Part shown: piece by piece, positions 1 to 54,219 of the stretch
How the letters are laid out: each line of letters opens with the position of its first letter
How positions within the stretch are numbered: position 1 is the first letter of the stretch
Source: a virus
Length of the DNA: 54,219 nucleotides
IMG/VR virus record: IMGVR_UViG_3300045257_000227
Coordinates: 1 to 54,219 of that record
Strand: one strand, 5' to 3'
Position numbers and translations under genes: made by a program
Notes under the pieces: generated by a model
Seen by the model: only the letters and a program-made list of their open reading frames with translations
Databases searched by the model: none
Told to the model about the DNA's origin: nothing

Positions 1-253
1 TCGTCGGCGCGCGTCTGCATCCGCCGTTTCAACTCGTCGAGAGACGATTTTAGCTGTGTTTCCGGGTCGGTGACCGGAATTTGGAACTTGCGCTTGGCCT
101 CGTTCACCAGGCGGATCAGGCGGGATTCGTCGGCGCGCGTCTGCATCCGCCGTTTCAACTCGTCGAGAGACGATTTTAGCTGTGTTTCCGGGTCGGTGAC
201 CGGAATTTGGAACTTGCGCTTGGCCTCGTTCACCAGGCGGATCAGGCGGGATT
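1..253. repeat. 126-bp in-frame tandem repeat, two copies
   Basis: Bases 1-126 are repeated exactly at 127-252 (the match continues one base to 253). The unit is 126 bp, so on the minus strand it encodes 42 residues read twice in the same frame inside the giant polyvalent protein (about residues 2887-2928 and 2929-2970). The unit is charged and probably helical; it contains the stretch NEAKRKFQIPVTDPETQLK. The same sequence returns as the last 127 bases of the window. Copy number could be wrong, because an assembler with a word size near 127 cannot count a 126-bp repeat. Confidence 0.95.
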
Positions 254-3200
254 CCTCGGCGGACGGCGTGCGCCGTTCCAGCCCCGTTTTCAACGGCGGT
301 TGACCGGCCTGCATATCCTCCAATTTGGCAACCTGTTGCATCTGCCCCTTGAGGTCGCGCACTTCCTTGGAAATCTCGTCTTTGGAAAGACGTTTGAAAT
401 TGCCGTAGCCGCTGATGGCGTCCATCGCATCCCGCCGGGTGATGGTCGGGTCGATGTCCAGCAAGACGCCGTGAACCGCGTCAATCAGTTCGTCCCGGTC
501 GGCAATGCCGTCCTCGACGAACAGCCGGGCAAGCCGCTGTACGAGGGGCGCAATCGCGTCGAGTGTGCCGCCGGCCAGCTTGTCACCAATCTTGTTGCTC
601 AAGTCCTCCTGCCGTTCCTTCACGGTCTTGGGTGCCTGTTGCGCGGCTTTGATTTTGGGGGCCGTGTACTTGCCAGCCACTTGTTCATTGAGTTCAGTCC
701 GGCGCTGTTCAGCCGCCTTCCAGATTTGAGTCAGGTGCTTTTTGATGTCCTCTCCAAGCTCGTCCACCATCTGTTTTGCCCAATCCGAACCGACAATCCC
801 CTTGATGATTTTAGCCGCTCCGTAACGGGCGTAATCAATCAAGTCCTCTGGCGGCAGGATGGTCAAACTGGCGTAGGTTCGACCTTCCTTGCGACGGGCC
901 TTGATACGGGCCAAGGCGTCTGACGCCTCTTTATCCGCGACTTGGATGATGCGGTCGGACAGCTTCCGCACGTTCGGCGGGAGCGTGACCGTCGTTTTGA
1001 AGATGTCATCCAGCGTCTTTTTGGCCTCCAACTCGCTAATTCGCTGATTCGTCCGATTTACATATTCGTCATGTTCCTTTTGTAGCTTGTCAATGTCCTC
1101 GTGCAACTGGCGTACTTCCTCAATCTGATCATCGGTCAGGGGTTTGCCGCCGTTGGCCGCGCGTTTGCCGGTTTCCATCGCCGCCAACGAGTAATCTTCG
1201 CGTGCCATCATCTTCCGGGCGTTCAAACCGCGCCCCGTCTCGGTGCCGACACGCTTGTTCACTTCGTAAATCTCGTAAAGCTGGTCCGCTGCCGCCGCCA
1301 CGCGCCCGCGCAGTTCTGCCGCGTCCGCCAGCCGGTTCGGGAAGTCCTTGCCGTCCTCGTAGGCGTAGGCCAAGTCCCGAGTGAGCTTCCCGTAATCGTT
1401 TTGGAGTTCAATTTGACGGTGCAGGAGCAACGCATCCTCAAAATCGGTCACCGCGCGTGGATTGGCCGAAAGCTCGGCAACCAGTTCGTCCTGGATGGCG
1501 GGATTCTGGTCAACCGCGGCCATTGCCTCGTCCCACACGCGGCCAAAGCCCCGGCGAGCCTGTTGCATGGCCGGGGGCAGCCCGCGCAAGGCACGCTCGC
1601 GCTCAACCGTGGCGTTCTTGATGCCGGTCGCGCCCGTCCATCCCGGTTGCTCCTCCTCGGCACTTGGCGTCATGGCACCCATGCTCGGGCCAAGGTTCTT
1701 TTTACTCCGGGTCTTGTTGTTCGAGTCGGAAACGTTACTTTGCGCTGCTTCACCGGTTACTTCGGGCCGAAAAGGTGATTTGGTGATGTCCCGTATTGCG
1801 TCCGCTACCTTTTCCAGCTTGTTTTCTTCGATGGTGACTTCCATCCGGTTACCGACTTTGGTGAAATCACCGGTGAGCCGGACAAGTTTCGGGTCGAGGA
1901 AGATTGAACCGCCGGTACGCCGCGCCGCGCCGGTCTTGACCAAATAACCGCTGCCCGAACGGGATGGCGTGATACTGACGATACCCCCGGACGTGACAGA
2001 GTGCGGGTTGTAACGGTTGACGTGGTTCGTCAGGTAATGTTTTACGGCCGCACCGCTGGTCAAATCCAAGCGGGGGTCGCTGGCAAGGTTCTCCGGTCCC
2101 CAGTTCTTCGGCATGAGCAACCCGGTGATGGTTGAACCGTCATGCGACTGAAAACGTACCATCTTGCCGCGTCCGCCGGTCGCGGTGTAGCCGCGTATCG
2201 GGTTGCCGACGACAAAGTAACGGTCATACCGTGCGCCCTTGCGTCCGCCGGCCAAATCTTCGGGCTTGGCGTCACTGGGTTCGATGCTCCATTTCTCCGG
2301 GTTGAACATGCTGCCGGTCAAATGAGCGATACCGCCAGGAGCGTCTATCATGAAGGTGAACCGGAAAGCCGACGGCGCAAGCCGGTTGCTGTTCGGCGGG
2401 GTGAACTTCACCAGCATGGCGTCAAAGCTCTCGCCGGTTTCCTTGTCGGATAGGTTGACCACTTTGCCAGCCGTTCGGGTGATTTCGCCGACGAGGGACA
2501 TTGTTCTGTCCCGCCAGCGTTGCACCGCCTCGTCATGCGTGCGGATTGCATTCTCGGCTTTAACCTTTTCTATGTCCGTCTTGGCCTCGGCCAACTTCTG
2601 TTGCAAGTCCGTCGAACGCTGGTCTAGCCGTGCGTTGGCTTGGGTCGAAAAGTTATCGAACTCAGCCTGTAACTTCTCCGGGGTGCCGTGGTTCTTGGCT
2701 AGTTCTCTGGACATTTCCGCGCCGCTTGGGACATGCCGGTTGTCCTGCACGTTCCATTGTTGCAACCGGACGCTGGCCGTGAAGATGTTGCTCTCGTCGG
2801 TGCCCGGTGAAAGTTCCTCGTCGGTGCTTCGGATGCCGTCCCAATCGTCGTGGGTGACAATCTCCAAATCGTACTCGCCGGTGTTCTTCAACTGCTGGAT
2901 CAGTTCGCGGTAGGCCGGAATGATGTACTCGTAAGCCTCTTTCTGCCACGCATCGGGCATCCTGGCCATGCGCCCGGTAAATGTGCGGGCCAAGTCCTTT
3001 TTGACTTCCGGGCTCCCGTCCTGCTTGTGCTCAACCTGCAAATCCAGCATGTCCTGCAAGTCCTGCCGTTGGTCGAGGTAATCCGCCACAACCGCATCGC
3101 CGTACTTGTTCAAAAAGTCCTCGGATTCAATCTTGATGGCGTTGTCAGCTTCCGCCGTGGTGTTGGCGTTGAGCGATTTCATTTTGCGCGCGGCCATCGC

Positions 3201-6200
3201 CGCCGGACGCAGTTCCGCCTGCAACGGCAACACGAGATGCGAATACTTAGCGCCGTAGGGCTGGCCGGCCTCGTCCTTACCCTTCATCACCAAGCCGGTT
3301 CGGAAGATGCGCCCGAGCGTTTGGACGAAAGTATTGATGTCCGCCGCCGGCTGCGCGATGAGCATGTGCCGGGGTTTCTGGTCTTTGAACTTCTCGCTGG
3401 CGTGGGCGCTCAAGCCGGTCGAGCCTGACGCATTGAGCAACATCCCGTCGTAAGCGCCGCTGTTGAAACCATTGACCACCTTGTTTTTCTTGGCCGACGG
3501 GAAACGGGTGTAAGTGCCGATACCCTGCTCAAAGTCGGTGTAATTGATACCGCTTTGGCGTCCGGTCAATTCCACCATCTTGACGCCCGCCTTGTTCAAT
3601 TTCTGGATGATGTAATCAATCGGCGAGACGGGAAATTTGCTCTCGATGCCTTTGGCGATTTCTTCAATCTGGTGATATTGGCTTTCCAACACCGGGCCAA
3701 GGTTGGCCGGGTCCATCTGCCGGACAATGGTATCGCCGTTGGGTAGCTCCTCGGAAATACGGAGTGTTCGCGCCAGCGCATGAGCTAAAAGCTCATTCCA
3801 ACGGATTTGCAGCGTGTCACCGGCCTTCATGCCCCTGTCTTGGGCGTAATGGTCAAGAAAACTCTCCATCGTGTTCATCAGGGCGATGACAGGCTTTTCG
3901 CCGCGCTTGTGCGCCGCGATGGCTTCCTCGACAACTGCATCGGCCTTGGCTGCGAGCAACAGTTGACCTATTTGATTGTGGACGATGGACGCGAAATCGG
4001 TCATGGCAATCTGTCCCTCGGTCATCGCCGTTGATCCCTCCTGAGATTCCCGCACGCCTTTGCTGAACTCCACGAGTTGTTGCAGCACGTCCGTTACTTG
4101 GTCTATGTGGTCAACCAGTTCCGCCTCGTCCGCCACTTGCACCGGCAACATCTTGTAGGACACGCCGGTAAATTCGCGCTCGCGCCGCGTGTATTGGCCG
4201 GCCTTCGCCAGTGCTTCGGACACCGCCTGTTGCAACGCCACGCCGCCGCGCTTCATGGCGTCCACAATCTGCCCAAACGAGTCCGCCGCCTTTTTTAACG
4301 CCGTGCGGAAGTAAACCGGCATGTTCTCCGGGCGTTTGGCGTAGGTCGCCGACAGATAGGCCACGCCGCCGCCGCGCTCGGTTTTTGTGCCCGACGCATT
4401 GAGCAACCCAGGCACGTTGACAAACTCGATGTTCGACCCCGAACCGCGCTTCACCCTGCCGCCTTGAAAGAAAGCCGCCTGCATGGACGTTTCGGCATCG
4501 CCCGCCGCGTCGTGCGCCTCGTCCATCACGAGGACGACGGGATTGCTGTCCGTCAGCCGTTCCAGAAACAACTGCCGCGCGTTGCGCGTGTTGATTTGTG
4601 AGTAAGTGGCGAATATCGCGTTGTACCCCGTCTCGGTCAGCCCGTTTTGTAGAATGTTTGCAATGCTTTCGTCCTGCAATTTCTTCGACGGCGAGCGGTG
4701 AATAACGTTGCCTTCAGTGTCAACGATGTGCGCCTTGGTAGAGTCACCGAGGATGAACGGCTTGAGCGTAGTCGAAAGCTGTTGCGGCGTTTGTTCCAGC
4801 AAATCACCCATGTCCCCGTACATGTCGCTGAATAGCTTCGGGTCTTTCGTGAAGAAAACAGGTATGGCGCCGTTCTTCATGGCGTACCAGAGGACCGCCG
4901 CGGCCTGACGCCCTTTGCCGATGCCGGTTTGGTCGCCGATGATGGTCGCGCCGTCGTGCTTCATCTGGTCAATCGCCATTGCCGCGCCGTCCACCTGCTC
5001 GCCGGAAAGAACACGCTTCAATTGTTCAACGGGTAGCTCAAGCTCTTTGGCGAGAAAGTCGTCTAACGGGCCGACGCGCGTTTTCAGGTCGTCGAGGTAG
5101 GCATGAACACCGGGAGCGATGGATTTGGGGATGAGCGTGCCGAAAGCGGGTGCCGTGCTGCGCGGTTCATAGGCAACTTGATATTCGGTGCCTTTGACCA
5201 GTGGCGGTTCTTTTACGTCGGGCTCCGGTGCGGGTGCGGTTTTCTTTTCCTCCAAATAATGTTTGAGATACGGCTTGATGGCATCGCTGTAACTGTTGAG
5301 AAGGAACTGGGCGTATTCCTTGAGGGATTTACCGGCCTTTTGGAATTGCTTCCACGCCTCATCGAAATGGGGCTTTGCCTCGGCGTAGGTTTTCTCGTCG
5401 AAACCTGGGGTGAGTGCGCCAAGGCGTGTTTTGCTGCCAAACAGTTTGTTCAGTCCGGTCATCGCCTCGTCCACGCCCGCAACGCCGTGCTTGGCCGCTT
5501 CACGGATGATGTCCGTTGCGCCTTTTTTTGGGGCAACTTCAAATTCGGGCCGACGAGTTTCGGACTTTGCCGTGACAACACCTTCACGAGTCGGGATGAT
5601 TCGTACTGGTTCCGTGACCCTCACGTTGCCTTCAACGTATGACCTAACTCCGTTTTCATCCTCGTAAACATCTTGCCCTTCGGTATTTTGTCCAACGAGC
5701 TTGCGCTTTGAACGGGATTCTACGTTTTTTGTATTGGCCGCGCTCGCATCTTCAATCAGCGCGTCAATGTCATCCAACTCGGCAAGCTGTTTGTCGATCA
5801 GAGAAACCGGCTTAGAAACGATTCCAGACTCAGCGCCTTTGCCTCCTCCTGCGCCTCGTTCTCCGGTGCTGGCGGGAGCTGCACCGCCTCCGCCATCCCC
5901 GCTTTCCACTCCGCCAACTGGCTGTTTATCTCCGCCGGTTGCATTATCAGGGCGTTCGCCAGCCGCGGGCTTTGGAACTTGTCCGGCGGCAGGTTTTGCA
6001 GGTTCTCGAACGGCAGGTTGTTCTCCAACTGGCGGTCGGCTGACTCCTTTTCCTCCGGGCTTGCCTCCCCGATCAGGCGTCGGAGCAATTCCACTTGGAG
6101 GACGCGCAGCACTTCCGCTGACTTCGGCGGGTTCCCGCTCTGTTGGAGGACGCACAGGTACTCGGGGTGTTCCGCCGGCATCCACGGCTTTTCGTTGGGA

Positions 6201-8912
6201 TTCAATTTCATTGCGTATCCTTTCACTTTCGTTCCAGACTTCGCCCCAGGTGTTGAAGCGGGTCACTTGCTCCGGGCTGTACTCGCCGGGCTTCAAAGGT
6301 TCAGCGCGCCGGCCATTTACCACGAGAATTCGGACAGGGAACTTTGCCCCCTGATTGGCGTACAAATCGCCGTTCACTTCAAAATTGCCGACAACGTTGT
6401 AATGCGAGTACAGGTAGTTTTCAAATACCCGCTGTGCACCGCGTCCGGTCTTGGAAGAATGAAGGCCAGCACCGAGGATCATGTATCCGGCGCCGTCGTC
6501 CTTCATGGCGTCGAGGGCTTTGGCCGAAATCAGGTGTTCGAGGCGTTTGATACCGTAGCCGCCGATGTTTTGATTGTCGGAAGGACCGAAAGGCGGGTTC
6601 GTGTGGACGCGGGAGAACTGGCCTTTGGGTCGGAACTTGGTCGCGTCCTCGCCGGTCACGGTTTTCACCCCGTTTTTCTTCAATTCGGCAATGCGCTCTG
6701 GGTTTTTCTCGTTGGCCGCTGACTTGCCATGTTCGCCGCCAATCATCAAAGCGCCGTTACCCGCTGTCGGCTCGTAAATGTCCTGGCCTTCGCTGCCGAC
6801 GGCATGGTTCAGGGCGTAGGCGAGCGGGACCGGAGTCGAATATGCCTGGTCCTGCATACTCGTGGATGTGCGCCCGGAGAATCGAGGCTGATTCCTGTAA
6901 AGCTCCGTCAGGTGGTCAAATTTCTGTTGCGGGGTGATGTCGGGTTGTTTGGCAATGCGGTCGGCATGACGTACAAGCTCGGCCTCGACGGTTTCTTGCA
7001 TGGCCTTGGTCGTGACGCCCCGACGGTCGGCCATGTTCTTCATGAGCGCGGCTTTGGCGATGCCCGAGGCAGGGGACAGGATCAAATCGGATATTTCGGG
7101 GTCAAGTCCTTCCGGGGTTTTTGGAGGAGTGACCGGCGGTTTGGCCTTTGCTGGTTCTGGAATTGGGTCTTCTGGAAGTCCCATTTCCTTTTTCAATTGA
7201 TTGTCTTTTTTGAGCTTCTCTTGTTTGGCCTTTATTTCCTCATCAGTCATGTCCCTGACAGAAATTTCCACTTCGTTTTTTGAACCGTCCAAGATTTCAC
7301 CGTACGTTTTGACTCGGTACTCTGACGGCTGCGTAACGGTGTTTTGGCCGTTCACTGAAACCACTTTTGCAGCGTCACCTTCGTCGTAAGTATCCCCGAC
7401 ACGTTTCCCGTTCGCTGTTTGAGTCCAGTTCTTTACGGTGTTTCCCGACTTGGTGTTTCTCAGAGTAAATTTTGCGCCGCTTTCGTGGGTTTGTTCCTCG
7501 TCCGGTTTGATTTCGGTAGCAGGTTTTTCAACTTTCGGCGCTTCCTCGGAGATTATTGGAAATGGTGCCTTGAAATCAGGATTGCGCCGGAGCATTTCTT
7601 CCCCACCGCTGCCGGTTCCGGTCGCTGCTTCATATGCCTCTCGAAAGAACTGTGGCTTGGTAGCCAACTGCATCGCCGCGTTCATGTCACCAGATTCTAG
7701 CTTCTGCTTAAAAGCGGTGGATGCTGCTTGTTGATGGTCTTTCAACGCCTGTAATTCCTCAGGTGTCTTGATGGACAACCCGAGGCGGTAAGCCGCGTTC
7801 GTAAGTCCGCCTGTCTCGGCTCGGGTGAACTTGTAAAATTGGTCGCCATCCATCGCCAGAACGGATTGCATTTGTTTTACTGATTCCGGTAAATCCGCCT
7901 CCGCTTGGGTCGGCTTCGTTTCATCCGGTGCCGATTTCGTTCCACTTTCGGGGGCAACCGTTTCAGAAACAGGGGCAACCGTTTCAGGCGACTGCTCCGG
8001 CGGTCGAAATCCTCTCGGCGTTTGGTACACCCCTTCCGGCGGGGTCTGACGCGGTACTGTCTCGGTCCTGGCCGCCGGTTCGGAGTCCAAAAATTCACCG
8101 GCATCGACGTTTTTGGCGAGTTCCTTCGCCGCCGCGTCCAGCCGCTTTTCTTTCAGGACCGTTATCGGCGCTCGCTCATCTACCTTGTGCGCTCCCCCCA
8201 AAATACCCATCAGGACCGCATTGGCCGCGGCGTCCTCAATGGCCGTGTCCCGTTCTGCGCCGGGAGTCATCTGTGAAATCTGGTAAACCGACGGCGCCGA
8301 TATAATCGTGGCTACGCCGCCGGCGCCGCCCGCCCGGTCAATCAGTTCCAGTGCCTTGTCCGACGTGATGCCCGCCTTTTCCGCCACTTTCGCCGCCACT
8401 TTTCCAGCGAACTTTCCCGCATACGGCGCAATCATCGCCGTGGCCGCTTGCACGGGGTCAAACCCCTCTTTGTTGAAGCCAAACGACGCCGCGCCGACGA
8501 CCGGCAAGACGGCGGTTGCCGCCAACTGGGGAGCACTGGCTATTGTGCTGGCTCCTACGCCTGCCGCTGCACGCGGGATGAGCGGTAACGACTGGCGCGC
8601 TTCTTCCCAAGGCGACGTATCCAACAGGTTTACGTCCTCAAGTGCCTTTTTGGTTTCCGGCGGGAGATTAGCCTCGGCGGTAGATTTGATTTCCTGCTTG
8701 GCAAGGTCAAGATTGCCCGTTGAGAGCAATGTTCCCGCCTTTACCAAACCGGAAATAAGTTCGCCGCTGCGCGTGAAGGCGTCGCCGATTGTGGTAGTGA
8801 CCTTGTGTAACCCGTGAGGCTCGTTTGGGTCGTCAAAATCCGATTCGTCGAACTTCAAAGGCGCTGCGGCCTGTGGTTCAGCAAAGTCATCCTCTGTGAA
8901 TGTCAGCGGCAT
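1..8912 (-). CDS. giant DarB-like polyvalent protein, N-terminal 2970 codons (runs through the contig junction)
   Basis: The frame is open from ATG 8912 to base 1 and continues at 54092 to a stop at 52589, giving about 3471 aa. Seen in order: an Ala/Gly-rich hydrophobic stretch (about residues 107-185); a methyltransferase-like motif I, EPTAGNGAL (714-722), and catalytic-type NPPFG (772-776); a Pro/Gly-rich linker (about 900-1020); a helicase with Walker A GDQTGIGKG (K1333), DEAH (1464-1467) and a C-lobe with GLSAHASE and LGRIFRTG (about 1830-1870); then long helical regions. Methylase followed by a Strawberry-notch helicase is the layout of phage P1 DarB, a virion protein that protects injected DNA from restriction. 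By analogy this protein is packaged and ejected with the DNA; that is inference. It lies 13 bp after the 309-aa gene. No clear Shine-Dalgarno sequence precedes the ATG. Confidence 0.88.
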   Translation of the reverse strand, partial: MPLTFTEDDFAEPQAAAPLKFDESDFDDPNEPHGLHKVTTTIGDAFTRSGELISGLVKAGTLLSTGNLDLAKQEIKSTAEANLPPETKKALEDVNLLDTSPWEEARQSLPLIPRAAAGVGASTIASAPQLAATAVLPVVGAASFGFNKEGFDPVQAATAMIAPYAGKFAGKVAAKVAEKAGITSDKALELIDRAGGAGGVATIISAPSVYQISQMTPGAERDTAIEDAAANAVLMGILGGAHKVDERAPITVLKEKRLDAAAKELAKNVDAGEFLDSEPAARTETVPRQTPPEGVYQTPRGFRPPEQSPETVAPVSETVAPESGTKSAPDETKPTQAEADLPESVKQMQSVLAMDGDQFYKFTRAETGGLTNAAYRLGLSIKTPEELQALKDHQQAASTAFKQKLESGDMNAAMQLATKPQFFREAYEAATGTGSGGEEMLRRNPDFKAPFPIISEEAPKVEKPATEIKPDEEQTHESGAKFTLRNTKSGNTVKNWTQTANGKRVGDTYDEGDAAKVVSVNGQNTVTQPSEYRVKTYGEILDGSKNEVEISVRDMTDEEIKAKQEKLKKDNQLKKEMGLPEDPIPEPAKAKPPVTPPKTPEGLDPEISDLILSPASGIAKAALMKNMADRRGVTTKAMQETVEAELVRHADRIAKQPDITPQQKFDHLTELYRNQPRFSGRTSTSMQDQAYSTPVPLAYALNHAVGSEGQDIYEPTAGNGALMIGGEHGKSAANEKNPERIAELKKNGVKTVTGEDATKFRPKGQFSRVHTNPPFGPSDNQNIGGYGIKRLEHLISAKALDAMKDDGAGYMILGAGLHSSKTGRGAQRVFENYLYSHYNVVGNFEVNGDLYANQGAKFPVRILVVNGRRAEPLKPGEYSPEQVTRFNTWGEVWNESERIRNEIESQRKAVDAGGTPRVPVRPPTEREPAEVSGSAARPPSGIAPTPDRGGKPGGKGVSRPPVGEQPAVREPAKPAAGQVPKPAAGERPDNATGGDKQPVGGVESGDGGGGAAPASTGERGAGGGKGAESGIVSKPVSLIDKQLAELDDIDALIEDASAANTKNVESRSKRKLVGQNTEGQDVYEDENGVRSYVEGNVRVTEPVRIIPTREGVVTAKSETRRPEFEVAPKKGATDIIREAAKHGVAGVDEAMTGLNKLFGSKTRLGALTPGFDEKTYAEAKPHFDEAWKQFQKAGKSLKEYAQFLLNSYSDAIKPYLKHYLEEKKTAPAPEPDVKEPPLVKGTEYQVAYEPRSTAPAFGTLIPKSIAPGVHAYLDDLKTRVGPLDDFLAKELELPVEQLKRVLSGEQVDGAAMAIDQMKHDGATIIGDQTGIGKGRQAAAVLWYAMKNGAIPVFFTKDPKLFSDMYGDMGDLLEQTPQQLSTTLKPFILGDSTKAHIVDTEGNVIHRSPSKKLQDESIANILQNGLTETGYNAIFATYSQINTRNARQLFLERLTDSNPVVLVMDEAHDAAGDAETSMQAAFFQGGRVKRGSGSNIEFVNVPGLLNASGTKTERGGGVAYLSATYAKRPENMPVYFRTALKKAADSFGQIVDAMKRGGVALQQAVSEALAKAGQYTRREREFTGVSYKMLPVQVADEAELVDHIDQVTDVLQQLVEFSKGVRESQEGSTAMTEGQIAMTDFASIVHNQIGQLLLAAKADAVVEEAIAAHKRGEKPVIALMNTMESFLDHYAQDRGMKAGDTLQIRWNELLAHALARTLRISEELPNGDTIVRQMDPANLGPVLESQYHQIEEIAKGIESKFPVSPIDYIIQKLNKAGVKMVELTGRQSGINYTDFEQGIGTYTRFPSAKKNKVVNGFNSGAYDGMLLNASGSTGLSAHASEKFKDQKPRHMLIAQPAADINTFVQTLGRIFRTGLVMKGKDEAGQPYGAKYSHLVLPLQAELRPAAMAARKMKSLNANTTAEADNAIKIESEDFLNKYGDAVVADYLDQRQDLQDMLDLQVEHKQDGSPEVKKDLARTFTGRMARMPDAWQKEAYEYIIPAYRELIQQLKNTGEYDLEIVTHDDWDGIRSTDEELSPGTDESNIFTASVRLQQWNVQDNRHVPSGAEMSRELAKNHGTPEKLQAEFDNFSTQANARLDQRSTDLQQKLAEAKTDIEKVKAENAIRTHDEAVQRWRDRTMSLVGEITRTAGKVVNLSDKETGESFDAMLVKFTPPNSNRLAPSAFRFTFMIDAPGGIAHLTGSMFNPEKWSIEPSDAKPEDLAGGRKGARYDRYFVVGNPIRGYTATGGRGKMVRFQSHDGSTITGLLMPKNWGPENLASDPRLDLTSGAAVKHYLTNHVNRYNPHSVTSGGIVSITPSRSGSGYLVKTGAARRTGGSIFLDPKLVRLTGDFTKVGNRMEVTIEENKLEKVADAIRDITKSPFRPEVTGEAAQSNVSDSNNKTRSKKNLGPSMGAMTPSAEEEQPGWTGATGIKNATVERERALRGLPPAMQQARRGFGRVWDEAMAAVDQNPAIQDELVAELSANPRAVTDFEDALLLHRQIELQNDYGKLTRDLAYAYEDGKDFPNRLADAAELRGRVAAAADQLYEIYEVNKRVGTETGRGLNARKMMAREDYSLAAMETGKRAANGGKPLTDDQIEEVRQLHEDIDKLQKEHDEYVNRTNQRISELEAKKTLDDIFKTTVTLPPNVRKLSDRIIQVADKEASDALARIKARRKEGRTYASLTILPPEDLIDYARYGAAKIIKGIVGSDWAKQMVDELGEDIKKHLTQIWKAAEQRRTELNEQVAGKYTAPKIKAAQQAPKTVKERQEDLSNKIGDKLAGGTLDAIAPLVQRLARLFVEDGIADRDELIDAVHGVLLDIDPTITRRDAMDAISGYGNFKRLSKDEISKEVRDLKGQMQQVAKLEDMQAGQPPLKTGLERRTPSAEESRLIRLVNEAKRKFQIPVTDPETQLKSSLDELKRRMQTRADESRLIRLVNEAKRKFQIPVTDPETQLKSSLDELKRRMQTRAD
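5798..6211 (-). CDS. 137-aa gene overprinted inside the polyvalent gene
   Basis: This frame lies on the same strand as the giant gene but is shifted, and it sits over the segment encoding that protein's Pro/Gly/Ala-rich linker. It starts at ATG 6211 (MKLNPNEKPWMPAEHPEYL) with a good Shine-Dalgarno AAAGGA six bases upstream. Composition is that of an ordinary soluble acidic protein rich in Leu, Glu, Asn and Gln with few Arg or Gly, unlike a shadow frame. Residues 30-60 and 95-137 look helical. I do not recognise a family. The giant protein looks like low-complexity linker exactly where this one looks folded, which argues that this frame carries coding constraint. A GTG start five codons earlier is possible but poorly placed relative to the Shine-Dalgarno. 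Confidence 0.65.
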   Translation of the reverse strand: MKLNPNEKPWMPAEHPEYLCVLQQSGNPPKSAEVLRVLQVELLRRLIGEASPEEKESADRQLENNLPFENLQNLPPDKFQSPRLANALIMQPAEINSQLAEWKAGMAEAVQLPPAPENEAQEEAKALSLESFLSRFL

Positions 8913-8925
8913 TTCGTTCGCTGGC

Positions 8926-9855
8926 TTATTCCGCGCCTTTTAATTTACCTTGAACCGCCAAAATGACTTGGGCTTTCGACCAATCCGGGTGATCGGCGGC
9001 AATCTTTTGGGCGAGTGATACCTTGTCCTTTTTGGTCATGTCCTCTGGCGGTGCCGAAAACGAGACGCGCGCCGGGCTGTTGGTTATCTGGTTTTCCAGT
9101 TGCCCAATCCGCGCCGCTTTGTCCGGCTCCATCTCCGGGGGCACCTTGCTCGAAAACAGTTTGGACACCTGAGCTCGTAAAACATCGGGGGATGCCGCTT
9201 TTTCTGCTAACTTTTCAGCGGCAGTCTTTTCGTGCAAGGCTTGCGTCGCCGTGGTTTGATCATGGTTCAACGCCGAATTATACCGCGCATTCCACCGGGT
9301 TGAATACCCAGGCATTGAGAGCAACAAAGGATACGATTCGATTACCTTACGGACAGGTTTACCCCCGGCAATGTCAGACAGGGCGCTTTGTTCGTCCTGT
9401 TGCGCCTCGTATTGATGCTCCGGGCTCGCCGCAAACTGTTGTTGGATAGTCAGCTTCTTTTTCTCCGGCAAACTAGCCGCCGCAATCCATTTTTCTTCCG
9501 CCGGTTTGAGGAAAATCTTGCCCGCGTCGGCTGGCTTATACCCGCTGTTTACGCCTTTCAAATAAGCCGCCTGTGCCGCATCCAGTTCTTTCGCTGCGCC
9601 CGGCTTCATCGCGTCGGGCACGTCTTTCAACACTTCCCACTTATCCCGCACGGGCGACAGGTAAAGTTTGTCCGCGTCGTCCTCGTTGTAACCGGAGTTG
9701 ATGCCGGCGCGGTAACGCTGTTGGGCCATGTCCCATTCGTTTTGAAACTGTTGTTCTGGCGACGAGGGCGCGGTCGGTTGCTGCGGCGTCGAGTCCCGAA
9801 AGGAGAACGTGCTTGGATCTCCGGCACCGGACAAGATGAGGGGTTGGGCAGGCAT
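8926..9855 (-). CDS. probable internal virion protein with a duplicated 26-residue motif
   Basis: This 309-aa protein is of unknown family. An internal duplication is visible: residues 48-73 and 98-123 align closely, sharing the pattern Y..G.NSGY...DA.K..L.P...KW, 50 residues apart. The rest is rich in Ala, Lys, Gln and Glu and is probably helical, with a charged C-terminus ending GKLKGAE. No signal peptide or membrane segment is seen. It sits directly upstream of the giant polyvalent gene and downstream of the Gln-rich proteins. I infer a role as an internal or ejected virion protein made with the polyvalent protein. Confidence 0.8.
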   Translation of the reverse strand: MPAQPLILSGAGDPSTFSFRDSTPQQPTAPSSPEQQFQNEWDMAQQRYRAGINSGYNEDDADKLYLSPVRDKWEVLKDVPDAMKPGAAKELDAAQAAYLKGVNSGYKPADAGKIFLKPAEEKWIAAASLPEKKKLTIQQQFAASPEHQYEAQQDEQSALSDIAGGKPVRKVIESYPLLLSMPGYSTRWNARYNSALNHDQTTATQALHEKTAAEKLAEKAASPDVLRAQVSKLFSSKVPPEMEPDKAARIGQLENQITNSPARVSFSAPPEDMTKKDKVSLAQKIAADHPDWSKAQVILAVQGKLKGAE

Positions 9856-9856
9856 A

Positions 9857-10021
9857 TTACCTATTTTGTATGCGAACGTTTTTCCACACTATGCACAATG
9901 AAGCAATGATTGTGGCTTCAAGGTTGGTTACGGTTATAAAATTTGGAATAATTCGGCCAAAGAACACGAAAAAAAACATCGGCCACAAATAAACCAGATA
10001 TTTATCTAGGTAGGTTTGCAT
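9857..10021 (-). CDS. 54-aa hydrophobic membrane protein
   Basis: This short frame starts at ATG 10021, three bases after the stop of the upstream Gln-rich gene, and ends two bases before the start of the 309-aa gene, so it fills the only gap in this run. The protein begins MQTYLDKYLVYLWPMFFFVF. It has a strongly hydrophobic, aromatic segment (about residues 8-30), a second weaker one (about 37-47), and a basic tail ending KNVRIQNR. The tight fit between neighbours is the main support. No family is recognised; a membrane-acting role in DNA ejection or lysis is only a guess. Confidence 0.6.
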   Translation of the reverse strand: MQTYLDKYLVYLWPMFFFVFFGRIIPNFITVTNLEATIIASLCIVWKNVRIQNR

Positions 10022-10024
10022 TTT

Positions 10025-10579
10025 TTAAACGAAAGGCATTGGTTTTACAGGAGTACCATAGGGAGCGGGTGTGGTTTGGGGAGCCGTAATCGAGCCAGGT
10101 GTAAGCGGAATCTGATTGAAAATGCTCATCCCTGTATTCCCTGTCGTGGTTCCCGGATACTGCAATTGGGCGATATACTTTTGCAGCGCCAACTGGTCTT
10201 GCGCCAGCTTTTCATTCGCCGTCTGCGCCGATGACTGCAACCCGTATTGTTGCGTCTGTCCGGTCTGCGCCAAACCGAAATTTTGTTCCGCCAGCTTTTG
10301 GGCAAATTGTTGTGCGCTCACATTCAAACCGTACTGCTTGTTGTAAGCATCCGTCGCCGCCTGCAACTGGTCTTTCTGCAAACCAAGCTGGCCGGAAGCA
10401 TTTGCCGCCGCGTCCTTCTCCGCTTGGGTCTGCAATCCAAGGTTGGCGTCGAACTGCTGGCCGCGCTGCGCGAGTGACTGCTGTTGCAGTCCAAGGTTCT
10501 GCCCGAACTCGCTCGCCTGCTGGCCCTGCTTGTTGGTGAGCAACCCTTGCAGGTAGGTCAAAATGTTGTTGAAGTCCAT
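10025..10579 (-). CDS. Gln-rich repetitive virion-associated protein
   Basis: This 184-aa protein is dominated by Gln, Ala, Leu and Asn. Its quasi-repeats of the form FGQNLGLQQQSLAQRGQQFD suggest a long helix or coiled coil over residues 15-140. The C-terminus is Pro/Thr/Gly-rich. No signal peptide or enzyme motif is seen. The upstream neighbour has the same composition and the two are probably paralogous or co-assembling. The position between the tail genes and the ejected polyvalent protein suggests an internal virion or ejection protein. The family is not recognised. Confidence 0.75.
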   Translation of the reverse strand: MDFNNILTYLQGLLTNKQGQQASEFGQNLGLQQQSLAQRGQQFDANLGLQTQAEKDAAANASGQLGLQKDQLQAATDAYNKQYGLNVSAQQFAQKLAEQNFGLAQTGQTQQYGLQSSAQTANEKLAQDQLALQKYIAQLQYPGTTTGNTGMSIFNQIPLTPGSITAPQTTPAPYGTPVKPMPFV

Positions 10580-10582
10580 AGG

Positions 10583-11218
10583 CTAAAATGATTGGAGGTT
10601 GCCCGGTAATTGGCCGGTGATTTGATTGCCCAACCCAAGCGCCGATAGCATGGCTTGGAACTGGTTCAACTGGTTTTGTGTGTTGGCCTGATTTTGCTCG
10701 AACCCAAGGTTTTGCTGGAACTGCTGGTTCTGCTGGTTCTGGCCCTGGCTGAACTCGCTGCCCTGTTGCGCCAGATTTTGACCGAACTGCTGGTTCTGCA
10801 TCTGCTGGCCTTGGTTCGCCAGCGCGGGCGACGTGTAAGTACCGATGGTCTGCATCAAGTCCTGCAAACCTTGCTGCTGGTTTTGCTGCGCCTGTTGGCC
10901 GTACAAATCCGTTCCCCGCTGGCCGATGAAAGAGTTGATGTCCCCAGTGCCGCCGGGACCGCCAGCCGGTTGTCCCGCGCCGACACCCCAGTAAGCGTTT
11001 GTCGTCCGGGCTTGAGACACCGAAGGAAGCCCGTCCAACAAGTTCCCGATAGCTCCGGTTGCGCTTTTTGTCAGGTTGCCGATACCTGGTAAAACTGACT
11101 CCAAAAACTGCTGGCTGTTGGCACCGCCGGGCGGCTGGTTGAAACCGAAAGTCTTGGCCTGCATGATCGACGCCGGCTGCACGGGCTCGGAACTGTTTTG
11201 TGGGTTGCTATATGGCAT
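10583..11218 (-). CDS. Gln/Asn-rich repetitive virion-associated protein
   Basis: This is a 211-aa protein. The N-terminal half is Pro/Gly/Ser-rich with a hydrophobic helix near FLESVLPGIGNLTKSATGAI. The C-terminal half is extremely Gln/Asn-rich (repeated FGQNLAQQ and NQQFQQNLGFEQNQ motifs), resembling the downstream 184-aa protein. It starts three bases after the connector-like gene and is three bases from the next, so it is co-translated in the late operon. It is probably an internal or ejection protein or a minor tail component. No known family was identified. Confidence 0.75.
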   Translation of the reverse strand: MPYSNPQNSSEPVQPASIMQAKTFGFNQPPGGANSQQFLESVLPGIGNLTKSATGAIGNLLDGLPSVSQARTTNAYWGVGAGQPAGGPGGTGDINSFIGQRGTDLYGQQAQQNQQQGLQDLMQTIGTYTSPALANQGQQMQNQQFGQNLAQQGSEFSQGQNQQNQQFQQNLGFEQNQANTQNQLNQFQAMLSALGLGNQITGQLPGNLQSF

Positions 11219-11221
11219 AGG

Positions 11222-12217
11222 TCAATACGGATTTTTGATTCTTCGGCCCATGACGGCGTTCACGCGGATGGGAGTTTGTTCGTCGCTGTTCTTGTCGCGC
11301 ATCTCAAAGTTCATTTCGCGCACGGCCTGCATGATGGCCGCTTCCGCGCCCGGCGTGTCCCCGGCCTCGTTTTGCTTGATGGAATTGAACATGTAGATAA
11401 GCGCATCCATGTTGTCAATCATCAGAAAATCCCGGTCGTTTTTGACCGGAATGAATTCGAGCTTTATTAACGCCTCGACGGTCGTCCAGCAAATGCCGTT
11501 GGCGTCGGGCTTCGAGGCATTGTACGGGCTCGACATGATGCGCGAACGGCGGATGCGAGGATTCGTGTCGTTCGGTTCAAATGCGGCCAAATCGCGCAAG
11601 GTGTTCGCGCTTGGATCGTACTCGTACAGGTAAGCCATGCCGTCGGTCGCCTGCCGGTTCACGGCGTCAATCCGGGTCACGAGGACAGAATTCGTCGCCC
11701 ACGGCGCGGCGGCGGTCAAAGTCATCCCGTTTTGCCATACCCCGTTGATTTGTTCCTGTAACGGTTGACCGCCGTACTGCGTGCCAAAAAGTGTGATTGT
11801 CTTGCCGATGTCCGTCGTTTTGGTCGTGTAGTAGCGGATGAGTTTTCCGGTCGTCCCGCTTACTTCGTTGGCGGTCGGCCCCAGGTTGGCATCCTCGACC
11901 ACCGCGTCACAGTGAAACCCGCTATGCCGGTGATGCGGCCCCACGAAAGAGAAATTGTTGTTGAACAGTTGACCGGGTTTGCTGCATCCGAACCGGATAC
12001 CCCGAACCGCCCCCACCCACCTTGGCCACGCGATAATACAACCGGAAACACAGAAGGCAACTACCCACTCGGTATCAAACCAGTCACCGCGCCGGAGCAA
12101 CATCCGTTGCGAACGGTTCACCAGATCAATGAACTTGGCCGATGACGCACAAACCGCCGAGGCTTCCACAAGTCCGAGTTCGGATTTTGCGTCAGCCAGG
12201 GTGAAGCGGTAAGCCAT
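11222..12217 (-). CDS. putative head-tail connector (adaptor) protein
   Basis: This is a 331-aa soluble protein. The N-terminus (MAYRFTLADAKSELGL) reads like a helical segment, the middle (about 120-220) is beta-rich, and the C-terminus (about 255-320) is helical around LIKLEFIPVKNDRDFLMI. It lies immediately downstream of the large nozzle-like protein, an arrangement that recalls the paired adaptor and nozzle genes of T7-like phages. I infer an adaptor or tail-tubular-A-like role from position and size; no diagnostic motif is visible. An unusual Trp/Cys-rich patch lies near residues 47-75. Confidence 0.5.
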   Translation of the reverse strand: MAYRFTLADAKSELGLVEASAVCASSAKFIDLVNRSQRMLLRRGDWFDTEWVVAFCVSGCIIAWPRWVGAVRGIRFGCSKPGQLFNNNFSFVGPHHRHSGFHCDAVVEDANLGPTANEVSGTTGKLIRYYTTKTTDIGKTITLFGTQYGGQPLQEQINGVWQNGMTLTAAAPWATNSVLVTRIDAVNRQATDGMAYLYEYDPSANTLRDLAAFEPNDTNPRIRRSRIMSSPYNASKPDANGICWTTVEALIKLEFIPVKNDRDFLMIDNMDALIYMFNSIKQNEAGDTPGAEAAIMQAVREMNFEMRDKNSDEQTPIRVNAVMGRRIKNPY

Positions 12218-12239
12218 GATGAGTAGTTATCCTTTTGTT

Positions 12240-15200
12240 TTACACGATGGTCAAGTTGATTGTGGCCGGTGCCAGTGTGCCGGCGTTCGACCCAAAGAAG
12301 CCATTCCCCACGTTGTCGGCCTGAAATACCAGCGTTGTGACGGCACCCGGCGGACAAACTATCGTCGCCACGCCGTCGAGTTTTCCACCGGGCGGGTAGC
12401 CGGGAGGTGTGGCAACCGCGCCGTCCTGCCGGTAATAAACCACCGCGCCGTTGAACTTGACTCCATGATAAACCCCGGCGCCGGTATCGGCTATCACGGG
12501 TATTTTGGCTTGCAGGGTCACAGGCGATGCGCTGTTGTTGCAAAAGCTTGCCGTGTAAAAAGCCGTCTCAGCAACCAGACAAGCGAAATTTCCATGCCAG
12601 TTTTGAACAACCGTCGGCGCCGCGCCTGTGCCGCCAAAGTTTATCGCGCAGCCGCCGCCGGTCTGTACCCACGTCAGGTTTGCCAACAAGCTCGCCCCAA
12701 CCCCAGGACACGCGATGTTGAGCGTTGGCGCAACTTGCGTGTAAAACGCCAGCGCCTTCGCGTCCGCTTCGGCCTGTGTCGTCCCGAAGAACAAACCCGC
12801 CGCGCCGATGACTGCGTTGTTCGCCGTGTCCACCGCGATGTACGGCGGCAACTGGCCGGTCGCCACTGGCCCAGTGCCCAAAGAACACATTGAAATCGGA
12901 CAATAATTCGACAGCGTGATAGTGCCGTTTGAAAACGGCTGCACAGGTCCGGGCGTCGGCAATGGCACGACCGGCGGGAAACCTTGCAGCCCATAAAGTC
13001 GGAAATTGTCCGGTTGGTCGCAGTCTATCAACTGACACGGAGCCTCGGTGCACTCGACCGGCGCGTACACCGTCTGCGGTATGGTGATACAAGACGCGCG
13101 CATCCCTTTGAACACGCACGAGCCGGTGATGACGACGCGGCATTGGAAGAAATAGCCGTTGCGGAGTGGCCGGTTGTTTCCGATCTCGCAAGGAGTCACG
13201 TCAGGCTCGCCCAGGCCGACGCGCATCCGGTAGCCCGGCTTGCTGTTGTTCGCGTCCGTGGACTGGCATACGTCGAATGAGTTCCATTTTGTCCAGCACG
13301 GGTAAAAATCAGGTCGATAATAAACGTCCACATGTACCGCGCCTTGGATGTCGCTCAAATAAACTTCGCCGTCGCGCAGTTGCACGAGGTCATTCAGGCT
13401 CTTGACGTTCTTGTTAAAAAGAACCGGCGTCTCGAATGCCCAAAGTATCGGCGTCACATCGTTGTCCGCAAACGACGTGGTTTTTTCCTTCAACGATTCG
13501 TAAAGTTCAATCTGGTTGGTCGTGTAATTGAAGGAGAAGGCGAAAGCACGGCGTACTCCGTTCACGCGGCCAACAATCATTTGTAAAATGTTGAGCCCCG
13601 TCCACAACCCTTCCCAAGCCGACGGCACGGTTGAACGCAGGGACGACAACAGGTCTGAATTGTTGACCACCACGCCCTGATGAATCACTCCCGCCGTGGT
13701 CGTTTGTGGTGAGACAGTTTCCACTTTGCGATTGTCGAAGGACATGCCGCTGCCGAAAGAGAGCAACGCTTGGCTGTCCGGGTCGAGAATCGTCCCGACT
13801 TCATTGCTGACAGATTTGTTGCCCGGACTGTTCTGGAAAAAGTCGCGCCGCGCAATGATGAGTGAACCGATGCCGATATTCGACCGGAAGTAGGTGTCCG
13901 AGTCGCAAATGAACGTGGAATTTTGACCAAGCGGCCCGTTGTCCTTGAGGGCTTCGGATTCAATCGGGCTGGTGATGTTGGCCCACGTCGCCGGGTCAGT
14001 GCCGATGACAAAGTTACTGAAAACCGAAAATGGCGTGCCAATCATCAACGGCCCTTGGCCTAGTGACGTATCGAGCAAGGGAGGAAACCAAATAGCGGTG
14101 ATCTGGTCGCCTGTGCCAGGCAGACGGAATGAGCCGCCGCCTTTCAGGAACGTGTTTTGCGTCATCTTCAAAACCGCGTCCCGGTAATTATTTGCCTGAG
14201 TGCCCGCGCCGGAGCCGACAACATCGCTGGTGACGTAACTTATTCCGTCCGTCAGACTCAACGCATTGACTCCCATCCCGTAAGCGCCCATTCGTCCGGC
14301 GGGAATTTCTGGTACTGAAACAATCGGTGAAGGATTTGTATAATTGAGGGTTTTGGTATCGGTCAGGTTAATCAACATCAGCGTGGTTCCGCTTGGTGGA
14401 GGCGCAACCGGCTGGATTGAAAACCAAGTCCCGTTTATTCGGACGAGTGTGCCGCTGGTGCCTGTGAACGGTTGCGTCAGATTGATGGTGATACTGCCGC
14501 CAGCACCCGGAACAACGAAGTCCGCGGCCGTGGCTCCGACAATAAACGATGTCCCGTTCAACGTGTTTGAAAGGATTGACCCGGCGGGAAGCGTGAAGGT
14601 GATATTGTTCACATTGGCCGAATTGCCAAAGATAACGAGTTGGATAAATCCCGCCCCTGAATCTATCGGCCCGCATTCCAAAGGAAGTTTAGACCCGTCG
14701 TAATTTGTGTAACCCGGAAACCCGGTGCCGGGATTTGGAGGAGCATTAAGGACAAGACCAGAGGCGTAAAGCGGTGACTGTCCGTTGTGAAAAACACTTG
14801 TGTCATTCACATAAATGTCCGGCTTGTTGGCGATTCCAGACGCGGCTTTGGTTGTGATGCCAACAGCGCCAGATACGACCACTACATTGTTCCCGGCTGG
14901 TATGGTTGAACCGGCAGGAGCCGTTATGTTGGTCAAGATGACTTGATAACCACCGGCATTTTGAATCGGCTGGTAGAACTCCCCGTTGAAAATCACCGGA
15001 ACATTGTAGGGTCCCGTATAAGCCTGGCTCAAAGTCACTGTCTCAATCGCTCCAATCGCCGGGGGTTTCACTGGAGCAAAGGCGATGGCCGTTCCCACAT
15101 TTACCGAAGGTCCGTAAGACCGCCGTGAGATTGTTCCGTCGTAAAAGATTGGAAGCTTGCCGGTGCCGTCTTGAACGATCATCCATTTTTCGGCTTGCCA

Positions 15201-15596
15201 CATCCAGATTTGTGAAACGTTCGGATCGTTCAAATCGCCGGGTACCGAAATGTCCAACACGTTCCACACGCTGCCGATTTCGGTAAACAGAATCAGGTGT
15301 CCGCTGATTTGTGCGATGAGCGATTCCGTCCCGTAGTCCGGTCGGTAATACCCGCCGCCTTGGAACAAACCCGTCTGCACGAGCGTTTGCAGGTTCGCAT
15401 CACCGTTGAAATTGAAAGTTTTCTTCTGGTACGGCGGTCGATGCGTGGCAAAGCCGCCGCGCACGGAAAGGTTCAAACCAAAGGCGAGTTGATTAGGGGG
15501 AAGCAAAAGCGGGGAGACGCCGCCGCTCATGCCGGCTTCAAATGAAGAAATCAGATCGTCATACGCTCGCGGCGAGAATGTTTTTTCGACAGGCAC
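12240..15596 (-). CDS. large tail nozzle-like or tail hub protein
   Basis: This 1118-aa protein is beta-rich throughout. The N-terminus contains SPLLLPPNQLAFGLNLSVRG (about residues 28-47), a style common at the start of phage propeller-type tail nozzle proteins that replace T7 gp12. Residues 80-200 have propeller-like blades; 200-400 are rich in Thr, Gly, Asn and Val and resemble carbohydrate-binding insertions. A Cys-rich part (about 770-900) could hold disulfides. It follows the fibre gene by one base and precedes the connector candidate. Nozzle function is inferred from the N-terminal style and context; a receptor-binding hub is the alternative. Confidence 0.55.
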   Translation of the reverse strand: MPVEKTFSPRAYDDLISSFEAGMSGGVSPLLLPPNQLAFGLNLSVRGGFATHRPPYQKKTFNFNGDANLQTLVQTGLFQGGGYYRPDYGTESLIAQISGHLILFTEIGSVWNVLDISVPGDLNDPNVSQIWMWQAEKWMIVQDGTGKLPIFYDGTISRRSYGPSVNVGTAIAFAPVKPPAIGAIETVTLSQAYTGPYNVPVIFNGEFYQPIQNAGGYQVILTNITAPAGSTIPAGNNVVVVSGAVGITTKAASGIANKPDIYVNDTSVFHNGQSPLYASGLVLNAPPNPGTGFPGYTNYDGSKLPLECGPIDSGAGFIQLVIFGNSANVNNITFTLPAGSILSNTLNGTSFIVGATAADFVVPGAGGSITINLTQPFTGTSGTLVRINGTWFSIQPVAPPPSGTTLMLINLTDTKTLNYTNPSPIVSVPEIPAGRMGAYGMGVNALSLTDGISYVTSDVVGSGAGTQANNYRDAVLKMTQNTFLKGGGSFRLPGTGDQITAIWFPPLLDTSLGQGPLMIGTPFSVFSNFVIGTDPATWANITSPIESEALKDNGPLGQNSTFICDSDTYFRSNIGIGSLIIARRDFFQNSPGNKSVSNEVGTILDPDSQALLSFGSGMSFDNRKVETVSPQTTTAGVIHQGVVVNNSDLLSSLRSTVPSAWEGLWTGLNILQMIVGRVNGVRRAFAFSFNYTTNQIELYESLKEKTTSFADNDVTPILWAFETPVLFNKNVKSLNDLVQLRDGEVYLSDIQGAVHVDVYYRPDFYPCWTKWNSFDVCQSTDANNSKPGYRMRVGLGEPDVTPCEIGNNRPLRNGYFFQCRVVITGSCVFKGMRASCITIPQTVYAPVECTEAPCQLIDCDQPDNFRLYGLQGFPPVVPLPTPGPVQPFSNGTITLSNYCPISMCSLGTGPVATGQLPPYIAVDTANNAVIGAAGLFFGTTQAEADAKALAFYTQVAPTLNIACPGVGASLLANLTWVQTGGGCAINFGGTGAAPTVVQNWHGNFACLVAETAFYTASFCNNSASPVTLQAKIPVIADTGAGVYHGVKFNGAVVYYRQDGAVATPPGYPPGGKLDGVATIVCPPGAVTTLVFQADNVGNGFFGSNAGTLAPATINLTIV

Positions 15597-15597
15597 A

Positions 15598-16395
15598 TTA
15601 CGTCAGTTCAAGCGCCGTCAGTGATGCCTCAACGACATTGAAAGAGCCAGCCGAAGGGATCACGGACAACGATATAAAAGGCTGGATCACGTCCGACACG
15701 CCCGCAGTAGAATAGGGCACGTCACAGGTGATTTCCCCGAAACCGTAAGTGACCGTCGTAACGACCGCCGTTTGCAAAGTGGTCGAGGCAAGATTTGCTG
15801 CCGTGTTGTTCGTGCGCCGGATGGTGAGCGTGACCGTCTGGTTGGCCGCGAACGTCGCGCCAACGTAATCAAGTCTCAGTCGCGCGCGCAACAGATACGT
15901 TTTGCCTGCCGACCCTACCAGCGTCAAAGTTGAGGCAAGCGCCTGAGCCGGTGTTGCGGTCACGGCCTGAGAGCCGCCGGTCGCTGCACTCTGCGTAGCC
16001 AGCACGGTGAAACCAGCCGAACCTTGAACACCCGTCGGTGTCACACTGGCACCCGCCGCGATAACCACCGTCGGCGCGGAGTCGCCATTGTCGCCCTTGT
16101 TCCGCAACGTGACCGCCGGGGGTGAAGCCTGAATCGCGGTAACAAGGAAATGGGCAAGGTTGGTTCCGTCCGAAAGAAAAAGGCTCTGCCCTATCGCCAT
16201 CCACGAAACATTTGCCACGCCGATTTGAACCGTTGAATTGACCGCCGGAATGGTGAGGTTGGCCGTGGTGACCGTGAACGAGTTGACGCCGTTCGTGCCG
16301 TTGCTTCCCGCCGCGCCCGTGGCTCCCTGAGAACCTGGCACACTGATAATTTCAGGTGAAGGGCACGGACAATTTTTGTCCAGCGTCGTTGACAT
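15598..16395 (-). CDS. collagen-like tail fibre protein
   Basis: This is a 265-aa protein. After a short Cys/Pro-rich start, residues 21-37 carry collagen-type Gly-X-Y triplets (GSQGATGAAGSNGTNGV), a trimerising element seen in phage fibres. The remainder is beta-rich and Thr/Ala/Val-rich, with a probable jelly-roll-like C-terminus from about residue 130. It is the first gene of the large minus-strand late block, diverging from the terminase gene 51 bp away. A role in host recognition or as a short fibre attached to the nozzle protein is inferred. Confidence 0.7.
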   Translation of the reverse strand: MSTTLDKNCPCPSPEIISVPGSQGATGAAGSNGTNGVNSFTVTTANLTIPAVNSTVQIGVANVSWMAIGQSLFLSDGTNLAHFLVTAIQASPPAVTLRNKGDNGDSAPTVVIAAGASVTPTGVQGSAGFTVLATQSAATGGSQAVTATPAQALASTLTLVGSAGKTYLLRARLRLDYVGATFAANQTVTLTIRRTNNTAANLASTTLQTAVVTTVTYGFGEITCDVPYSTAGVSDVIQPFISLSVIPSAGSFNVVEASLTALELT

Positions 16396-16446
16396 GACTC
16401 TCTTTTGCTCTGTATTTCCCCCTTTGTCAAAGCTATTTTGAAATCA

Positions 16447-18231
16447 ATGACTGATACCTTCGAGAAATACGGCTTTAATTGGGCCAACGGTTACGACCTC
16501 TTATCGCTCGAATTCAAGATGGTTCGCACCGCGCCGGTTGAAACCCGCGCCCGACATTATCTCGCCGTTCATGCCCTGCTCTGGCCGGAAGATGAACAAC
16601 ATCGCTGGTTCACCCTCGGAATAAAAACCATTGTCGAAAACAAAGTATCGGTCTTTCTCGGCTGTGCGTCCTCCGGCAAAACCTACACGATGGCCGTTCA
16701 CGCCCTGATTGATTTCTTCTGCTACCCGCACACGTCCCTTTCGCTCATCTCGTCCACGGAAAAACGTTCGCTCGAATTGAAAGTGTGGGGGCGCGTCAAA
16801 GAGTTGTTCAACCGCGCGAAGAACCGTTACGCCTGGCTTCCCGGTTACGTCCTCGAATCTTCCATGATCATCGCGCCGGACGACATCGACGAGGACAACG
16901 AACGCGCACGCGAGCTCAACCGCGGTATCGTCTGTGTGCCATGTGTTTCAGGCGGCCGCTTCATCGGCATGGGCAAGTTTCAAGGCGCCAAGCCGCCGCA
17001 TTCGCCCGGCAAAAACGACGGCATCTTGAAGCACTACGGCGATGAAGCCGCCGTCATGCAAACTTCCTTTCTCGATGCGTACACGAACTGGACTGTCTCG
17101 CCGGGTTTCAAAGGCGTCATGTCCGGCAACCCGACGGACATTTCCGATCCCCTGTGCATCGCCGCCGAACCGCAAGGCGGTTGGGATGTATTCGTTGACA
17201 CGGGCAAAACTCAGGAGTGGACTTCTCAGTGGTATCACGCCCGCGTCTTGGCCTTTGACGGTCGGGACACGCCGAACAACGACGACCCGGCTAAAATCTA
17301 TCCGTTCCTCGTGACCGCCGAGTGGGTCGAATCGCTCCGCAAGACGCACGGTGACGATTCGTGGCAGTTGTTTCAACAGGGCATCGGTAAGCCGTCGCGC
17401 GGCATGGTGAGCAACCGCGTCATCACCATCGGCCTGTGTCAAAGGAACAAGGCGTTCGACGCCGCGCTTTGGAAAGATGACACGTTTACCGACATCGGCG
17501 CTTTAGATCCTGCCTATGGCGGGGGTGACCGCTGCGTGTGGGGTATCATCCGCATCGGCACGGCGTTGGACGGCACGCAGATTATCGAAGTCCAGGAGCC
17601 GGAGATTATTCCCATTCGGTTGAACACCGGCACCGAACCCGAAGAACAAATCGCCCTGTACGTTTTCGACAAGTCCCAGGCGTTGAACCTGCAACCGCAG
17701 AACATTTTTTATGACTCATTCGGACGCGGCACGCTGGGACACGCTTTTGCCGCCAAGTTTGGTTCGGTGTGTCCTATCCCGGTGGACTCCGGCGCACGGC
17801 CCACCGCGCGCCCAGTGCGGTTTGATTTGTTCGTCGAGGAACGCGACGGTTCACGCCGGCTGAAACGGTGTGACGAGCATTATTCCAAGTTCGTGACTGA
17901 AATGTGGTTTTCCACCCGTGAAGCGATTGAATCTCAACAGGTGCGTAGCCTGCCGCGTTCCGTGGCCGACGAGGGACAGTTGCGCCTGTTTGAAATCGTG
18001 GCGAGCAACAAGATTGAAGTGGAGTCGAAGGACGACATGAAGGAGCGCGTGCGGAAGTCGCCCGACTTGTACGACTGGTTTTCCATCGCCGTGGAGGGCG
18101 CGCGACAACGCAACTTCAAAATCAAACGGATTGGGCTGTCCGTTGACACGAAGAAGAAGCCCGACGCGCTGGACAAGATGCTGAAAGAATTCAGGGAAGC
18201 GCGGGAGTCGAAGCTGTTGAAGGCGCGGTAA
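16447..18231 (+). CDS. terminase large subunit
   Basis: This ATP-driven packaging motor and nuclease is 594 aa. It shows Walker A GCASSGKT (residues 72-79), a Walker B-like YGDEAA (D199, E200), and RNase H-fold nuclease motifs GALDPAYGGGD (D354), FYDSFGRG (D423) and PDLYDWFS (D540/D543). I chose ATG 16447 (MTDTFEKYGFNWANG); an upstream TTG would add 14 less typical residues. The gene stands alone on the plus strand, diverging from the fibre gene and facing the 18293-18832 gene, with their terminator in between. No small terminase gene was recognised beside it. Confidence 0.95.
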   Translation: MTDTFEKYGFNWANGYDLLSLEFKMVRTAPVETRARHYLAVHALLWPEDEQHRWFTLGIKTIVENKVSVFLGCASSGKTYTMAVHALIDFFCYPHTSLSLISSTEKRSLELKVWGRVKELFNRAKNRYAWLPGYVLESSMIIAPDDIDEDNERARELNRGIVCVPCVSGGRFIGMGKFQGAKPPHSPGKNDGILKHYGDEAAVMQTSFLDAYTNWTVSPGFKGVMSGNPTDISDPLCIAAEPQGGWDVFVDTGKTQEWTSQWYHARVLAFDGRDTPNNDDPAKIYPFLVTAEWVESLRKTHGDDSWQLFQQGIGKPSRGMVSNRVITIGLCQRNKAFDAALWKDDTFTDIGALDPAYGGGDRCVWGIIRIGTALDGTQIIEVQEPEIIPIRLNTGTEPEEQIALYVFDKSQALNLQPQNIFYDSFGRGTLGHAFAAKFGSVCPIPVDSGARPTARPVRFDLFVEERDGSRRLKRCDEHYSKFVTEMWFSTREAIESQQVRSLPRSVADEGQLRLFEIVASNKIEVESKDDMKERVRKSPDLYDWFSIAVEGARQRNFKIKRIGLSVDTKKKPDALDKMLKEFREARESKLLKAR

Positions 18232-18232
18232 C

Positions 18233-18264
18233 AAAAATCCCCGACAGCCGAAGCTGCCGGGGAT
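18233..18264 (-). terminator. rho-independent terminator with UUCG tetraloop
   Basis: Read on the minus strand this is a 12-bp stem (one G-U pair) closed by a UUCG tetraloop and followed directly by TTTTTG. It lies just after the stop of the minus-strand gene ending at 18293 and one base past the terminase stop. The U-tract is only on the minus-strand transcript, so it ends the 18293-20496 cluster. The extra-stable loop marks it as a strong terminator. Confidence 0.9.
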
Positions 18265-18292
18265 AGTCAACCCGTACCCTTGCAATTGAAAC

Positions 18293-18832
18293 TTACGCGG
18301 GGGTAGCCGTGACTTCCAGCGAATTCGGAGATTCACCGGCAGAGTTCACGGCGGAAACGACGTAGAACACCGGCACGCCGGTCTTGGCGCTGGTGTCCAC
18401 GAACGAAGGGGACGTGATGGGGAGCGCCGTGGTCAACGTCGTGTAAGGCCCGCCGGAGACGGTGGAAGCCTTCACCATGTAGTTGGCGGCTCCCGGCGAG
18501 GCCGTCCAAGCGAGGGCGACCGAGGCCGTGCCAGCGGTGGCCCCAACGCCCGTGGGAGCGGCGGGAAGGGCGACGGGCGTGACGAGCTTGGCAAGCGCGT
18601 TCAGGTCGGTTGTCAGTTTGTTCAGCGCATCCACGGCGGGTTGCGGAACGGAGCCACTACTCGGCAACGCTTTGACAGCGTCGGCGATGGCGTTTACTTG
18701 GGTGTCGACTGCGGTGATAGCCGCAGCGAGGTCGATGATGTTCATAATTCTTATCTCACTTTCTTTGATGGCACAGATTATTTGCTCGACCGCCTCTGCC
18801 AGTTTTCGGTCGAAGTGTTTTTGGGAAATCAC
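18293..18832 (-). CDS. fibronectin type III domain protein
   Basis: This protein is up to 179 aa. Residues 1-85 are helical, with a likely coiled coil (AVDTQVNAIADAVKAL). Residues 88-179 form a fibronectin type III-like domain with AAPTGVGATAGTASVALAWT at its start and the typical VFYVVSAVNSAGES near its end. Such domains decorate virion surfaces and aid weak carbohydrate binding. The start is uncertain: GTG 18832 is the long form, while ATG 18745 (MNIIDLAAAITAV) has a better upstream purine stretch. It is the last gene of a small minus-strand cluster before the UUCG terminator. Confidence 0.75.
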   Translation of the reverse strand: MISQKHFDRKLAEAVEQIICAIKESEIRIMNIIDLAAAITAVDTQVNAIADAVKALPSSGSVPQPAVDALNKLTTDLNALAKLVTPVALPAAPTGVGATAGTASVALAWTASPGAANYMVKASTVSGGPYTTLTTALPITSPSFVDTSAKTGVPVFYVVSAVNSAGESPNSLEVTATPA

Positions 18833-18858
18833 AATGCAGTTTGCGCCCGTGGCGCGGT

Positions 18859-19275
18859 TTAGTCAATGGGGTGTTCTACTATCCCGAAGTCGGGGTGCTT
18901 CGTTTTCATGTGACGGGCGAGTTGACTGAAATTGCGCTTACAACAAGGACAAGTTCCCACCGAAACTCGTTTCCTCATTTTTGTGACGACGCCTCTTGTT
19001 GCGGTCAACGACGCCTCTGCTACTTCGCGCTGTTGCTTCTGCCGTGCCACTTCATTTGTTTCCCAAGTCAACTTACGTTCGAGTTCCTTGATTTTCTTCT
19101 GGTCATCGGATTCTCTCCAACAAGTCAGTTTTCCGCACGCAGGGCAAGTAACGGAACCGATTGCATCGGTTACAGCCCGTTTGTAAAGCTCTGACGTGAT
19201 GCCAAACGGTATGCCGCAAGTGTAGCATGTGACCACCTTAAAAGTTTGGGTTATAATATCGGTGAACTGTGTCAT
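18859..19275 (-). CDS. zinc-finger protein with coiled coil
   Basis: This 138-aa protein starts at MTQFTDIITQTFKVV, one base after the preceding gene. An N-terminal four-Cys zinc knuckle (CYTCG and CPACG, about residues 17-50) is followed by a charged coiled coil (about 56-95). A C-terminal C2H2 finger (CPCCKRNFSQLARHMKTKHP) ends the protein. Two zinc modules joined by a coiled coil suggest a dimeric nucleic-acid-binding or regulatory protein. The target is unknown. It sits in the cluster facing the terminase gene. Confidence 0.75.
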   Translation of the reverse strand: MTQFTDIITQTFKVVTCYTCGIPFGITSELYKRAVTDAIGSVTCPACGKLTCWRESDDQKKIKELERKLTWETNEVARQKQQREVAEASLTATRGVVTKMRKRVSVGTCPCCKRNFSQLARHMKTKHPDFGIVEHPID

Positions 19276-19276
19276 A

Positions 19277-19987
19277 CTATTCCTCCCTCTCCCGGTGCGC
19301 CTCGACGACCGCCTCAAGCGCCTCGTCAAACCCCTTGGCCTCGTCCTTCCCAAGATTCTCGGCGATCAGTTCCCGGAACCGTTTCACCGATTTGGAAACC
19401 TGGTCACACCGATGTTTGTACGCCGGTTGCTCCGCATCCAGACGTTCCTCCAGCGTCACCTTGCCGGGGATGTTCACGCGCAACGCGCCGTACCATTTCC
19501 CTTTCAGCCGGCCAACCGCCAGCACGCCGGCAGACTGCCCCGCCATGGAAAACAAGGCAATCTCCTCCCGTGCCTCAAACTTCGATTCGGATTCGAGCAG
19601 TTCCGTTTGATAATCGTCCTGGGTCATCGGTTCGATGACGACGGGCTCAATGTGTATCCAGCCGTTTTCGCCGTGCTGCTCGATGGCCAAGTTGTACTCC
19701 GCTTCCAGATAGAAACATTTCTTGCCTTGCGCGCGTTCGAGCACGGTGATGCACCGCTTGTCGCGCATCTCGAACCCGGCGTTGATCGTGGCGCGGAGCG
19801 TGGTCATGCGGGCTTCCGCCTCGGTGATGCGGGATTTGAGCACCGCCTTTTGCGCGTCGGCGTCGGCGTTGACCGACTGCACGTTATCGAAGGCTTGGCC
19901 GAATTCAACATTCAGGTCCGCGACTTCGCCGGCGTTGAACGTGTGTTTTACTTTTTTGACTATGGCTTTGGGTTTGTTCGTGTTCAT
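19277..19987 (-). CDS. hypothetical protein, 236 aa
   Basis: This is a soluble, highly charged protein without a recognised family. Residues 25-75 look like a long helix, the middle (about 75-165) is alpha/beta with a well-spaced hydrophobic pattern, and the C-terminus (about 185-236) is a charged helix. It starts MNTNKPKAIVKKVKHTFNAG. It is part of a four- or five-gene minus-strand cluster opposite the early operon, so an early or regulatory role is possible. No catalytic motif is visible. Confidence 0.7.
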   Translation of the reverse strand: MNTNKPKAIVKKVKHTFNAGEVADLNVEFGQAFDNVQSVNADADAQKAVLKSRITEAEARMTTLRATINAGFEMRDKRCITVLERAQGKKCFYLEAEYNLAIEQHGENGWIHIEPVVIEPMTQDDYQTELLESESKFEAREEIALFSMAGQSAGVLAVGRLKGKWYGALRVNIPGKVTLEERLDAEQPAYKHRCDQVSKSVKRFRELIAENLGKDEAKGFDEALEAVVEAHREREE

Positions 19988-20005
19988 GCGTTTTGTGTTT
20001 CTGTT

Positions 20006-20371
20006 CTATTCGATGATGAGAATTTTTCTCACGTTACCCGAACACTTGTCGGGATGGCCGGAATATCCCCACCAATGGAGATACCACTCATCGTGTTTAA
20101 CTGGGTTCATTGGATGCCCTGACCATTTTTGCATCTTCCACATTTTCCCTTCGTACACCCCCGTCGGTTGAGACTGGGTATAATCCGCGAGCTCGTTGAA
20201 ATCGGCACGAGACATAAGGGCATGTGCGTCGTCGATCAGAATATTTTCTGTCTTTGGTTGCTTCCAATACTTGCCCATTGGATGAACGATGGGTGGAATT
20301 ATATTCGTTTCGATATGCCTCGGTACTGGCTGAGACAATGCTTTTTCAACAGCCGATTGAAGCGTGTTCAT
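20006..20371 (-). CDS. hypothetical protein, 121 aa
   Basis: No family is recognised. The C-terminal half is Trp/His-rich (WKMQKWSGHPMNP, WYLHWWGYSGHPDKC), which could build a metal-binding or aromatic surface. The start ATG overlaps the stop of the upstream 42-aa gene in an ATGA, so the two are translationally coupled. It lies 18 bp before the 236-aa gene. Confidence 0.65.
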   Translation of the reverse strand: MNTLQSAVEKALSQPVPRHIETNIIPPIVHPMGKYWKQPKTENILIDDAHALMSRADFNELADYTQSQPTGVYEGKMWKMQKWSGHPMNPVKHDEWYLHWWGYSGHPDKCSGNVRKILIIE

Positions 20372-20496
20372 GCGTTTTTAAAATCCCGGTTCACCTGGCG
20401 ATGAATGGTGGACGGCGCAAAGACCCCCAGAAGAAGGGTGAACACGCCGTCGGGCATCGCCAGATGAACGGGAATTTCGTTTTTGTCTCGGTTCAT
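20368..20496 (-). CDS. short coupled protein, 42 aa
   Basis: This frame, missed by length cut-offs, starts at ATG 20496 (MNRDKNEIPVHLAMPDGVF) with GGTGGAG six bases upstream, one of the better Shine-Dalgarno sites in the window. It ends in an ATGA overlap with the 121-aa gene. It is the first gene of the minus-strand cluster and probably follows the promoter at 20526-20555. A hydrophobic stretch (VFTLLLGVFA) lies mid-protein. Function is unknown. Confidence 0.6.
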   Translation of the reverse strand: MNRDKNEIPVHLAMPDGVFTLLLGVFAPSTIHRQVNRDFKNA

Positions 20497-20525
20497 AATG
20501 AGCTCCACCACGGAGCCGATGAGGG

Positions 20526-20568
20526 ACTATAGGCTTGACCACACTCATCGTGCAAGTGCAATCTGCAC
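20526..20568 (-). promoter_or_regulatory. candidate minus-strand promoter with operator-like dyad
   Basis: On the minus strand, TATAGT (20531-20526) lies 18 bp after TTGCAC (20555-20550), a fair sigma-70-like pair in front of the 42-aa gene. The hexamer GTGCAA is repeated at 20550 and 20556. An inverted repeat GTGCA-ATC-TGCAC spans 20556-20568 and overlaps the upstream edge, as an operator would. This is the divergent region between the minus-strand cluster and the plus-strand early operon. Confidence 0.4.
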
Positions 20569-20581
20569 CAGTCCTGATTTT

Positions 20582-20773
20582 ATGACCCACCCCACCCAAG
20601 TCACCGTCAACGGCCAGGAGTTCCTCCAATGGTGCGAGCGCGCCAAGACCGGAGAAGTCCACATCCCGACCGTCGTTGTCACCGACAATGGACGCTACCG
20701 CCTCACCCTCCAATGGCGCAAGACCCCGCCGCAAATTCAGAAAGACTTGTTCGCCATTGACACGCAATCGTAA
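20582..20773 (+). CDS. hypothetical protein, 63 aa, first gene of the early operon
   Basis: This is a small soluble protein beginning MTHPTQVTVNGQEFLQWCER and ending FAIDTQS. It has a beta-strand and helix pattern with no recognised family. It is the first plus-strand gene after the divergent control region and precedes the hairpin at 20845-20928 and the replication genes. Composition and codon use look genuine. No Shine-Dalgarno sequence is evident. Confidence 0.55.
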   Translation: MTHPTQVTVNGQEFLQWCERAKTGEVHIPTVVVTDNGRYRLTLQWRKTPPQIQKDLFAIDTQS

Positions 20774-20844
20774 CGTGTGGCAGTATCGGTCATCAAGTCG
20801 CTGTGAGAGGTGACATAAATCGCAAGTATGTAAACAACGAAATT

Positions 20845-20928
20845 TCAAGGCTGATGCTTTGCCGACCTTTCCAACCGATGCCTCCGCGTGTCGTCTTGCG
20901 TCTCTCACCGGCGAAGCGTCAGCCTTGA
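20845..20928 (+). promoter_or_regulatory. long stem-loop in the leader of the replication genes
   Basis: Bases 20846-20864 pair with 20909-20927 along 19 positions, all Watson-Crick except two G-U pairs, and the outer T-A at 20845/20928 extends it. The loop is about 44 nt. It lies 17 bases before the next start codon and is followed by a T-rich stretch. The G-U pairs are allowed only in the plus-strand RNA, so it is probably an RNA structure in this transcript: a leader element, attenuator or small RNA. Confidence 0.5.
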
Positions 20929-20944
20929 GGATTTGATTGTTTTT

Positions 20945-21112
20945 ATGACCGCAGACGAAGCCACAACACATGTCGAACAGGTGAATGCCGCGCGCAGGGA
21001 GTTTATCAGATTTTTTACCCGTGATGATCTTCTCAAGTGGCCTTTGGAACTTCGTATCAAAGCTGAAAACTTGGCTTGGCGCATGTTTCTGGCCGGAAAG
21101 GGGCTCGTTTGA
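20945..21112 (+). CDS. hypothetical protein, 55 aa, coupled to the helicase gene
   Basis: This small acidic, helical protein begins MTADEATTHVEQVNAARREF. Its stop TGA overlaps the TTG start of the helicase gene (TTGA, 21109-21112), so the two are translationally coupled. The end of its coding sequence carries the AAAGGGG Shine-Dalgarno of the helicase. No family is recognised; an accessory replication factor is possible from context only. Confidence 0.55.
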   Translation: MTADEATTHVEQVNAARREFIRFFTRDDLLKWPLELRIKAENLAWRMFLAGKGLV

Positions 21113-22581
21113 ATTCCAGAAAAACCACCCCCGACCGGCTACCGCCACACCACGACGAGGCGGAGCAGGCCGTCATCGGCTGTCTGATCGAAGACCCGAA
21201 AAACGTCATGCCGGCCATTTACCGACGGCAACCGGATTGTTTTTACGAGCAACGCTGTCGTCTGGTGTTCAACGCCGCCTGCACCCTGTACTCTGAGGAC
21301 ACCCCCATTGATTTCATCACCCTGATGAAACTTCTTAAGGACACCCACCCGGAAGTTGAGGTCGAGTGGCACGATTTTTTCATGGCCTGCCTTAACTTCG
21401 TCCGCTCCACCGCAAATCTGAGCACCTATCTCGAAATCCTCGACGAGAAGTTTGAGCAACGCCGGATCATCCAAGCCTGCACCGAAACAGTCGCCAGTTT
21501 TTTTGAGAACGGCGTCCCTCACGACACCCTGAAATACAACGCCCAGTCCGAACTCGCCGCCGCCTTTGGCGCCGCCAGTTCCAAAGACCTGCCCGAAATC
21601 ACCGATGCCGTTGACTTCGAAGCCAAAGATCTGCCCGAACCGGCCATCCTCATCGAAGGTATGCTCCATAAAGGTTCGAAACTCGTGTTCGGAGGCTCTT
21701 CGAAGTCCTTCAAAACTTGGTGCCTCTTCGACCTCGCCATGTCCATTAGCACCGGCACCGACTGGCTCGGCCGTCATACCACCATCGGAAAGGTCCTGTA
21801 CGTCAATTTTGAAATCGAGGAGTTCGCCTGGCAGGTCCGCCTCCGAAAGGTCGCCCAAGCCAAACAACAAGCTCCCGCCCTTGGTATGCTCCACCTCTGG
21901 AACCTCCGCGGCCATGCCGCCGATTTCCGCTCCCTTATTCCCAAGATCATCGCGCGCGCCAAAAATGAAGGCTATTCCCTGATCATCCTCGACCCCCTCT
22001 ACAAGCTCTACGGCAACACCGACGAAAACTCCGCCGGTGACATCGGCCTCCTCCTCAACGAAATCGAGCGCCTAGCCAAGACCGCCAACGCCGCTGTCGC
22101 TTTCGGCGCCCACTTCGCCAAAGGCAACGCCTCATCCAAAGACGCCATCGACCGCATCTCCGGCTCCGGCGTCTTCGCCCGCGACCCCGATTCCATCCTC
22201 ATTTTCACCCAACACGAGGAACCCGACTGTTTCGCCCTCCAACCCATCCTCAGAAACTTCCCGCCCATCTCCCCCTTCGTCGTCCGTTGGAACTTCCCTC
22301 TCATGGTCCCTACCACCGACCTCGACCCCGATAAACTCAAACAAGCCCGTGGCAAAAAAAAGGAACATGACCCCAAATCCCTCCTCGCATTAATCGTTGA
22401 TAACGACATAGATAACCCAATTTCTATCACCGATTGGGCGCTTGGCGGATTTGTTCCCAGAAAAACACTCCAAGGTTACTTGGCGGATATGCACCGAAAA
22501 GGCTTCATCAAAACCCTCGGCGAAGGCACTACCTCAAGAAAGTACATCACCAACGAAGGCAAGGCTTTCGTCAATTCTTAA
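21109..22581 (+). CDS. replicative helicase/ATPase, DnaB N-domain plus RepA-like core
   Basis: This 490-aa protein starts at TTG 21109 with AAAGGGG six bases upstream. Residues 12-120 match a DnaB N-terminal domain (DEAEQAVIGCLIEDP). A RepA/RecA-type ATPase follows with Walker A GGSSKSFKT (195-203) and a Walker B-like SLIILDPLYKLYG near residue 293. The C-terminus (about 410-490) looks like a winged helix that could bind DNA (PRKTLQGYLADMHRKGF). It probably unwinds the phage origin and recruits host replication proteins. The iteron-like repeats at 22441-22717 start inside its last codons and continue just downstream, consistent with an initiator-helicase bound at its own gene. Confidence 0.88.
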   Translation: MNSRKTTPDRLPPHHDEAEQAVIGCLIEDPKNVMPAIYRRQPDCFYEQRCRLVFNAACTLYSEDTPIDFITLMKLLKDTHPEVEVEWHDFFMACLNFVRSTANLSTYLEILDEKFEQRRIIQACTETVASFFENGVPHDTLKYNAQSELAAAFGAASSKDLPEITDAVDFEAKDLPEPAILIEGMLHKGSKLVFGGSSKSFKTWCLFDLAMSISTGTDWLGRHTTIGKVLYVNFEIEEFAWQVRLRKVAQAKQQAPALGMLHLWNLRGHAADFRSLIPKIIARAKNEGYSLIILDPLYKLYGNTDENSAGDIGLLLNEIERLAKTANAAVAFGAHFAKGNASSKDAIDRISGSGVFARDPDSILIFTQHEEPDCFALQPILRNFPPISPFVVRWNFPLMVPTTDLDPDKLKQARGKKKEHDPKSLLALIVDNDIDNPISITDWALGGFVPRKTLQGYLADMHRKGFIKTLGEGTTSRKYITNEGKAFVNS

Positions 22582-22717
22582 TCCATTGGCGGATTTGCTA
22601 TTCCGCCAAGCCGGTTTAATTCCGCCAAGGCGCTCCGCCGCGGCTTGGCGGATATCCTTTAGGTATCCGCCAACCGCCAAGCGCCCCTCATCCGCCTAAA
22701 AAATCAAATCCGCCAAG
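22441..22717. repeat. iteron-like array of CTTGGCGGAT, candidate replication origin
   Basis: About ten copies of CTTGGCGGAT or its complement occur in 277 bp. Direct copies lie at 22441, 22479, 22585 (ATTGGCGGAT) and 22644. Complementary copies lie near 22600, 22619, 22664, 22674, 22689 (degenerate) and 22708. Pairs in opposite orientation can form hairpins, for example 22585/22600 and 22644/22664. The first two copies lie inside the helicase gene; the rest fill the following non-coding stretch. Repeats of this kind next to a RepA-like helicase are typical of iteron origins. Confidence 0.6.
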
Positions 22718-23121
22718 CAGTAAAATCTCACCGATCAAACAACCAAAAATCAGCCTCGTTTGAAAACCTCCTTTGCGCTATCCGTCGGAGTCCCGGCCGG
22801 TTTTGGCCCCGGCACCCGACCCCGTGGAGACGGTCCAGCCCGGAAAAGGATGCTTACCGAGGGTCAAAACTCCACCGCGCGCCCCTCCTGGCCTTCGCTG
22901 GCTGCGTCTGAACTCCTACGTCCGCACCCTCGTACCGTCTGAACCCATCAAAACGCCTATAATGCAATCGTAGCGATTGTGTAGCCTGTGCTACATTTGG
23001 GTTTCCAATTGAAGAATAACTGTGTCAAGAAATTGGGACACAACTCTGTATCAACGACTTACGCATTGAATATAATTGACATTGTGTGTCATCAATTCAG
23101 AAGTGCTTGAAACAAAGTGTG
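22718..23121. other. non-coding control region with several inverted repeats
   Basis: I see no convincing gene in this 400-bp stretch. It holds TATAAT at 22958-22963, followed by CAATCG-TAG-CGATTG (22965-22979) and GTAGC-CTGT-GCTAC (22981-22994). Further on are TGTGTC/GACACA (23021-23042), a second TATAAT (23071-23076) and TGACA/TGTCA (23077-23091). The run of short dyads beside -10-like hexamers looks like a regulated promoter or origin-proximal region. A small RNA is possible. Neither is proven. Confidence 0.4.
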
Positions 23122-23523
23122 TTACGCTGTCGGCGTCGGCGGGTTTTGAGGAACTGGGGCCGAAACCGGCGTCGGTTCGGGCAAGGTCGGAGCCTCAGGC
23201 CGGCGAGATCGGCCAGGGCGAAGGGAACCGGCGGTCGGCTGTGCAAGCGGCCATAGCTTTGCCTTAATCGTGGACAACTCCTTGGCGAGAGCGAAATCTT
23301 TGGCATCAATGGCTGCGTCAAGCTGCTCATCGAGTCGAGCGACTTGGCTCTTGGTACGCGCGACAGCAGCGAGGTCTGCGGGAGTCGCAATTGGTTGCAA
23401 GGCTGGCAGTCGAGCGAGGATAGCGTCCTGTTTTTGTTGTCGGTAGCGATCCCAACGGACCTTGTTTCCTCTCGCGCCGAGTTCGCGTGCGTTCTCGCGT
23501 GTGATAGGCGGGGCGTGCGTCAT
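23122..23523 (-). CDS. hypothetical basic/proline-rich protein, 133 aa
   Basis: This is the only minus-strand gene embedded in the early plus-strand region. I place the start at MTHAPPITRENARELGARG (23523) rather than 16 codons upstream. Residues 5-30 (ITRENARELGARGNKVRWDR) look like a basic DNA-contacting helix pair. Residues 30-100 are helical and Ala-rich, and the last 35 are Pro/Thr-rich. It diverges from the plus-strand gene at 23688. A regulator or small terminase-like DNA-binding protein are both possible; neither is shown. Confidence 0.6.
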   Translation of the reverse strand: MTHAPPITRENARELGARGNKVRWDRYRQQKQDAILARLPALQPIATPADLAAVARTKSQVARLDEQLDAAIDAKDFALAKELSTIKAKLWPLAQPTAGSLRPGRSRRPEAPTLPEPTPVSAPVPQNPPTPTA

Positions 23524-23687
23524 CGCGTGGAACTTGCGGGAGGAGCGCGGGAAAGTCAAGGGATTGAGCATAACAAATTGGTATGGTCGGGGGTGAAGAT
23601 TGTTGTTGCGTTGCGTGCAACCTGTGGTAATCTGTAATCAAGGTTGCTCGTGGTGGGCGGCCAAAACAGCCAACTAAACTAATAACT

Positions 23688-23942
23688 ATGGCAAAAGAAA
23701 ATCGCAAAAACCTCCGTGAAAAAATCGTGGCCGCGCTCGATGAAATGACCAGCGAAGCGAGCAACCGCGAGTCTATTGTGACCATCCGCGGGCATGGAGA
23801 TTGCTCGCCGCCTCCTGTATGCTGGCGGCAGCCAATGGACTGGATGTGGCCGGGTCCAAACCCAACAGCGGCAGAAATTGAACACGCCGTGAGCGAAGGG
23901 CCGTTGAGATTGAATCCTCGCGTGATGGACTCGCCGCGTTGA
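23688..23942 (+). CDS. hypothetical protein, 84 aa
   Basis: It begins MAKENRKNLREKIVAALDEM with a basic amphipathic helix and continues into a Pro/Trp-rich middle (CSPPPVCWRQPMDWMWPGPN). No known domain is recognised. It is the first plus-strand gene after the divergent region beyond the minus-strand 133-aa gene and precedes the XRE regulator by 43 bp. Confidence 0.55.
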   Translation: MAKENRKNLREKIVAALDEMTSEASNRESIVTIRGHGDCSPPPVCWRQPMDWMWPGPNPTAAEIEHAVSEGPLRLNPRVMDSPR

Positions 23943-23985
23943 ATTATTAGTTGACTCCCGCGCAACCAAGTTGATAACCAGCAAC

Positions 23986-24192
23986 ATGAGTGAAGCCTTA
24001 GAACGGGTAGGACGCAAAATCGCCTTTGAACGCGTCACGCGAAATGTGAGCCAAGACGAGTTAGCCTTGCGAATAGGTTGCAATAAAAGCACCGTCTCCC
24101 GAATCGAAAGCGCCAAGCAAAGCCTGAGCGTCGAAGTCCTGTTGCAGATCGGGGAAGCGTTGGGAGTGCAGCCGCATCAATTTCTACTATGA
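23986..24192 (+). CDS. XRE-family helix-turn-helix regulator
   Basis: This 68-aa single-domain DNA-binding protein starts MSEALERVGRKIAFERVTRN. The helix-turn-helix is clear: SQDELALRIGCNKSTVSRIE (about residues 21-40), with the usual QDELA helix 2 and the KSTVSRIE recognition helix. It has the size of a bare HTH_3 domain, as in Cro/CI-type phage regulators. Its stop overlaps the next gene in an ATGA, heading a run of coupled genes. It is likely to bind operators in the upstream control regions. Confidence 0.9.
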   Translation: MSEALERVGRKIAFERVTRNVSQDELALRIGCNKSTVSRIESAKQSLSVEVLLQIGEALGVQPHQFLL

Positions 24193-24590
24193 AAATACAA
24201 ATCAAAAGTTGGCTGAATGAGGCCGTGCTGTTTGAGCATGACGCCGAGTCTAATACTATCAAGTTAACAGTTGAGGCTGCGGTTGGCGCGAGTATTAGAC
24301 TCGACGGTGCCAGCCTCGACCGTGCCAGCCTCGTCGGTGCCAGACTCGACGACGGTTCAAAAATCAAAGGCGTCAGGCCAATCATACAACTCGGAGGATT
24401 GGGGTCTGCCATGCGCTTTCTGGTTGGGTACATGACTGACGGCGGCATAAAAATCCGAACCGGCTGTTTCTTCGGCACGTTGGCGCAGTTCAAGGCCAAG
24501 GTGGAAGTGACTCACAAAAACAGCGAGTGCGCCAAAGAGTATTTGGCCGCTACGGTGTTCATTGAGGAGCATTACAAGATTTGGAAATGA
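24189..24590 (+). CDS. small pentapeptide-repeat-containing protein
   Basis: This 133-aa protein starts with an ATGA overlap. Residues 36-60 carry A(S/R)L-type five-residue repeats (IRLDGASLDRASLVGARLDD) encoded by visible 15-bp DNA repeats, so about five pentapeptides and only a short beta-helix turn. The C-terminal half (about 70-133) is an alpha/beta domain of unknown type that contains GCFFGTLAQFKAKV. It lies between the XRE regulator and recombination genes. Confidence 0.7.
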   Translation: MKIQIKSWLNEAVLFEHDAESNTIKLTVEAAVGASIRLDGASLDRASLVGARLDDGSKIKGVRPIIQLGGLGSAMRFLVGYMTDGGIKIRTGCFFGTLAQFKAKVEVTHKNSECAKEYLAATVFIEEHYKIWK

Positions 24591-24682
24591 AACTTTCCGC
24601 CGACCGCAGCAAGGGGTTTGAGTCCCCGCAAAGGCACGCCGTGTGGCAACGGCTCGCAACCTGGGGCGGCGGATTAAACTGA
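24587..24682 (+). CDS. possible 31-aa coupled peptide
   Basis: An ATGA overlap with the pentapeptide-repeat gene opens a 31-codon frame (MKLSADRSKGFESPQRHAVW) that ends 16 bases before the next gene. Almost every neighbouring gene pair is joined by an ATGA overlap, which is the main reason to list it. It is basic and Trp-containing. It is short enough to be chance. Confidence 0.35.
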   Translation: MKLSADRSKGFESPQRHAVWQRLATWGGGLN

Positions 24683-24698
24683 CCGACAACAAAAACGC

Positions 24699-24962
24699 AT
24701 GAGCAACTTCCAACCCGGACAAAGAGTCCACTACAAACCCTCGTTTGGGGAACCAGAAAACGGCATTGTCAAACTCGTTCACCCGCACAATCCACGAACT
24801 GTGTTCGTCGTCTACAAATGCGGCGGCAACTGGGACAGCTACCAGAATTACACCGCTGCCTCAACCAACGTGGCCGATTTGCGAGATGGTTGGGTATTGC
24901 CCAACATCAAGCCGCTACCGCCTGTGATGTCCGCCGAAGAATTGACGGAGAAATTATCATGA
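24699..24962 (+). CDS. small beta-barrel-like protein, paralogue A
   Basis: This 87-aa protein begins MSNFQPGQRVHYKPSFGEPE. It is closely related to the product of 25798-26019: both share PGQ.VHY.P..GEPENGIVK, VHPHNP.TVFVVYKC, YTAA and DLRDGW. The short beta-rich pattern resembles small SH3-like or Tudor-like folds. The C-terminus has an extra acidic tail (SAEELTEKLS). The two copies flank the ERF gene. Function is unknown; it may assist the annealing protein or bind nucleic acid. Confidence 0.75.
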   Translation: MSNFQPGQRVHYKPSFGEPENGIVKLVHPHNPRTVFVVYKCGGNWDSYQNYTAASTNVADLRDGWVLPNIKPLPPVMSAEELTEKLS

Positions 24963-25801
24963 ACAAACTCGAAGTCGTCCAACCCGGCGCCGGAGCCGTC
25001 GAAAAACCACGAGTCGCCAATGGCGCTTCTGGCCTGCTGGAAGTCATCGCGCGCGCGGCATCTGATCCCAACACTGACGTTGCCAAAATGGAGCGGCTAT
25101 ACGCCATGCTGCAACAGGAAAATGCCCGCATCGGCGAACAGCGTTACAACGAGGCGATGGCCGCGGCTCAAGCCGCGATGCCGAACATTGAAAAGCTGGC
25201 GCACAACAACCAGACCAATTCGATGTACGCCAAGCTGGAAATGCTGCAACCGCTGGTGAAACCGATTCTGGAAAAATATCGCTTCTCGCTTTCGTTCAGC
25301 CAAGAGAAGTCCGACGTACCGGACCTGATTCGCGTTGTATGCGAAGTGCGCCACTCGACCACCGACGGGTTTTGCCATGTCGAAAAGCGTTGGATTGACT
25401 TGGCGCGTGATGACGTGGGCGCGAAGGGCAACGCGAGCAAGACCAAGTTGCACGGGCAGGCGTCCACGTTCACCTACGGCCAGCGGTATCTGATTGGAAT
25501 GGTGTTCAACCTGACCATTGGCGGGGATACAGACGGCAACCGCGGTGCGGCGAAAAAGCCGGTCGTGGACGCATCGCAGCCGGTTGATCCCAACGTCGAG
25601 GTTCGTAAATGCGCCACGGAACTTTGGACTTTACTCAAAACCCGTAAAGTCATCACCGGCGCCGAAAAGAACTGGCAGGCCGCGAACGCATGGCTCTGGC
25701 GCACGGAAATTCTCGATGCCGCGGCGGACGAGGCCGCGCCGAACCTGACGCCGGAGAAATTCAAAGCCGTCATCGAGGCGGTGAAAGGGAAGCCGGTATG
25801 A
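24959..25801 (+). CDS. ERF-family single-strand annealing protein
   Basis: This 280-aa recombinase pairs complementary single strands during phage recombination. The start is ATG 24959, overlapping the previous stop (ATGA). The core shows the ERF signature: AKLEMLQPLVKPILEKYRFS, then a KGNASKTKLHGQASTFTYGQ block ending in RYLIGMVFNLTIGGDTDGN (about residues 70-190). The C-terminal 80 residues are a separate helical domain. The next nuclease gene but one makes a RecE-type partner. Confidence 0.9.
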   Translation: MNKLEVVQPGAGAVEKPRVANGASGLLEVIARAASDPNTDVAKMERLYAMLQQENARIGEQRYNEAMAAAQAAMPNIEKLAHNNQTNSMYAKLEMLQPLVKPILEKYRFSLSFSQEKSDVPDLIRVVCEVRHSTTDGFCHVEKRWIDLARDDVGAKGNASKTKLHGQASTFTYGQRYLIGMVFNLTIGGDTDGNRGAAKKPVVDASQPVDPNVEVRKCATELWTLLKTRKVITGAEKNWQAANAWLWRTEILDAAADEAAPNLTPEKFKAVIEAVKGKPV

Positions 25802-26019
25802 CATTCACTCCCGGTCAAAAGGTTCACTACATTCCAGCCGTGGGCGAGCCAGAAAACGGCATTGTGAAAATAGTCCACCCACACAATCCTAAAACGGTTT
25901 TTGTAGTGTATAAATGCAACAAGGACCAGTCGAATTACAAGAACTATACCGCTGCCGCAACTAGCTCAATTGACTTGCGCGACGGCTGGATTGACTACGT
26001 TACAAAGGAGTCAGAATGA
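25798..26019 (+). CDS. small beta-barrel-like protein, paralogue B
   Basis: This 73-aa protein (MTFTPGQKVHYIPAVGEPEN) is a paralogue of the 24699-24962 product with most of the core residues conserved but a shorter tail ending DYVTKESE. Both ends are ATGA overlaps, with the ERF gene before and the RecE-like gene after, so it is embedded in the recombination operon. The duplication around the ERF gene is recent enough to be obvious in protein but diverged in DNA. Confidence 0.75.
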   Translation: MTFTPGQKVHYIPAVGEPENGIVKIVHPHNPKTVFVVYKCNKDQSNYKNYTAAATSSIDLRDGWIDYVTKESE

Positions 26020-26993
26020 GCTTCACCCAAGCCAAAATCGTCGGCGCCGTCGTCAACCCGACCGAGTACCACGACATTGACCAGAAACCCGGACAGGTCG
26101 ACTACCCAGTTTCGAGTTCAATGCTCAAAATCTTCAACCGCTGCGCCGCCCGCTGGCACGCCGGATACAAGTCACCCGAATCGAAGTCCACCAAGTTTGG
26201 CACGTTGCTCGACTGCCTTGCGCTGACGCCGGACGCCTTTAAAGCGCGGTTCGCCGTGCGCCCGGACACCTACAAGGACAAGGACGGCGACGAAAAGGCG
26301 TGGCATCATGCCAGCAACACCTGTAAAAAGTGGATGGAGGATCATCAAGATTTGGAGATTGCCACTTCCACCGAGTATAACGAGGCGTTGACCGCCGCCC
26401 GAGCCCTGCAAGCCGACCAGCGCATCAGCGCCATGCTCGCCGACTCCGACAAGCAGGTTTGGCTCTCCGGCTTATGGCAGGACGAGGCTACTGGCCTGCT
26501 CATACCCGTGCGGGCCCTCCTCGACTTTGTTCCGCGTCCCGATACCGCCTTCTACAAGAACCTGGGGGACATGAAAACCGCCCGTAACGGTTCCCCTGGC
26601 GCTTGGGCCCGCGCTGTGTTCGACATGGGCTACCACGTTCAAGCCGCGTTCAATCTCGACCTGTACCGCGCCGCGCGGCCGCAGGAGGACAGGGTTAATT
26701 TCTGCCACATCGTCCTGGAGAACTATCCGCCGTTCCAAGTTGGCCGGCGCATCTTGTCCGAGGCGTTCTTGGAGATCGGACGGGCGACGTACCAGCGGGC
26801 GCTGGCAAACTACGCTTACTGCCTGAAAAACAATCACTGGCCTGACTACGACGAGGGGGCAGACAGCGTGCAAGGCTGGTCAATCACCGAGCCGCAACAT
26901 TGGATGGAGACGGACGCGATGTTTGCGCCGACATTTGGCGTTGTCGAGAAGCCGGACGAACCAGCCGATGAAGATGGAGACGTGCCGCCATGA
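26016..26993 (+). CDS. RecE-like PD-(D/E)XK exonuclease
   Basis: This 325-aa protein is of the RecE/DUF3799 type. SSSMLKIFNRCAARWHAGY near the N-terminus, FGTLLDCLALTP (about 62-73), an Asp in ALLDFVP, and GDMKTA followed by YHVQAAFNLDLY (about 180-220) match the family's nuclease core; the D...DMK arrangement is the PD-(D/E)XK motif. It would resect dsDNA ends to give single strands for the ERF protein two genes upstream. Both boundaries are ATGA overlaps. The C-terminus is acidic (EPADEDGDVPP). Confidence 0.85.
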   Translation: MSFTQAKIVGAVVNPTEYHDIDQKPGQVDYPVSSSMLKIFNRCAARWHAGYKSPESKSTKFGTLLDCLALTPDAFKARFAVRPDTYKDKDGDEKAWHHASNTCKKWMEDHQDLEIATSTEYNEALTAARALQADQRISAMLADSDKQVWLSGLWQDEATGLLIPVRALLDFVPRPDTAFYKNLGDMKTARNGSPGAWARAVFDMGYHVQAAFNLDLYRAARPQEDRVNFCHIVLENYPPFQVGRRILSEAFLEIGRATYQRALANYAYCLKNNHWPDYDEGADSVQGWSITEPQHWMETDAMFAPTFGVVEKPDEPADEDGDVPP

Positions 26994-27418
26994 AAGACTA
27001 CCAGAAAGAAGCGGAGGCGGAACAAATACCGGGAGTATGTTACTGCCCTTTGTGTAATTTCATTCTTGTTAAGAATGTACTTTATACAAAAAGTGGAACC
27101 ATAGGCGTTGACAACACTCCGTTTGTGGAACGCTGTCCTAACGACGGCCAGATAATGAAACCACAAACTTATAAGAAAGCCTATGAAGAAATGGTTTCAA
27201 TGTGTGAGCAACAGGTCAAAAGAGCGGTTGAAGCTGAATTAAAACTTGAACAACTCCACCTCCCCGAACGCCTAGAGCTTGAGGATGCGGTGAGGAAGCT
27301 GTTCTTAAAAGGTGCTTTTAATCATGGAGACGATTGTAATTGCTATGGTTGCAAACTCAAATCAGCCCTCGCCAAACTCGACAAAGCGAAACTATCCTCA
27401 CCGCTGCCGAAAACATGA
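26990..27418 (+). CDS. zinc-ribbon protein with coiled coil
   Basis: This 142-aa protein is translationally coupled to the nuclease. An N-terminal CPLC...CPNDG pair (about residues 19-52) and a C-terminal CNCYGC (about 120-125) look like metal sites. The middle (about 65-105) is a charged helix. Several phage proteins of this build accompany recombination genes; function is unknown. Confidence 0.65.
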   Translation: MKDYQKEAEAEQIPGVCYCPLCNFILVKNVLYTKSGTIGVDNTPFVERCPNDGQIMKPQTYKKAYEEMVSMCEQQVKRAVEAELKLEQLHLPERLELEDAVRKLFLKGAFNHGDDCNCYGCKLKSALAKLDKAKLSSPLPKT

Positions 27419-27434
27419 AGGAGAAAGATTTGGA

Positions 27435-27668
27435 ATGAGCTTCACCGCCGAAGATGCCCGCCTCATGCAGCAGCGTTGCGAATCCGCCCGCAACTGCAAG
27501 CGGGCCGACTTCATCGCCGACTGCGCGGGCGAACCCGCTCCCGACGGCGCAGAGTCCAAGCTTCACGACCAGATCGAAAAGTGGTGCAACGCCCAATGGC
27601 CGCGCTGGAAAGTCCTTTACGCCCGCCGCGACAAATCTCCCTTGGTGAAGGGGGCGATGCCGAAGTAA
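27435..27668 (+). CDS. small protein resembling the N-terminal part of a VRR-NUC nuclease
   Basis: This 77-aa protein starts MSFTAEDARLMQQRCESARN with AGGAGA upstream. The segment ESKLHDQIEKWCNAQWPRW plus LYARRDKSPLVKG resembles the beginning of VRR-NUC (PD-(D/E)XK-type) nucleases. The protein then stops where the catalytic Asp and Lys should follow. It may be a truncated nuclease or an unrelated small protein. It is the penultimate gene of the operon. Confidence 0.5.
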   Translation: MSFTAEDARLMQQRCESARNCKRADFIADCAGEPAPDGAESKLHDQIEKWCNAQWPRWKVLYARRDKSPLVKGAMPK

Positions 27669-27771
27669 GGCCGCGCCCATGACTTTGCCAGCGAACAAAC
27701 CGGCCCGTAAAGAACCCCGTTGCTATGACCGGGGCGGCAAGCGGTAGCCGGACTCGCTGGCGTTTAATTTT

Positions 27772-28272
27772 ATGGAAACCATATTCAGCCCTTGCCGCAA
27801 ATATCGCTACACGCTTTGGCGGGACTGGCGTTGTGGTTTATTTGAGGGCGACGGCATCAGCCGCGACCGTGGTTATGTCCAGTTCATCGGCCTCAACCCA
27901 TCTACGGCTGACGAAACATTGGACGACCCAACCATCCGCCGTTGCATTGGATTTGCAAAAACGTGGGGCTACGGCGGATTATCCATGGCCAACTTGTTCG
28001 CCTTCCGAGCGACCGACCCCAAGGTGATGAAAGCTGAGATTGAACCCGTAGGAGCAGAAAATGACCGGCACATTGTAGAGATGGGCAAACAAGCTGCGTT
28101 GGTAGTCGCGGCTTGGGGGACGCATGGCACGCATCTTGGCCGCGCCGACCGGCTCCGAAGTCTCTTAAAAGAAGCGGGCATCAAACTCTACCACTTGGGC
28201 CTCACGCTCGAAGGCCACCCAAAACATCCGCTGTACCTCCGTGCGGACACCAAGCCGGTCGAGTGGGTTTAA
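27772..28272 (+). CDS. DUF1643 family protein
   Basis: This 166-aa protein shows the full DUF1643 signature: IGLNPSTADETLDDPTIRRC, then WGYGGLSMANLFAFRATDP and ENDRHIVEM. The family is widespread in phages and bacteria; its biochemical role is not established to my knowledge. It is the last plus-strand gene of the early operon and its stop overlaps by four bases that of the convergent DUF1353 gene. No terminator is visible at the overlap. Confidence 0.88.
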   Translation: METIFSPCRKYRYTLWRDWRCGLFEGDGISRDRGYVQFIGLNPSTADETLDDPTIRRCIGFAKTWGYGGLSMANLFAFRATDPKVMKAEIEPVGAENDRHIVEMGKQAALVVAAWGTHGTHLGRADRLRSLLKEAGIKLYHLGLTLEGHPKHPLYLRADTKPVEWV

Positions 28273-28718
28273 CTCCGGTCTGCCTTGAAAGAGGAAGCTC
28301 CACCCAGCTTCACTCCCTCGTAAATGACCCTTGCCGTTGTTTCGTCCACGCCCGATAGCTCCATCGCCTCCAATAGCAGTAAATCGCAGTCCTCCTTCGC
28401 CAAAGCCGCTAGGGGCATTTGGGCGACCTCTTGGTGGCTGAGTGCACCGGAGGCAGGCTGAAAGCCCGCTGGCTGCGCCCGCAGGGTATTCTGGTAGCAA
28501 CTGTCGTGAAGAATCGCGCTTTGCCAATATGCGCCGAACGGTGGATAGATTGAGGCGATGATTGCCGGGGTGCTGGCTCCGTCTGTGGATGCTCCACGCG
28601 GAACGATGTAAATTTGTCCAGATTTAGCGCAATAGATGATAGGGGTGAGAAGTTTCCAGTTTCGGCCATCCTGATCACAGATTGATTCGACGAATCGGCT
28701 TTGGAATCCGGGCATCAT
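28269..28718 (-). CDS. DUF1353 family protein
   Basis: This 149-aa protein carries the DUF1353 motif VPRGASTDGASTPA followed by FGAYWQSAILHDSCY. The family is common in tailed phages, usually near lysis or tail genes; a catalytic role is not settled. It is the last gene of the capsid/lysis block, coupled by ATGA to the lipoprotein gene upstream, and converges on DUF1643. It is the only candidate here for a lysis-related enzyme, but no peptidoglycan hydrolase motif is evident. Confidence 0.85.
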   Translation of the reverse strand: MMPGFQSRFVESICDQDGRNWKLLTPIIYCAKSGQIYIVPRGASTDGASTPAIIASIYPPFGAYWQSAILHDSCYQNTLRAQPAGFQPASGALSHQEVAQMPLAALAKEDCDLLLLEAMELSGVDETTARVIYEGVKLGGASSFKADRS

Positions 28719-28906
28719 GGGCGTGTGGGGTTATTCGTCACCGACTGGTTGTACTGCTTCTCTAAAGCCTGCTCCCTGCGCTGCTCTTGGGCGTCTGTGC
28801 TCCAGTACCAAGCCAGCTTAGGGAACGTCCGGTTGGCGGTCACGACAGCGCAGCCGCCCACGCAGAGGGCAAGGAGGGCCAATGTGATGAGTTTGGTGGT
28901 TTTCAT
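28715..28906 (-). CDS. small lipoprotein, candidate outer spanin
   Basis: This 63-aa protein has a signal peptide (MKTTKLITLALLALCVGGC) and a lipobox with Cys19, leaving about 44 residues of mature protein rich in Gln, Arg and Asn. Phage-encoded short lipoproteins next to a holin candidate are often outer-membrane spanins that fuse the two membranes at lysis. It lacks the high Pro content of Rz1-type spanins, so the assignment is tentative. A terminator-like hairpin ends directly at its start codon. Confidence 0.6.
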   Translation of the reverse strand: MKTTKLITLALLALCVGGCAVVTANRTFPKLAWYWSTDAQEQRREQALEKQYNQSVTNNPTRP

Positions 28907-28939
28907 AAAAAAGGCGTCCTGCTTACGCTGGACGCAAAA
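28907..28939 (-). terminator. terminator-like hairpin abutting the lipoprotein start
   Basis: On the minus strand GCGTCC-A-GC pairs with GC-A-GGACGC around a GTAA loop, followed by CTTTTTT that runs straight into the ATG of the lipoprotein gene. It has the form of an intrinsic terminator between genes 28959-29195 and 28715-28906. It may attenuate the last two lysis genes rather than end the operon. Confidence 0.6.
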
Positions 28940-28958
28940 GTGTATCGGATTGGGTCAG

Positions 28959-29195
28959 TTAAACGACCAGAGCCAGAAACGCCACTCCTTGAGGGCTTGC
29001 GGGGTCTATGCCCGCAGCCTTGAGTTGGGCGATGGCATGGTCTTTGGCGCTGAGTGTCAAGGAGGCCGTCAACGCCGCCCACTCCGCCGCCGTGACCGTG
29101 CCCGACGCTTCAAACTTGGCGATCAGGCCGGTGATGAGGTTAACCGCCGGGGGGCCGAACTGGGCCAGCAAAGAGAGGATGAGAGCGACAGACAT
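28959..29195 (-). CDS. small Ala-rich protein, possible membrane association
   Basis: This 78-aa protein starts MSVALILSLLAQFGPPAVNL with a hydrophobic N-terminal helix, followed by a soluble helical part that contains AEWAALTASLTLSAKD and ends FLALVV. It lies two bases after the next lipoprotein gene and within the lysis cassette. The family is not recognised. Confidence 0.6.
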   Translation of the reverse strand: MSVALILSLLAQFGPPAVNLITGLIAKFEASGTVTAAEWAALTASLTLSAKDHAIAQLKAAGIDPASPQGVAFLALVV

Positions 29196-29197
29196 GA

Positions 29198-29566
29198 TTA
29201 TTTGTTGGTTGAGGTTTCAGACGCCGTGACCGTGGACAGCAAATCGGTAAGTTGCAGGTTGATGGACGCCGGAGCGATGGCGTTGGTGCCGGTTTGAGCG
29301 ATGGCGGCGGCAATCGTACACGCTTTTTGAAGCTGGTCGAACTTCTGAGAGATGACCGTCAAATCGTTGGTCTTGACCAGTCCTTTGATCACCAGCCCGT
29401 AATACACGTCCAAAGCGGTGGAGGCGGTTTGTTCAACCGTGGCAATCGTGGTGTAGGCGGCGCGCTGAACTGACGTGCTGCTCTTGAACAGGCTGCACCC
29501 CACGACCGTCAGCATGACGGCCACACCCACGACAAAGCCGAAACTCGAAACCTTGATTTTTCTCAT
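29198..29566 (-). CDS. lipoprotein, about 122 aa
   Basis: I start it at MRKIKVSSFGFVVGVAVMLT (29566). The signal sequence ends in VVGC, a lipobox, giving a mature chain of about 98 residues with helical, Ala/Thr-rich sequence. It belongs to the lysis or surface cassette between a holin candidate and a small membrane-associated protein. Two lipoproteins so close together suggest envelope-directed roles such as spanin function or superinfection exclusion. Confidence 0.65.
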   Translation of the reverse strand: MRKIKVSSFGFVVGVAVMLTVVGCSLFKSSTSVQRAAYTTIATVEQTASTALDVYYGLVIKGLVKTNDLTVISQKFDQLQKACTIAAAIAQTGTNAIAPASINLQLTDLLSTVTASETSTNK

Positions 29567-29585
29567 AGAACCCACAATGCGCCCA

Positions 29586-29891
29586 TTATGGCTTGTTTGT
29601 CAAGGGGGGATTTGGTGCTAGATGACTGACCGACGGCGCGGCCGGGCTTGATCCAAACTGGTTGATGCGGTCAATCTCCTTGGCGTTTGTGTCCGTCGCC
29701 TTGGCCGACACATTCGAGTCACCGGCAAAAATAGCCGCCAATCCTCCAATAATCGCCCCGAAGAAGATAACCCACGAGTTTTCGTCCGCCGTGTGATGCA
29801 GGCACGCAAAGACGATGTGAACGGTTGCCCCGCAAATCGCGGTGAGCCCGAGGGAAGTAGTTTTCCAGTTCTGAATGAGTTGTTTGAGCAT
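29586..29891 (-). CDS. two-segment membrane protein, holin candidate
   Basis: This is a 101-aa protein. A first hydrophobic segment (about TSLGLTAICGATVHIVFACL, residues 12-31) and a second (WVIFFGAIIGGLAAIFAG, about 40-57) are followed by a polar C-terminus rich in Pro and Ser. Size and topology fit a class II-like holin, which would form pores for lysis. The downstream lipoproteins and the neighbouring coiled-coil membrane protein fit a lysis cassette. No holin family signature is certain. Confidence 0.6.
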   Translation of the reverse strand: MLKQLIQNWKTTSLGLTAICGATVHIVFACLHHTADENSWVIFFGAIIGGLAAIFAGDSNVSAKATDTNAKEIDRINQFGSSPAAPSVSHLAPNPPLTNKP

Positions 29892-29892
29892 A

Positions 29893-30270
29893 TTAGTGTT
29901 TAACCATCAATATCACGGCTCCCAACGAAAGCGCAATGCCCAAAAGCCCCAAGAGAACCGTCCAGAGCCAGTTGGCGCCCGTGCTGCGCCCCTGCATGAG
30001 ATCCATCCGCTGAGTCAGCGCCGCGACTTTGGCCGCGTTGTTCTTGGATTCGGCTTCTGCTTCCGCCCTGGGCATCAGGTTGCGTTCCCGGTCGTTCATC
30101 GCCCCGCGCCATTCATTCGCGCTTTCGCGCCACTTTTCCGCGTTGGCTTCGGCAATCGCCACGGCGTCTTTAGCGGCCTGCAAACCCAGTTCATGCCTCC
30201 TGTCCTGTTCGCTCAGGAGTTTTTCAAAATGCTCCTTGAGGGAGACTCCGCTCACTGGGTCTTTATCCAT
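29893..30270 (-). CDS. coiled-coil protein with C-terminal membrane anchor
   Basis: This 125-aa protein is a long charged helix (residues 8-95, with heptad-like AEANAEKWRESANEWRGAM). It ends in one membrane segment (LWTVLLGLLGIALSLGAVIL, about 102-121) and a short basic end. Similar tail-anchored coiled coils sit beside phage holins and may act as inner-membrane spanin or lysis accessory proteins. It overlaps the upstream gene by 19 bases. Confidence 0.65.
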   Translation of the reverse strand: MDKDPVSGVSLKEHFEKLLSEQDRRHELGLQAAKDAVAIAEANAEKWRESANEWRGAMNDRERNLMPRAEAEAESKNNAAKVAALTQRMDLMQGRSTGANWLWTVLLGLLGIALSLGAVILMVKH

Positions 30271-30827
30271 AGCGGGCCGGCGGTGTTGTCACGGAACACG
30301 GCAAATGAGCTTGTCCACGCCTGCAAATCGCTGGACGTGGAAATGGACACCGACCCCTTGCTGCCAAGGTACGCCCGGAAGTTCAGGTTGCCTTGCGCGT
30401 TGGTAACCAAAAAGAAAGTGTAGCCTCCCCACCCTGCCGTGGTCACCACGGGGTTAGGCGGGAGCGGGTAAAGCGCCTGCGTATTCGTGCCGATCTGGTA
30501 CAGGTAGGTGTAAACATGGCTCACACGGCCAATGCCGACCTCGTAGGTCACGCCGGGTGTGTCGGAAGGGTTGAAAGTCAGTTCCGAGATTGTGATTGGC
30601 GGAGGCGCTTTCCCGAACTCGTTGGTCATCACCATTTCGCGCATCATCGGCAACTCGTTTGACCAGTCGGAATGATTTGTCCCAAGGCAGGCGCGGACGG
30701 CAACGTAATTTGTCACGACTTTGGTCGGTTGAGGAACTGGCGGAATCATGGCGCTGGTCACGCTCGCGGCATGGCAACCCAAAGCCGAGACGCATAGCAT
30801 GAGCCAAGATGTGAGGAAGGGTTTCAT
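30252..30827 (-). CDS. secreted protein with signal peptide
   Basis: This 191-aa protein begins MKPFLTSWLMLCVSALGC, a Sec signal (cleavage near HAA; the Cys at 18 could alternatively be lipidated). The mature part is beta-rich. Its end (TYTFFLVTNAQGN... type strands, then DLQAWTSSFAVFRDN) resembles exported verrucomicrobial proteins. The start overlaps the stop of the fibre gene (TGATG), so the two are coupled. Likely an exported partner or chaperone of the fibre. Confidence 0.6.
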   Translation of the reverse strand: MKPFLTSWLMLCVSALGCHAASVTSAMIPPVPQPTKVVTNYVAVRACLGTNHSDWSNELPMMREMVMTNEFGKAPPPITISELTFNPSDTPGVTYEVGIGRVSHVYTYLYQIGTNTQALYPLPPNPVVTTAGWGGYTFFLVTNAQGNLNFRAYLGSKGSVSISTSSDLQAWTSSFAVFRDNTAGPLWIKTQ

Positions 30828-32938
30828 CAGTTGCCGAATGGTTCCTCGAAATAAAAATCGTTCGTAGAGCTGCCGATGCCGGTTGATGAGTTTCCCTGCC
30901 GCAGGACAAGCGTTGTTTGATTAATTGAATCCCAAGGCACAGCGATTGCTGAAAGTCCAGCGCCGCCGGTGTTAGCCGCACCAATCGCAGTTGACGTGCA
31001 AAGCCGAATTGACGGCATGTTAGTCAGCGTAAAACCGCTGTTGAAAGTGATAGTGCAATTCGTGTTTCCGGCGGTTATCGCCCCATATACAATTCTAAAA
31101 ATAAACTGGCGCTGGCTCCGCGTGAGCGGCGTGTTGGTGATAATGTAGGCTGCAGAGCAGTTTGCGCCAGCGGTGATGGTAGGCAGAGGCGTGTTGGTGG
31201 GGATGATGATGCCGTTGGTGCTGATTATAGTTCCCAGATTAGCTGTACTTGCATTGATAGTGGAGTTTGGAGCGGAAATGGTGGACTGTGAACCAAGTTC
31301 AATTATCTGACCTCCAAAAATAGTGGCCGTGTTGCCAACGCCCGCGCTGGTATTGGTGAAAACAAACACGGAATTTGTTGGGACAAAAATCGTCAAATGG
31401 TTTGTGTAGGTCATCGCCAGTGTGACGCCAATGGTAGTGACGATGGCAGAAATGTTCGTGCCGCCGCCATTGACCGGCGCGGCGTTATCGTTCAGTGCCA
31501 TCCCTGCATCTCCAGTCACCGCCGCCGTGGTTAGAACAACACCAGCATTCACAATTAACGGAACACCATAATTGTTCGTGTAGAGTGCGCCTGAAATAAA
31601 GGGCGTATTAGTCACAATGGTCGTCACGACATTTGTAATTGCTCCTGTGAAATTATTCGCATTGAGGTTGGTCAATCCCGAACCGTTTCCGGTGTAAGAC
31701 CCGGAAATAAGATTCAGTCCTGAATCCGAAAACTGCGCGTTTGTGCGAGTTAACCCATTGCCCACACTGATATTGAGTGACCCGTTCGTCTGCGGCACGG
31801 CAATCATCAACGTGGAAGTGTTGGAGGCGTTCGCTAGGTTAGAAGCATTTCCCATCGCCAAAAGGTAGGCCGTGTTCGTCCCAATCGGAGCAGGCCCGCC
31901 CGTGAACCGGCTGCTGTTGATTCCCATGGAAACAAAGGCGCTGGTGGAATTTCCATTGTCGGCAACGGCGGAAAACTCTCCGCTGGCGGATGCGCCCGTA
32001 CTGGTGTTTTGAAAAACAGCCTGACCAAAGGTATTTGTATTGTTCAGAATCGTGAGTGCCGTCTGGTTGCTGCTGGAGAATGTATTCGCGTTCACGAATA
32101 CTTGGGAACCGCCGTTAGTGACTGCTCCATTGGCGGCTCCGCCCCCTCCTGCTGGCGCATTGCTCGGCATATAGTGGCCTTGCGCTGCGTTGTAGGTCAA
32201 AATCTGTCCATTGCCCGCAAGCTGGCTGACAAGGTTGGTATCCACCAAATTGGTTTCGCCGCCAGCGTTGTCGGTTACCACGCCCGCGATGAATGTCTTG
32301 GTTTGTAGCTGTCCGATGCGGATGATGTTCATGTCCCCCAAGACTCCGGGGTTCCCGATGTCGATATTGGACGATTCAGTTCCACTAAAATTAAAAGCAG
32401 CGTTGACACCAAGCGCGATGTTGTTTGATCCGCCCAACAGTTGACCTAGTGACTGATAGCCAACCGCCGAATTGTTGAACACACTGTTGGCTGAGGCCAT
32501 CGAATAAGCGCCGATGGCCGTGTTTTGATTGCCGTTCTCCATCAACCGCAGCGCATCCGTCCCAAAGGCCGCGTTCAGTCCGCCAATATCTTCGCTGGCA
32601 AAAGCACCTTGGCCGGCGACAGTATTTTCATGTCCCGTAGTAAGCATTTGGCCGGTTTGATTTCCAAGCATCACGTTGTCAATTCCCAGGCCGTTCACGT
32701 TCCCGGCATTCACTCCCAAAAATGTGTCATGGTTGAGATCGTCCGGCACGATTTCAGCAGACCCCATCCAAATAACTTGGTTCTTCACCCCATCAACCGT
32801 AAGGTTGGGGCCAACACGAATGTATCCATTCGCATAAAGGATTGCTCCCGGAGGGTTGGTCAACTGTTGCCAACTCGGTGAAGCTGCGAACAGCGTGGCG
32901 GTGAACAACACGATAAAGAGTGCGATTAGTTTTTTCAT
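30827..32938 (-). CDS. fibre-like protein with Sec signal peptide and YadA-like head repeats
   Basis: This 703-aa protein starts at MKKLIALFIVLFTATLFAA (32938, ATGA overlap), a clear Sec signal. Residues 75-190 contain repeats of the trimeric-autotransporter head type (FLGVNAGN, NTVAGQGAF, NTAIGAYSM, NSAVGYQSL, NIALGVNAAF). The rest is Asn/Thr-rich beta-strand repeats to a C-terminal domain ending DFYFEEPFGN. A virion fibre would not normally need export, so it may be displayed on the infected cell or act in the envelope. It lies between the Cys-rich genes and a second secreted protein. Confidence 0.75.
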   Translation of the reverse strand: MKKLIALFIVLFTATLFAASPSWQQLTNPPGAILYANGYIRVGPNLTVDGVKNQVIWMGSAEIVPDDLNHDTFLGVNAGNVNGLGIDNVMLGNQTGQMLTTGHENTVAGQGAFASEDIGGLNAAFGTDALRLMENGNQNTAIGAYSMASANSVFNNSAVGYQSLGQLLGGSNNIALGVNAAFNFSGTESSNIDIGNPGVLGDMNIIRIGQLQTKTFIAGVVTDNAGGETNLVDTNLVSQLAGNGQILTYNAAQGHYMPSNAPAGGGGAANGAVTNGGSQVFVNANTFSSSNQTALTILNNTNTFGQAVFQNTSTGASASGEFSAVADNGNSTSAFVSMGINSSRFTGGPAPIGTNTAYLLAMGNASNLANASNTSTLMIAVPQTNGSLNISVGNGLTRTNAQFSDSGLNLISGSYTGNGSGLTNLNANNFTGAITNVVTTIVTNTPFISGALYTNNYGVPLIVNAGVVLTTAAVTGDAGMALNDNAAPVNGGGTNISAIVTTIGVTLAMTYTNHLTIFVPTNSVFVFTNTSAGVGNTATIFGGQIIELGSQSTISAPNSTINASTANLGTIISTNGIIIPTNTPLPTITAGANCSAAYIITNTPLTRSQRQFIFRIVYGAITAGNTNCTITFNSGFTLTNMPSIRLCTSTAIGAANTGGAGLSAIAVPWDSINQTTLVLRQGNSSTGIGSSTNDFYFEEPFGN

Positions 32939-33204
32939 ATCCATTTTTGTTGGGCGACGTTCCAACCAAACATTGAGCCGCTACCGTCGGCAGAATACGC
33001 AACGGCTGGCTTGGTCGGGTCGGCGGGTTTCAATCCTTCGGTGTTCGGGTCGGCGATATACACGACTGGTGCGTTTCCACCGCCGCCCGAGGGGTTATTT
33101 ACAATCTGGCAGAGCAAATAGACGTTGATTTCTTGAAGTTGCTTTTCAGAAAGACACTGAAAACAGTTGCTCGCGGCCAGCAAGACTTGAGGGGTGCAGG
33201 TCAT
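32935..33204 (-). CDS. CLSEKQ-family protein, one repeat
   Basis: This 89-aa protein starts MTCTPQVLLAASNCFQCLSE. It has one copy of a motif of about 30 residues, LL.A.NCFQCLSEKQL...NVYLLCQI, with three or four Cys. A Gly-rich linker leads to a C-terminus with GSMFGWNVAQQKWI. It is coupled by ATGA to both neighbours. Three consecutive genes carry versions of the motif; see 33201-33437 and 33434-33814. Presumably a minor virion component made with the capsid and fibre. Confidence 0.7.
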   Translation of the reverse strand: MTCTPQVLLAASNCFQCLSEKQLQEINVYLLCQIVNNPSGGGGNAPVVYIADPNTEGLKPADPTKPAVAYSADGSGSMFGWNVAQQKWI

Positions 33205-33437
33205 GGCAACGTCCCCCCGTTAATCTGGCAGAGTATAGAAGCCTGTATCATCGCCAGTTGCTTTTCCGATAGCACTTGGAACGCGCTCGCCGCGGCCAGC
33301 AGCGCGCCGGGGTTGGGAGTGATGCCCGCAATCTGCGCCAGCAAATACGTCTGCACCATCGCCTGTTGCTTCTCCGAGAGGCATTGCAGGCAATTCGACT
33401 CGTTCACCAAGTCTTGTGGTTTGCAGGATTCGCTCAT
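33201..33437 (-). CDS. CLSEKQ-family protein, two repeats
   Basis: This 78-aa protein is almost entirely two copies of the motif. Copy 1 (about 9-36) includes LVNESNCLQCLSEKQQ and YLLAQI. Copy 2 (about 45-74) includes LLAAASAFQVLSEKQLAMIQ and SILCQI, with the first Cys pair replaced by Ala and Val. Both copies predict a helix-turn-helix hairpin. It is ATGA-coupled at both ends. Confidence 0.7.
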   Translation of the reverse strand: MSESCKPQDLVNESNCLQCLSEKQQAMVQTYLLAQIAGITPNPGALLAAASAFQVLSEKQLAMIQASILCQINGGTLP

Positions 33438-33814
33438 GCGACAAATACCGAGTTGGATGCTGGCACAATGATGTTTCCACCGGCATCAAAGCCCACTACC
33501 CTAAAAAATGCGTTCGCGCTGGACCAGCCGCCTGACTGTCTAACAGGTCCAGCATTTGTTTGTTGGTTGGTCCAACCCGAAACTCCGTCCGGCGAGGATT
33601 GAACCTGCCAATGGTCCGGATTGGCTCCGGTGAAGACCCAAGTGAGTTGTCCTCCACTTGTGTTTGGGTCGTAGGATAGAACCGTCGGCGGTATTACTGG
33701 CTTGTTCGCGTAGTCGCACAACGCCTGGGTCTTGGCCCGCCGCAATTGCTCAGGCGTCAAGCATTGGAAACAGGACGCTTGCGCGATCAAAACCTCTGGT
33801 GAACACGAGGCCAT
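33434..33814 (-). CDS. CLSEKQ-family protein fused to a beta-sandwich domain
   Basis: This 126-aa protein has an N-terminal copy of the motif (VLIAQASCFQCLTPEQLRRA). The rest (about 45-126) looks like a fibronectin type III-like or immunoglobulin-like domain (WQVQSSPDGVSGW, FFRVVGFDAGGN). It could link the helical hairpin family to the virion or cell surface. It is four bases from the preceding 140-aa gene. Confidence 0.7.
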   Translation of the reverse strand: MASCSPEVLIAQASCFQCLTPEQLRRAKTQALCDYANKPVIPPTVLSYDPNTSGGQLTWVFTGANPDHWQVQSSPDGVSGWTNQQTNAGPVRQSGGWSSANAFFRVVGFDAGGNIIVPASNSVFVA

Positions 33815-33817
33815 TCA

Positions 33818-34240
33818 TTATTGCGTGTAAGCTTTGTGGACTCCAAGCTGGCATTCCAGAAACACGTTCATGCGGTCGAGCAAGGACTCGTTCACGTTCA
33901 ACAGACAGGCTATTTGCGCCATCCGCGCCGATATTGTCGCCACTAACGGCATACCGGCGGCGACAGCGTTGGCATGGGCAATCGCAAGCTCATACGTGCC
34001 GATATACCGGGTGCCGATGTTGTCCAACCCTACCTTGCTATCCGCGAATTGCACCGTGGCGCCGACCAAGCCGGTCGCGCCCGACCCAATCAGGTTCCCC
34101 GTGTAATCGGTTCCCCCAATCAGCTTGAGTTCGGTCGCCTTGAAGAAAACCATCAACGCTTTGCGCCGGATGGCGTCAATCACGCTGTCGTCGAAACAGG
34201 CAACGTTGAGGCTGGAAATGTTGCAAACTGGATTTGCCAT
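33818..34240 (-). CDS. capsid-proximal protein with a divergent motif copy
   Basis: This 140-aa protein begins MANPVCNISSLNVACFDDSV. The middle (about 35-75) is Gly-rich and beta-like, then helical. Its C-terminus (ARMAQIACLLNVNESLLDRM then FLECQLG) looks like a divergent version of the helical hairpin of the next three genes. The position between capsid and fibre genes suggests a head or neck component; no known family is recognised. Confidence 0.65.
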   Translation of the reverse strand: MANPVCNISSLNVACFDDSVIDAIRRKALMVFFKATELKLIGGTDYTGNLIGSGATGLVGATVQFADSKVGLDNIGTRYIGTYELAIAHANAVAAGMPLVATISARMAQIACLLNVNESLLDRMNVFLECQLGVHKAYTQ

Positions 34241-34241
34241 G

Positions 34242-34547
34242 TTACATCGCTCCTTTCTGCATTTTGTCCTTCGAGAAGGATTCGGCCAAACCGTCAGAAC
34301 CGCCCATGCCGGGTTTCTCCCCGGTCGAATAGGCCACGGTCACCGAACCGTTCTCCGCGTTCACGGCCACAACCTTGAACTCGAAAGTGTCACCCTCCTT
34401 AGGCGTCTGTCCGCCAAACATCGAGGCGGGTATTTCGGCGGTTTGCGCCTGGTCGCCGCCCGAGGGCGGCGCGTCGGCAGGCGCTTGCGCGTCTTCGCCC
34501 ATGACGGGCGCGGCTTGCGCCGCCGGAGGCTGTTGATTGTAGGCCAT
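34242..34547 (-). CDS. hypothetical head-associated protein, 101 aa
   Basis: The N-terminal 35 residues are Pro/Ala/Gln-rich and probably disordered. A small beta-rich segment follows (TFEFKVVAVNAENGSVTVAY, about 54-73), then a Lys-rich tail. It sits 74 bp downstream of the major capsid gene, where decoration proteins often lie. I infer possible decoration or assembly function from position only. Confidence 0.6.
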   Translation of the reverse strand: MAYNQQPPAAQAAPVMGEDAQAPADAPPSGGDQAQTAEIPASMFGGQTPKEGDTFEFKVVAVNAENGSVTVAYSTGEKPGMGGSDGLAESFSKDKMQKGAM

Positions 34548-34621
34548 AGTAAATCGGTTGCGTTCTTAGTGAAGGGAGTTGGCGGAAACGCATATAACCG
34601 CCAACCCCCACCGAACCGAGA

Positions 34622-35944
34622 TTAAACTTGGCACACCGGCGGATTGTCCGCCGTCGAATACTGCGCGTACTGGGTTGTGCCGCAAATCGGCTGGTCAACC
34701 ATGCAGTTCTTCCCCGCGCCATCGAGCAAGTGCAAGATCGGCAGCACAAGCGGGCGTTGTTCGTATTTGAAGCCGAGCTCCAGATAGCAGAGCCAGTAAA
34801 AGTACCATTGCAAATCGTTGTTGATCTGGCAGGTCGTGCCGTCCTGGTTCTGGTAGAACAGCACTTCGCCGTTCTTGTAATCCCAAGCGCCCCACATGGC
34901 CGAATTGACCGTCGGAAACATCTCATGAACCTTTTTCGGCTTCGGCGTGAACAACGTCGCCCCCTTGGGATGCAGGACATAGCTGATGCCGTACCGGGCA
35001 TTCAGGTACGACGGATTCACCAACGGCTTGAGGCCGGTCGTGGCGGCCGCGTTGTAGTACGGCAGGACGCGGACGAGATTGCCGTTGCCCGCGTCCTGAT
35101 AACGCGGCTGATGCTCGTCGAACGTCGGCGCAAACGAACCAAACGGGTCGGCATTGACGCCGAGACCGATCTGATACAAGGGCGACACGTCCTTGACGCC
35201 GACCAGGTGCAACTGCGCCTTCACTTCGGGATTCAGCCCGACGAGGCGTTGATACGTCCGCTGATGCGTGACCAGGTTCCGCATTCCCTTCGCCATGCCC
35301 GAATCAATGTCGTACCCCTTCATCGTCAGCAATTGCTGGTAATAGTTCAGGTACGTCAGCGTCAAATCGCTCGTCGGGTAGTTGGCAGACGACCCCAGGG
35401 CAATCGTGTTCGAGTTGGCGTCAATCACGGTCGAAGTGATGGGCGTTTCGAGGAAGTTTGCGCCACACACATACAGCGTGTCGTTGAACGACAGAAAGCG
35501 GGTCCGCAGATAATCCGCGGTGAAGCCCAAGGGCATCCGGCGGATGTTCCGGTACATCTCGCGGATCTGGCCGGCCAGGTTCGGGATGCCGCGCAACTGG
35601 TCCAGGCTCCAAAGCTGTGACATGAGAACCTTGTTCTCCATGTTGTACTGGTCGCGGGTCGTGCCCATCGCAATGAACTGGCGCGGCGGGAGCGTGTTAC
35701 CGCATTCCGTGTACGCCGAGGGCGTGCTGACACGCTTGTTCCACGGCAAGGTGAAATCCGGCTGGCCCACATGCACCTTGTCAAAGACGCGCACTTCGGC
35801 TCCGTCCTCCCACGTCTCGGTCATGTGCCGCCCCACAAAGGGCATACCCGGCATGTCGGAGATGAAGTCCTTGAGGAACTCCTTGTCGTAAACTGGTGTT
35901 TGCTTGGCCAGGGCGGTCGAAAGTTGTTGACAGCTAATTGCCAT
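34622..35944 (-). CDS. major capsid protein (HK97-fold type, inferred)
   Basis: This is a 440-aa protein. Its start MAISCQQLSTALAKQTPVYD is followed by an N-arm, then alternating helices and strands compatible with the HK97 fold, including a long helix in AGQIREMYRNIRRMPLGFTA and a beta-rich C-terminal half. Length, lack of enzyme motifs, position at the head of the block and solitary upstream control region support the call. Six or more Cys residues are unusual for a capsid protein. It starts after a 240-bp intergenic region that holds the parS-like element. Confidence 0.75.
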   Translation of the reverse strand: MAISCQQLSTALAKQTPVYDKEFLKDFISDMPGMPFVGRHMTETWEDGAEVRVFDKVHVGQPDFTLPWNKRVSTPSAYTECGNTLPPRQFIAMGTTRDQYNMENKVLMSQLWSLDQLRGIPNLAGQIREMYRNIRRMPLGFTADYLRTRFLSFNDTLYVCGANFLETPITSTVIDANSNTIALGSSANYPTSDLTLTYLNYYQQLLTMKGYDIDSGMAKGMRNLVTHQRTYQRLVGLNPEVKAQLHLVGVKDVSPLYQIGLGVNADPFGSFAPTFDEHQPRYQDAGNGNLVRVLPYYNAAATTGLKPLVNPSYLNARYGISYVLHPKGATLFTPKPKKVHEMFPTVNSAMWGAWDYKNGEVLFYQNQDGTTCQINNDLQWYFYWLCYLELGFKYEQRPLVLPILHLLDGAGKNCMVDQPICGTTQYAQYSTADNPPVCQV

Positions 35945-35959
35945 ATAAAAAATGTGTTG

Positions 35960-35994
35960 TGTTCCACATGGAACGATTTGGTTTCACCGCGAAC
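35960..35994. promoter_or_regulatory. parS-like inverted repeats upstream of the capsid gene
   Basis: TGTTCCACATGGAACG (35960-35975) matches 14 of 16 positions of the bacterial ParB site TGTTNCACGTGNAACA, differing at one central base and the last. Twenty bases further, GTTTCACCGCGAACA (35981-35995) keeps the left half-site GTTTCAC and part of the right. The pair lies in the leader or operator region of the major capsid gene. It may bind a phage regulator or host ParB. Chance resemblance is possible. Confidence 0.4.
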
Positions 35995-36146
35995 AAGTGG
36001 AGGCACTTGCAACCTGTCTCTTTGACACAGCAGCCGGGACTGTTCGGCGATCACGTCCTGCAGCAAAAGGATACTGCTTCCTGTCACGGTTTCCCGCGAC
36101 GTTTGGACTTTTGACCTGTTCGGACGGCAAAGCAATTATTTTCTTC

Positions 36147-36175
36147 TTGAAAAAAGCACGGCCATAGCGTACGGT
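36147..36175 (+). promoter_or_regulatory. candidate promoter for the small plus-strand cassette
   Basis: TTGAAA (36147-36152) and TACGGT (36170-36175) are separated by 17 bp, and the first gene starts at 36184. Transcription would begin almost at the ATG, so the message would be nearly leaderless. The -10 match is weak. Otherwise the 240-bp stretch between 35945 and 36183 holds only the parS-like elements; I see no gene. Confidence 0.35.
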
Positions 36176-36183
36176 CGCTGTGC

Positions 36184-36369
36184 ATGACATTCCCCCAAGA
36201 ACTCCGTAAGTGGGTCAAAAAACGCAGGTTCACCCAACAACAGGCGGCTGCTCACTTGTCGGTTCCGTTCCGAACCTTTCAAGATTGGCTTGCGGGAGCG
36301 ATACCTCATCCCGACCGTCAGGAGGTCGTGAACCTAAGAATAAAGGCACTAGATGAAAAAATACCTTAA
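36184..36369 (+). CDS. small helix-turn-helix regulator
   Basis: This 61-aa protein, MTFPQELRKWVKKRRFTQQQ, continues into AAAHLSVPFRTFQDWLAG, a helix-turn-helix of the XRE/antitoxin type that occupies nearly the whole protein. It heads a plus-strand cassette that diverges from the capsid gene, a typical place for an autoregulator acting on the shared control region. Its end overlaps the next start by 17 bases. Confidence 0.8.
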   Translation: MTFPQELRKWVKKRRFTQQQAAAHLSVPFRTFQDWLAGAIPHPDRQEVVNLRIKALDEKIP

Positions 36370-36472
36370 CACCCCAATCCCTCGCTGGCAGGCATATCTG
36401 GCGGTAGCCATTATCTGTTTCGCTGTTGGCTTCTTTGTCACGGCGTGGCTCATCTTGAAAGGGTTTCTGTGA
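36353..36472 (+). CDS. 39-aa single-pass membrane protein
   Basis: A short frame starting ATG 36353 (MKKYLNTPIPRWQAYLAVAI) contains one strong membrane segment (about AYLAVAIICFAVGFFVTAWL) with a basic N-terminus. It overlaps the regulator gene at its start, and its stop overlaps the GTG start of the next gene (GTGA). These couplings and the clean membrane segment support a real gene. Function is unknown. Confidence 0.65.
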   Translation: MKKYLNTPIPRWQAYLAVAIICFAVGFFVTAWLILKGFL

Positions 36473-36786
36473 AGGTAACCGATTTACCATTGAGGGAAAC
36501 GATGTGCGCTACCTGCCCGTTCCGGCCCGGAAGCAAATACGAAAACTTAGCTCAGGGTTTGGCCGAAAGCGCGCTCAATTTAGCGAGCCGAATTTGTCAT
36601 TCAACTGGAAGCAATAACGGCATCAACAAGCGAACCGGAAAGCCTTTTCATCTTTGTCGCGGCGCGCGCGATGTTCAACTGGCGCTGTTTGCTGGCCTTC
36701 GTTTCATTGATTCAGCCACGGATGAGGCTTGGAACAAGGCGCGTTCAGTCATCGGCTTAAAACCAACAACCATCAAAAACCCATGA
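36469..36786 (+). CDS. Cys-containing zinc-binding-type protein, 105 aa
   Basis: Starting at GTG 36469, coupled to the preceding stop, the protein shows METMCATCPFRPGSKY-like sequence (RETMCATCPFRPGSKY), RICHSTGS and FHLCRGARDVQLALF, with conserved-looking Cys and His spacing for a metal site. It reads like a widespread small phage family; I cannot name it. It is coupled by ATGA to the next gene. Confidence 0.65.
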   Translation: MKVTDLPLRETMCATCPFRPGSKYENLAQGLAESALNLASRICHSTGSNNGINKRTGKPFHLCRGARDVQLALFAGLRFIDSATDEAWNKARSVIGLKPTTIKNP

Positions 36787-37322
36787 ACGTTCTCTGCATG
36801 GTCATTGTCGGCGCGTTCTGCCTCGTCATGGGCGGCGGCGCGATTTACGAAATGCACAAGGTCTGCGTCCGGCTGGACAACGGGCAGCAAGTCCCGCCGG
36901 TCGTTGCCACGGTCAACGCGCCCGACGAGCCGATTGATTTCGCCACGGCCTACGCGCTCCAAGTCGGCTACGCCTGGATGATAGTCGGGGTCGAACCGCA
37001 CGCGCGCAAGACCTCGGCGGCCGTCGTCCACCCGGTTGTCACCATCCATATCGACGGCGACGGGGTTGTCACGTTGGGCATGACGAACGATGCCGCGTGG
37101 ACGGAGAAGCTTGTTGGGGACGTGTTCTCTTTGAACACTCAGGGCGTGCCGAATTTCGATTCGATGGGCAACGCTCCGGGCGTTCCGGTCACGTTGCTGG
37201 TGTCAACCGATCTGGTGAATTGGGATTGGCTGACGACGGTGAACGTCGAGACGAATGCGAGCTTTGTTGATGTGGACAGGAACTACTACGACGGCACGGC
37301 GTTTTACAGGGTAGAACCATGA
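36783..37322 (+). CDS. exported or anchored beta-sandwich protein with verrucomicrobial-type C-terminus
   Basis: This 179-aa protein begins with an uncleaved-looking signal or anchor (MNVLCMVIVGAFCLVMGGGA). Residues 60-110 are beta-rich. The C-terminal 45 residues (STDLVNWDWLTTVNVET then TAFYRVEP) match a C-terminal domain style extremely common in Verrucomicrobiota exported proteins. This is the best host hint in the window. ATGA overlaps join it on both sides. Confidence 0.65.
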   Translation: MNVLCMVIVGAFCLVMGGGAIYEMHKVCVRLDNGQQVPPVVATVNAPDEPIDFATAYALQVGYAWMIVGVEPHARKTSAAVVHPVVTIHIDGDGVVTLGMTNDAAWTEKLVGDVFSLNTQGVPNFDSMGNAPGVPVTLLVSTDLVNWDWLTTVNVETNASFVDVDRNYYDGTAFYRVEP

Positions 37323-37486
37323 GGCACGGCAAATCAAGACTACTTCCGAATTGCGATTGCGGTGCGGAACTGCGTGCAGACCGAGGCCGTATTTGTGAAA
37401 AATGTGGGTGTTGCCGCTGCTCAAAGTGCTGTCCAAAGCGTTCCAACGGAAAGAGGATTTGTGCTGGCTGTTGGCTTGGTCCCTAA
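37319..37486 (+). CDS. 55-aa Cys-rich zinc-ribbon protein
   Basis: ATG 37319 overlaps the previous stop. Of 55 residues 11 are Cys: pairs in NCDCG, ICEKCGCCRCSKCC and ICAGC. The spacing suits two or more zinc sites, similar to small zinc-ribbon proteins. It ends the plus-strand cassette and converges with the glycosyltransferase gene, overlapping its stop by four bases. Function is unknown; nucleic-acid binding is plausible. Confidence 0.7.
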   Translation: MRHGKSRLLPNCDCGAELRADRGRICEKCGCCRCSKCCPKRSNGKRICAGCWLGP

Positions 37487-38265
37487 AAAATCACCTGCTC
37501 CAGCTTACTCTTGATGTCCTGCCGCTGCCAGATGGCGTGCTCCAATCCGCCTTCATTCACGTTCCCCCAGTTCATCTTGACGTTGTTCTCGCACATGCGC
37601 GCGCGCGTGGCGTTGTACCGTTCCCCGATGCGCTCGACCGGCCCGATGTGGTGGAAGTGCAAGAGGAGTGTTTTTGGGTCGGAGTAGGCTACCGGATTCG
37701 GCAGCGTCAACCCGCTGTGCAGCGTGGCCTTCACAAGCCCGTGTGCACCGACCCAAAATTCGATTTCTTTGACCAGCTTGGGCGAGAACAGAACGGGTTT
37801 GTCATAGAGCCAGTTCTTTGCGCCGTGCTTGATCTCGTCGTAAATCTGTTTGTCGGTGGTCGGGTAGGGGTCACTGGTCATGTCCCAACCTTGAGGCTTG
37901 ATGACGGCGAGTCCTTGGTCATGGTAGCTTTCAAGTGTCTGCTCCGCGCCTTGGGGAAAGTAAATCAGCTCGTCCGCGTCAACCACCATCACCCAATCGG
38001 AGTCCGTGCCGTGCCAGCAGGTTTCTTTGATGCGCTTATTTACGCGGTCGTCAACCTTGTCGCCGGTGTCTTCATGGACAACAAAGACGCCTAGTTCGTA
38101 GGCGAGTTCTCTGGTTTTATCCGTGCTTCCAAAATCGTGCAATATGATTCGACCGGCGAACGACTGGTAATGCCTGAAAGCGTACGTCAGTATTTCCGCC
38201 TCGTTACGAGCTAAGACATGGATTTCGTTTTTTATATGAATCCTTTCCCGCCGCAAGAATGGCAT
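37483..38265 (-). CDS. family 2 glycosyltransferase
   Basis: This protein is up to 260 aa, with the GT-A fold. It shows NEIHVLARNEAEIL near the N-terminus, HDFGSTDKTREL as nucleotide-sugar binding, and the DADEL metal-binding motif at residues 96-100 (VMVVDADELIYFP). It would transfer a sugar from a nucleotide donor to an unknown acceptor. The only standard start (ATG 38265) overlaps the 50-aa gene by 34 bases and has no Shine-Dalgarno, while GGAAAGGA sits just before an ATA near the natural beginning of the domain. It is the last gene of the glycosyltransferase block. Confidence 0.85.
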   Translation of the reverse strand: MPFLRRERIHIKNEIHVLARNEAEILTYAFRHYQSFAGRIILHDFGSTDKTRELAYELGVFVVHEDTGDKVDDRVNKRIKETCWHGTDSDWVMVVDADELIYFPQGAEQTLESYHDQGLAVIKPQGWDMTSDPYPTTDKQIYDEIKHGAKNWLYDKPVLFSPKLVKEIEFWVGAHGLVKATLHSGLTLPNPVAYSDPKTLLLHFHHIGPVERIGERYNATRARMCENNVKMNWGNVNEGGLEHAIWQRQDIKSKLEQVIF

Positions 38266-38384
38266 TGGGTTTTGTCTGTGTGAAAGGCGCTCGAAAACAA
38301 TTCAATGCTGCCAGTTCCTTTGCATCGCTTGCAACGCCGCCGAATCTTTGGTTGCTTCGGCAACCATGGGGTTTTAGATTTCAT
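38232..38384 (-). CDS. 50-aa DnaJ-type zinc-finger protein
   Basis: A short frame, MKSKTPWLPKQPKIRRRCKR, contains two CxxCxGxG modules, CKRCKGTG and CHSCGGKG, the type used in DnaJ zinc domains and other zinc proteins. A basic N-terminus precedes them. It starts one base after the double glycosyltransferase gene stop. The two paired motifs make chance unlikely. Possibly a small RNA- or protein-binding factor. Confidence 0.65.
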   Translation of the reverse strand: MKSKTPWLPKQPKIRRRCKRCKGTGSIELFSSAFHTDKTQCHSCGGKGFI

Positions 38385-38385
38385 G

Positions 38386-39627
38386 TCAATTGTGTGTCAG
38401 CATACACCCCTCGACCTTCACCCACTTGTCCGCCCCATACTTGTTGATGATGTCCTGAAAGTAAAACCAGTCCGCCGAATGGCTCTCGGTGTCCCGCCAG
38501 CCAACGGAACACGCCGCGTCTTTCTTGATCATCACCCCCGCGCAGTCAATGTACCCGCGTTCCAACCGGCAATCGAGGATACCCCAGTTCACATACGAGT
38601 GAACCATCTTGGAACAGTAGGACGCCACGGCTCCGTTGCGGACGAGTGGCGCCAACAGGTCTTTGCAGAAGTTCGGCGTGTGATGATTGTCGCCGTTGGT
38701 GATGACGATGGCGAAGGTGTCAGGGGCTATTTTGCCGTCTCGAATCAAAGTCAAATACCATTGGCGGTAGTAGTGTCCCCAATTTCCTACCCGCTTCTCC
38801 TGTTCGGTGTAATGGATGCGCGGGTCTTTGATGGATTTCACCAAGTCAGAGATGCCTGTCTCATTTGGGCCGTCGTGAATCAGGTAAAGCTCCCAGTTCT
38901 CATGCGTCTGATTCTTGAGCGACGATATGATTTCCGGGAACGTGTTGTAGATCGGGCAGATGAACGTCACTTTTTCGTTCAGTGGAAACATCGCGTTAAA
39001 TTCTTCCTGCCGGTTAGGGTGTCCCCAAGATACATTTTCCCACTCCCATAAAGGCGACGTGGCCACCGTTCCTGATACCATCCTGACGCACAGGTTTAAA
39101 CCAAGTATCTGTTCAAACAGGCAATTGCCACGATGCTCAAAGGCAAGGCACTGGTCGCGGCTCGTTATCGGGTCGGCTGGGAAGGTCAACCGTTGTGACA
39201 CCGATTTTGAAATGCAAAATCCGATTGTTCGAATGTGTCTCCTAACAACGTCAGACACTTCGTGCGCTACTGCCCCGGTTGTCTGATTTTCCATCCCATC
39301 CAGAAACGCCTTCACGAACGTCTTATGGATTGGAATAACGTCGTCGGTAATCCAAATAATATGCTCCCAACCGTTGTCGAACCCGATCAGCCGTTCGCGG
39401 CACACGTCCTGAAAAGCAGCGATGTCTTGGCCGATGTTTCGACGCATGATATATTTAATCCCGTTCTCGTCGCACAGTTTTTTGAATGGCGTAGATTCGG
39501 CAGGCGTGTCAACATTGTGGATGACGACCAACTCAGCGCCCGTCTGGTCGCACTGTTTCCAGCAACGCAGCCACGTCCTGATGTTCTCAAGACGGTTGTA
39601 CACCACGATGACGACAAGAGTTTTCAC
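38386..39627 (-). CDS. bifunctional protein with two glycosyltransferase domains
   Basis: This 413-aa protein has two domains in tandem. Domain 1 (about 1-215): TLVVIVVYNRLENIRTWLRC with a metal-binding-type WITDDVIPI (D95-D96). Domain 2 (about 220-413): TFICPIYNTFPEIISSLKNQ, HENWELYLIHDGPNETG, and a GDNHHTPNF near residue 310. The second is a clear GT-A family 2 domain; the first is GT-A-like but shorter. Two-domain enzymes of this kind build repeating or branched glycans. Its start overlaps the 118-aa gene. Confidence 0.85.
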   Translation of the reverse strand: MKTLVVIVVYNRLENIRTWLRCWKQCDQTGAELVVIHNVDTPAESTPFKKLCDENGIKYIMRRNIGQDIAAFQDVCRERLIGFDNGWEHIIWITDDVIPIHKTFVKAFLDGMENQTTGAVAHEVSDVVRRHIRTIGFCISKSVSQRLTFPADPITSRDQCLAFEHRGNCLFEQILGLNLCVRMVSGTVATSPLWEWENVSWGHPNRQEEFNAMFPLNEKVTFICPIYNTFPEIISSLKNQTHENWELYLIHDGPNETGISDLVKSIKDPRIHYTEQEKRVGNWGHYYRQWYLTLIRDGKIAPDTFAIVITNGDNHHTPNFCKDLLAPLVRNGAVASYCSKMVHSYVNWGILDCRLERGYIDCAGVMIKKDAACSVGWRDTESHSADWFYFQDIINKYGADKWVKVEGCMLTHN

Positions 39628-39980
39628 GCGCTACGGTCTAGTTGGTTGTCTGCTTCGCATTTGATGGCTTCCGGCTGAGAATCGCACCACTTAGCCCATG
39701 CTGCATTGTCGCGCATCTCCACCTCTGTTGGAGGTTGCTCCCGCAGCTTGTATTCGGCAATGGGGTAGAATCCTCCCCGTCCTCCGCTACGATTGATGTG
39801 ACAAGCCCCAAGGTACTTGGACATCACGTAGCAGTGCAGCCGCTCCTCTGGTCTGGCAACATCGTCAAGCTCGTTTAATGCGTCGAATACGCCGAGCAAT
39901 TCGGTGACACGCAGTAATATCGGTGTTCGTTTTAGCATCAGTGTTTTTCCAATGGCGGGGCCGTCAATGAATTTAGTCAT
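39624..39980 (-). CDS. hypothetical protein, 118 aa
   Basis: It begins MTKFIDGPAIGKTLMLKRTP with a helical core and ends with AIKCEADNQLDRSA. There are ATGA overlaps with the glycosyltransferase downstream and the 118-aa Trp/Cys protein upstream. No motif is recognised. The strict coupling suggests a role near the glycosyltransferase function or a general late gene. Confidence 0.65.
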   Translation of the reverse strand: MTKFIDGPAIGKTLMLKRTPILLRVTELLGVFDALNELDDVARPEERLHCYVMSKYLGACHINRSGGRGGFYPIAEYKLREQPPTEVEMRDNAAWAKWCDSQPEAIKCEADNQLDRSA

Positions 39981-40333
39981 AGCTGCTTGGGTTTAAGATT
40001 TGGTTTCTCTGCCAAAACAGCGGCTTCAAATTCGGCAGCTTCGTGTTTGTTTTCGAAGTACAATACCACGGGAAAACTTCCATCAAGTTCCGGCGTTGGG
40101 CAGAGTGGGTCAATGTTGAAAGTCGGTTCATTCCACGGAGAGACATAATTTTTTGCGTCCCGGCTGTATTTTTTGCGTCCCGGCTGTAGTGGTTTTGGGT
40201 GCAAATAATTCTTATCAAATACGCGAATTTTAAAAGCTCCACATTGACGACACCAAAGGACTTGATGCTCCGGCCAGTCGCCTTGAAGAATGTCGGCGGT
40301 CACTTGGTCAGGAGGATGAACACAGGGCTTCAT
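39977..40333 (-). CDS. hypothetical protein, 118 aa, with a 20-bp tandem repeat in frame change
   Basis: I start it at MKPCVHPPDQVTADILQGDW (40333, ATGA overlap). WCRQC near residue 30 may be part of a metal site. A perfect 20-bp DNA duplication at 40149-40188 is read in two different frames as PGRKK and SRDAKN. The part before (DKNYLHPKPL) and the part after (FNIDPLCPTPELDGSFPVVL) both look like folded protein, so the insertion apparently kept an open frame. Function is unknown. Confidence 0.6.
   Translation of the reverse strand: MKPCVHPPDQVTADILQGDWPEHQVLWCRQCGAFKIRVFDKNYLHPKPLQPGRKKYSRDAKNYVSPWNEPTFNIDPLCPTPELDGSFPVVLYFENKHEAAEFEAAVLAEKPNLKPKQL
40149..40188. repeat. perfect 20-bp tandem duplication inside a gene
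   Basis: Bases 40149-40168 repeat exactly at 40169-40188. The unit (TTTTTTGCGTCCCGGCTGTA on the plus strand) is not a multiple of three, so the two copies are read in different frames by the minus-strand gene. It is probably a replication-slippage duplication. Confidence 0.95.
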
Positions 40334-40542
40334 AAAATAGGAACCATAGGGCTTGCTGATTTCCACCCGGCCCTAAATGCTTCATGTGGTCCACAACCAT
40401 TAATCCAAGGGTTTGAATTAATGGTTCGCCCCATCAGTGCAGCCAATTTCCCACTTTCGTATGGATGTTCCTTGCCATCCCCATGAATGAGTTCAATTAG
40501 ATTTTGGGCTTCCTCTGGAATTGTTTCGCTATTTTTTGTCAT
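40330..40542 (-). CDS. hypothetical protein, 70 aa
   Basis: This small acidic protein, MTKNSETIPEEAQNLIELIH, has a two-helix pattern and no recognised family. It is coupled by ATGA to the 118-aa gene and lies 17 bp after the GT9-GT2 fusion gene. The region reads as one operon. Confidence 0.6.
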   Translation of the reverse strand: MTKNSETIPEEAQNLIELIHGDGKEHPYESGKLAALMGRTINSNPWINGCGPHEAFRAGWKSASPMVPIL

Positions 40543-40559
40543 GGTATAATCGTCTTAGA

Positions 40560-42104
40560 TTATTTCAGGTAGTCAAAGTTGCCAAGGGTGTTGCCCGCGT
40601 TGTGAACAAAATACAGCATCCATTTGGTCGCAAACCTTGCGTTCGAGGTCGCCATGATTCCGTTGATGCCCGGCACCTTGCTCGTTTCCGACTGGGACAG
40701 ATGAACGCCCCGAGCAAACGGGGTGTACCAGATTTTAAAACCGGCCTGACGCACCTTCATGCAAATGTCATCGTCCTCACAGTAGAATTTGTAACCCTCG
40801 TCGTACCCGCCAATCTGCTCAAACACAGAACGGCGAAACATGAAGGACGCACCGTTCACGTTCTCCATCTCACAAGGATAGCACACAGTCTCGGTGGTTT
40901 GGGTGCCAATGCCGTCAATGTGAATGAAGCCTGCCGAACCGTCTGGATTTCGAGTCTTGCCAGAGTGGTAAATCCTACCGTTCGGAAAACTGAGAAAGTG
41001 TCCGACGCACCCCACGTCATGCGCCATGACCGCCTTCATCTTGTCCACCGCGTCAGGCGCAAGGTAAACGTCGTCATTCAACACCAGCAGGTAATCGCCC
41101 GTCGCGTGCTTCGCCCCAAAGTTCACGTTGCGGCCAAACCCGATGCCGGACTCAGACGAGACGACATGCCGGATTTTCGTATTACCGATAACCCCTTCGG
41201 GCAGCACGGCCGCGGCTTCCCGTGTCACAATAATCTCGTCCACTTGCGGCAGCACGGCCAACAGGCACTTGTTGAGCATGTCCGCCGTTGGCTTGTAGAT
41301 CGGAATGACACAGGAAACCGATACGGCCGCTTTCGGCGGGTCAATCACGGTCGGCGGGTTGATGGCCCTTTTCACGGCCTGAATGATTTCTACCTTCATC
41401 CGCTCGTAATCCGCATACTTGATATATAACGCAAATTTCTTGTGCGGCGCGCTCCCACGCCAGCCGTCCGCCGCCAGAACAATCGTCGGCACCGGGGACG
41501 CCTTCGACAGATGCACATGCGCCGTCTCAATCGTCACCAGGCACGCCGCGCGGTCGTACAACCCAAGCAGGTCGTATATCCGATGCGCTTTCACTTGCGA
41601 CAGCCGGACAAATTCATGGTGCGGAAACTCCGCCTGTATCAGCCGCGCCAGTTCCTCTTTTGGCAGGAACGGCGAGCTTTGAGAGTGGTCCCCGAACAGG
41701 ATGTAGGGTTTCGCCTTCGTGTGTATCCCAAGGTCTTTCTCCCGGTCGGCGTTTCTTTTATCGAACACGAGCGGCCAGTCCTCGAAATGTTCCACGGCGC
41801 CCGCGCGGCGCCACTGGTCGAGTTGAAAACTCGGCGTCAATTGTTGCACCGGCATGTTCCCATGCGTCTGTAAAGCGATGACCTGACTGAACCGTTTTTT
41901 GGCAAACAGGATGGCACCGGCCAAGTCCGAACTGTCCCCGTTCCAAATCACCGGCTCGACATAGCTGACGCCTTCGAGAACTGAGGCATACTCCGGGCTG
42001 ATGACCAGCTTTGGGCGTTGTCCCGTCTCTTTGAAGTCGTGGTATAGGATCGGGAGGATGCTCAGAACGTCACCCGCCTTGGAAAGCTGGATGTAGCACT
42101 TCAT
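40560..42104 (-). CDS. fusion of a heptosyltransferase-like (GT9) and a family 2 glycosyltransferase
   Basis: This is a 514-aa protein. I place the start at MKCYIQLSKAGDVLSILPIL (42104, ATGA overlap) rather than 46 codons upstream. Residues 1-250 resemble GT9/heptosyltransferase GT-B-like folds (LSKAGDVLSILP, ACLVTIETAHVHLSKA). From about 262 a GT2 domain follows (SVSCVIPIYKPTADML) with LLVLNDDVYL (about residue 349) and the acid motif EDDDICMKV near the end. Such enzymes join two sugar-transfer steps in one chain. It is an unusual gene for a phage and may modify LPS or a virion protein. Confidence 0.85.
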   Translation of the reverse strand: MKCYIQLSKAGDVLSILPILYHDFKETGQRPKLVISPEYASVLEGVSYVEPVIWNGDSSDLAGAILFAKKRFSQVIALQTHGNMPVQQLTPSFQLDQWRRAGAVEHFEDWPLVFDKRNADREKDLGIHTKAKPYILFGDHSQSSPFLPKEELARLIQAEFPHHEFVRLSQVKAHRIYDLLGLYDRAACLVTIETAHVHLSKASPVPTIVLAADGWRGSAPHKKFALYIKYADYERMKVEIIQAVKRAINPPTVIDPPKAAVSVSCVIPIYKPTADMLNKCLLAVLPQVDEIIVTREAAAVLPEGVIGNTKIRHVVSSESGIGFGRNVNFGAKHATGDYLLVLNDDVYLAPDAVDKMKAVMAHDVGCVGHFLSFPNGRIYHSGKTRNPDGSAGFIHIDGIGTQTTETVCYPCEMENVNGASFMFRRSVFEQIGGYDEGYKFYCEDDDICMKVRQAGFKIWYTPFARGVHLSQSETSKVPGINGIMATSNARFATKWMLYFVHNAGNTLGNFDYLK

Positions 42105-42358
42105 TGCTTGGCCTTCCAAAACTGGCACGCCGGAGATTTTAGACGGATGTCGCTGCCCGGTCCGGCTGTTGCTTTGACCAAATCGCACTTCCAATAGGTC
42201 TTGGAAAAGTGGCGCGAGTAGGCGTGAACGCACGTCCGACAAAATTCACCAACTGGACCAGAGCCGGGACGCGCAGCGTAACCCTTTGGCTGTCCAATCT
42301 TCTTCATCGCTGCCCGCGCTTCCTCGATGGAGATGTCTTTTCCGAACAGGTCTTTCAC
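42101..42358 (-). CDS. small Cys-containing protein, 85 aa
   Basis: It begins MKDLFGKDISIEEARAAMKK. A metal site is likely from FCRTCVHAYSRHFSKTYWKC and SPACQFW (Cys at about 40, 43, 58 and 77). A helix precedes it. It is coupled by ATGA to the GT9-GT2 gene and to RusA upstream. Similar small zinc proteins often accompany RusA in phages. Confidence 0.7.
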   Translation of the reverse strand: MKDLFGKDISIEEARAAMKKIGQPKGYAARPGSGPVGEFCRTCVHAYSRHFSKTYWKCDLVKATAGPGSDIRLKSPACQFWKAKQ

Positions 42359-42795
42359 TCCGCCTCCTTAATCTCGACCTGACACCCAGGACGCTCGCCA
42401 AATTCCTTGTGTAACGATTCGTCAACAATCAGGGCGTCGTCATTCCAAATGATCCCCGTCAACGCATCCTCGACGCCGCGCGCGAGCTTCAATTCGTCAG
42501 GCTTTGATGTCGGTCGTTTCGGTGCCGAGTCGCGTAACAAGGCGGCATTCTTGCCCGTCCGGTAATGCGCTTTCGGACGCACGATGTAGAAGGTGAACCG
42601 GACTTTAATGGGGCAGTCCCACAACGGGCCGGAATATTGCCGTTGGCCTTCGTGTTTTACATCCGTTTTCCAGTCCTTCGAGTTTGGGTTGGCGTCCACG
42701 ATGACAACGCGCTTGATGTTCTTCATGTAGAAGCCGCGCTTGCTACCGGCAGGTTTCGGGACTCCGGCGACGAAGAAGGAGAGGGACGGCCTCAT
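42355..42795 (-). CDS. RusA-type Holliday junction resolvase
   Basis: This 146-aa protein has the characteristic SKPDELKLARGVEDALTGII (about residues 98-117) and WNDDALIVDE with the conserved catalytic Asp residues. RusA resolves four-way junctions and acts with the ERF/RecE-like system before packaging. Coupled by ATGA to the zinc protein and to the next gene. Confidence 0.9.
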   Translation of the reverse strand: MRPSLSFFVAGVPKPAGSKRGFYMKNIKRVVIVDANPNSKDWKTDVKHEGQRQYSGPLWDCPIKVRFTFYIVRPKAHYRTGKNAALLRDSAPKRPTSKPDELKLARGVEDALTGIIWNDDALIVDESLHKEFGERPGCQVEIKEAE

Positions 42796-43031
42796 ACAAC
42801 GCCTCGGTCAATCATCTCTTGAGCCGCGTCCTCTTGTAGAGCATGGTTAAGATTATCCAGCGCGCCAGAAAGAGAAGTCGAAATCTCGCCGGAAACATCT
42901 GCCTGTTTTTCTTCGTAGGGCCAAGACATAGTTCCTCGAAAGATTGATTTTCCGGGCATGACGTTTTTTACCGATAATTGCCCTCCGGCGTTCAGAGACA
43001 TACGAATCCAACTTTTGTCCATGTCGTTCAT
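42792..43031 (-). CDS. hypothetical protein, 79 aa
   Basis: I start it at MNDMDKSWIRMSLNAGGQLS (43031), overlapping the stop of the GroES-like gene. It has a beta-rich first half and a helical end (DNLNHALQEDAAQEMIDRGV). No known family is recognised. It is part of the coupled run between GroES-like and RusA genes. Confidence 0.65.
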   Translation of the reverse strand: MNDMDKSWIRMSLNAGGQLSVKNVMPGKSIFRGTMSWPYEEKQADVSGEISTSLSGALDNLNHALQEDAAQEMIDRGVV

Positions 43032-43318
43032 AAAAGCGCCAAAACGTAGTCCCAATCAACCACCGTGCATTTCTGGTCGTCGGCCAAAAACTGCATTTGC
43101 TTCTTGATCAAAACGCGGTCGCCGACCTTCACGTCGGGCAACTCCTTTGCGGCCTCGTCAGATAGCGCCATCACCGTGCCCCTGTCCGGCATGTCGCGCC
43201 GCACGCGGGGTATCCAGAACGACCCTATCTGTTCCTCAATCTCCGGCTTGATGAACACGAGCCGCCTGAGAGGGCGGAACGGCAGGGACGGCGTTTCGGT
43301 TAGCGCGTTGTGGTTCAT
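43028..43318 (-). CDS. GroES-like co-chaperonin
   Basis: This 96-aa protein has the small beta-barrel pattern of Cpn10. PLRRLVFIKPEIEEQIGSFW is the strand and mobile-loop start, then DRGTVMALSDEA and VKVGDRVLIKKQ match the conserved core of GroES. Phage co-chaperonins (T4 gp31) replace host GroES to fold a large capsid protein. The gene lies with packaging and virion genes, which fits. It starts with a TAATG overlap. Confidence 0.85.
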   Translation of the reverse strand: MNHNALTETPSLPFRPLRRLVFIKPEIEEQIGSFWIPRVRRDMPDRGTVMALSDEAAKELPDVKVGDRVLIKKQMQFLADDQKCTVVDWDYVLALL

Positions 43319-43587
43319 TAAAGTTCGCCCGCTTTTTCAGTGAGCATCGCTGCCAGCTTTAAAGCGGAGTCTTTGTCCAGTCCCAACCAATTCATAGGCT
43401 TGGTGAACTGGATGCGAACGATTTTGTTTTGCGGGTCTGTAGCAATCGCAAAGGCTGTTTCTCCATCGTCCTCACCTGAAATACGTCCGTGCGGCCATTG
43501 CCGATTTGCCGTGCCCGCCGCTTCATCCAAAAAACGTCTCATCAAGCGTTCTTCTTCCGGGTTTGAGTGGTGATGTTGTGCGCTCAT
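43318..43587 (-). CDS. hypothetical protein, 89 aa
   Basis: It starts MSAQHHHSNPEEERLMRRFL (43587, ATGA overlap with the HAD gene). A helical N-terminus with a natural HHH precedes a beta-rich core (ETAFAIATDPQNKIVRIQF) and a C-terminal helix. Common small-protein build; the family is not recognised. Confidence 0.65.
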   Translation of the reverse strand: MSAQHHHSNPEEERLMRRFLDEAAGTANRQWPHGRISGEDDGETAFAIATDPQNKIVRIQFTKPMNWLGLDKDSALKLAAMLTEKAGEL

Positions 43588-44000
43588 CGTTTGTTCCAAG
43601 GTTTAAAGGTTAGGATGTCGGCAAAGGGTGGAAATTCTCCCGTGAACTGAATGGCTCGGTCGTCAATCAAGACAGTCGCGGCTGGCTTCCAAAGTGGAAA
43701 CTTTATCACTTCGAGAAAGCGTGGCTCCAGCCCATGTTTCAAAAGCCATTTCTTCATCGCCCGACGACCTCCCCAGTAACGAGAGCGCGACGAAAAGATA
43801 TTTAATTCCCAGTCGCCTTGCGGAGCCATCGCACACCACGAATCAGGCACGGTGCAATGTTCGATGATAAACTCATCAATCCACTCCAAAGCGCCAAACA
43901 CAGGGGGGTCAGATATAGTCTTTGCTCCTTTCCATCCACTCGAATAGGAATGGATTACACCATCGAAATCCAAACACAGAATTTTCTTGTACGGTTTCAT
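43584..44000 (-). CDS. HAD-superfamily hydrolase/phosphatase
   Basis: This 138-aa protein has the catalytic LCLDFDGVIHS motif with D11 (nucleophile) and D13, and a C-terminal LIDDRAIQF acid motif. It would dephosphorylate a small-molecule or nucleotide substrate, not known. It lies between the scaffold and an unknown gene, and overlaps both (ATGA at the scaffold end). Confidence 0.85.
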   Translation of the reverse strand: MKPYKKILCLDFDGVIHSYSSGWKGAKTISDPPVFGALEWIDEFIIEHCTVPDSWCAMAPQGDWELNIFSSRSRYWGGRRAMKKWLLKHGLEPRFLEVIKFPLWKPAATVLIDDRAIQFTGEFPPFADILTFKPWNKR

Positions 44001-45244
44001 CGCCCAAGCTTCGTAATTTCGTCAATCATCCCGTCCGTCCCGCTGCGTTCACCGTCCTCCGTAGCCGCTGCGCCGCCTTCGCCGCCTGCTCCTGGGTCTG
44101 TTCCCTGCAACTTGGCTACCAACGCTTCCAGTTCGGTGATGCGCCCCTCCCGCTGCTTGAGCAACACCTCTTGCGCCGGCCACGCCGCCGCCATGCGCCG
44201 CACCAGTGCCGCCGTCTGCGCCTGCTCTTGAACCGTCTTTTGACCGAAAGTGCCCGAGTTGGTGTCCACGAACTTCAACCCCTCGGTCAACGCCTTGTTG
44301 TACTCATCGTTGCCGTCAATCGGTTGGAAATACTTCTGTGCCAGTGCCGCGTCAAACTCGCCGTAAACGCGCGTTGCCGCCTGTTGATTCTCGCGTGCCT
44401 TGCTTACGCTCATCTCGCGGTCCTTCGACCAGCCGTTGCGCTTGGCCTCAATCTCCTCGTTGGCTTGGTCCTCGATCTGGCGCAGTTCACCGACAAACTT
44501 CAAAACCACGTCGGCGTCATCTCCGAACATCTCACGGGCGATGCGCCGTTGCGCCGCCAAAGACGATTGCTCGGCTTGCACAAGTTGAAAGTCGGTCACG
44601 GTGGCCGGGCGTGGTGTGCCGCCTTCATTGACCTGCAACCCCTTCAATTCGGCTTGGATGTTCCCCCATACCTTGCGGGCTTTGCCTTCGTACTTCGCCT
44701 TGAACTCCGGCGACTCGCGGTAATCGCGGGAGTAAAGGTCGGCCTCAAGCTGTTGCAACCGTTCCTGTAAACGCGACTGTTGCTGCTTCTGCTCCGGGGT
44801 CAAGTATTCGCGGTTGGCGTACTCTTGTAGCCGTTGCTCGGTGGACGTGATTTTCGTGGAGAGCTCGGCCTTGGTCGCCTCGAACACCTGTTGCAACTTC
44901 TCATGCGCCGTGCGGAATTGGGCGGGGGCGGTTTTCCAGTCCAAGGGCTTGTCCTCGGTCTTGGGAGCGGGTGCGGCTGGTTTGGCAGGCGCGGGAGACG
45001 GTTTAGCAGCTGCCGGGGCTGGTTTGGCCGGTTCGGGCTTCGCGGGGGCCGCGGCAGGCTTGGCAGGGGGCGGACTCCCACCGGCGGGCGCGGGGACAGG
45101 CGCAGCCGCCGGGGGAGGTTCCGCAGCGGGAGGAGTCGCCACTGAATTGAGTTCGGCCATGATGCCATCGGCCATGCTGGTAGAACCAGATTCGGTCGGG
45201 GGCGCTCCGGCGGGGGCGTCGGGTGAAAGGAGGAGTTTTCGCAT
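43997..45244 (-). CDS. capsid scaffolding-type protein
   Basis: This is a 415-aa protein. The first about 100 residues are Pro/Ala-rich (repeated APAKPEPAKPAPAAAKPSP). A long coiled coil follows (about 105-190 and 240-290), and the acidic Gly-rich C-terminus ends DGMIDEITKLGR. Helical, low-complexity proteins downstream of the portal gene usually scaffold prohead assembly. Position supports this; the sequence has no enzyme motif. Confidence 0.65.
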   Translation of the reverse strand: MRKLLLSPDAPAGAPPTESGSTSMADGIMAELNSVATPPAAEPPPAAAPVPAPAGGSPPPAKPAAAPAKPEPAKPAPAAAKPSPAPAKPAAPAPKTEDKPLDWKTAPAQFRTAHEKLQQVFEATKAELSTKITSTEQRLQEYANREYLTPEQKQQQSRLQERLQQLEADLYSRDYRESPEFKAKYEGKARKVWGNIQAELKGLQVNEGGTPRPATVTDFQLVQAEQSSLAAQRRIAREMFGDDADVVLKFVGELRQIEDQANEEIEAKRNGWSKDREMSVSKARENQQAATRVYGEFDAALAQKYFQPIDGNDEYNKALTEGLKFVDTNSGTFGQKTVQEQAQTAALVRRMAAAWPAQEVLLKQREGRITELEALVAKLQGTDPGAGGEGGAAATEDGERSGTDGMIDEITKLGR

Positions 45245-45247
45245 AAA

Positions 45248-45574
45248 TCAGGAAATTACCGTTAAGTCTTTTTCAGCCGCTAAACCGGCTCCGTATTTTA
45301 TTTTGTCCCTTACGCAGCGCAAATCGGATTCACCTTCACCAAGAATCTCGTTCAGGAAGTCGCGCAAGGCGCGTATCTCCGCTTCGCTGTGCATCGACAT
45401 GTGCTGTGCCGGGTAGAACACTGATTCTTCCCCGTAGGATTCGGAAAACAAATGGAAATAGGGATTATAACGCGACAACCCTTCTCCCGTTTTTTGCTGG
45501 CCATTGACCAAGTGAATGCCGCGCTCGGCAAGCTTGCGGGTTATCATTTTGGCGTTTTGTGCTTGTTGGCTCAT
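45248..45574 (-). CDS. hypothetical protein, 108 aa
   Basis: This helical protein (MSQQAQNAKMITRKLAERGI) has a central HLFSESYGEESVFYPAQH and ends AEKDLTVIS. No known family is recognised. It is three bases from each neighbour, in the run between portal and scaffold. Confidence 0.6.
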   Translation of the reverse strand: MSQQAQNAKMITRKLAERGIHLVNGQQKTGEGLSRYNPYFHLFSESYGEESVFYPAQHMSMHSEAEIRALRDFLNEILGEGESDLRCVRDKIKYGAGLAAEKDLTVIS

Positions 45575-45577
45575 AAA

Positions 45578-45832
45578 TCAGTTCCCACCAACCGGCGGGG
45601 GCAAATGTTTCTTCATCATTTCGTCAAAAATCTCGACCAGTTCACGCTTCGCCTGCTCGTCCGGCGCGCCATTCAACAGCATCGCGTAGGCCGCGCCGAT
45701 GCAAAGGGCCGCTTCCGTGCAGTCCAGCTTGTGAATCTTGAAAGAGTGGAATAACGCGCCGACAATCACTTCGACCGGCGTCTTGCGCTGCTCGACCACC
45801 ACGCGGGTTACTTTGGGAAGGCGGTTGGTCAT
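45578..45832 (-). CDS. hypothetical protein, 84 aa
   Basis: This helical protein contains VIVGALFHSFKIHKLDCTEA and an Ala/Leu-rich helix; the end is Pro/Gly-rich. It is overlapped by ATGA with the next gene upstream. Possible virion assembly accessory by position; no motif is recognised. Confidence 0.6.
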   Translation of the reverse strand: MTNRLPKVTRVVVEQRKTPVEVIVGALFHSFKIHKLDCTEAALCIGAAYAMLLNGAPDEQAKRELVEIFDEMMKKHLPPPVGGN

Positions 45833-46104
45833 TTCTTCTCCCCCGGCTTGTAGTCCTGCTCATACGTCGCCAGCGTCTTCACCGGAAATTTCGGCATCGG
45901 TTCGGCCTTCTCCCCGATGTTGCCCATGATCTGCACAAGGATTTCCGCCCCGCGCATTTCCTCGGTCGTCGCGCCGCTGGTCGCCAGTTTCGCCAGCGAC
46001 AGCGCCACGCCGATTTGAAATGACGTGCTTTCCGCCATCGCGCGAAACTCCTTGGCCGGAGTCGGCAGATAGTCGGTGAAGGTCTTTTTGGCGTCGAAGG
46101 TCAT
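45829..46104 (-). CDS. hypothetical protein, 91 aa
   Basis: This mostly helical protein starts MTFDAKKTFTDYLPTPAKEF, with a hydrophobic helix around FQIGVALSLAKLATSG and a basic tail. It is ATGA-coupled to both neighbours. No known family is recognised. Confidence 0.6.
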   Translation of the reverse strand: MTFDAKKTFTDYLPTPAKEFRAMAESTSFQIGVALSLAKLATSGATTEEMRGAEILVQIMGNIGEKAEPMPKFPVKTLATYEQDYKPGEKK

Positions 46105-46298
46105 TTTTTAACAGGTGGAACACCGACCGCCTCAACGTATTTCTTTGTAAGCCACTCGTACTCCTCAATCAGCGCGTTCACCAACTGGGCGTTGGAAAGG
46201 CTTTTGATGATTTGTCGCTCGCCAAAGGCTTTAAGGATGCGAACAGCGTTCTTTTCCAGTCTGACGTAGGGCTTTGATTTGGTAGCGGCTTTTGACAT
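46101..46298 (-). CDS. small basic helical protein, 65 aa
   Basis: The sequence MSKAATKSKPYVRLEKNAVR continues into a helix (ILKAFGERQIIKSLSNAQLV), typical of small DNA-binding or portal-associated proteins. It follows the portal gene by 85 bp across a palindromic segment that could carry a promoter. Function is unknown. Confidence 0.55.
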   Translation of the reverse strand: MSKAATKSKPYVRLEKNAVRILKAFGERQIIKSLSNAQLVNALIEEYEWLTKKYVEAVGVPPVKK

Positions 46299-46364
46299 GC
46301 AATTCGATTGGATGCACTTTGCACCAGACTGAGCCTATTTGTCAACAGAATAATAAGTACATTA

Positions 46365-46386
46365 TAATGGCATTATAATGCCATTA
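46365..46386. promoter_or_regulatory. 22-bp perfect palindrome after the portal gene
   Basis: A perfect 22-bp palindrome is centred on CATTATAATG, overlaps the portal stop codon, and is preceded by a second CATTATAATG at 46360-46369. Both contain TATAAT on each strand. It lies in the only sizeable gap in this run (46299-46383). It could be an operator or a -10 element for the small genes downstream. It lacks a T-tract on either side, so it is not a typical terminator. Confidence 0.5.
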
Positions 46387-48834
46387 ATTCCGTGACGCCT
46401 TTTCCTTGGGCTGATGCTCCGCTTCATGCAGCCGCGTAATCGCGTCCAGCGTCGCCTTGATTGACTCGTGCATGATGTCGTGCTGCGTCTCGATTGCCTT
46501 GCGCCGAAGGTCGGCCTCGACTTGGGCATTCAGCCTGGCCTGCTCCGCGTCAAACGCCTGTTGCGATTGCTGCATGTTCTGCGCGTGTTGCTGGCCCTTC
46601 ATCTGCATTTGCTGCGCGGCTTTCGCAGCCTTCGGGTCAGCCTGCTCTGGACTCATCTGTGACGGGGGCAAACCGAGCATTTGCAGCACGGCGTTTTTGG
46701 TATCGGGGTTCAGGTCTTTAAACGAGAGCGATATGGCTTCGTGCAGGCTCCCGGCCTTTTGCTTCTCCGTGAGTCTCTGTCCGAAAGCCTTGACCTCGTT
46801 CATCAGTTTTCCAAGCCCGTCGCCGAAAACTTTGACCGCCTGTTTTTGCTGCGGATCGCCAGCCAGGACTTTAAGCGCTTCTGTCACGCTCTGCCCGACG
46901 GTGGCCAACCCAACAACTTCTGTCATGGTGCCCATTCCGTCCGTCCCCTGAATGCGCTGGACAACCGCCCCCATCATTTTCAGAAGTTGGCCGGTGTATC
47001 CCAAAAGGTCAACGCCCGTAACTGGGGCGGTCTTGATACCCATCATCATCGTTCCGAACAATCCTTCGGCGGCGCGTGAACCTGACGAGGACTGGGGCGG
47101 CACTGACGGCACCAACATCAACGCTTTCGCCGGGTCGTCCAACATGCTTTGAGTGGCCAGACGCAAAATGTTTTGCTGACTCTCGGGACCGAACATCGTC
47201 TTGACGGAAAGCAGCCAAAGCGCCTGTTGTTGGGCGACACTCTTGTCCCCGCCGCCAAGCACGCGCTCCGGCGTCGTTTTCCACGCCTTCGCGTTCTTCA
47301 CGATCTCCGCCGGGATGCCTTCCTTGATGCAACGCTCCTGAAAATCCTTCACGTCCGGGTCAATAGACGTGCCATCGCAGAACCGGCGCTTGAGTTCGTC
47401 GTAGTAAAAGCCCTCCTGCAAATACATCGTTTGCAGCATGGCCGACACCAAGGCCGTAGCTTGGTTCAACCGAATCATGGCTTCCTTGGCTGTCATCTGC
47501 TTCTCTCCGCCCCGGTCAGGCGACGACACGTAGGACGACGACGATTGCGCCAGAATTGAGTCCATCTGTGACATGGCATCGCCAACCAACGCTTCGTTGA
47601 TTTCATGCCGTTGCGCCTGGGGAACGATTTCCAACCCTTCCTCGATGAAACCGTATTGGGACAGGACTTGCTGCTTGAGCCGCGCCCGGTCTGCCGGGTC
47701 TTTGATGCGGAAATACATCTTGAGATTCTCGAAAGCCGCCTGCACAAACTCACAGCGAAGCCGGTTCAACGTCTCGATGGGTGCGTACAGGTCAACGCCC
47801 AACCCGCGCACGGCATGATACTTGGCCGGCGGCACAAAGTTGGAGTCACCGTACTGCACGTTGATGATTTGGGAAATGTCGTCCGCGAACGGTTCGCCCG
47901 TCCCGTCGAACAGGAATTTCTTGTCTATGTCCTTTATCTTCCCGCCCGTGTTCTCTTTCAGGTAGATGACGCGATACCATTTGTTCGGCTTGTCCATCTC
48001 CTGCCAGTAGAACGCCACGCATCTTACTTTCGGAATGGCATCCGAGTAATAGTACCCGGAGTTCTCGAAAAAGATTTGCTTCATCGCTTCCGGCTGGTCG
48101 CGCCAAGTGCTCGGGGTGCTCTCGTTGTAAAGGTCTTTCTGGCCTTCAAGAATCTGGTCAACCATTTCCTCGTTCCAACCCTTGATTTTGTTCTCGCCTT
48201 TCGCCATCTCAATGAGTTCCCCGATGACGAGGTACAGGTTGGCCGCGAAATACCGGAGATTAGAGAAGTCACACTTGGTTTCGGTCGGTATAAGCAAATC
48301 CTCCAAGGCGACAAAGCGCGGCATCAACTTGAATTGATTCATCCACATCATCGCGCCGATGCCGTGCAAGGTCACCGACTTGTTGCGGTCGGACAGGAGG
48401 AAGAAGTTTTTACGGCCGCTGATTCCCTCTTGCAAGGGCCGGTGCATGTTCTTCGTGAACACCTGTCCCCAGGTATCCCGCTTGTCTATCTGCCCTTCCA
48501 GACACGAGCATTGAAACAGCGTGCCGGGGTGCATGAAAGCGTTGTTCAACTGCGAGTTGGCGTCCCGCATGATGCGTTTGCCTTCGCCCCAGTTGACGTT
48601 GATGTTTATATTAAACTTCTCCTCCTCCTCTTTCGTGTAGGGACGCTGGCCGTTGAAAAGCACGTTTATATTTGACCTGTCTGCCGCGCGATCATCTTCG
48701 ATTTCTTGCATAGCCTTCACTACGTTTTGAACCTGCGAAGGACTACCGAATTCGGTTTTCCTTTTCTTCTTCTCCGCTCCCGAAGGTTCGCTGCCTTTAG
48801 GTGCTGTTCGTTTTTTATTGTCGTCTTCGGCCAT
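46384..48834 (-). CDS. portal protein
   Basis: This 816-aa protein is set to start at MAEDDNKKRTAPKGSEPSGA (48834); 50 upstream codons belong to the divergent HNH region. The first 40 residues are Lys-rich. The body is mixed alpha/beta, including MWMNQFKLMPRFVALEDLLI and KVRCVAFYWQEMDKPNKWYR, and the C-terminal 150 residues are a Gln-rich long helix (QQMQMKGQQHAQNMQQSQQA) like the barrel of podovirus portals. The dodecameric portal is the DNA gate and joins terminase and tail. Size fits the large portals of short-tailed phages. Confidence 0.8.
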   Translation of the reverse strand: MAEDDNKKRTAPKGSEPSGAEKKKRKTEFGSPSQVQNVVKAMQEIEDDRAADRSNINVLFNGQRPYTKEEEEKFNININVNWGEGKRIMRDANSQLNNAFMHPGTLFQCSCLEGQIDKRDTWGQVFTKNMHRPLQEGISGRKNFFLLSDRNKSVTLHGIGAMMWMNQFKLMPRFVALEDLLIPTETKCDFSNLRYFAANLYLVIGELIEMAKGENKIKGWNEEMVDQILEGQKDLYNESTPSTWRDQPEAMKQIFFENSGYYYSDAIPKVRCVAFYWQEMDKPNKWYRVIYLKENTGGKIKDIDKKFLFDGTGEPFADDISQIINVQYGDSNFVPPAKYHAVRGLGVDLYAPIETLNRLRCEFVQAAFENLKMYFRIKDPADRARLKQQVLSQYGFIEEGLEIVPQAQRHEINEALVGDAMSQMDSILAQSSSSYVSSPDRGGEKQMTAKEAMIRLNQATALVSAMLQTMYLQEGFYYDELKRRFCDGTSIDPDVKDFQERCIKEGIPAEIVKNAKAWKTTPERVLGGGDKSVAQQQALWLLSVKTMFGPESQQNILRLATQSMLDDPAKALMLVPSVPPQSSSGSRAAEGLFGTMMMGIKTAPVTGVDLLGYTGQLLKMMGAVVQRIQGTDGMGTMTEVVGLATVGQSVTEALKVLAGDPQQKQAVKVFGDGLGKLMNEVKAFGQRLTEKQKAGSLHEAISLSFKDLNPDTKNAVLQMLGLPPSQMSPEQADPKAAKAAQQMQMKGQQHAQNMQQSQQAFDAEQARLNAQVEADLRRKAIETQHDIMHESIKATLDAITRLHEAEHQPKEKASRN

Positions 48835-48856
48835 ATCGCTTAATGTGTTAATTGTT

Positions 48857-49408
48857 ATGAGACAACGCACAGTCCCAGCTATGAGCAAACGCGACTTGAA
48901 GCGCTTCCTGTTGAGGGTTAGGGTCGGAGAACGTCCAAAACACATGCCGCGCCTTGGGCATTGCATTAATTTTGTGGGGCACAAAGTTGGGACTGGATAT
49001 AGACATTTTAAAATCCGTAAGCACTCGTACTATGTCCATCGCCTTGCGTATAGGCATATTTTTGGACCGTTCAATAAAGACCTTGAGGTTTGCCACAGGT
49101 GTGACAACAAACAATGTGTAAATTACGAACATCTTTTCATAGGCACGCACGCTGACAACATGCACGACTTGAGAGACAAGGGGCTTCACCGTCCGGCCAA
49201 GGGAGATAAAAACGGCGCACGCAAACATCCAGAGATCAGACAGGGTTAGAACAACGGACGCCACAAGCTCACTGAACAGGAAGTAAAACAGATTCGCCGC
49301 TTGGTAAAGAATGGTGCCAGCCAAACGCAACTCGCCAGAACCTACCGGGTTGTAAAGCAAGCAATCTACCGGGTTGTGTGCCGGTGGTCTTGGCCGCATG
49401 TGGCTTAG
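48857..49408 (+). pseudogene. HNH homing-type endonuclease interrupted by an in-frame TAG
   Basis: The frame starts at ATG 48857. Residues 65-105 show the HNH_3 pattern: YYVHRLAYRHIFGP, then EVCHRCDNKQCVNYEHLFIG (Cys79, His80, Cys87, His92) and THADNMHDLRDKG. A TAG at 49247-49249 halts it after RKHPEIRQG. The same frame continues with NNGRHKLTEQEVKQIRRLVK and a helix-turn-helix (SQTQLARTYRVVKQA) to a stop at 49408, the usual C-terminal domain of these enzymes. One G-to-T change (GAG to TAG) would explain it. It is inserted on the opposite strand beside the portal gene. Confidence 0.8.
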
Positions 49409-49410
49409 AT

Positions 49411-50106
49411 TCATTTTTTCTTCTCCACCTGCTCAAAACGCTCGCGCAAACTGGTGAGCAAAATGGCGTTCGGGTCTTTGTGGAGCATCACCGCCGTTTC
49501 CGCAACCTTAACATCTTCGCCCGAATATACAACCTCCTGCACGAGCCGCGTCTTGGTGGACTTCGGGATTATGACGCTTCCCGCGGCGCGATTGAACTGC
49601 TCATGCCCGTTGAGAAACGGCGCAAGGTCGTTGATGGCGTCCGCCGGGTAAACGGCAATCCGCGCCAGAAACAAGTCTTTCGACATGAGCCAGGAGCCGG
49701 AATAACGCTTCGGCTGGTCGTAATGCGCGGAAGCAATCGTTTCCAGCCAGCCGGGTTTCAACGGCACGGCGTCCGGTTCCAGCCAGAGCCACGGCACGCG
49801 GTAGGTCTTGGCGACGTGTTCGGCTGCCGTCTTGAACTGGGTGTTGACGCGCAGGTTCTTGCTGAAATCGGCCACGGGCGGCGCTTTTATGATTTCCACA
49901 TGGTCAAAGGCGACTTCGGCGGCGAGCTTCACGCGCGCCTCCATCTCGGCGTGAACGTCGGCGGCGACAACGAGCAAGGCATGGCCCTTGGACACGCGGC
50001 TGTTTTGGAGAAAGATGAAGTCGCACAGGTGTTCGGCGAGAATGCCGTCATTCGCGCAGAAGGAGAGGACACTCAGCATGAGGTTAGGGATGTTTTTGGG
50101 TTTCAT
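49411..50106 (-). CDS. glycosyltransferase-like protein
   Basis: This protein is about 231 aa (start MKPKNIPNLMLSVLSFCAND; ATG 50079 is the alternative). WLWLEPDAVPLKPGWLETIA (about residues 110-130) carries a metal-binding acidic motif in the style of GT-A enzymes, followed by YSGSWLMSKDLFLARI and PFLNGHEQFNRAAGS. It resembles a phage glycosyltransferase family. It converges with the HNH gene and overlaps the zinc-protein gene upstream. Confidence 0.65.
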   Translation of the reverse strand: MKPKNIPNLMLSVLSFCANDGILAEHLCDFIFLQNSRVSKGHALLVVAADVHAEMEARVKLAAEVAFDHVEIIKAPPVADFSKNLRVNTQFKTAAEHVAKTYRVPWLWLEPDAVPLKPGWLETIASAHYDQPKRYSGSWLMSKDLFLARIAVYPADAINDLAPFLNGHEQFNRAAGSVIIPKSTKTRLVQEVVYSGEDVKVAETAVMLHKDPNAILLTSLRERFEQVEKKK

Positions 50107-50470
50107 TGAATTCTTTTCGCATCCAGCAGTTGTCATCATATTTGGTGAGTTCATCGGTCGTCAGCCCCAGTCTGGTGATTGGAATGTGAATCTTCAAGCG
50201 CAGAACGCACCCGCACCCCGTACAATGGTGCAACAGCTTTTCGCCCAAGACGCGCAGTTCCAGTTTGTTCTTTAACTCGACCTGTTTTTGGATGGCGTCG
50301 GCAATCGCTCCCGTCGCCGGACTGCCCAGTTGGTTCATCGGGCAACGGATGCACACGTTTGCGCGCTTTTGGGCATCAAGCAACGGGATGGTCTGCGCGC
50401 CGGAGCCTAGCCACGCCGTTAGGGTGGACATTCCATCCTTTATTTGCTTTGCGCGGTCAATTAGGTTCAT
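50084..50470 (-). CDS. zinc-binding phage protein, 128 aa
   Basis: Two Cys clusters are clear: ANVCIRCPMN (about 38-47) and HHCTGCGCVLRLKIHIPI (about 81-98). The remainder is helical. This Cys pattern recurs in small phage proteins of unknown role. It is coupled by ATGA to the next zinc protein. Confidence 0.7.
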   Translation of the reverse strand: MNLIDRAKQIKDGMSTLTAWLGSGAQTIPLLDAQKRANVCIRCPMNQLGSPATGAIADAIQKQVELKNKLELRVLGEKLLHHCTGCGCVLRLKIHIPITRLGLTTDELTKYDDNCWMRKEFNETQKHP

Positions 50471-50874
50471 GCAGAAAAGTCCTTTTTACAGCTTTGACAT
50501 GACCACGAGTTGATTTTAGCCCCGCCGCATGTCTGACAGTAAACCGGGATTAACGCCGTCCCGCACTCCGGGCATTTGCGCTCCGGCTGCGCCACGGCAG
50601 GCGCGGGCGCGGCTGGCGTGCTGTCCATGCAATACTCCGGGTTGAAACCGATACGCCGGCAGTTGAACTCCACCAGTTGTTGAACGACAAAGGCGTGGTT
50701 CGTCCATTCCGGTTCCGGGTAGATGCTCGGATTAGCGCGGCGGAAGGTGATTACCTGTTGCGCCCGTTCGTCGAGAAACGTATGCCCGTCATTCCACGTC
50801 GCGGCAGGCGTGCGCGGGTCGTCGTAGATAATCCCGCCCGGCATAAGCCCGGTGTTGTTGCGAATGGTCATCAT
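50467..50874 (-). CDS. zinc-ribbon protein, 135 aa
   Basis: The N-terminal two-thirds is mixed (WNDGHTFLDERAQQVITFRR, then FNPEYCMD). The C-terminal 40 residues form a zinc ribbon with CPECGTALIPVYCQTCGG and CQSCKKDF. A Pro/Ala linker joins them. It lies between the ATP-grasp enzyme and another zinc protein, all coupled by ATGA. Confidence 0.7.
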   Translation of the reverse strand: MMTIRNNTGLMPGGIIYDDPRTPAATWNDGHTFLDERAQQVITFRRANPSIYPEPEWTNHAFVVQQLVEFNCRRIGFNPEYCMDSTPAAPAPAVAQPERKCPECGTALIPVYCQTCGGAKINSWSCQSCKKDFSA

Positions 50875-52103
50875 TGGTCGATCATCTCCTTCACCGCCTC
50901 GTCCAGCGAGTCGGCCTCGGTTTCAATGTCAAACCCCTTCACCTGTTCGGCCATCTCCTTGCACTTGGCAACCGTTTCCTCCGGCGTGTTGCCCAGGGCG
51001 ACGACGCTGCCGACCTGCGACATGTTAGCCAGTTGTGGCACGGCGTAGTCCATGCCGTTGATTCGGCAATGGTTGTAAATCTTCACGAACGGCCTGATTT
51101 CTTCGGGGAACTGCAACGGCTGATATTTGCCCGAGGCGTACCATTCGGACGTGAGGATGATTTGAGCACCATACTTGAACTTGGTCACCGGGTTGACGAG
51201 CTTGCCGTCAGCCCCTTCCCAAAGTATCTCAGCCAAGTTCTCGAACATGGTCGTTTCGACTTCACCAGCCGGGGACGGAAAACGACAGGTCAAATCAATC
51301 AGATACGCCTTTTTGCCTTTCTCGCGGATCTCCGTCGAGAAGAATTGGCGGTATTGGAACTTTTTGATGACTCCGGCCAAGGCGTCATTCACCTTTCGGA
51401 CGTTCTCCGGCAGGTCGTCATAGTCGCAGAGCCGACCAAAGTAAGACCTGTCCTTTTTCTCAATGCCAACAATCGCCTTGTCGGGGAACTGGCCGTCGAT
51501 GCAATAGCCGTCGTACCCGATCTCGGTCGCGTCGGGAATGGACTCCTCGACAATGAATTGAATCACGTCGGCCAACGGGCCGCACTTGTCCGCTATTTCG
51601 CGCAACATGCCTTCGGCCATCTCGATGTTCGGGGAATGCCACGTCTCACCGATGCCCCGGTACATGGAAACTTTGACGAACTGGTCGGGATGCTTTTCCA
51701 GATAGGTGCGGAGTTCGGCAACGCCGGTCACCAGTGCCGCCTTGTTCTGGTCCAGCCCGACATCTGGCAATAGTGCGTGCGTCTGCCAGCGTTTCAATTC
51801 CAGTTCCGCGCCGTTGCCCGCGCCCCACACGCGGAAGCCGCGGCGCCGCAGAAACTCCTGCATGTCACCATGCCAGCAATCAGGAAAGATAATCAGGTCG
51901 TAGTCCTCGATTTTGTCCCAAAGATATTTGACGCGCTCAACGCCTTCGATGCCTTCCCCGATGACGAGCTCGCGCCCGTCGGGAAAACCGGACATCCAAT
52001 CGTAGTAATAGCCGACCTTGCCGAAGTCGCGGGAGAGGCGCTCAGCGAGGGACACGAACAAGCCGTTATCAATTATCAGGCACGATTTGTCGGAAAGGTT
52101 CAC
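50871..52103 (-). CDS. ATP-grasp ligase, PurD-like
   Basis: This is a 410-aa protein. The PurD-style N-domain (IIFPDCWHGDMQEFLRRRGF, VWGAGNGAELELKRWQTHAL) and the ATP-grasp core (VKVSMYRGIGETWHS, FSTEIREKGKKAYLIDLTCR) are recognisable. These enzymes join an acid to an amine using ATP. A purine-synthesis role is unlikely in isolation; modification of a virion, cell-wall or nucleotide component is more likely. It sits in a zinc-protein/glycosyltransferase neighbourhood and starts with an ATGA overlap. Confidence 0.75.
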   Translation of the reverse strand: MNLSDKSCLIIDNGLFVSLAERLSRDFGKVGYYYDWMSGFPDGRELVIGEGIEGVERVKYLWDKIEDYDLIIFPDCWHGDMQEFLRRRGFRVWGAGNGAELELKRWQTHALLPDVGLDQNKAALVTGVAELRTYLEKHPDQFVKVSMYRGIGETWHSPNIEMAEGMLREIADKCGPLADVIQFIVEESIPDATEIGYDGYCIDGQFPDKAIVGIEKKDRSYFGRLCDYDDLPENVRKVNDALAGVIKKFQYRQFFSTEIREKGKKAYLIDLTCRFPSPAGEVETTMFENLAEILWEGADGKLVNPVTKFKYGAQIILTSEWYASGKYQPLQFPEEIRPFVKIYNHCRINGMDYAVPQLANMSQVGSVVALGNTPEETVAKCKEMAEQVKGFDIETEADSLDEAVKEMIDQ

Positions 52104-52540
52104 GGTAATTTGTTGATGGCTTCTTCGTATTCCGTCCAGTCAACGCCCAACTCCGCCGCCATCAGGCGTTCGATGTTCGTCGCAAAGAAATGCTCCTCTC
52201 GGTAAGGAGCTTCCGGCGCATCGCCTGGCTCGCTGGTGTCCCCGTCCGGTCGGGTCTTCTCGTAGGCTTTGTCAAACTCGTCAACCATGCGGGTAGTGAT
52301 GCCGCGCTGCTCGCAAAGCGTCACTTCAATGAGTTCGTGGAGGGCGACGAGTAATGCAAAATTGTAGCCTATTTCGTGGCTGACGTTGATACGCAAGGTT
52401 CCACTGGCGTCGCGCCTCCAATCCCCGACAGTGGGGTATGGCTGTTCAGCGTGCGGGATTGTTTCTATGACGATTTTCAATGGTTTTCGGGGGTGGTAGT
52501 TTCTTGTTTTTGCATCGCCTCTGCAACCGCCAAAGGTCAA
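52100..52540 (-). CDS. metallopeptidase-like protein
   Basis: This protein is up to 146 aa. FALLVALHELIEVTLCEQRG has a helical HE-type metal-binding motif, and AAELGVDWTEYEEAI lies near the C-terminus. The pattern resembles a small widespread phage family. The start is uncertain: TTG 52540 is the long form and TTG 52480 (KIVIETIPHAEQPYPTVGDW follows) looks more natural. It is coupled by ATGA to the ATP-grasp gene. Confidence 0.65.
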   Translation of the reverse strand: MTFGGCRGDAKTRNYHPRKPLKIVIETIPHAEQPYPTVGDWRRDASGTLRINVSHEIGYNFALLVALHELIEVTLCEQRGITTRMVDEFDKAYEKTRPDGDTSEPGDAPEAPYREEHFFATNIERLMAAELGVDWTEYEEAINKLP

Positions 52541-52592
52541 TGGCGGCTTGCTTGGCGCTCGGAGTAGCGACGGTTTCTCGAAAGGAGTTCAT
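52446..52592 (-). CDS. possible 48-aa coupled protein after the polyvalent gene
   Basis: An ATGA overlap with the polyvalent stop opens a 48-codon frame: MNSFRETVATPSAKQAAIDL, then a basic region (LQRRCKNKKLPPPK). It overlaps the start of the metallopeptidase-like gene. The overlap style is that used throughout the genome, and the first 25 residues look helical. Its second half looks random. Confidence 0.4.
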   Translation of the reverse strand: MNSFRETVATPSAKQAAIDLWRLQRRCKNKKLPPPKTIENRHRNNPAR

Positions 52593-54219
52593 TCTTGCAT
52601 CACGTTCTTTTTGGGCACGTCGTTACGCAGCCACGGCAGGCCGGTTTCAATGTGTTGCCAAAGTGTCTGCGGTTTGCGCGGCATAGTCTCTCCGCCCTTG
52701 GCCTTGTCCTGGTACGAGGCAAACCATTGGAGAGCTTGCGGGACCGCAATCCCTTTCAACGTCTCACCGAGGAACGCGCTGCGCTCATTCCCGTTGAACA
52801 GCTTCGGCAGTTCACCGAACATCTCGCGCACGAAAGGCACTTCTTCGGCCAACCCCAGTGCACCGGCCATCAGCCCCGCCGGGATGCCCTGTTTCTGTCC
52901 CCGTAATTTGGAGTCGGCCACACGCCGGATGGTCGCCCCGAGTTGCAGGGTTTCCAGCAAGGGATTGTGGAGGAGATAGCTCGGAACTTGCCAGTCGCCG
53001 ATTTTGATACTGCCGATTTTCACGTCTTTGGGGTCACGCTTCTGTCCGGAAACGTAATACCCGCCGATGAAGTTGGGAAGCAAAAATCCGGTGAGCATCA
53101 TGGCCGCGCCCAAGCTGCCCTTTTTGAGATGGCGCATGATCATGTCCGCCTCCTCGGGTTTAAGGGTGTCGATGCCGTTGGAGAGAGCGTGCGCCAGTTT
53201 CGCGCCGCCGGACAGCGAGCCAAAGGCGTAGGTGAACGTCTCGGCGACGAGGTTGGTCGGCACGCGCACGATGGGGAGGACCGTCCGGGCCACGGTGCCC
53301 AGGACTTTACCGCCGACGGACGGCTTTCCAGTTGCCTTGTTTTTGGCCTCGATACCCGCCAGCCACATTTTGTAGGCCGTGACTACCCGGTTGTCTTGCA
53401 GGAAGATTGACCGATTCGCGTCCTTGTACGCCGCTACCGCCGCCTCGGTCTGTACCATCGGGTCGGACGTGTCCACCCCGTCGCGCATCGCCGCAGCAAT
53501 GCGTTTCTCGAAAGAACGCGTGAATTCCGCCCGTTTGGTAGGTGCTTTCAATGCCGCGTGCAACTGGCCGAAAAAGTCAATCACGCTGCGCGGCAGGATC
53601 ATGGACTCCCTGACGTACCCTTCCCGACCGCCGCCGTAGAGAACGTCCAGTTCGGTCTGTCCGGTCATCATGGCGTCCGCCGCGTCCTTCATGCCGGTCG
53701 TGAAAGCCTCGGTGATGGCTTTGGCTTCCGCCTGGGTGTTGAACCCGCCTTCGCGCTTGGCTTTCGACGCCAAGCCGGGGAACGCCTTGGAGAAACCGGC
53801 GCCGATAGCTTCCTCGGCAGGAGTGAACGCCATGCGCTGCACCGCCGCGCTCGTCAGCTTGGCGAGTGTGATGGGCGATGACAGGATGAAGCCCCGGCGC
53901 CACTTGACGAACGTGTCCGCCGCCTTCTCCCACCAAGGCCGGTTTTTCAGCCGGTCTTGCAGCAAACCGCGCTGGTATTTTTGTTTGGCCGTTTCCAACC
54001 GTGTTTTTAACTCCTTGGCTCTAACATCATAGATTAAGGGTTGACGAACAGGGCGCGGACTGAAATCGCCGTCGGCCAGTTTCTTCTCCAACTCGTCGGC
54101 GCGCGTCTGCATCCGCCGTTTCAACTCGTCGAGAGACGATTTTAGCTGTGTTTCCGGGTCGGTGACCGGAATTTGGAACTTGCGCTTGGCCTCGTTCACC
54201 AGGCGGATCAGGCGGGATT
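52589..54219 (-). CDS. giant DarB-like polyvalent protein, C-terminal part
   Basis: This is the continuation of the gene starting at 8912. After the 42-residue tandem repeats, the chain goes through a charged helix (ELEKKLADGDF), then a segment like the C-terminal helical domain of phage polyvalent proteins: FILSSPITLAKLTSAAVQRM, long helices, hydrophobic GAAMMLTGFLLPNFIGGYYV, and a final basic end (NDVPKKNVMQE). About 500 residues lie here. The Met at 54199 is internal and not the start. Hydrophobic stretches could insert in or cross a membrane during ejection. Confidence 0.88.
   Translation of the reverse strand, partial: SRLIRLVNEAKRKFQIPVTDPETQLKSSLDELKRRMQTRADELEKKLADGDFSPRPVRQPLIYDVRAKELKTRLETAKQKYQRGLLQDRLKNRPWWEKAADTFVKWRRGFILSSPITLAKLTSAAVQRMAFTPAEEAIGAGFSKAFPGLASKAKREGGFNTQAEAKAITEAFTTGMKDAADAMMTGQTELDVLYGGGREGYVRESMILPRSVIDFFGQLHAALKAPTKRAEFTRSFEKRIAAAMRDGVDTSDPMVQTEAAVAAYKDANRSIFLQDNRVVTAYKMWLAGIEAKNKATGKPSVGGKVLGTVARTVLPIVRVPTNLVAETFTYAFGSLSGGAKLAHALSNGIDTLKPEEADMIMRHLKKGSLGAAMMLTGFLLPNFIGGYYVSGQKRDPKDVKIGSIKIGDWQVPSYLLHNPLLETLQLGATIRRVADSKLRGQKQGIPAGLMAGALGLAEEVPFVREMFGELPKLFNGNERSAFLGETLKGIAVPQALQWFASYQDKAKGGETMPRKPQTLWQHIETGLPWLRNDVPKKNVMQE
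54093..54219. repeat. terminal overlap identical to bases 1-127
   Basis: The last 127 bases are identical to the first 127. A 127-base end overlap is the classic mark of a circular de Bruijn-graph contig built with k=127. It supports a circular or circularly permuted genome of about 54,092 bp. It is probably an assembly overlap rather than a biological direct terminal repeat. The reading frame of the polyvalent gene continues across the join: 54199 maps to position 107, in frame with the start at 8912. Confidence 0.9.

Follow-up and report, generated by a model that had tools for sequence, protein, structure and literature searches.

The window analysed here, the whole of the 54,219-bp IMG/VR virus contig IMGVR_UViG_3300045257_000227, raises the question of what a phage might do with a single gene that takes up about 19% of its genome and ends an operon divergent from the terminase gene. 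This gene starts on the minus strand with an ATG at 8912, 13 nt beyond the stop of the upstream gene, and reads down to position 1 (1..8912; residues 1-2970), where it is still open after 2970 codons. It resumes in phase at 54217-52589 (542 codons) and runs to a stop at 52589, its C-terminal part as an ORF thus occupying 52589..54219 across the contig junction. Circular translation with removal of a 127-nt overlap yields 3471 codons with a single terminal stop, which bears out both the unbroken frame and the share of the genome given in a first-pass annotation of this DNA. The contig also encodes a terminase large subunit (16405..18231, plus strand; phrog_2, 8e-11), a DnaB-type helicase, an Erf-like protein and an exonuclease VIII-like protein, and this set of genes identifies it as that of a tailed phage.

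The first-pass annotation had further read the contig ends as a plain 127-bp overlap and the protein as one of about 3471 aa. We found instead that an identical 127-mer is present three times (1-127, 127-253 and 54093-54219), and that an exact in-frame tandem repeat of 126 bp (1..253, minus strand), coding for a 42-aa segment twice running, lies precisely at the contig junction. The 42-aa segment is single-copy in the relatives L031 and L047, and an assembly graph with k=127 would leave just this pattern, in which the unit measures 126 (k-1) and the word that recurs is exactly 127 (k) long. Hence, the second copy is probably an artefact of the assembly end, and our best estimate is that the true length of the protein is probably 3429 aa; the figure of 3471 stands as the codon count of the circular reading. 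A real and recent in-frame duplication, giving a protein of 3471 aa or longer, is a less probable but by no means negligible alternative: the unit is divisible by three, and a genuine perfect repeat would likewise interrupt an assembly with k=127 just here. Nevertheless, it would leave the match of the unit to k-1, with exactly one repeated 127-mer, to coincidence, and it sits poorly with the single copy in the relatives. A search with the DNA pattern that a strain with one copy would show at the junction returned no match.

The catalytic portion of the giant protein is a cassette (residues 592-2389; 1746..7139, minus strand) made up of a methylase, a Strawberry-notch (SNO) helicase and a C-terminal extension, and it can be aligned with proteins of the viral contigs L018 and L019, of Bacteroides phage BS-TP4 and of plasmids. 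Residues 592-960 form an HsdM-type adenine methylase domain, whose gamma-class N6-adenine methylase core (residues 680-880; 6273..6875, minus strand) is supported by motifs, profile and model and carries the STP, EPTAGNG and NPPF motifs, which are kept in relatives. The methylase profile recovered EcoR124II M from the PDB at 5e-7, and the top PDB matches of an AlphaFold model (pTM 0.68), although weak (E 2e-3 to 2e-2), were mostly type I M proteins. C-terminal to the methylase we observed a complete SNO-type SF2 ATPase (residues 1300-2019), both domains of which score above the Pfam cut-off: AAA_34 (PF13872, 9e-17) for domain 1, with the GDQTGIGKG, DEAH and SAT motifs (residues 1300-1596; 4125..5015, minus strand), and the Strawberry-notch C-terminal domain Helicase_C_4 (PF13871, 2e-11) for domain 2, with LGRIFRTG (residues 1764-2019; 2856..3623, minus strand). 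A PDB profile search with the helicase gave no match. The catalytic motifs of both enzymes are kept across six relatives, and residues 2100-2389, which follow the helicase domains and lie where the winged HTH of an SNO C-terminus would be sought, are conserved in relatives alongside the helicase. With a gamma-class methylase preceding an SNO helicase, the assignment of this region to the SNO-type dyads is practically certain. The first-pass reading of an adenine methylase joined to a Strawberry-notch helicase in a polyvalent phage protein is thereby upheld by Pfam, profiles and motifs, with every quoted motif present; as in other polyvalent proteins, several distinct domains, including enzymatic ones, are combined (methylase, SNO helicase, the module termed MID below and a gp16-like module), and the gene lies among probable packaging and virion genes, in the late operon divergent from the terminase large subunit.

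Over the dyad, identity amounts to 42-50% with part of the 5855-aa L018 protein, 34% with the 3511-aa L019 protein, 32-36% with BS-TP4 gp3, and about 30% with plasmid proteins. Within the stretches compared, L018 and L019 have none of the operon genes in common with the window. The cargo of the L019 protein (5138-15673) is an unusual set, its methylase-helicase being preceded by histidine phosphatase and 2'-5' RNA ligase-like domains. In the papers that we found, no SNO-type methylase-helicase protein has a measured function.

Combinations of this kind have been described as a theme of polyvalent proteins, with P1 DarB, which also carries LPD36, as the archetype (Iyer et al. 2017, PMC5512222). 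The available portions of that work describe proteins in which, as here, an adenine methylase is fused to an SF2 helicase, and mention the SNO version of the dyad "in a few instances"; on their account a giant methylase-helicase protein by itself was already to be expected, and we found in them neither the combination with a gp16-type carrier nor allelic swapping at one slot. P1 DarB itself is a packaged anti-restriction protein (PMC9024508, PMC12810830), and the Dar proteins of P1 as a set are ejected, giving protection from type I enzymes (PMC12810830). The homology to DarB implied by the first-pass annotation did not hold up: P1 DarB aligns with the giant protein at blastp E values of 0.08-0.18, and values of about 0.1 rule out family membership by sequence, whereas BcepIL02 gp70 and a protein of Microcystis phage Mwe-JY07 reach 1e-19 to 1e-23 against DarB. 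The LPD36 motif GXG(G/A/S), which reads GEGGIGG in P1 DarB, is absent, by inspection, from the stretch that precedes STP. Both proteins have an adenine methylase followed by a helicase, but that of DarB is of the SWI2/SNF2 class rather than SNO, and DarB is devoid of a gp16-like C-terminus. As far as sequence comparison indicates, the likeness lies in domain order and probable role and not in family, and the giant protein may still act like DarB.

Two further modules follow the cassette. The MID module (residues 2411-2890; 243..1682, minus strand) includes a segment common to the giants of Bcep22-type phages, and the C-terminal module (residues 2938-3471; 52589..54092 plus 101-1, minus strand) is 64-67% identical in the related contigs G1 and L031. 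For the C-terminal ~540 aa we detected remote homology to the T7 gp16-type internal virion protein D. The connection to gp16 first emerged from L014, the protein of which hits phrog_6651 "internal virion protein" (8e-31); even with L014 left out, hhalign paired the C-terminus with internal virion protein D at probabilities of 94% (local) and 97.6% (global), scoring 70, whereas 40 column shuffles scored at most 24. An earlier comparison used a smaller carrier alignment; its score was 58, and that of unrelated giants did not exceed 37. The aligned part sits within gp16-C and the homology is at profile level only; as T7 gp16 itself aligns poorly with the giant C-terminus, we claim no residue-level equivalence. 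A PDB profile search with the C-terminus gave no match, the module was not found in the bacterial genomes, plasmids and phage records searched, and an AlphaFold model from three sequences reached a pLDDT of 38. A hydrophobicity scan displayed a single weak peak at residue 124 and, at the threshold used, none in the C-terminus. LPD38 was considered as the identity of the C-terminus and rejected, there being no profile similarity. T7 gp16-C is DNA-binding, has been modelled in the host cytoplasm and has been implicated in DNA entry that does not depend on transcription (PMC8954989). The gp16-like proteins listed there are 609-1337 aa long and have a peptidoglycan hydrolase at most, in contrast to the 1800-aa methylase-helicase inserted here. 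That the protein is ejected with the DNA, as the first-pass annotation had predicted, thus gains what appears from sequence to be independent support, since its C-terminal module is related to those of ejection proteins.

The genomic context points in a similar direction. Reading from the terminase gene, the minus strand carries a 265-aa gene with a Gly-rich repeat (15598..16395; phrog_31840 match) and then the operon, which comprises an 1118-aa gene (12240..15596), a 331-aa gene (11222..12217), genes of 211 aa (10583..11218) and 184 aa (10025..10579), a 309-aa gene directly upstream of the giant (8926..9855), and the giant gene as its last member. The 265-aa protein displays a collagen-like Gly-rich stretch near its N-terminus, and the G1 protein in the corresponding position (257 aa) has a match to a tail phrog. 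From its position, the 1118-aa protein is probably a tail protein. Its family is widespread in viral contigs, a profile recovering 80 loci (L031-L110), and the operon is kept in about 80 contigs, in the usual order of the 1118-aa gene, the homologue of the 331-aa gene (adjoining it in most of these contigs), two or three short genes, and then the giant gene, which varies freely between the loci. We regard this as very probably a late or virion operon. The place of the giant gene is compatible with that of a gp16-type gene, which would come last of the internal-protein genes, behind those for the tail. PDB profile searches with the 331-aa and 1118-aa families gave no match, and profile searches of the neighbouring operon genes gained no annotation. 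When 50,697 phage records were searched for cultured relatives with three members of the 1118-aa family, none matched, suggesting that the group may be an unsampled lineage.

Comparison of the giants in this slot illuminates how the present one was put together. The phage of L034 has a terminase 74% and a 331-aa protein 67% identical to those of the window, and its giant is 50% identical over the N-terminal module (residues 1-300; 8013..8912, minus strand), but it has a different C-terminus and no dyad. The L031 giant is 54% identical over MID and 67% over the C-terminal module, and has neither the N-terminus nor the dyad in common. As the nearest relatives thus match at one end or the other without the methylase-helicase, the giant gene is a mosaic, in which the slot of an exchangeable ejection protein holds a cassette of cargo: it seems that a methylase and DNA motor were inserted as a module into a protein that lacks them in close relatives. 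Among the 34 operon contigs searched, some of which are fragments, the dyad was detected in one, L106, in distant form. In that second phage of the operon group the distant methylase-helicase (G037, 14289-15389) lies in the same slot within a 3386-aa open frame, apparently an independent acquisition. The N-terminal cargo of other slot proteins includes no clear Pfam domain; in the L061 giant, residues 934-975 give a sub-threshold match to sigma-70 region 4, which might indicate an injected transcription factor.

Exchange may extend to the level of strains. The G1 contig (L008-L010) starts inside a C-terminus of the type found in this giant and ends in a complete giant of 1363 aa whose C-terminus is unrelated, and both C-terminal alleles precede near-identical stretches of 301 bp (297/301, 99%). 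Two strains with exchanged giant alleles are the best explanation, although a tandem pair of giant genes is possible. Taken with the mosaic structure, this suggests that these phages exchange injected tools at a fixed delivery slot. It is very improbable that the frame or its mosaic structure is an assembly chimera between phages. The junction does lie within a k-1 tandem repeat, and the contig end was hence imperfectly handled, but this repeat is inside the carrier and not at a cassette border, one open frame spans both module borders, the G+C of the cassette region is the same as that of its surroundings, and equivalent mosaic giants occur in other contigs.

In the first 60 residues of the slot proteins a short motif is often present two or three times, as FTEDDF/FDESDF here, PWEDFQ in L031, NPWEDGWE in L057, and FGVNDPPV, which occurs three times, in L050. 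In a non-redundant set of 27 slot proteins, 15 had their highest self-similarity among 16 windows at the N-terminus (1.7 expected; p about 7e-12, an optimistic value, as window size and score were picked once the pattern had already been noticed by eye), and 13 of the 27 N-terminal windows beat all 40 shuffles (0.7 expected). For this giant alone the signal is moderate, being matched by none of 40 shuffles and by one of the 15 other windows. Here, the duplicated motif (PLTFTEDDF/PLKFDESDF) lies in the first 30 aa (8823..8912, minus strand). Since the packaging signal of P1 DarB lies within its 30 N-terminal residues (PMC9024508), a docking role is a natural idea, and by this analogy the motif is a candidate packaging or docking tag.

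Neither the junction repeat, the gp16-like carrier, the mosaic cassette nor the duplicated N-terminal motif had figured in the first-pass annotation. Considering them together, we lean towards the proposal that the giant is a gp16-type ejection protein with a spliced-in SNO-type methylase-translocase cassette, which marks the entering DNA against restriction. The protein would be packed in the head, perhaps by means of the duplicated N-terminal motif, and would leave the particle together with the DNA or before it; such packaging and ejection we consider probable. A comparable giant, the 4515-aa DarB-like JC1 gp69, is a component of purified virions, with 51 unique peptides (PMC9144972). Once ejected, the C-terminal module could help to build a DNA-binding hub at the inner membrane, like T7 gp16-C, and the ATP-driven SNO motor could move along the incoming duplex, letting the adenine methylase mark it, such that the DNA would be spared by type I or similar restriction enzymes. 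An anti-restriction function of this kind seems to us somewhat favoured. More tentatively, a fixed "payload slot" might end the ejection operon, wherein an N-tagged gp16-type carrier takes interchangeable cargo, the methylase marks the genome in the ejection channel, and, given the two C-terminal alleles ahead of almost identical downstream sequence in G1, cargo is exchanged within populations.

Other roles for the same architecture deserve to be weighed against this. The cassette could be mainly a genome-internalization motor, in which a translocase on a gp16-like membrane hub reels the genome in and methylation is secondary; in its favour are the presence of an SF2-family translocase and a gp16-C-like module in one protein, and the part ascribed to T7 gp16-C in DNA entry. 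Against this, the methylase retains every motif, the same dyad is found on plasmids, where no gp16-type ejectosome exists, and its detection in just one of the 34 searched operon contigs indicates that it is not needed for DNA entry. We accordingly deem this reading unlikely. Many phage methylases work intracellularly, and the giant protein might likewise remain unpackaged and act solely after its expression in the cell, in DNA modification or replication. We judge this a little less likely still, given a gene that ends a late operon kept over about 80 contigs, a carrier domain related to ejection proteins, and the presence of JC1 gp69 in virions. If the ejected, DNA-marking protein is the right reading, then a methylase-motor sits at the point of genome entry, which would explain how modification can outrun restriction, and the duplicated N-terminal motif becomes a test case for the choice of packed proteins. 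Two themes that usually stand apart, namely ejection machines such as gp16 and injected counter-defence enzymes such as the DarB-like dyads, would be joined in one protein. It is the payload slot, its gp16-type carrier and the motif duplication at the N-terminus that make the protein worth following.

Other known giants resemble this protein in part. BS-TP4 gp3 (PQ571277, 5391 aa), whose gene adjoins the portal gene, is likewise a giant single protein with an SNO-type dyad; unlike the present giant, it has a carrier with InPase, ddrB-ParB and LPD38 modules and a C-terminus related to the Bcep22-type giants. The latter, from Lessievirus (BcepIL02 gp70 and JC1 gp69), are also giant virion-module proteins with a methylase-helicase and have the short MID segment in common with our protein via the related carrier G2, but their helicase is of the DarB type and not SNO, and neither the dyad nor the C-terminus gives a detectable match. 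In G2 (L011, L013) the 100-bp terminal overlap is a low-complexity CACGCAGCCC repeat, which makes its circular closure doubtful. Elsewhere in the window, at 37483-44000, lies a glycosyltransferase cluster with a phosphoheptose isomerase-like gene, perhaps for the modification of surface sugars.

Follow-up and report, generated by a model that had tools for sequence, protein, structure and literature searches.

Examination of a 54,219-nucleotide virus record (IMG/VR record IMGVR_UViG_3300045257_000227; hereinafter, the window) shows that a giant phage gene, encoding a DNA methyltransferase-Strawberry-notch helicase protein, very likely contains a second, fully embedded gene that is read in the +1 frame and encodes a protein of 137 aa. 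Although direct expression or protein evidence is lacking, an open reading frame is found at the same place and in the same +1 frame in many related genes of phages, plasmids and bacteria, and it evolves as a protein-coding sequence, suggesting that a whole protein family has been largely overlooked. The initial annotation identified this reading frame by its start codon, Shine-Dalgarno sequence and soluble-protein composition, and inferred that it is a nested gene that dictates the sequence of a low-complexity linker in the host protein. Both of these inferences are supported by the analysis described below, whereas nothing in this analysis shows the antirestriction or assembly role that was also suggested.

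The nested gene and its host

On the minus strand of the window, a single frame is open from the ATG at 8912 to the left edge of the record, and the nested gene is located between the two conserved domains of its product. The relevant features are:

3..8912, minus strand: host gene, running off the record, at least 2970 codons, encoding a methyltransferase, a linker, a Strawberry-notch helicase and further regions
6270..6842, minus strand: methyltransferase domain of the host (PHROG 6263, E 1.9e-4; motifs YSTP and NPPF)
5181..6269, minus strand: interdomain linker of the host frame (363 aa), the 5' part of which holds the nested gene
6218..6223, minus strand: Shine-Dalgarno-like AAAGGA, 6 bases before the ATG at 6211
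5798..6211, minus strand: nested gene, 137 aa (ATG at 6211-6209, TGA at 5800-5798), +1 frame relative to the host gene; the product is acidic (pI 4.72, 15.4 kDa) and helical, with a W-x-P motif near the N-terminus and a Leu-rich LSLESFL C-terminus
4125..5015, minus strand: AAA_34, the Strawberry-notch P-loop domain of the host (PF13872, E 9.2e-17)
2856..3623, minus strand: Helicase_C_4, the Strawberry-notch C-terminal domain of the host (PF13871, E 2.1e-11)

An in-frame GTG at 6226 would extend the nested product to 142 aa. At the record edge (window 1-260), the host protein ends in a tandem repeat of about 42 aa that may be either an assembly repeat at the contig end or a true repeat. Elsewhere in the window (38386-42242), the phage encodes two proteins with glycosyltransferase family 2 domains. 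In the nested stretch, the host frame is of low complexity, with 63.5% G/P/A/R/S and 10.9% hydrophobic residues, compared to 35.0% and 29.2%, respectively, in the small frame.

The length of the nested frame is weak evidence of coding. A G + C-rich Pro/Gly/Ala linker lacks T and so could stay open in other frames by chance; indeed, among 5000 shuffles of each kind, the +1 frame remained open in 22.5% (codons permuted within the linker) and 20.3% (codons redrawn from the gene's own usage), and a 200-codon stop-free run exists in the +2 frame inside the helicase region of the same gene (window 4114-4713). The coding character of the frame is a different matter: GC1/2/3 is 0.67/0.37/0.80 in the small frame, as in a normal gene of this genome, against 0.79/0.66/0.37 in the host frame on the same DNA and 0.61/0.42/0.69 in the methyltransferase region of the host, and the codon-usage score of the small frame exceeds that of all 5000 shuffles of each kind. 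Together with the comparative evidence below, this renders the chance explanation highly improbable.

Conservation of the nested frame in related genes

Searches for close kin of the window by peptide patterns, DNA similarity and tblastn with the nested protein detected nothing. By contrast, a tblastn search with the host domains identified phage and plasmid relatives at about 30% identity, and among eight of these that were read out, four (a Bacteroides phage, a Gloeobacter plasmid, a Chroococcidiopsis plasmid and a Thalassospira plasmid) showed a +1 ORF of 121-251 codons (stop to stop) in the same linker. We then sampled related loci through the host protein only, retaining the best 80 of 182 viral loci and the best 80 of 305 genome loci, so that the sample leans towards the window's kin. 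With the window and the first eight relatives, 169 rows were analyzed, and a duplicate of the window was dropped; of the 169 rows, 4 lacked a domain, 1 had the wrong domain order, 15 had the two domains in different frames and 6 had a stop between them, leaving 143 with both domains in one unbroken frame.

Among the 122 of these genes with a linker of at least 100 aa, 112 carry a +1 ORF of at least 80 aa starting from an ATG, and none carries a +2 ORF of that length. Among the 21 genes with a shorter linker, only one (L009) has such an ORF, and it gave no match to the nested profile. All 108 loci with a match to the nested profile (E under 1e-3) have it in the +1 frame, although the seeds of the profile are among them and the E-values of this first profile are accordingly circular. 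The absence of the ORF from 10 of the 122 long-linker relatives indicates that the host protein can do without it. In an attempt to identify an ancestral state with the methyltransferase, the small gene and the helicase as three separate genes, we read 8 of the 21 loci where the two domains are not in one unbroken frame in all three forward frames, and none of the 8 clearly showed this arrangement. Two loci counted as not fused, L028 and L129, do carry the +1 ORF; in L129, a Leptolyngbya contig, the small frame runs on into the helicase frame while the methyltransferase frame ends separately (5566-11544), which could be a natural fusion or a frameshift in the assembly.

Selection in the nested frame

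To determine which frame is constrained, 18 pairs of loci sharing no locus were aligned as DNA without regard to frame, and substitutions were counted by host codon position. The counts at positions 1/2/3 are 428/317/1268 in the methyltransferase and 286/163/853 in the helicase start (714/480/2121 for the flanking domains together), against 680/409/374 in the nested stretch, where host position 1 is the third position of the small frame. Host position 1 leads in the nested stretch in all 18 pairs, albeit narrowly in L014/L023 (5/4/2) and L132/L154 (14/7/12).

Only one fairly near relative of the window was found (L010, 58% identical in the best segment and 74% over 313 columns of the two host domains), so the selection test on the window itself rests on a single pair, the rest of the evidence coming from the family. 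For this pair, the counts are 74/46/45 in the nested stretch and 40/27/105 in the methyltransferase, and L010 has no stop in the small frame but 8 in the third frame. Neutral simulation of the same 165 changes yields 44.6 +/- 3.9 identical nested residues (maximum 58 in 5000 trials), whereas 71 of 137 are observed, and the nested frame stays open in 0.6% of the simulations. The host frame shows 44 identical residues against 46.7 +/- 3.9 expected, as if unconstrained in sequence. It is nonetheless kept open, with no stops across the nested stretch in 112 loci (shifted reading of 14 other genes of the window gives 3.5 stops per 137 codons), and hydrophilic (10.9% hydrophobic residues against 23.3% for shifted genes). 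Thus, this DNA encodes a small protein, predicted to be folded, in one frame, and a flexible linker, the amino acid sequence of which is largely dictated by the small frame, in the other.

A profile constructed without the window and L010 identified the window ORF with an E-value of 2.9e-6 among 1052 six-frame ORFs, the next best hit having an E-value of 0.33. Searches of whole genomes with the nested profile gave few matches, namely 14 of 20 genomes reached through loci, and 5 of 292, 2 of 369 and 4 of 297 genomes of three groups. We count 11 places that are not in the original sample, all of which lie between methyltransferase and helicase in the +1 frame; four of the 20 places from the first search were not read out again but lie in genomes of loci already in the table. 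One further place, L193 (E 8.2e-4; 1498-2157), lies outside any such gene and is a free-standing gene with a CPTCGHH zinc-ribbon-like start. Its family, most members of which combine this N-terminal motif with a C-terminal domain resembling the nested protein, occurs in 25 of 46 genomes of that group (the phylum of L108, a Desulfovibrio by record title). Its neighbors look like ordinary chromosomal genes and, in several loci, include genes nearby that resemble etfBA, as judged from sequence starts. Profile-to-profile comparison gives 94.4% probability over 122 columns but, given that this match emerged after searching about 1000 genomes, it is a lead for an origin of the domain rather than proof.

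Initiation of translation

The nearest ATG before the W-x-P motif is preceded by a Shine-Dalgarno core in 67 of 87 loci, compared to 70 of 391 internal ATGs. The base profile upstream of the start peaks as A-G-G-A-G at -12 to -8, and an in-frame stop lies 10 codons or fewer before the ATG in 75 of 112 relatives, in at least 15 of them directly before it, although the starts in this count were picked partly by the presence of a Shine-Dalgarno sequence (and, for one locus, L002, two procedures picked different starts, giving 119 and 80 aa). These observations favor independent initiation over expression of the small frame as a frameshift extension of the methyltransferase. The small frame is open for 17 codons before the ATG in the window (from 6262) and for up to 102 codons in some relatives, which speaks for a programmed +1 shift, but this possibility appears very unlikely, even though slippery sites were not searched for.

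Distribution and co-divergence with the host

On a tree of the two host domains (163 rows, FastTree), the distribution of the nested gene requires 6 changes, against 43.5 for shuffled labels. The gene is missing in one clade of 44 rows, by record title mainly Bacteroidota, that have mostly short linkers or split genes, in three deep rows (L003, L008 and L009), and in single rows such as L104, whose linker is only 83 aa, and L053. Relatives without the nested gene mostly have linkers of 55-85 aa, as if the linker shrinks when the small gene is lost or was never gained; the presence of the nested gene also explains why these giant antirestriction-type proteins carry long Gly/Pro-rich linkers. 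By record titles, the carriers include Cyanobacteriota, Pseudomonadota, Thermodesulfobacteriota, Nitrospirota and Bacteroidota, although contigs from MAGs may be phage, and a copy is present in the culturable model cyanobacterium Picosynechococcus PCC 7002. Nested and host distances correlate (r 0.667, 0 of 999 permutations as high), but the nearest neighbor agrees in only 44 of 99 rows, and the nested proteins diverge faster than the host domains. Because the small frame carries ordinary coding composition in the window, it might be the older frame at this spot, with the host linker having grown by reading through it; this inference is weak given that the nested frame has the better codon-usage score in only 78 of 112 loci.

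Predicted structure and possible function

No Pfam, PHROGs or NCBIfam family is shared by the 75 members scanned, and no PDB sequence matches with confidence. A weak similarity of the window protein to phrog_71 (head-tail adaptor, E 0.054) was not repeated by other members, and single-member family hits (E 4.7e-4 or worse in Pfam) fit no common theme. The window protein is modeled with middling confidence (pLDDT 72.9), whereas the AlphaFold2 model of the 131-aa nested protein from a related locus, L070, is confident (pLDDT 93.1, pTM 0.86) and shows short strands near the N-terminus and six helices of eight or more residues. Foldseek searches with the window model against PDB and BFVD, and Foldseek and VIA-align searches with the L070 model against PDB, found no similar fold, which does not prove that the fold is new. 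The products are acidic, 108 of 112 being net negative, with a median pI of 4.45 and a median of -7.2 charges per 100 aa, against -0.7 for 14 other genes of the window.

The function of the nested protein can only be inferred. Considering its near confinement to this gene pair, its size and its acidity, the simplest reading is that it is a dedicated partner of the giant protein, made in cis from the same mRNA and binding the methyltransferase-helicase as a chaperone, an assembly or loading factor, or a regulator of its DNA-binding parts. This proposal is tentative; only gene co-location, acidity and size speak for it. It is similarly possible, but no more than that, that this is a family, perhaps with a new fold, that exists essentially only as an overprinted gene and serves as an obligate third component of methyltransferase-Strawberry-notch machines in phages, plasmids and at least five bacterial phyla, overlooked because annotation programs drop embedded genes. 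If the product is indeed a partner of the host protein, work on such methyltransferase-helicase proteins made from recoded genes would have lost a component. Alternatively, the product might act independently, for example, as an acidic DNA-mimic antirestriction protein or a host-takeover factor that merely shares the locus. In line with this possibility, the protein is small and acidic, as DNA mimics tend to be, lies in an antirestriction-type gene and is carried by phages and plasmids alike. However, its charge is moderate, far from what extreme mimics appear to have, and nearly all copies found are inside this one gene pair, whereas an independent antirestriction gene would be expected to move alone; we consider this alternative less likely than the partner role.

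Comparison with known systems

In the open-access literature searched, we found no report of this embedded gene. Of five named records inspected, one annotates the small gene and four do not, although the plasmid gene tables are incomplete. The annotated copy is WP_230844304.1 (hypothetical protein, 149 aa) from Gloeobacter morelensis pGMOR1, a member of this family; the annotation starts the helicase gene after it, so that the overlap with the fused host frame was not seen.

The host gene has the architecture of the polyvalent-protein DNA methylase-helicase dyad described by Iyer et al. (PMC5512222), with P1 DarB as the archetype and a Strawberry-notch variant mentioned, so the designation of the host as polyvalent in the initial annotation fits. 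Such methylase-helicase proteins are carried by phages and conjugative elements; the passages found in that work do not mention an embedded gene. P1 also encodes, next to and downstream of darB, the 146-aa protein Ulx, which is listed as aiding DarB localization (PMC9024508), a role akin to that proposed here. Ulx is, however, encoded by a separate gene that is not overprinted, and shows no similarity to the nested family (hhalign probability 0.15%); translated P1 DarB and Ulx gave no match to the nested profile, the other frames of darB not having been scored.

The nearest known arrangement is the ShiLan domain, an out-of-frame HNH endonuclease encoded in a stop-free stretch of a phage DNA methylase gene (PMC11855218). 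The genetic arrangement is the same, namely an insertion without stops in the methylase frame that encodes a real protein out of frame, so a selfish homing element of this type had to be considered. However, ShiLan is a scattered homing insertion for which the authors report no detectable RBS, whereas the gene described here is near-universal at one linker across the host tree, diverges with its host, has a strong Shine-Dalgarno sequence, encodes an acidic product of about 130 aa, and matches no HNH or any other endonuclease family among the 75 members scanned. A homing element thus appears very unlikely. Finally, in fully embedded same-strand phage genes, of which phiX174 E in D is apparently an example, one gene likewise lies wholly inside another in a shifted frame; long embedded genes that are conserved over deep evolutionary distance seem to be rare in dsDNA phages and bacteria, and here the arrangement spans dsDNA phages, plasmids and bacterial contigs, with one frame reduced to a linker.
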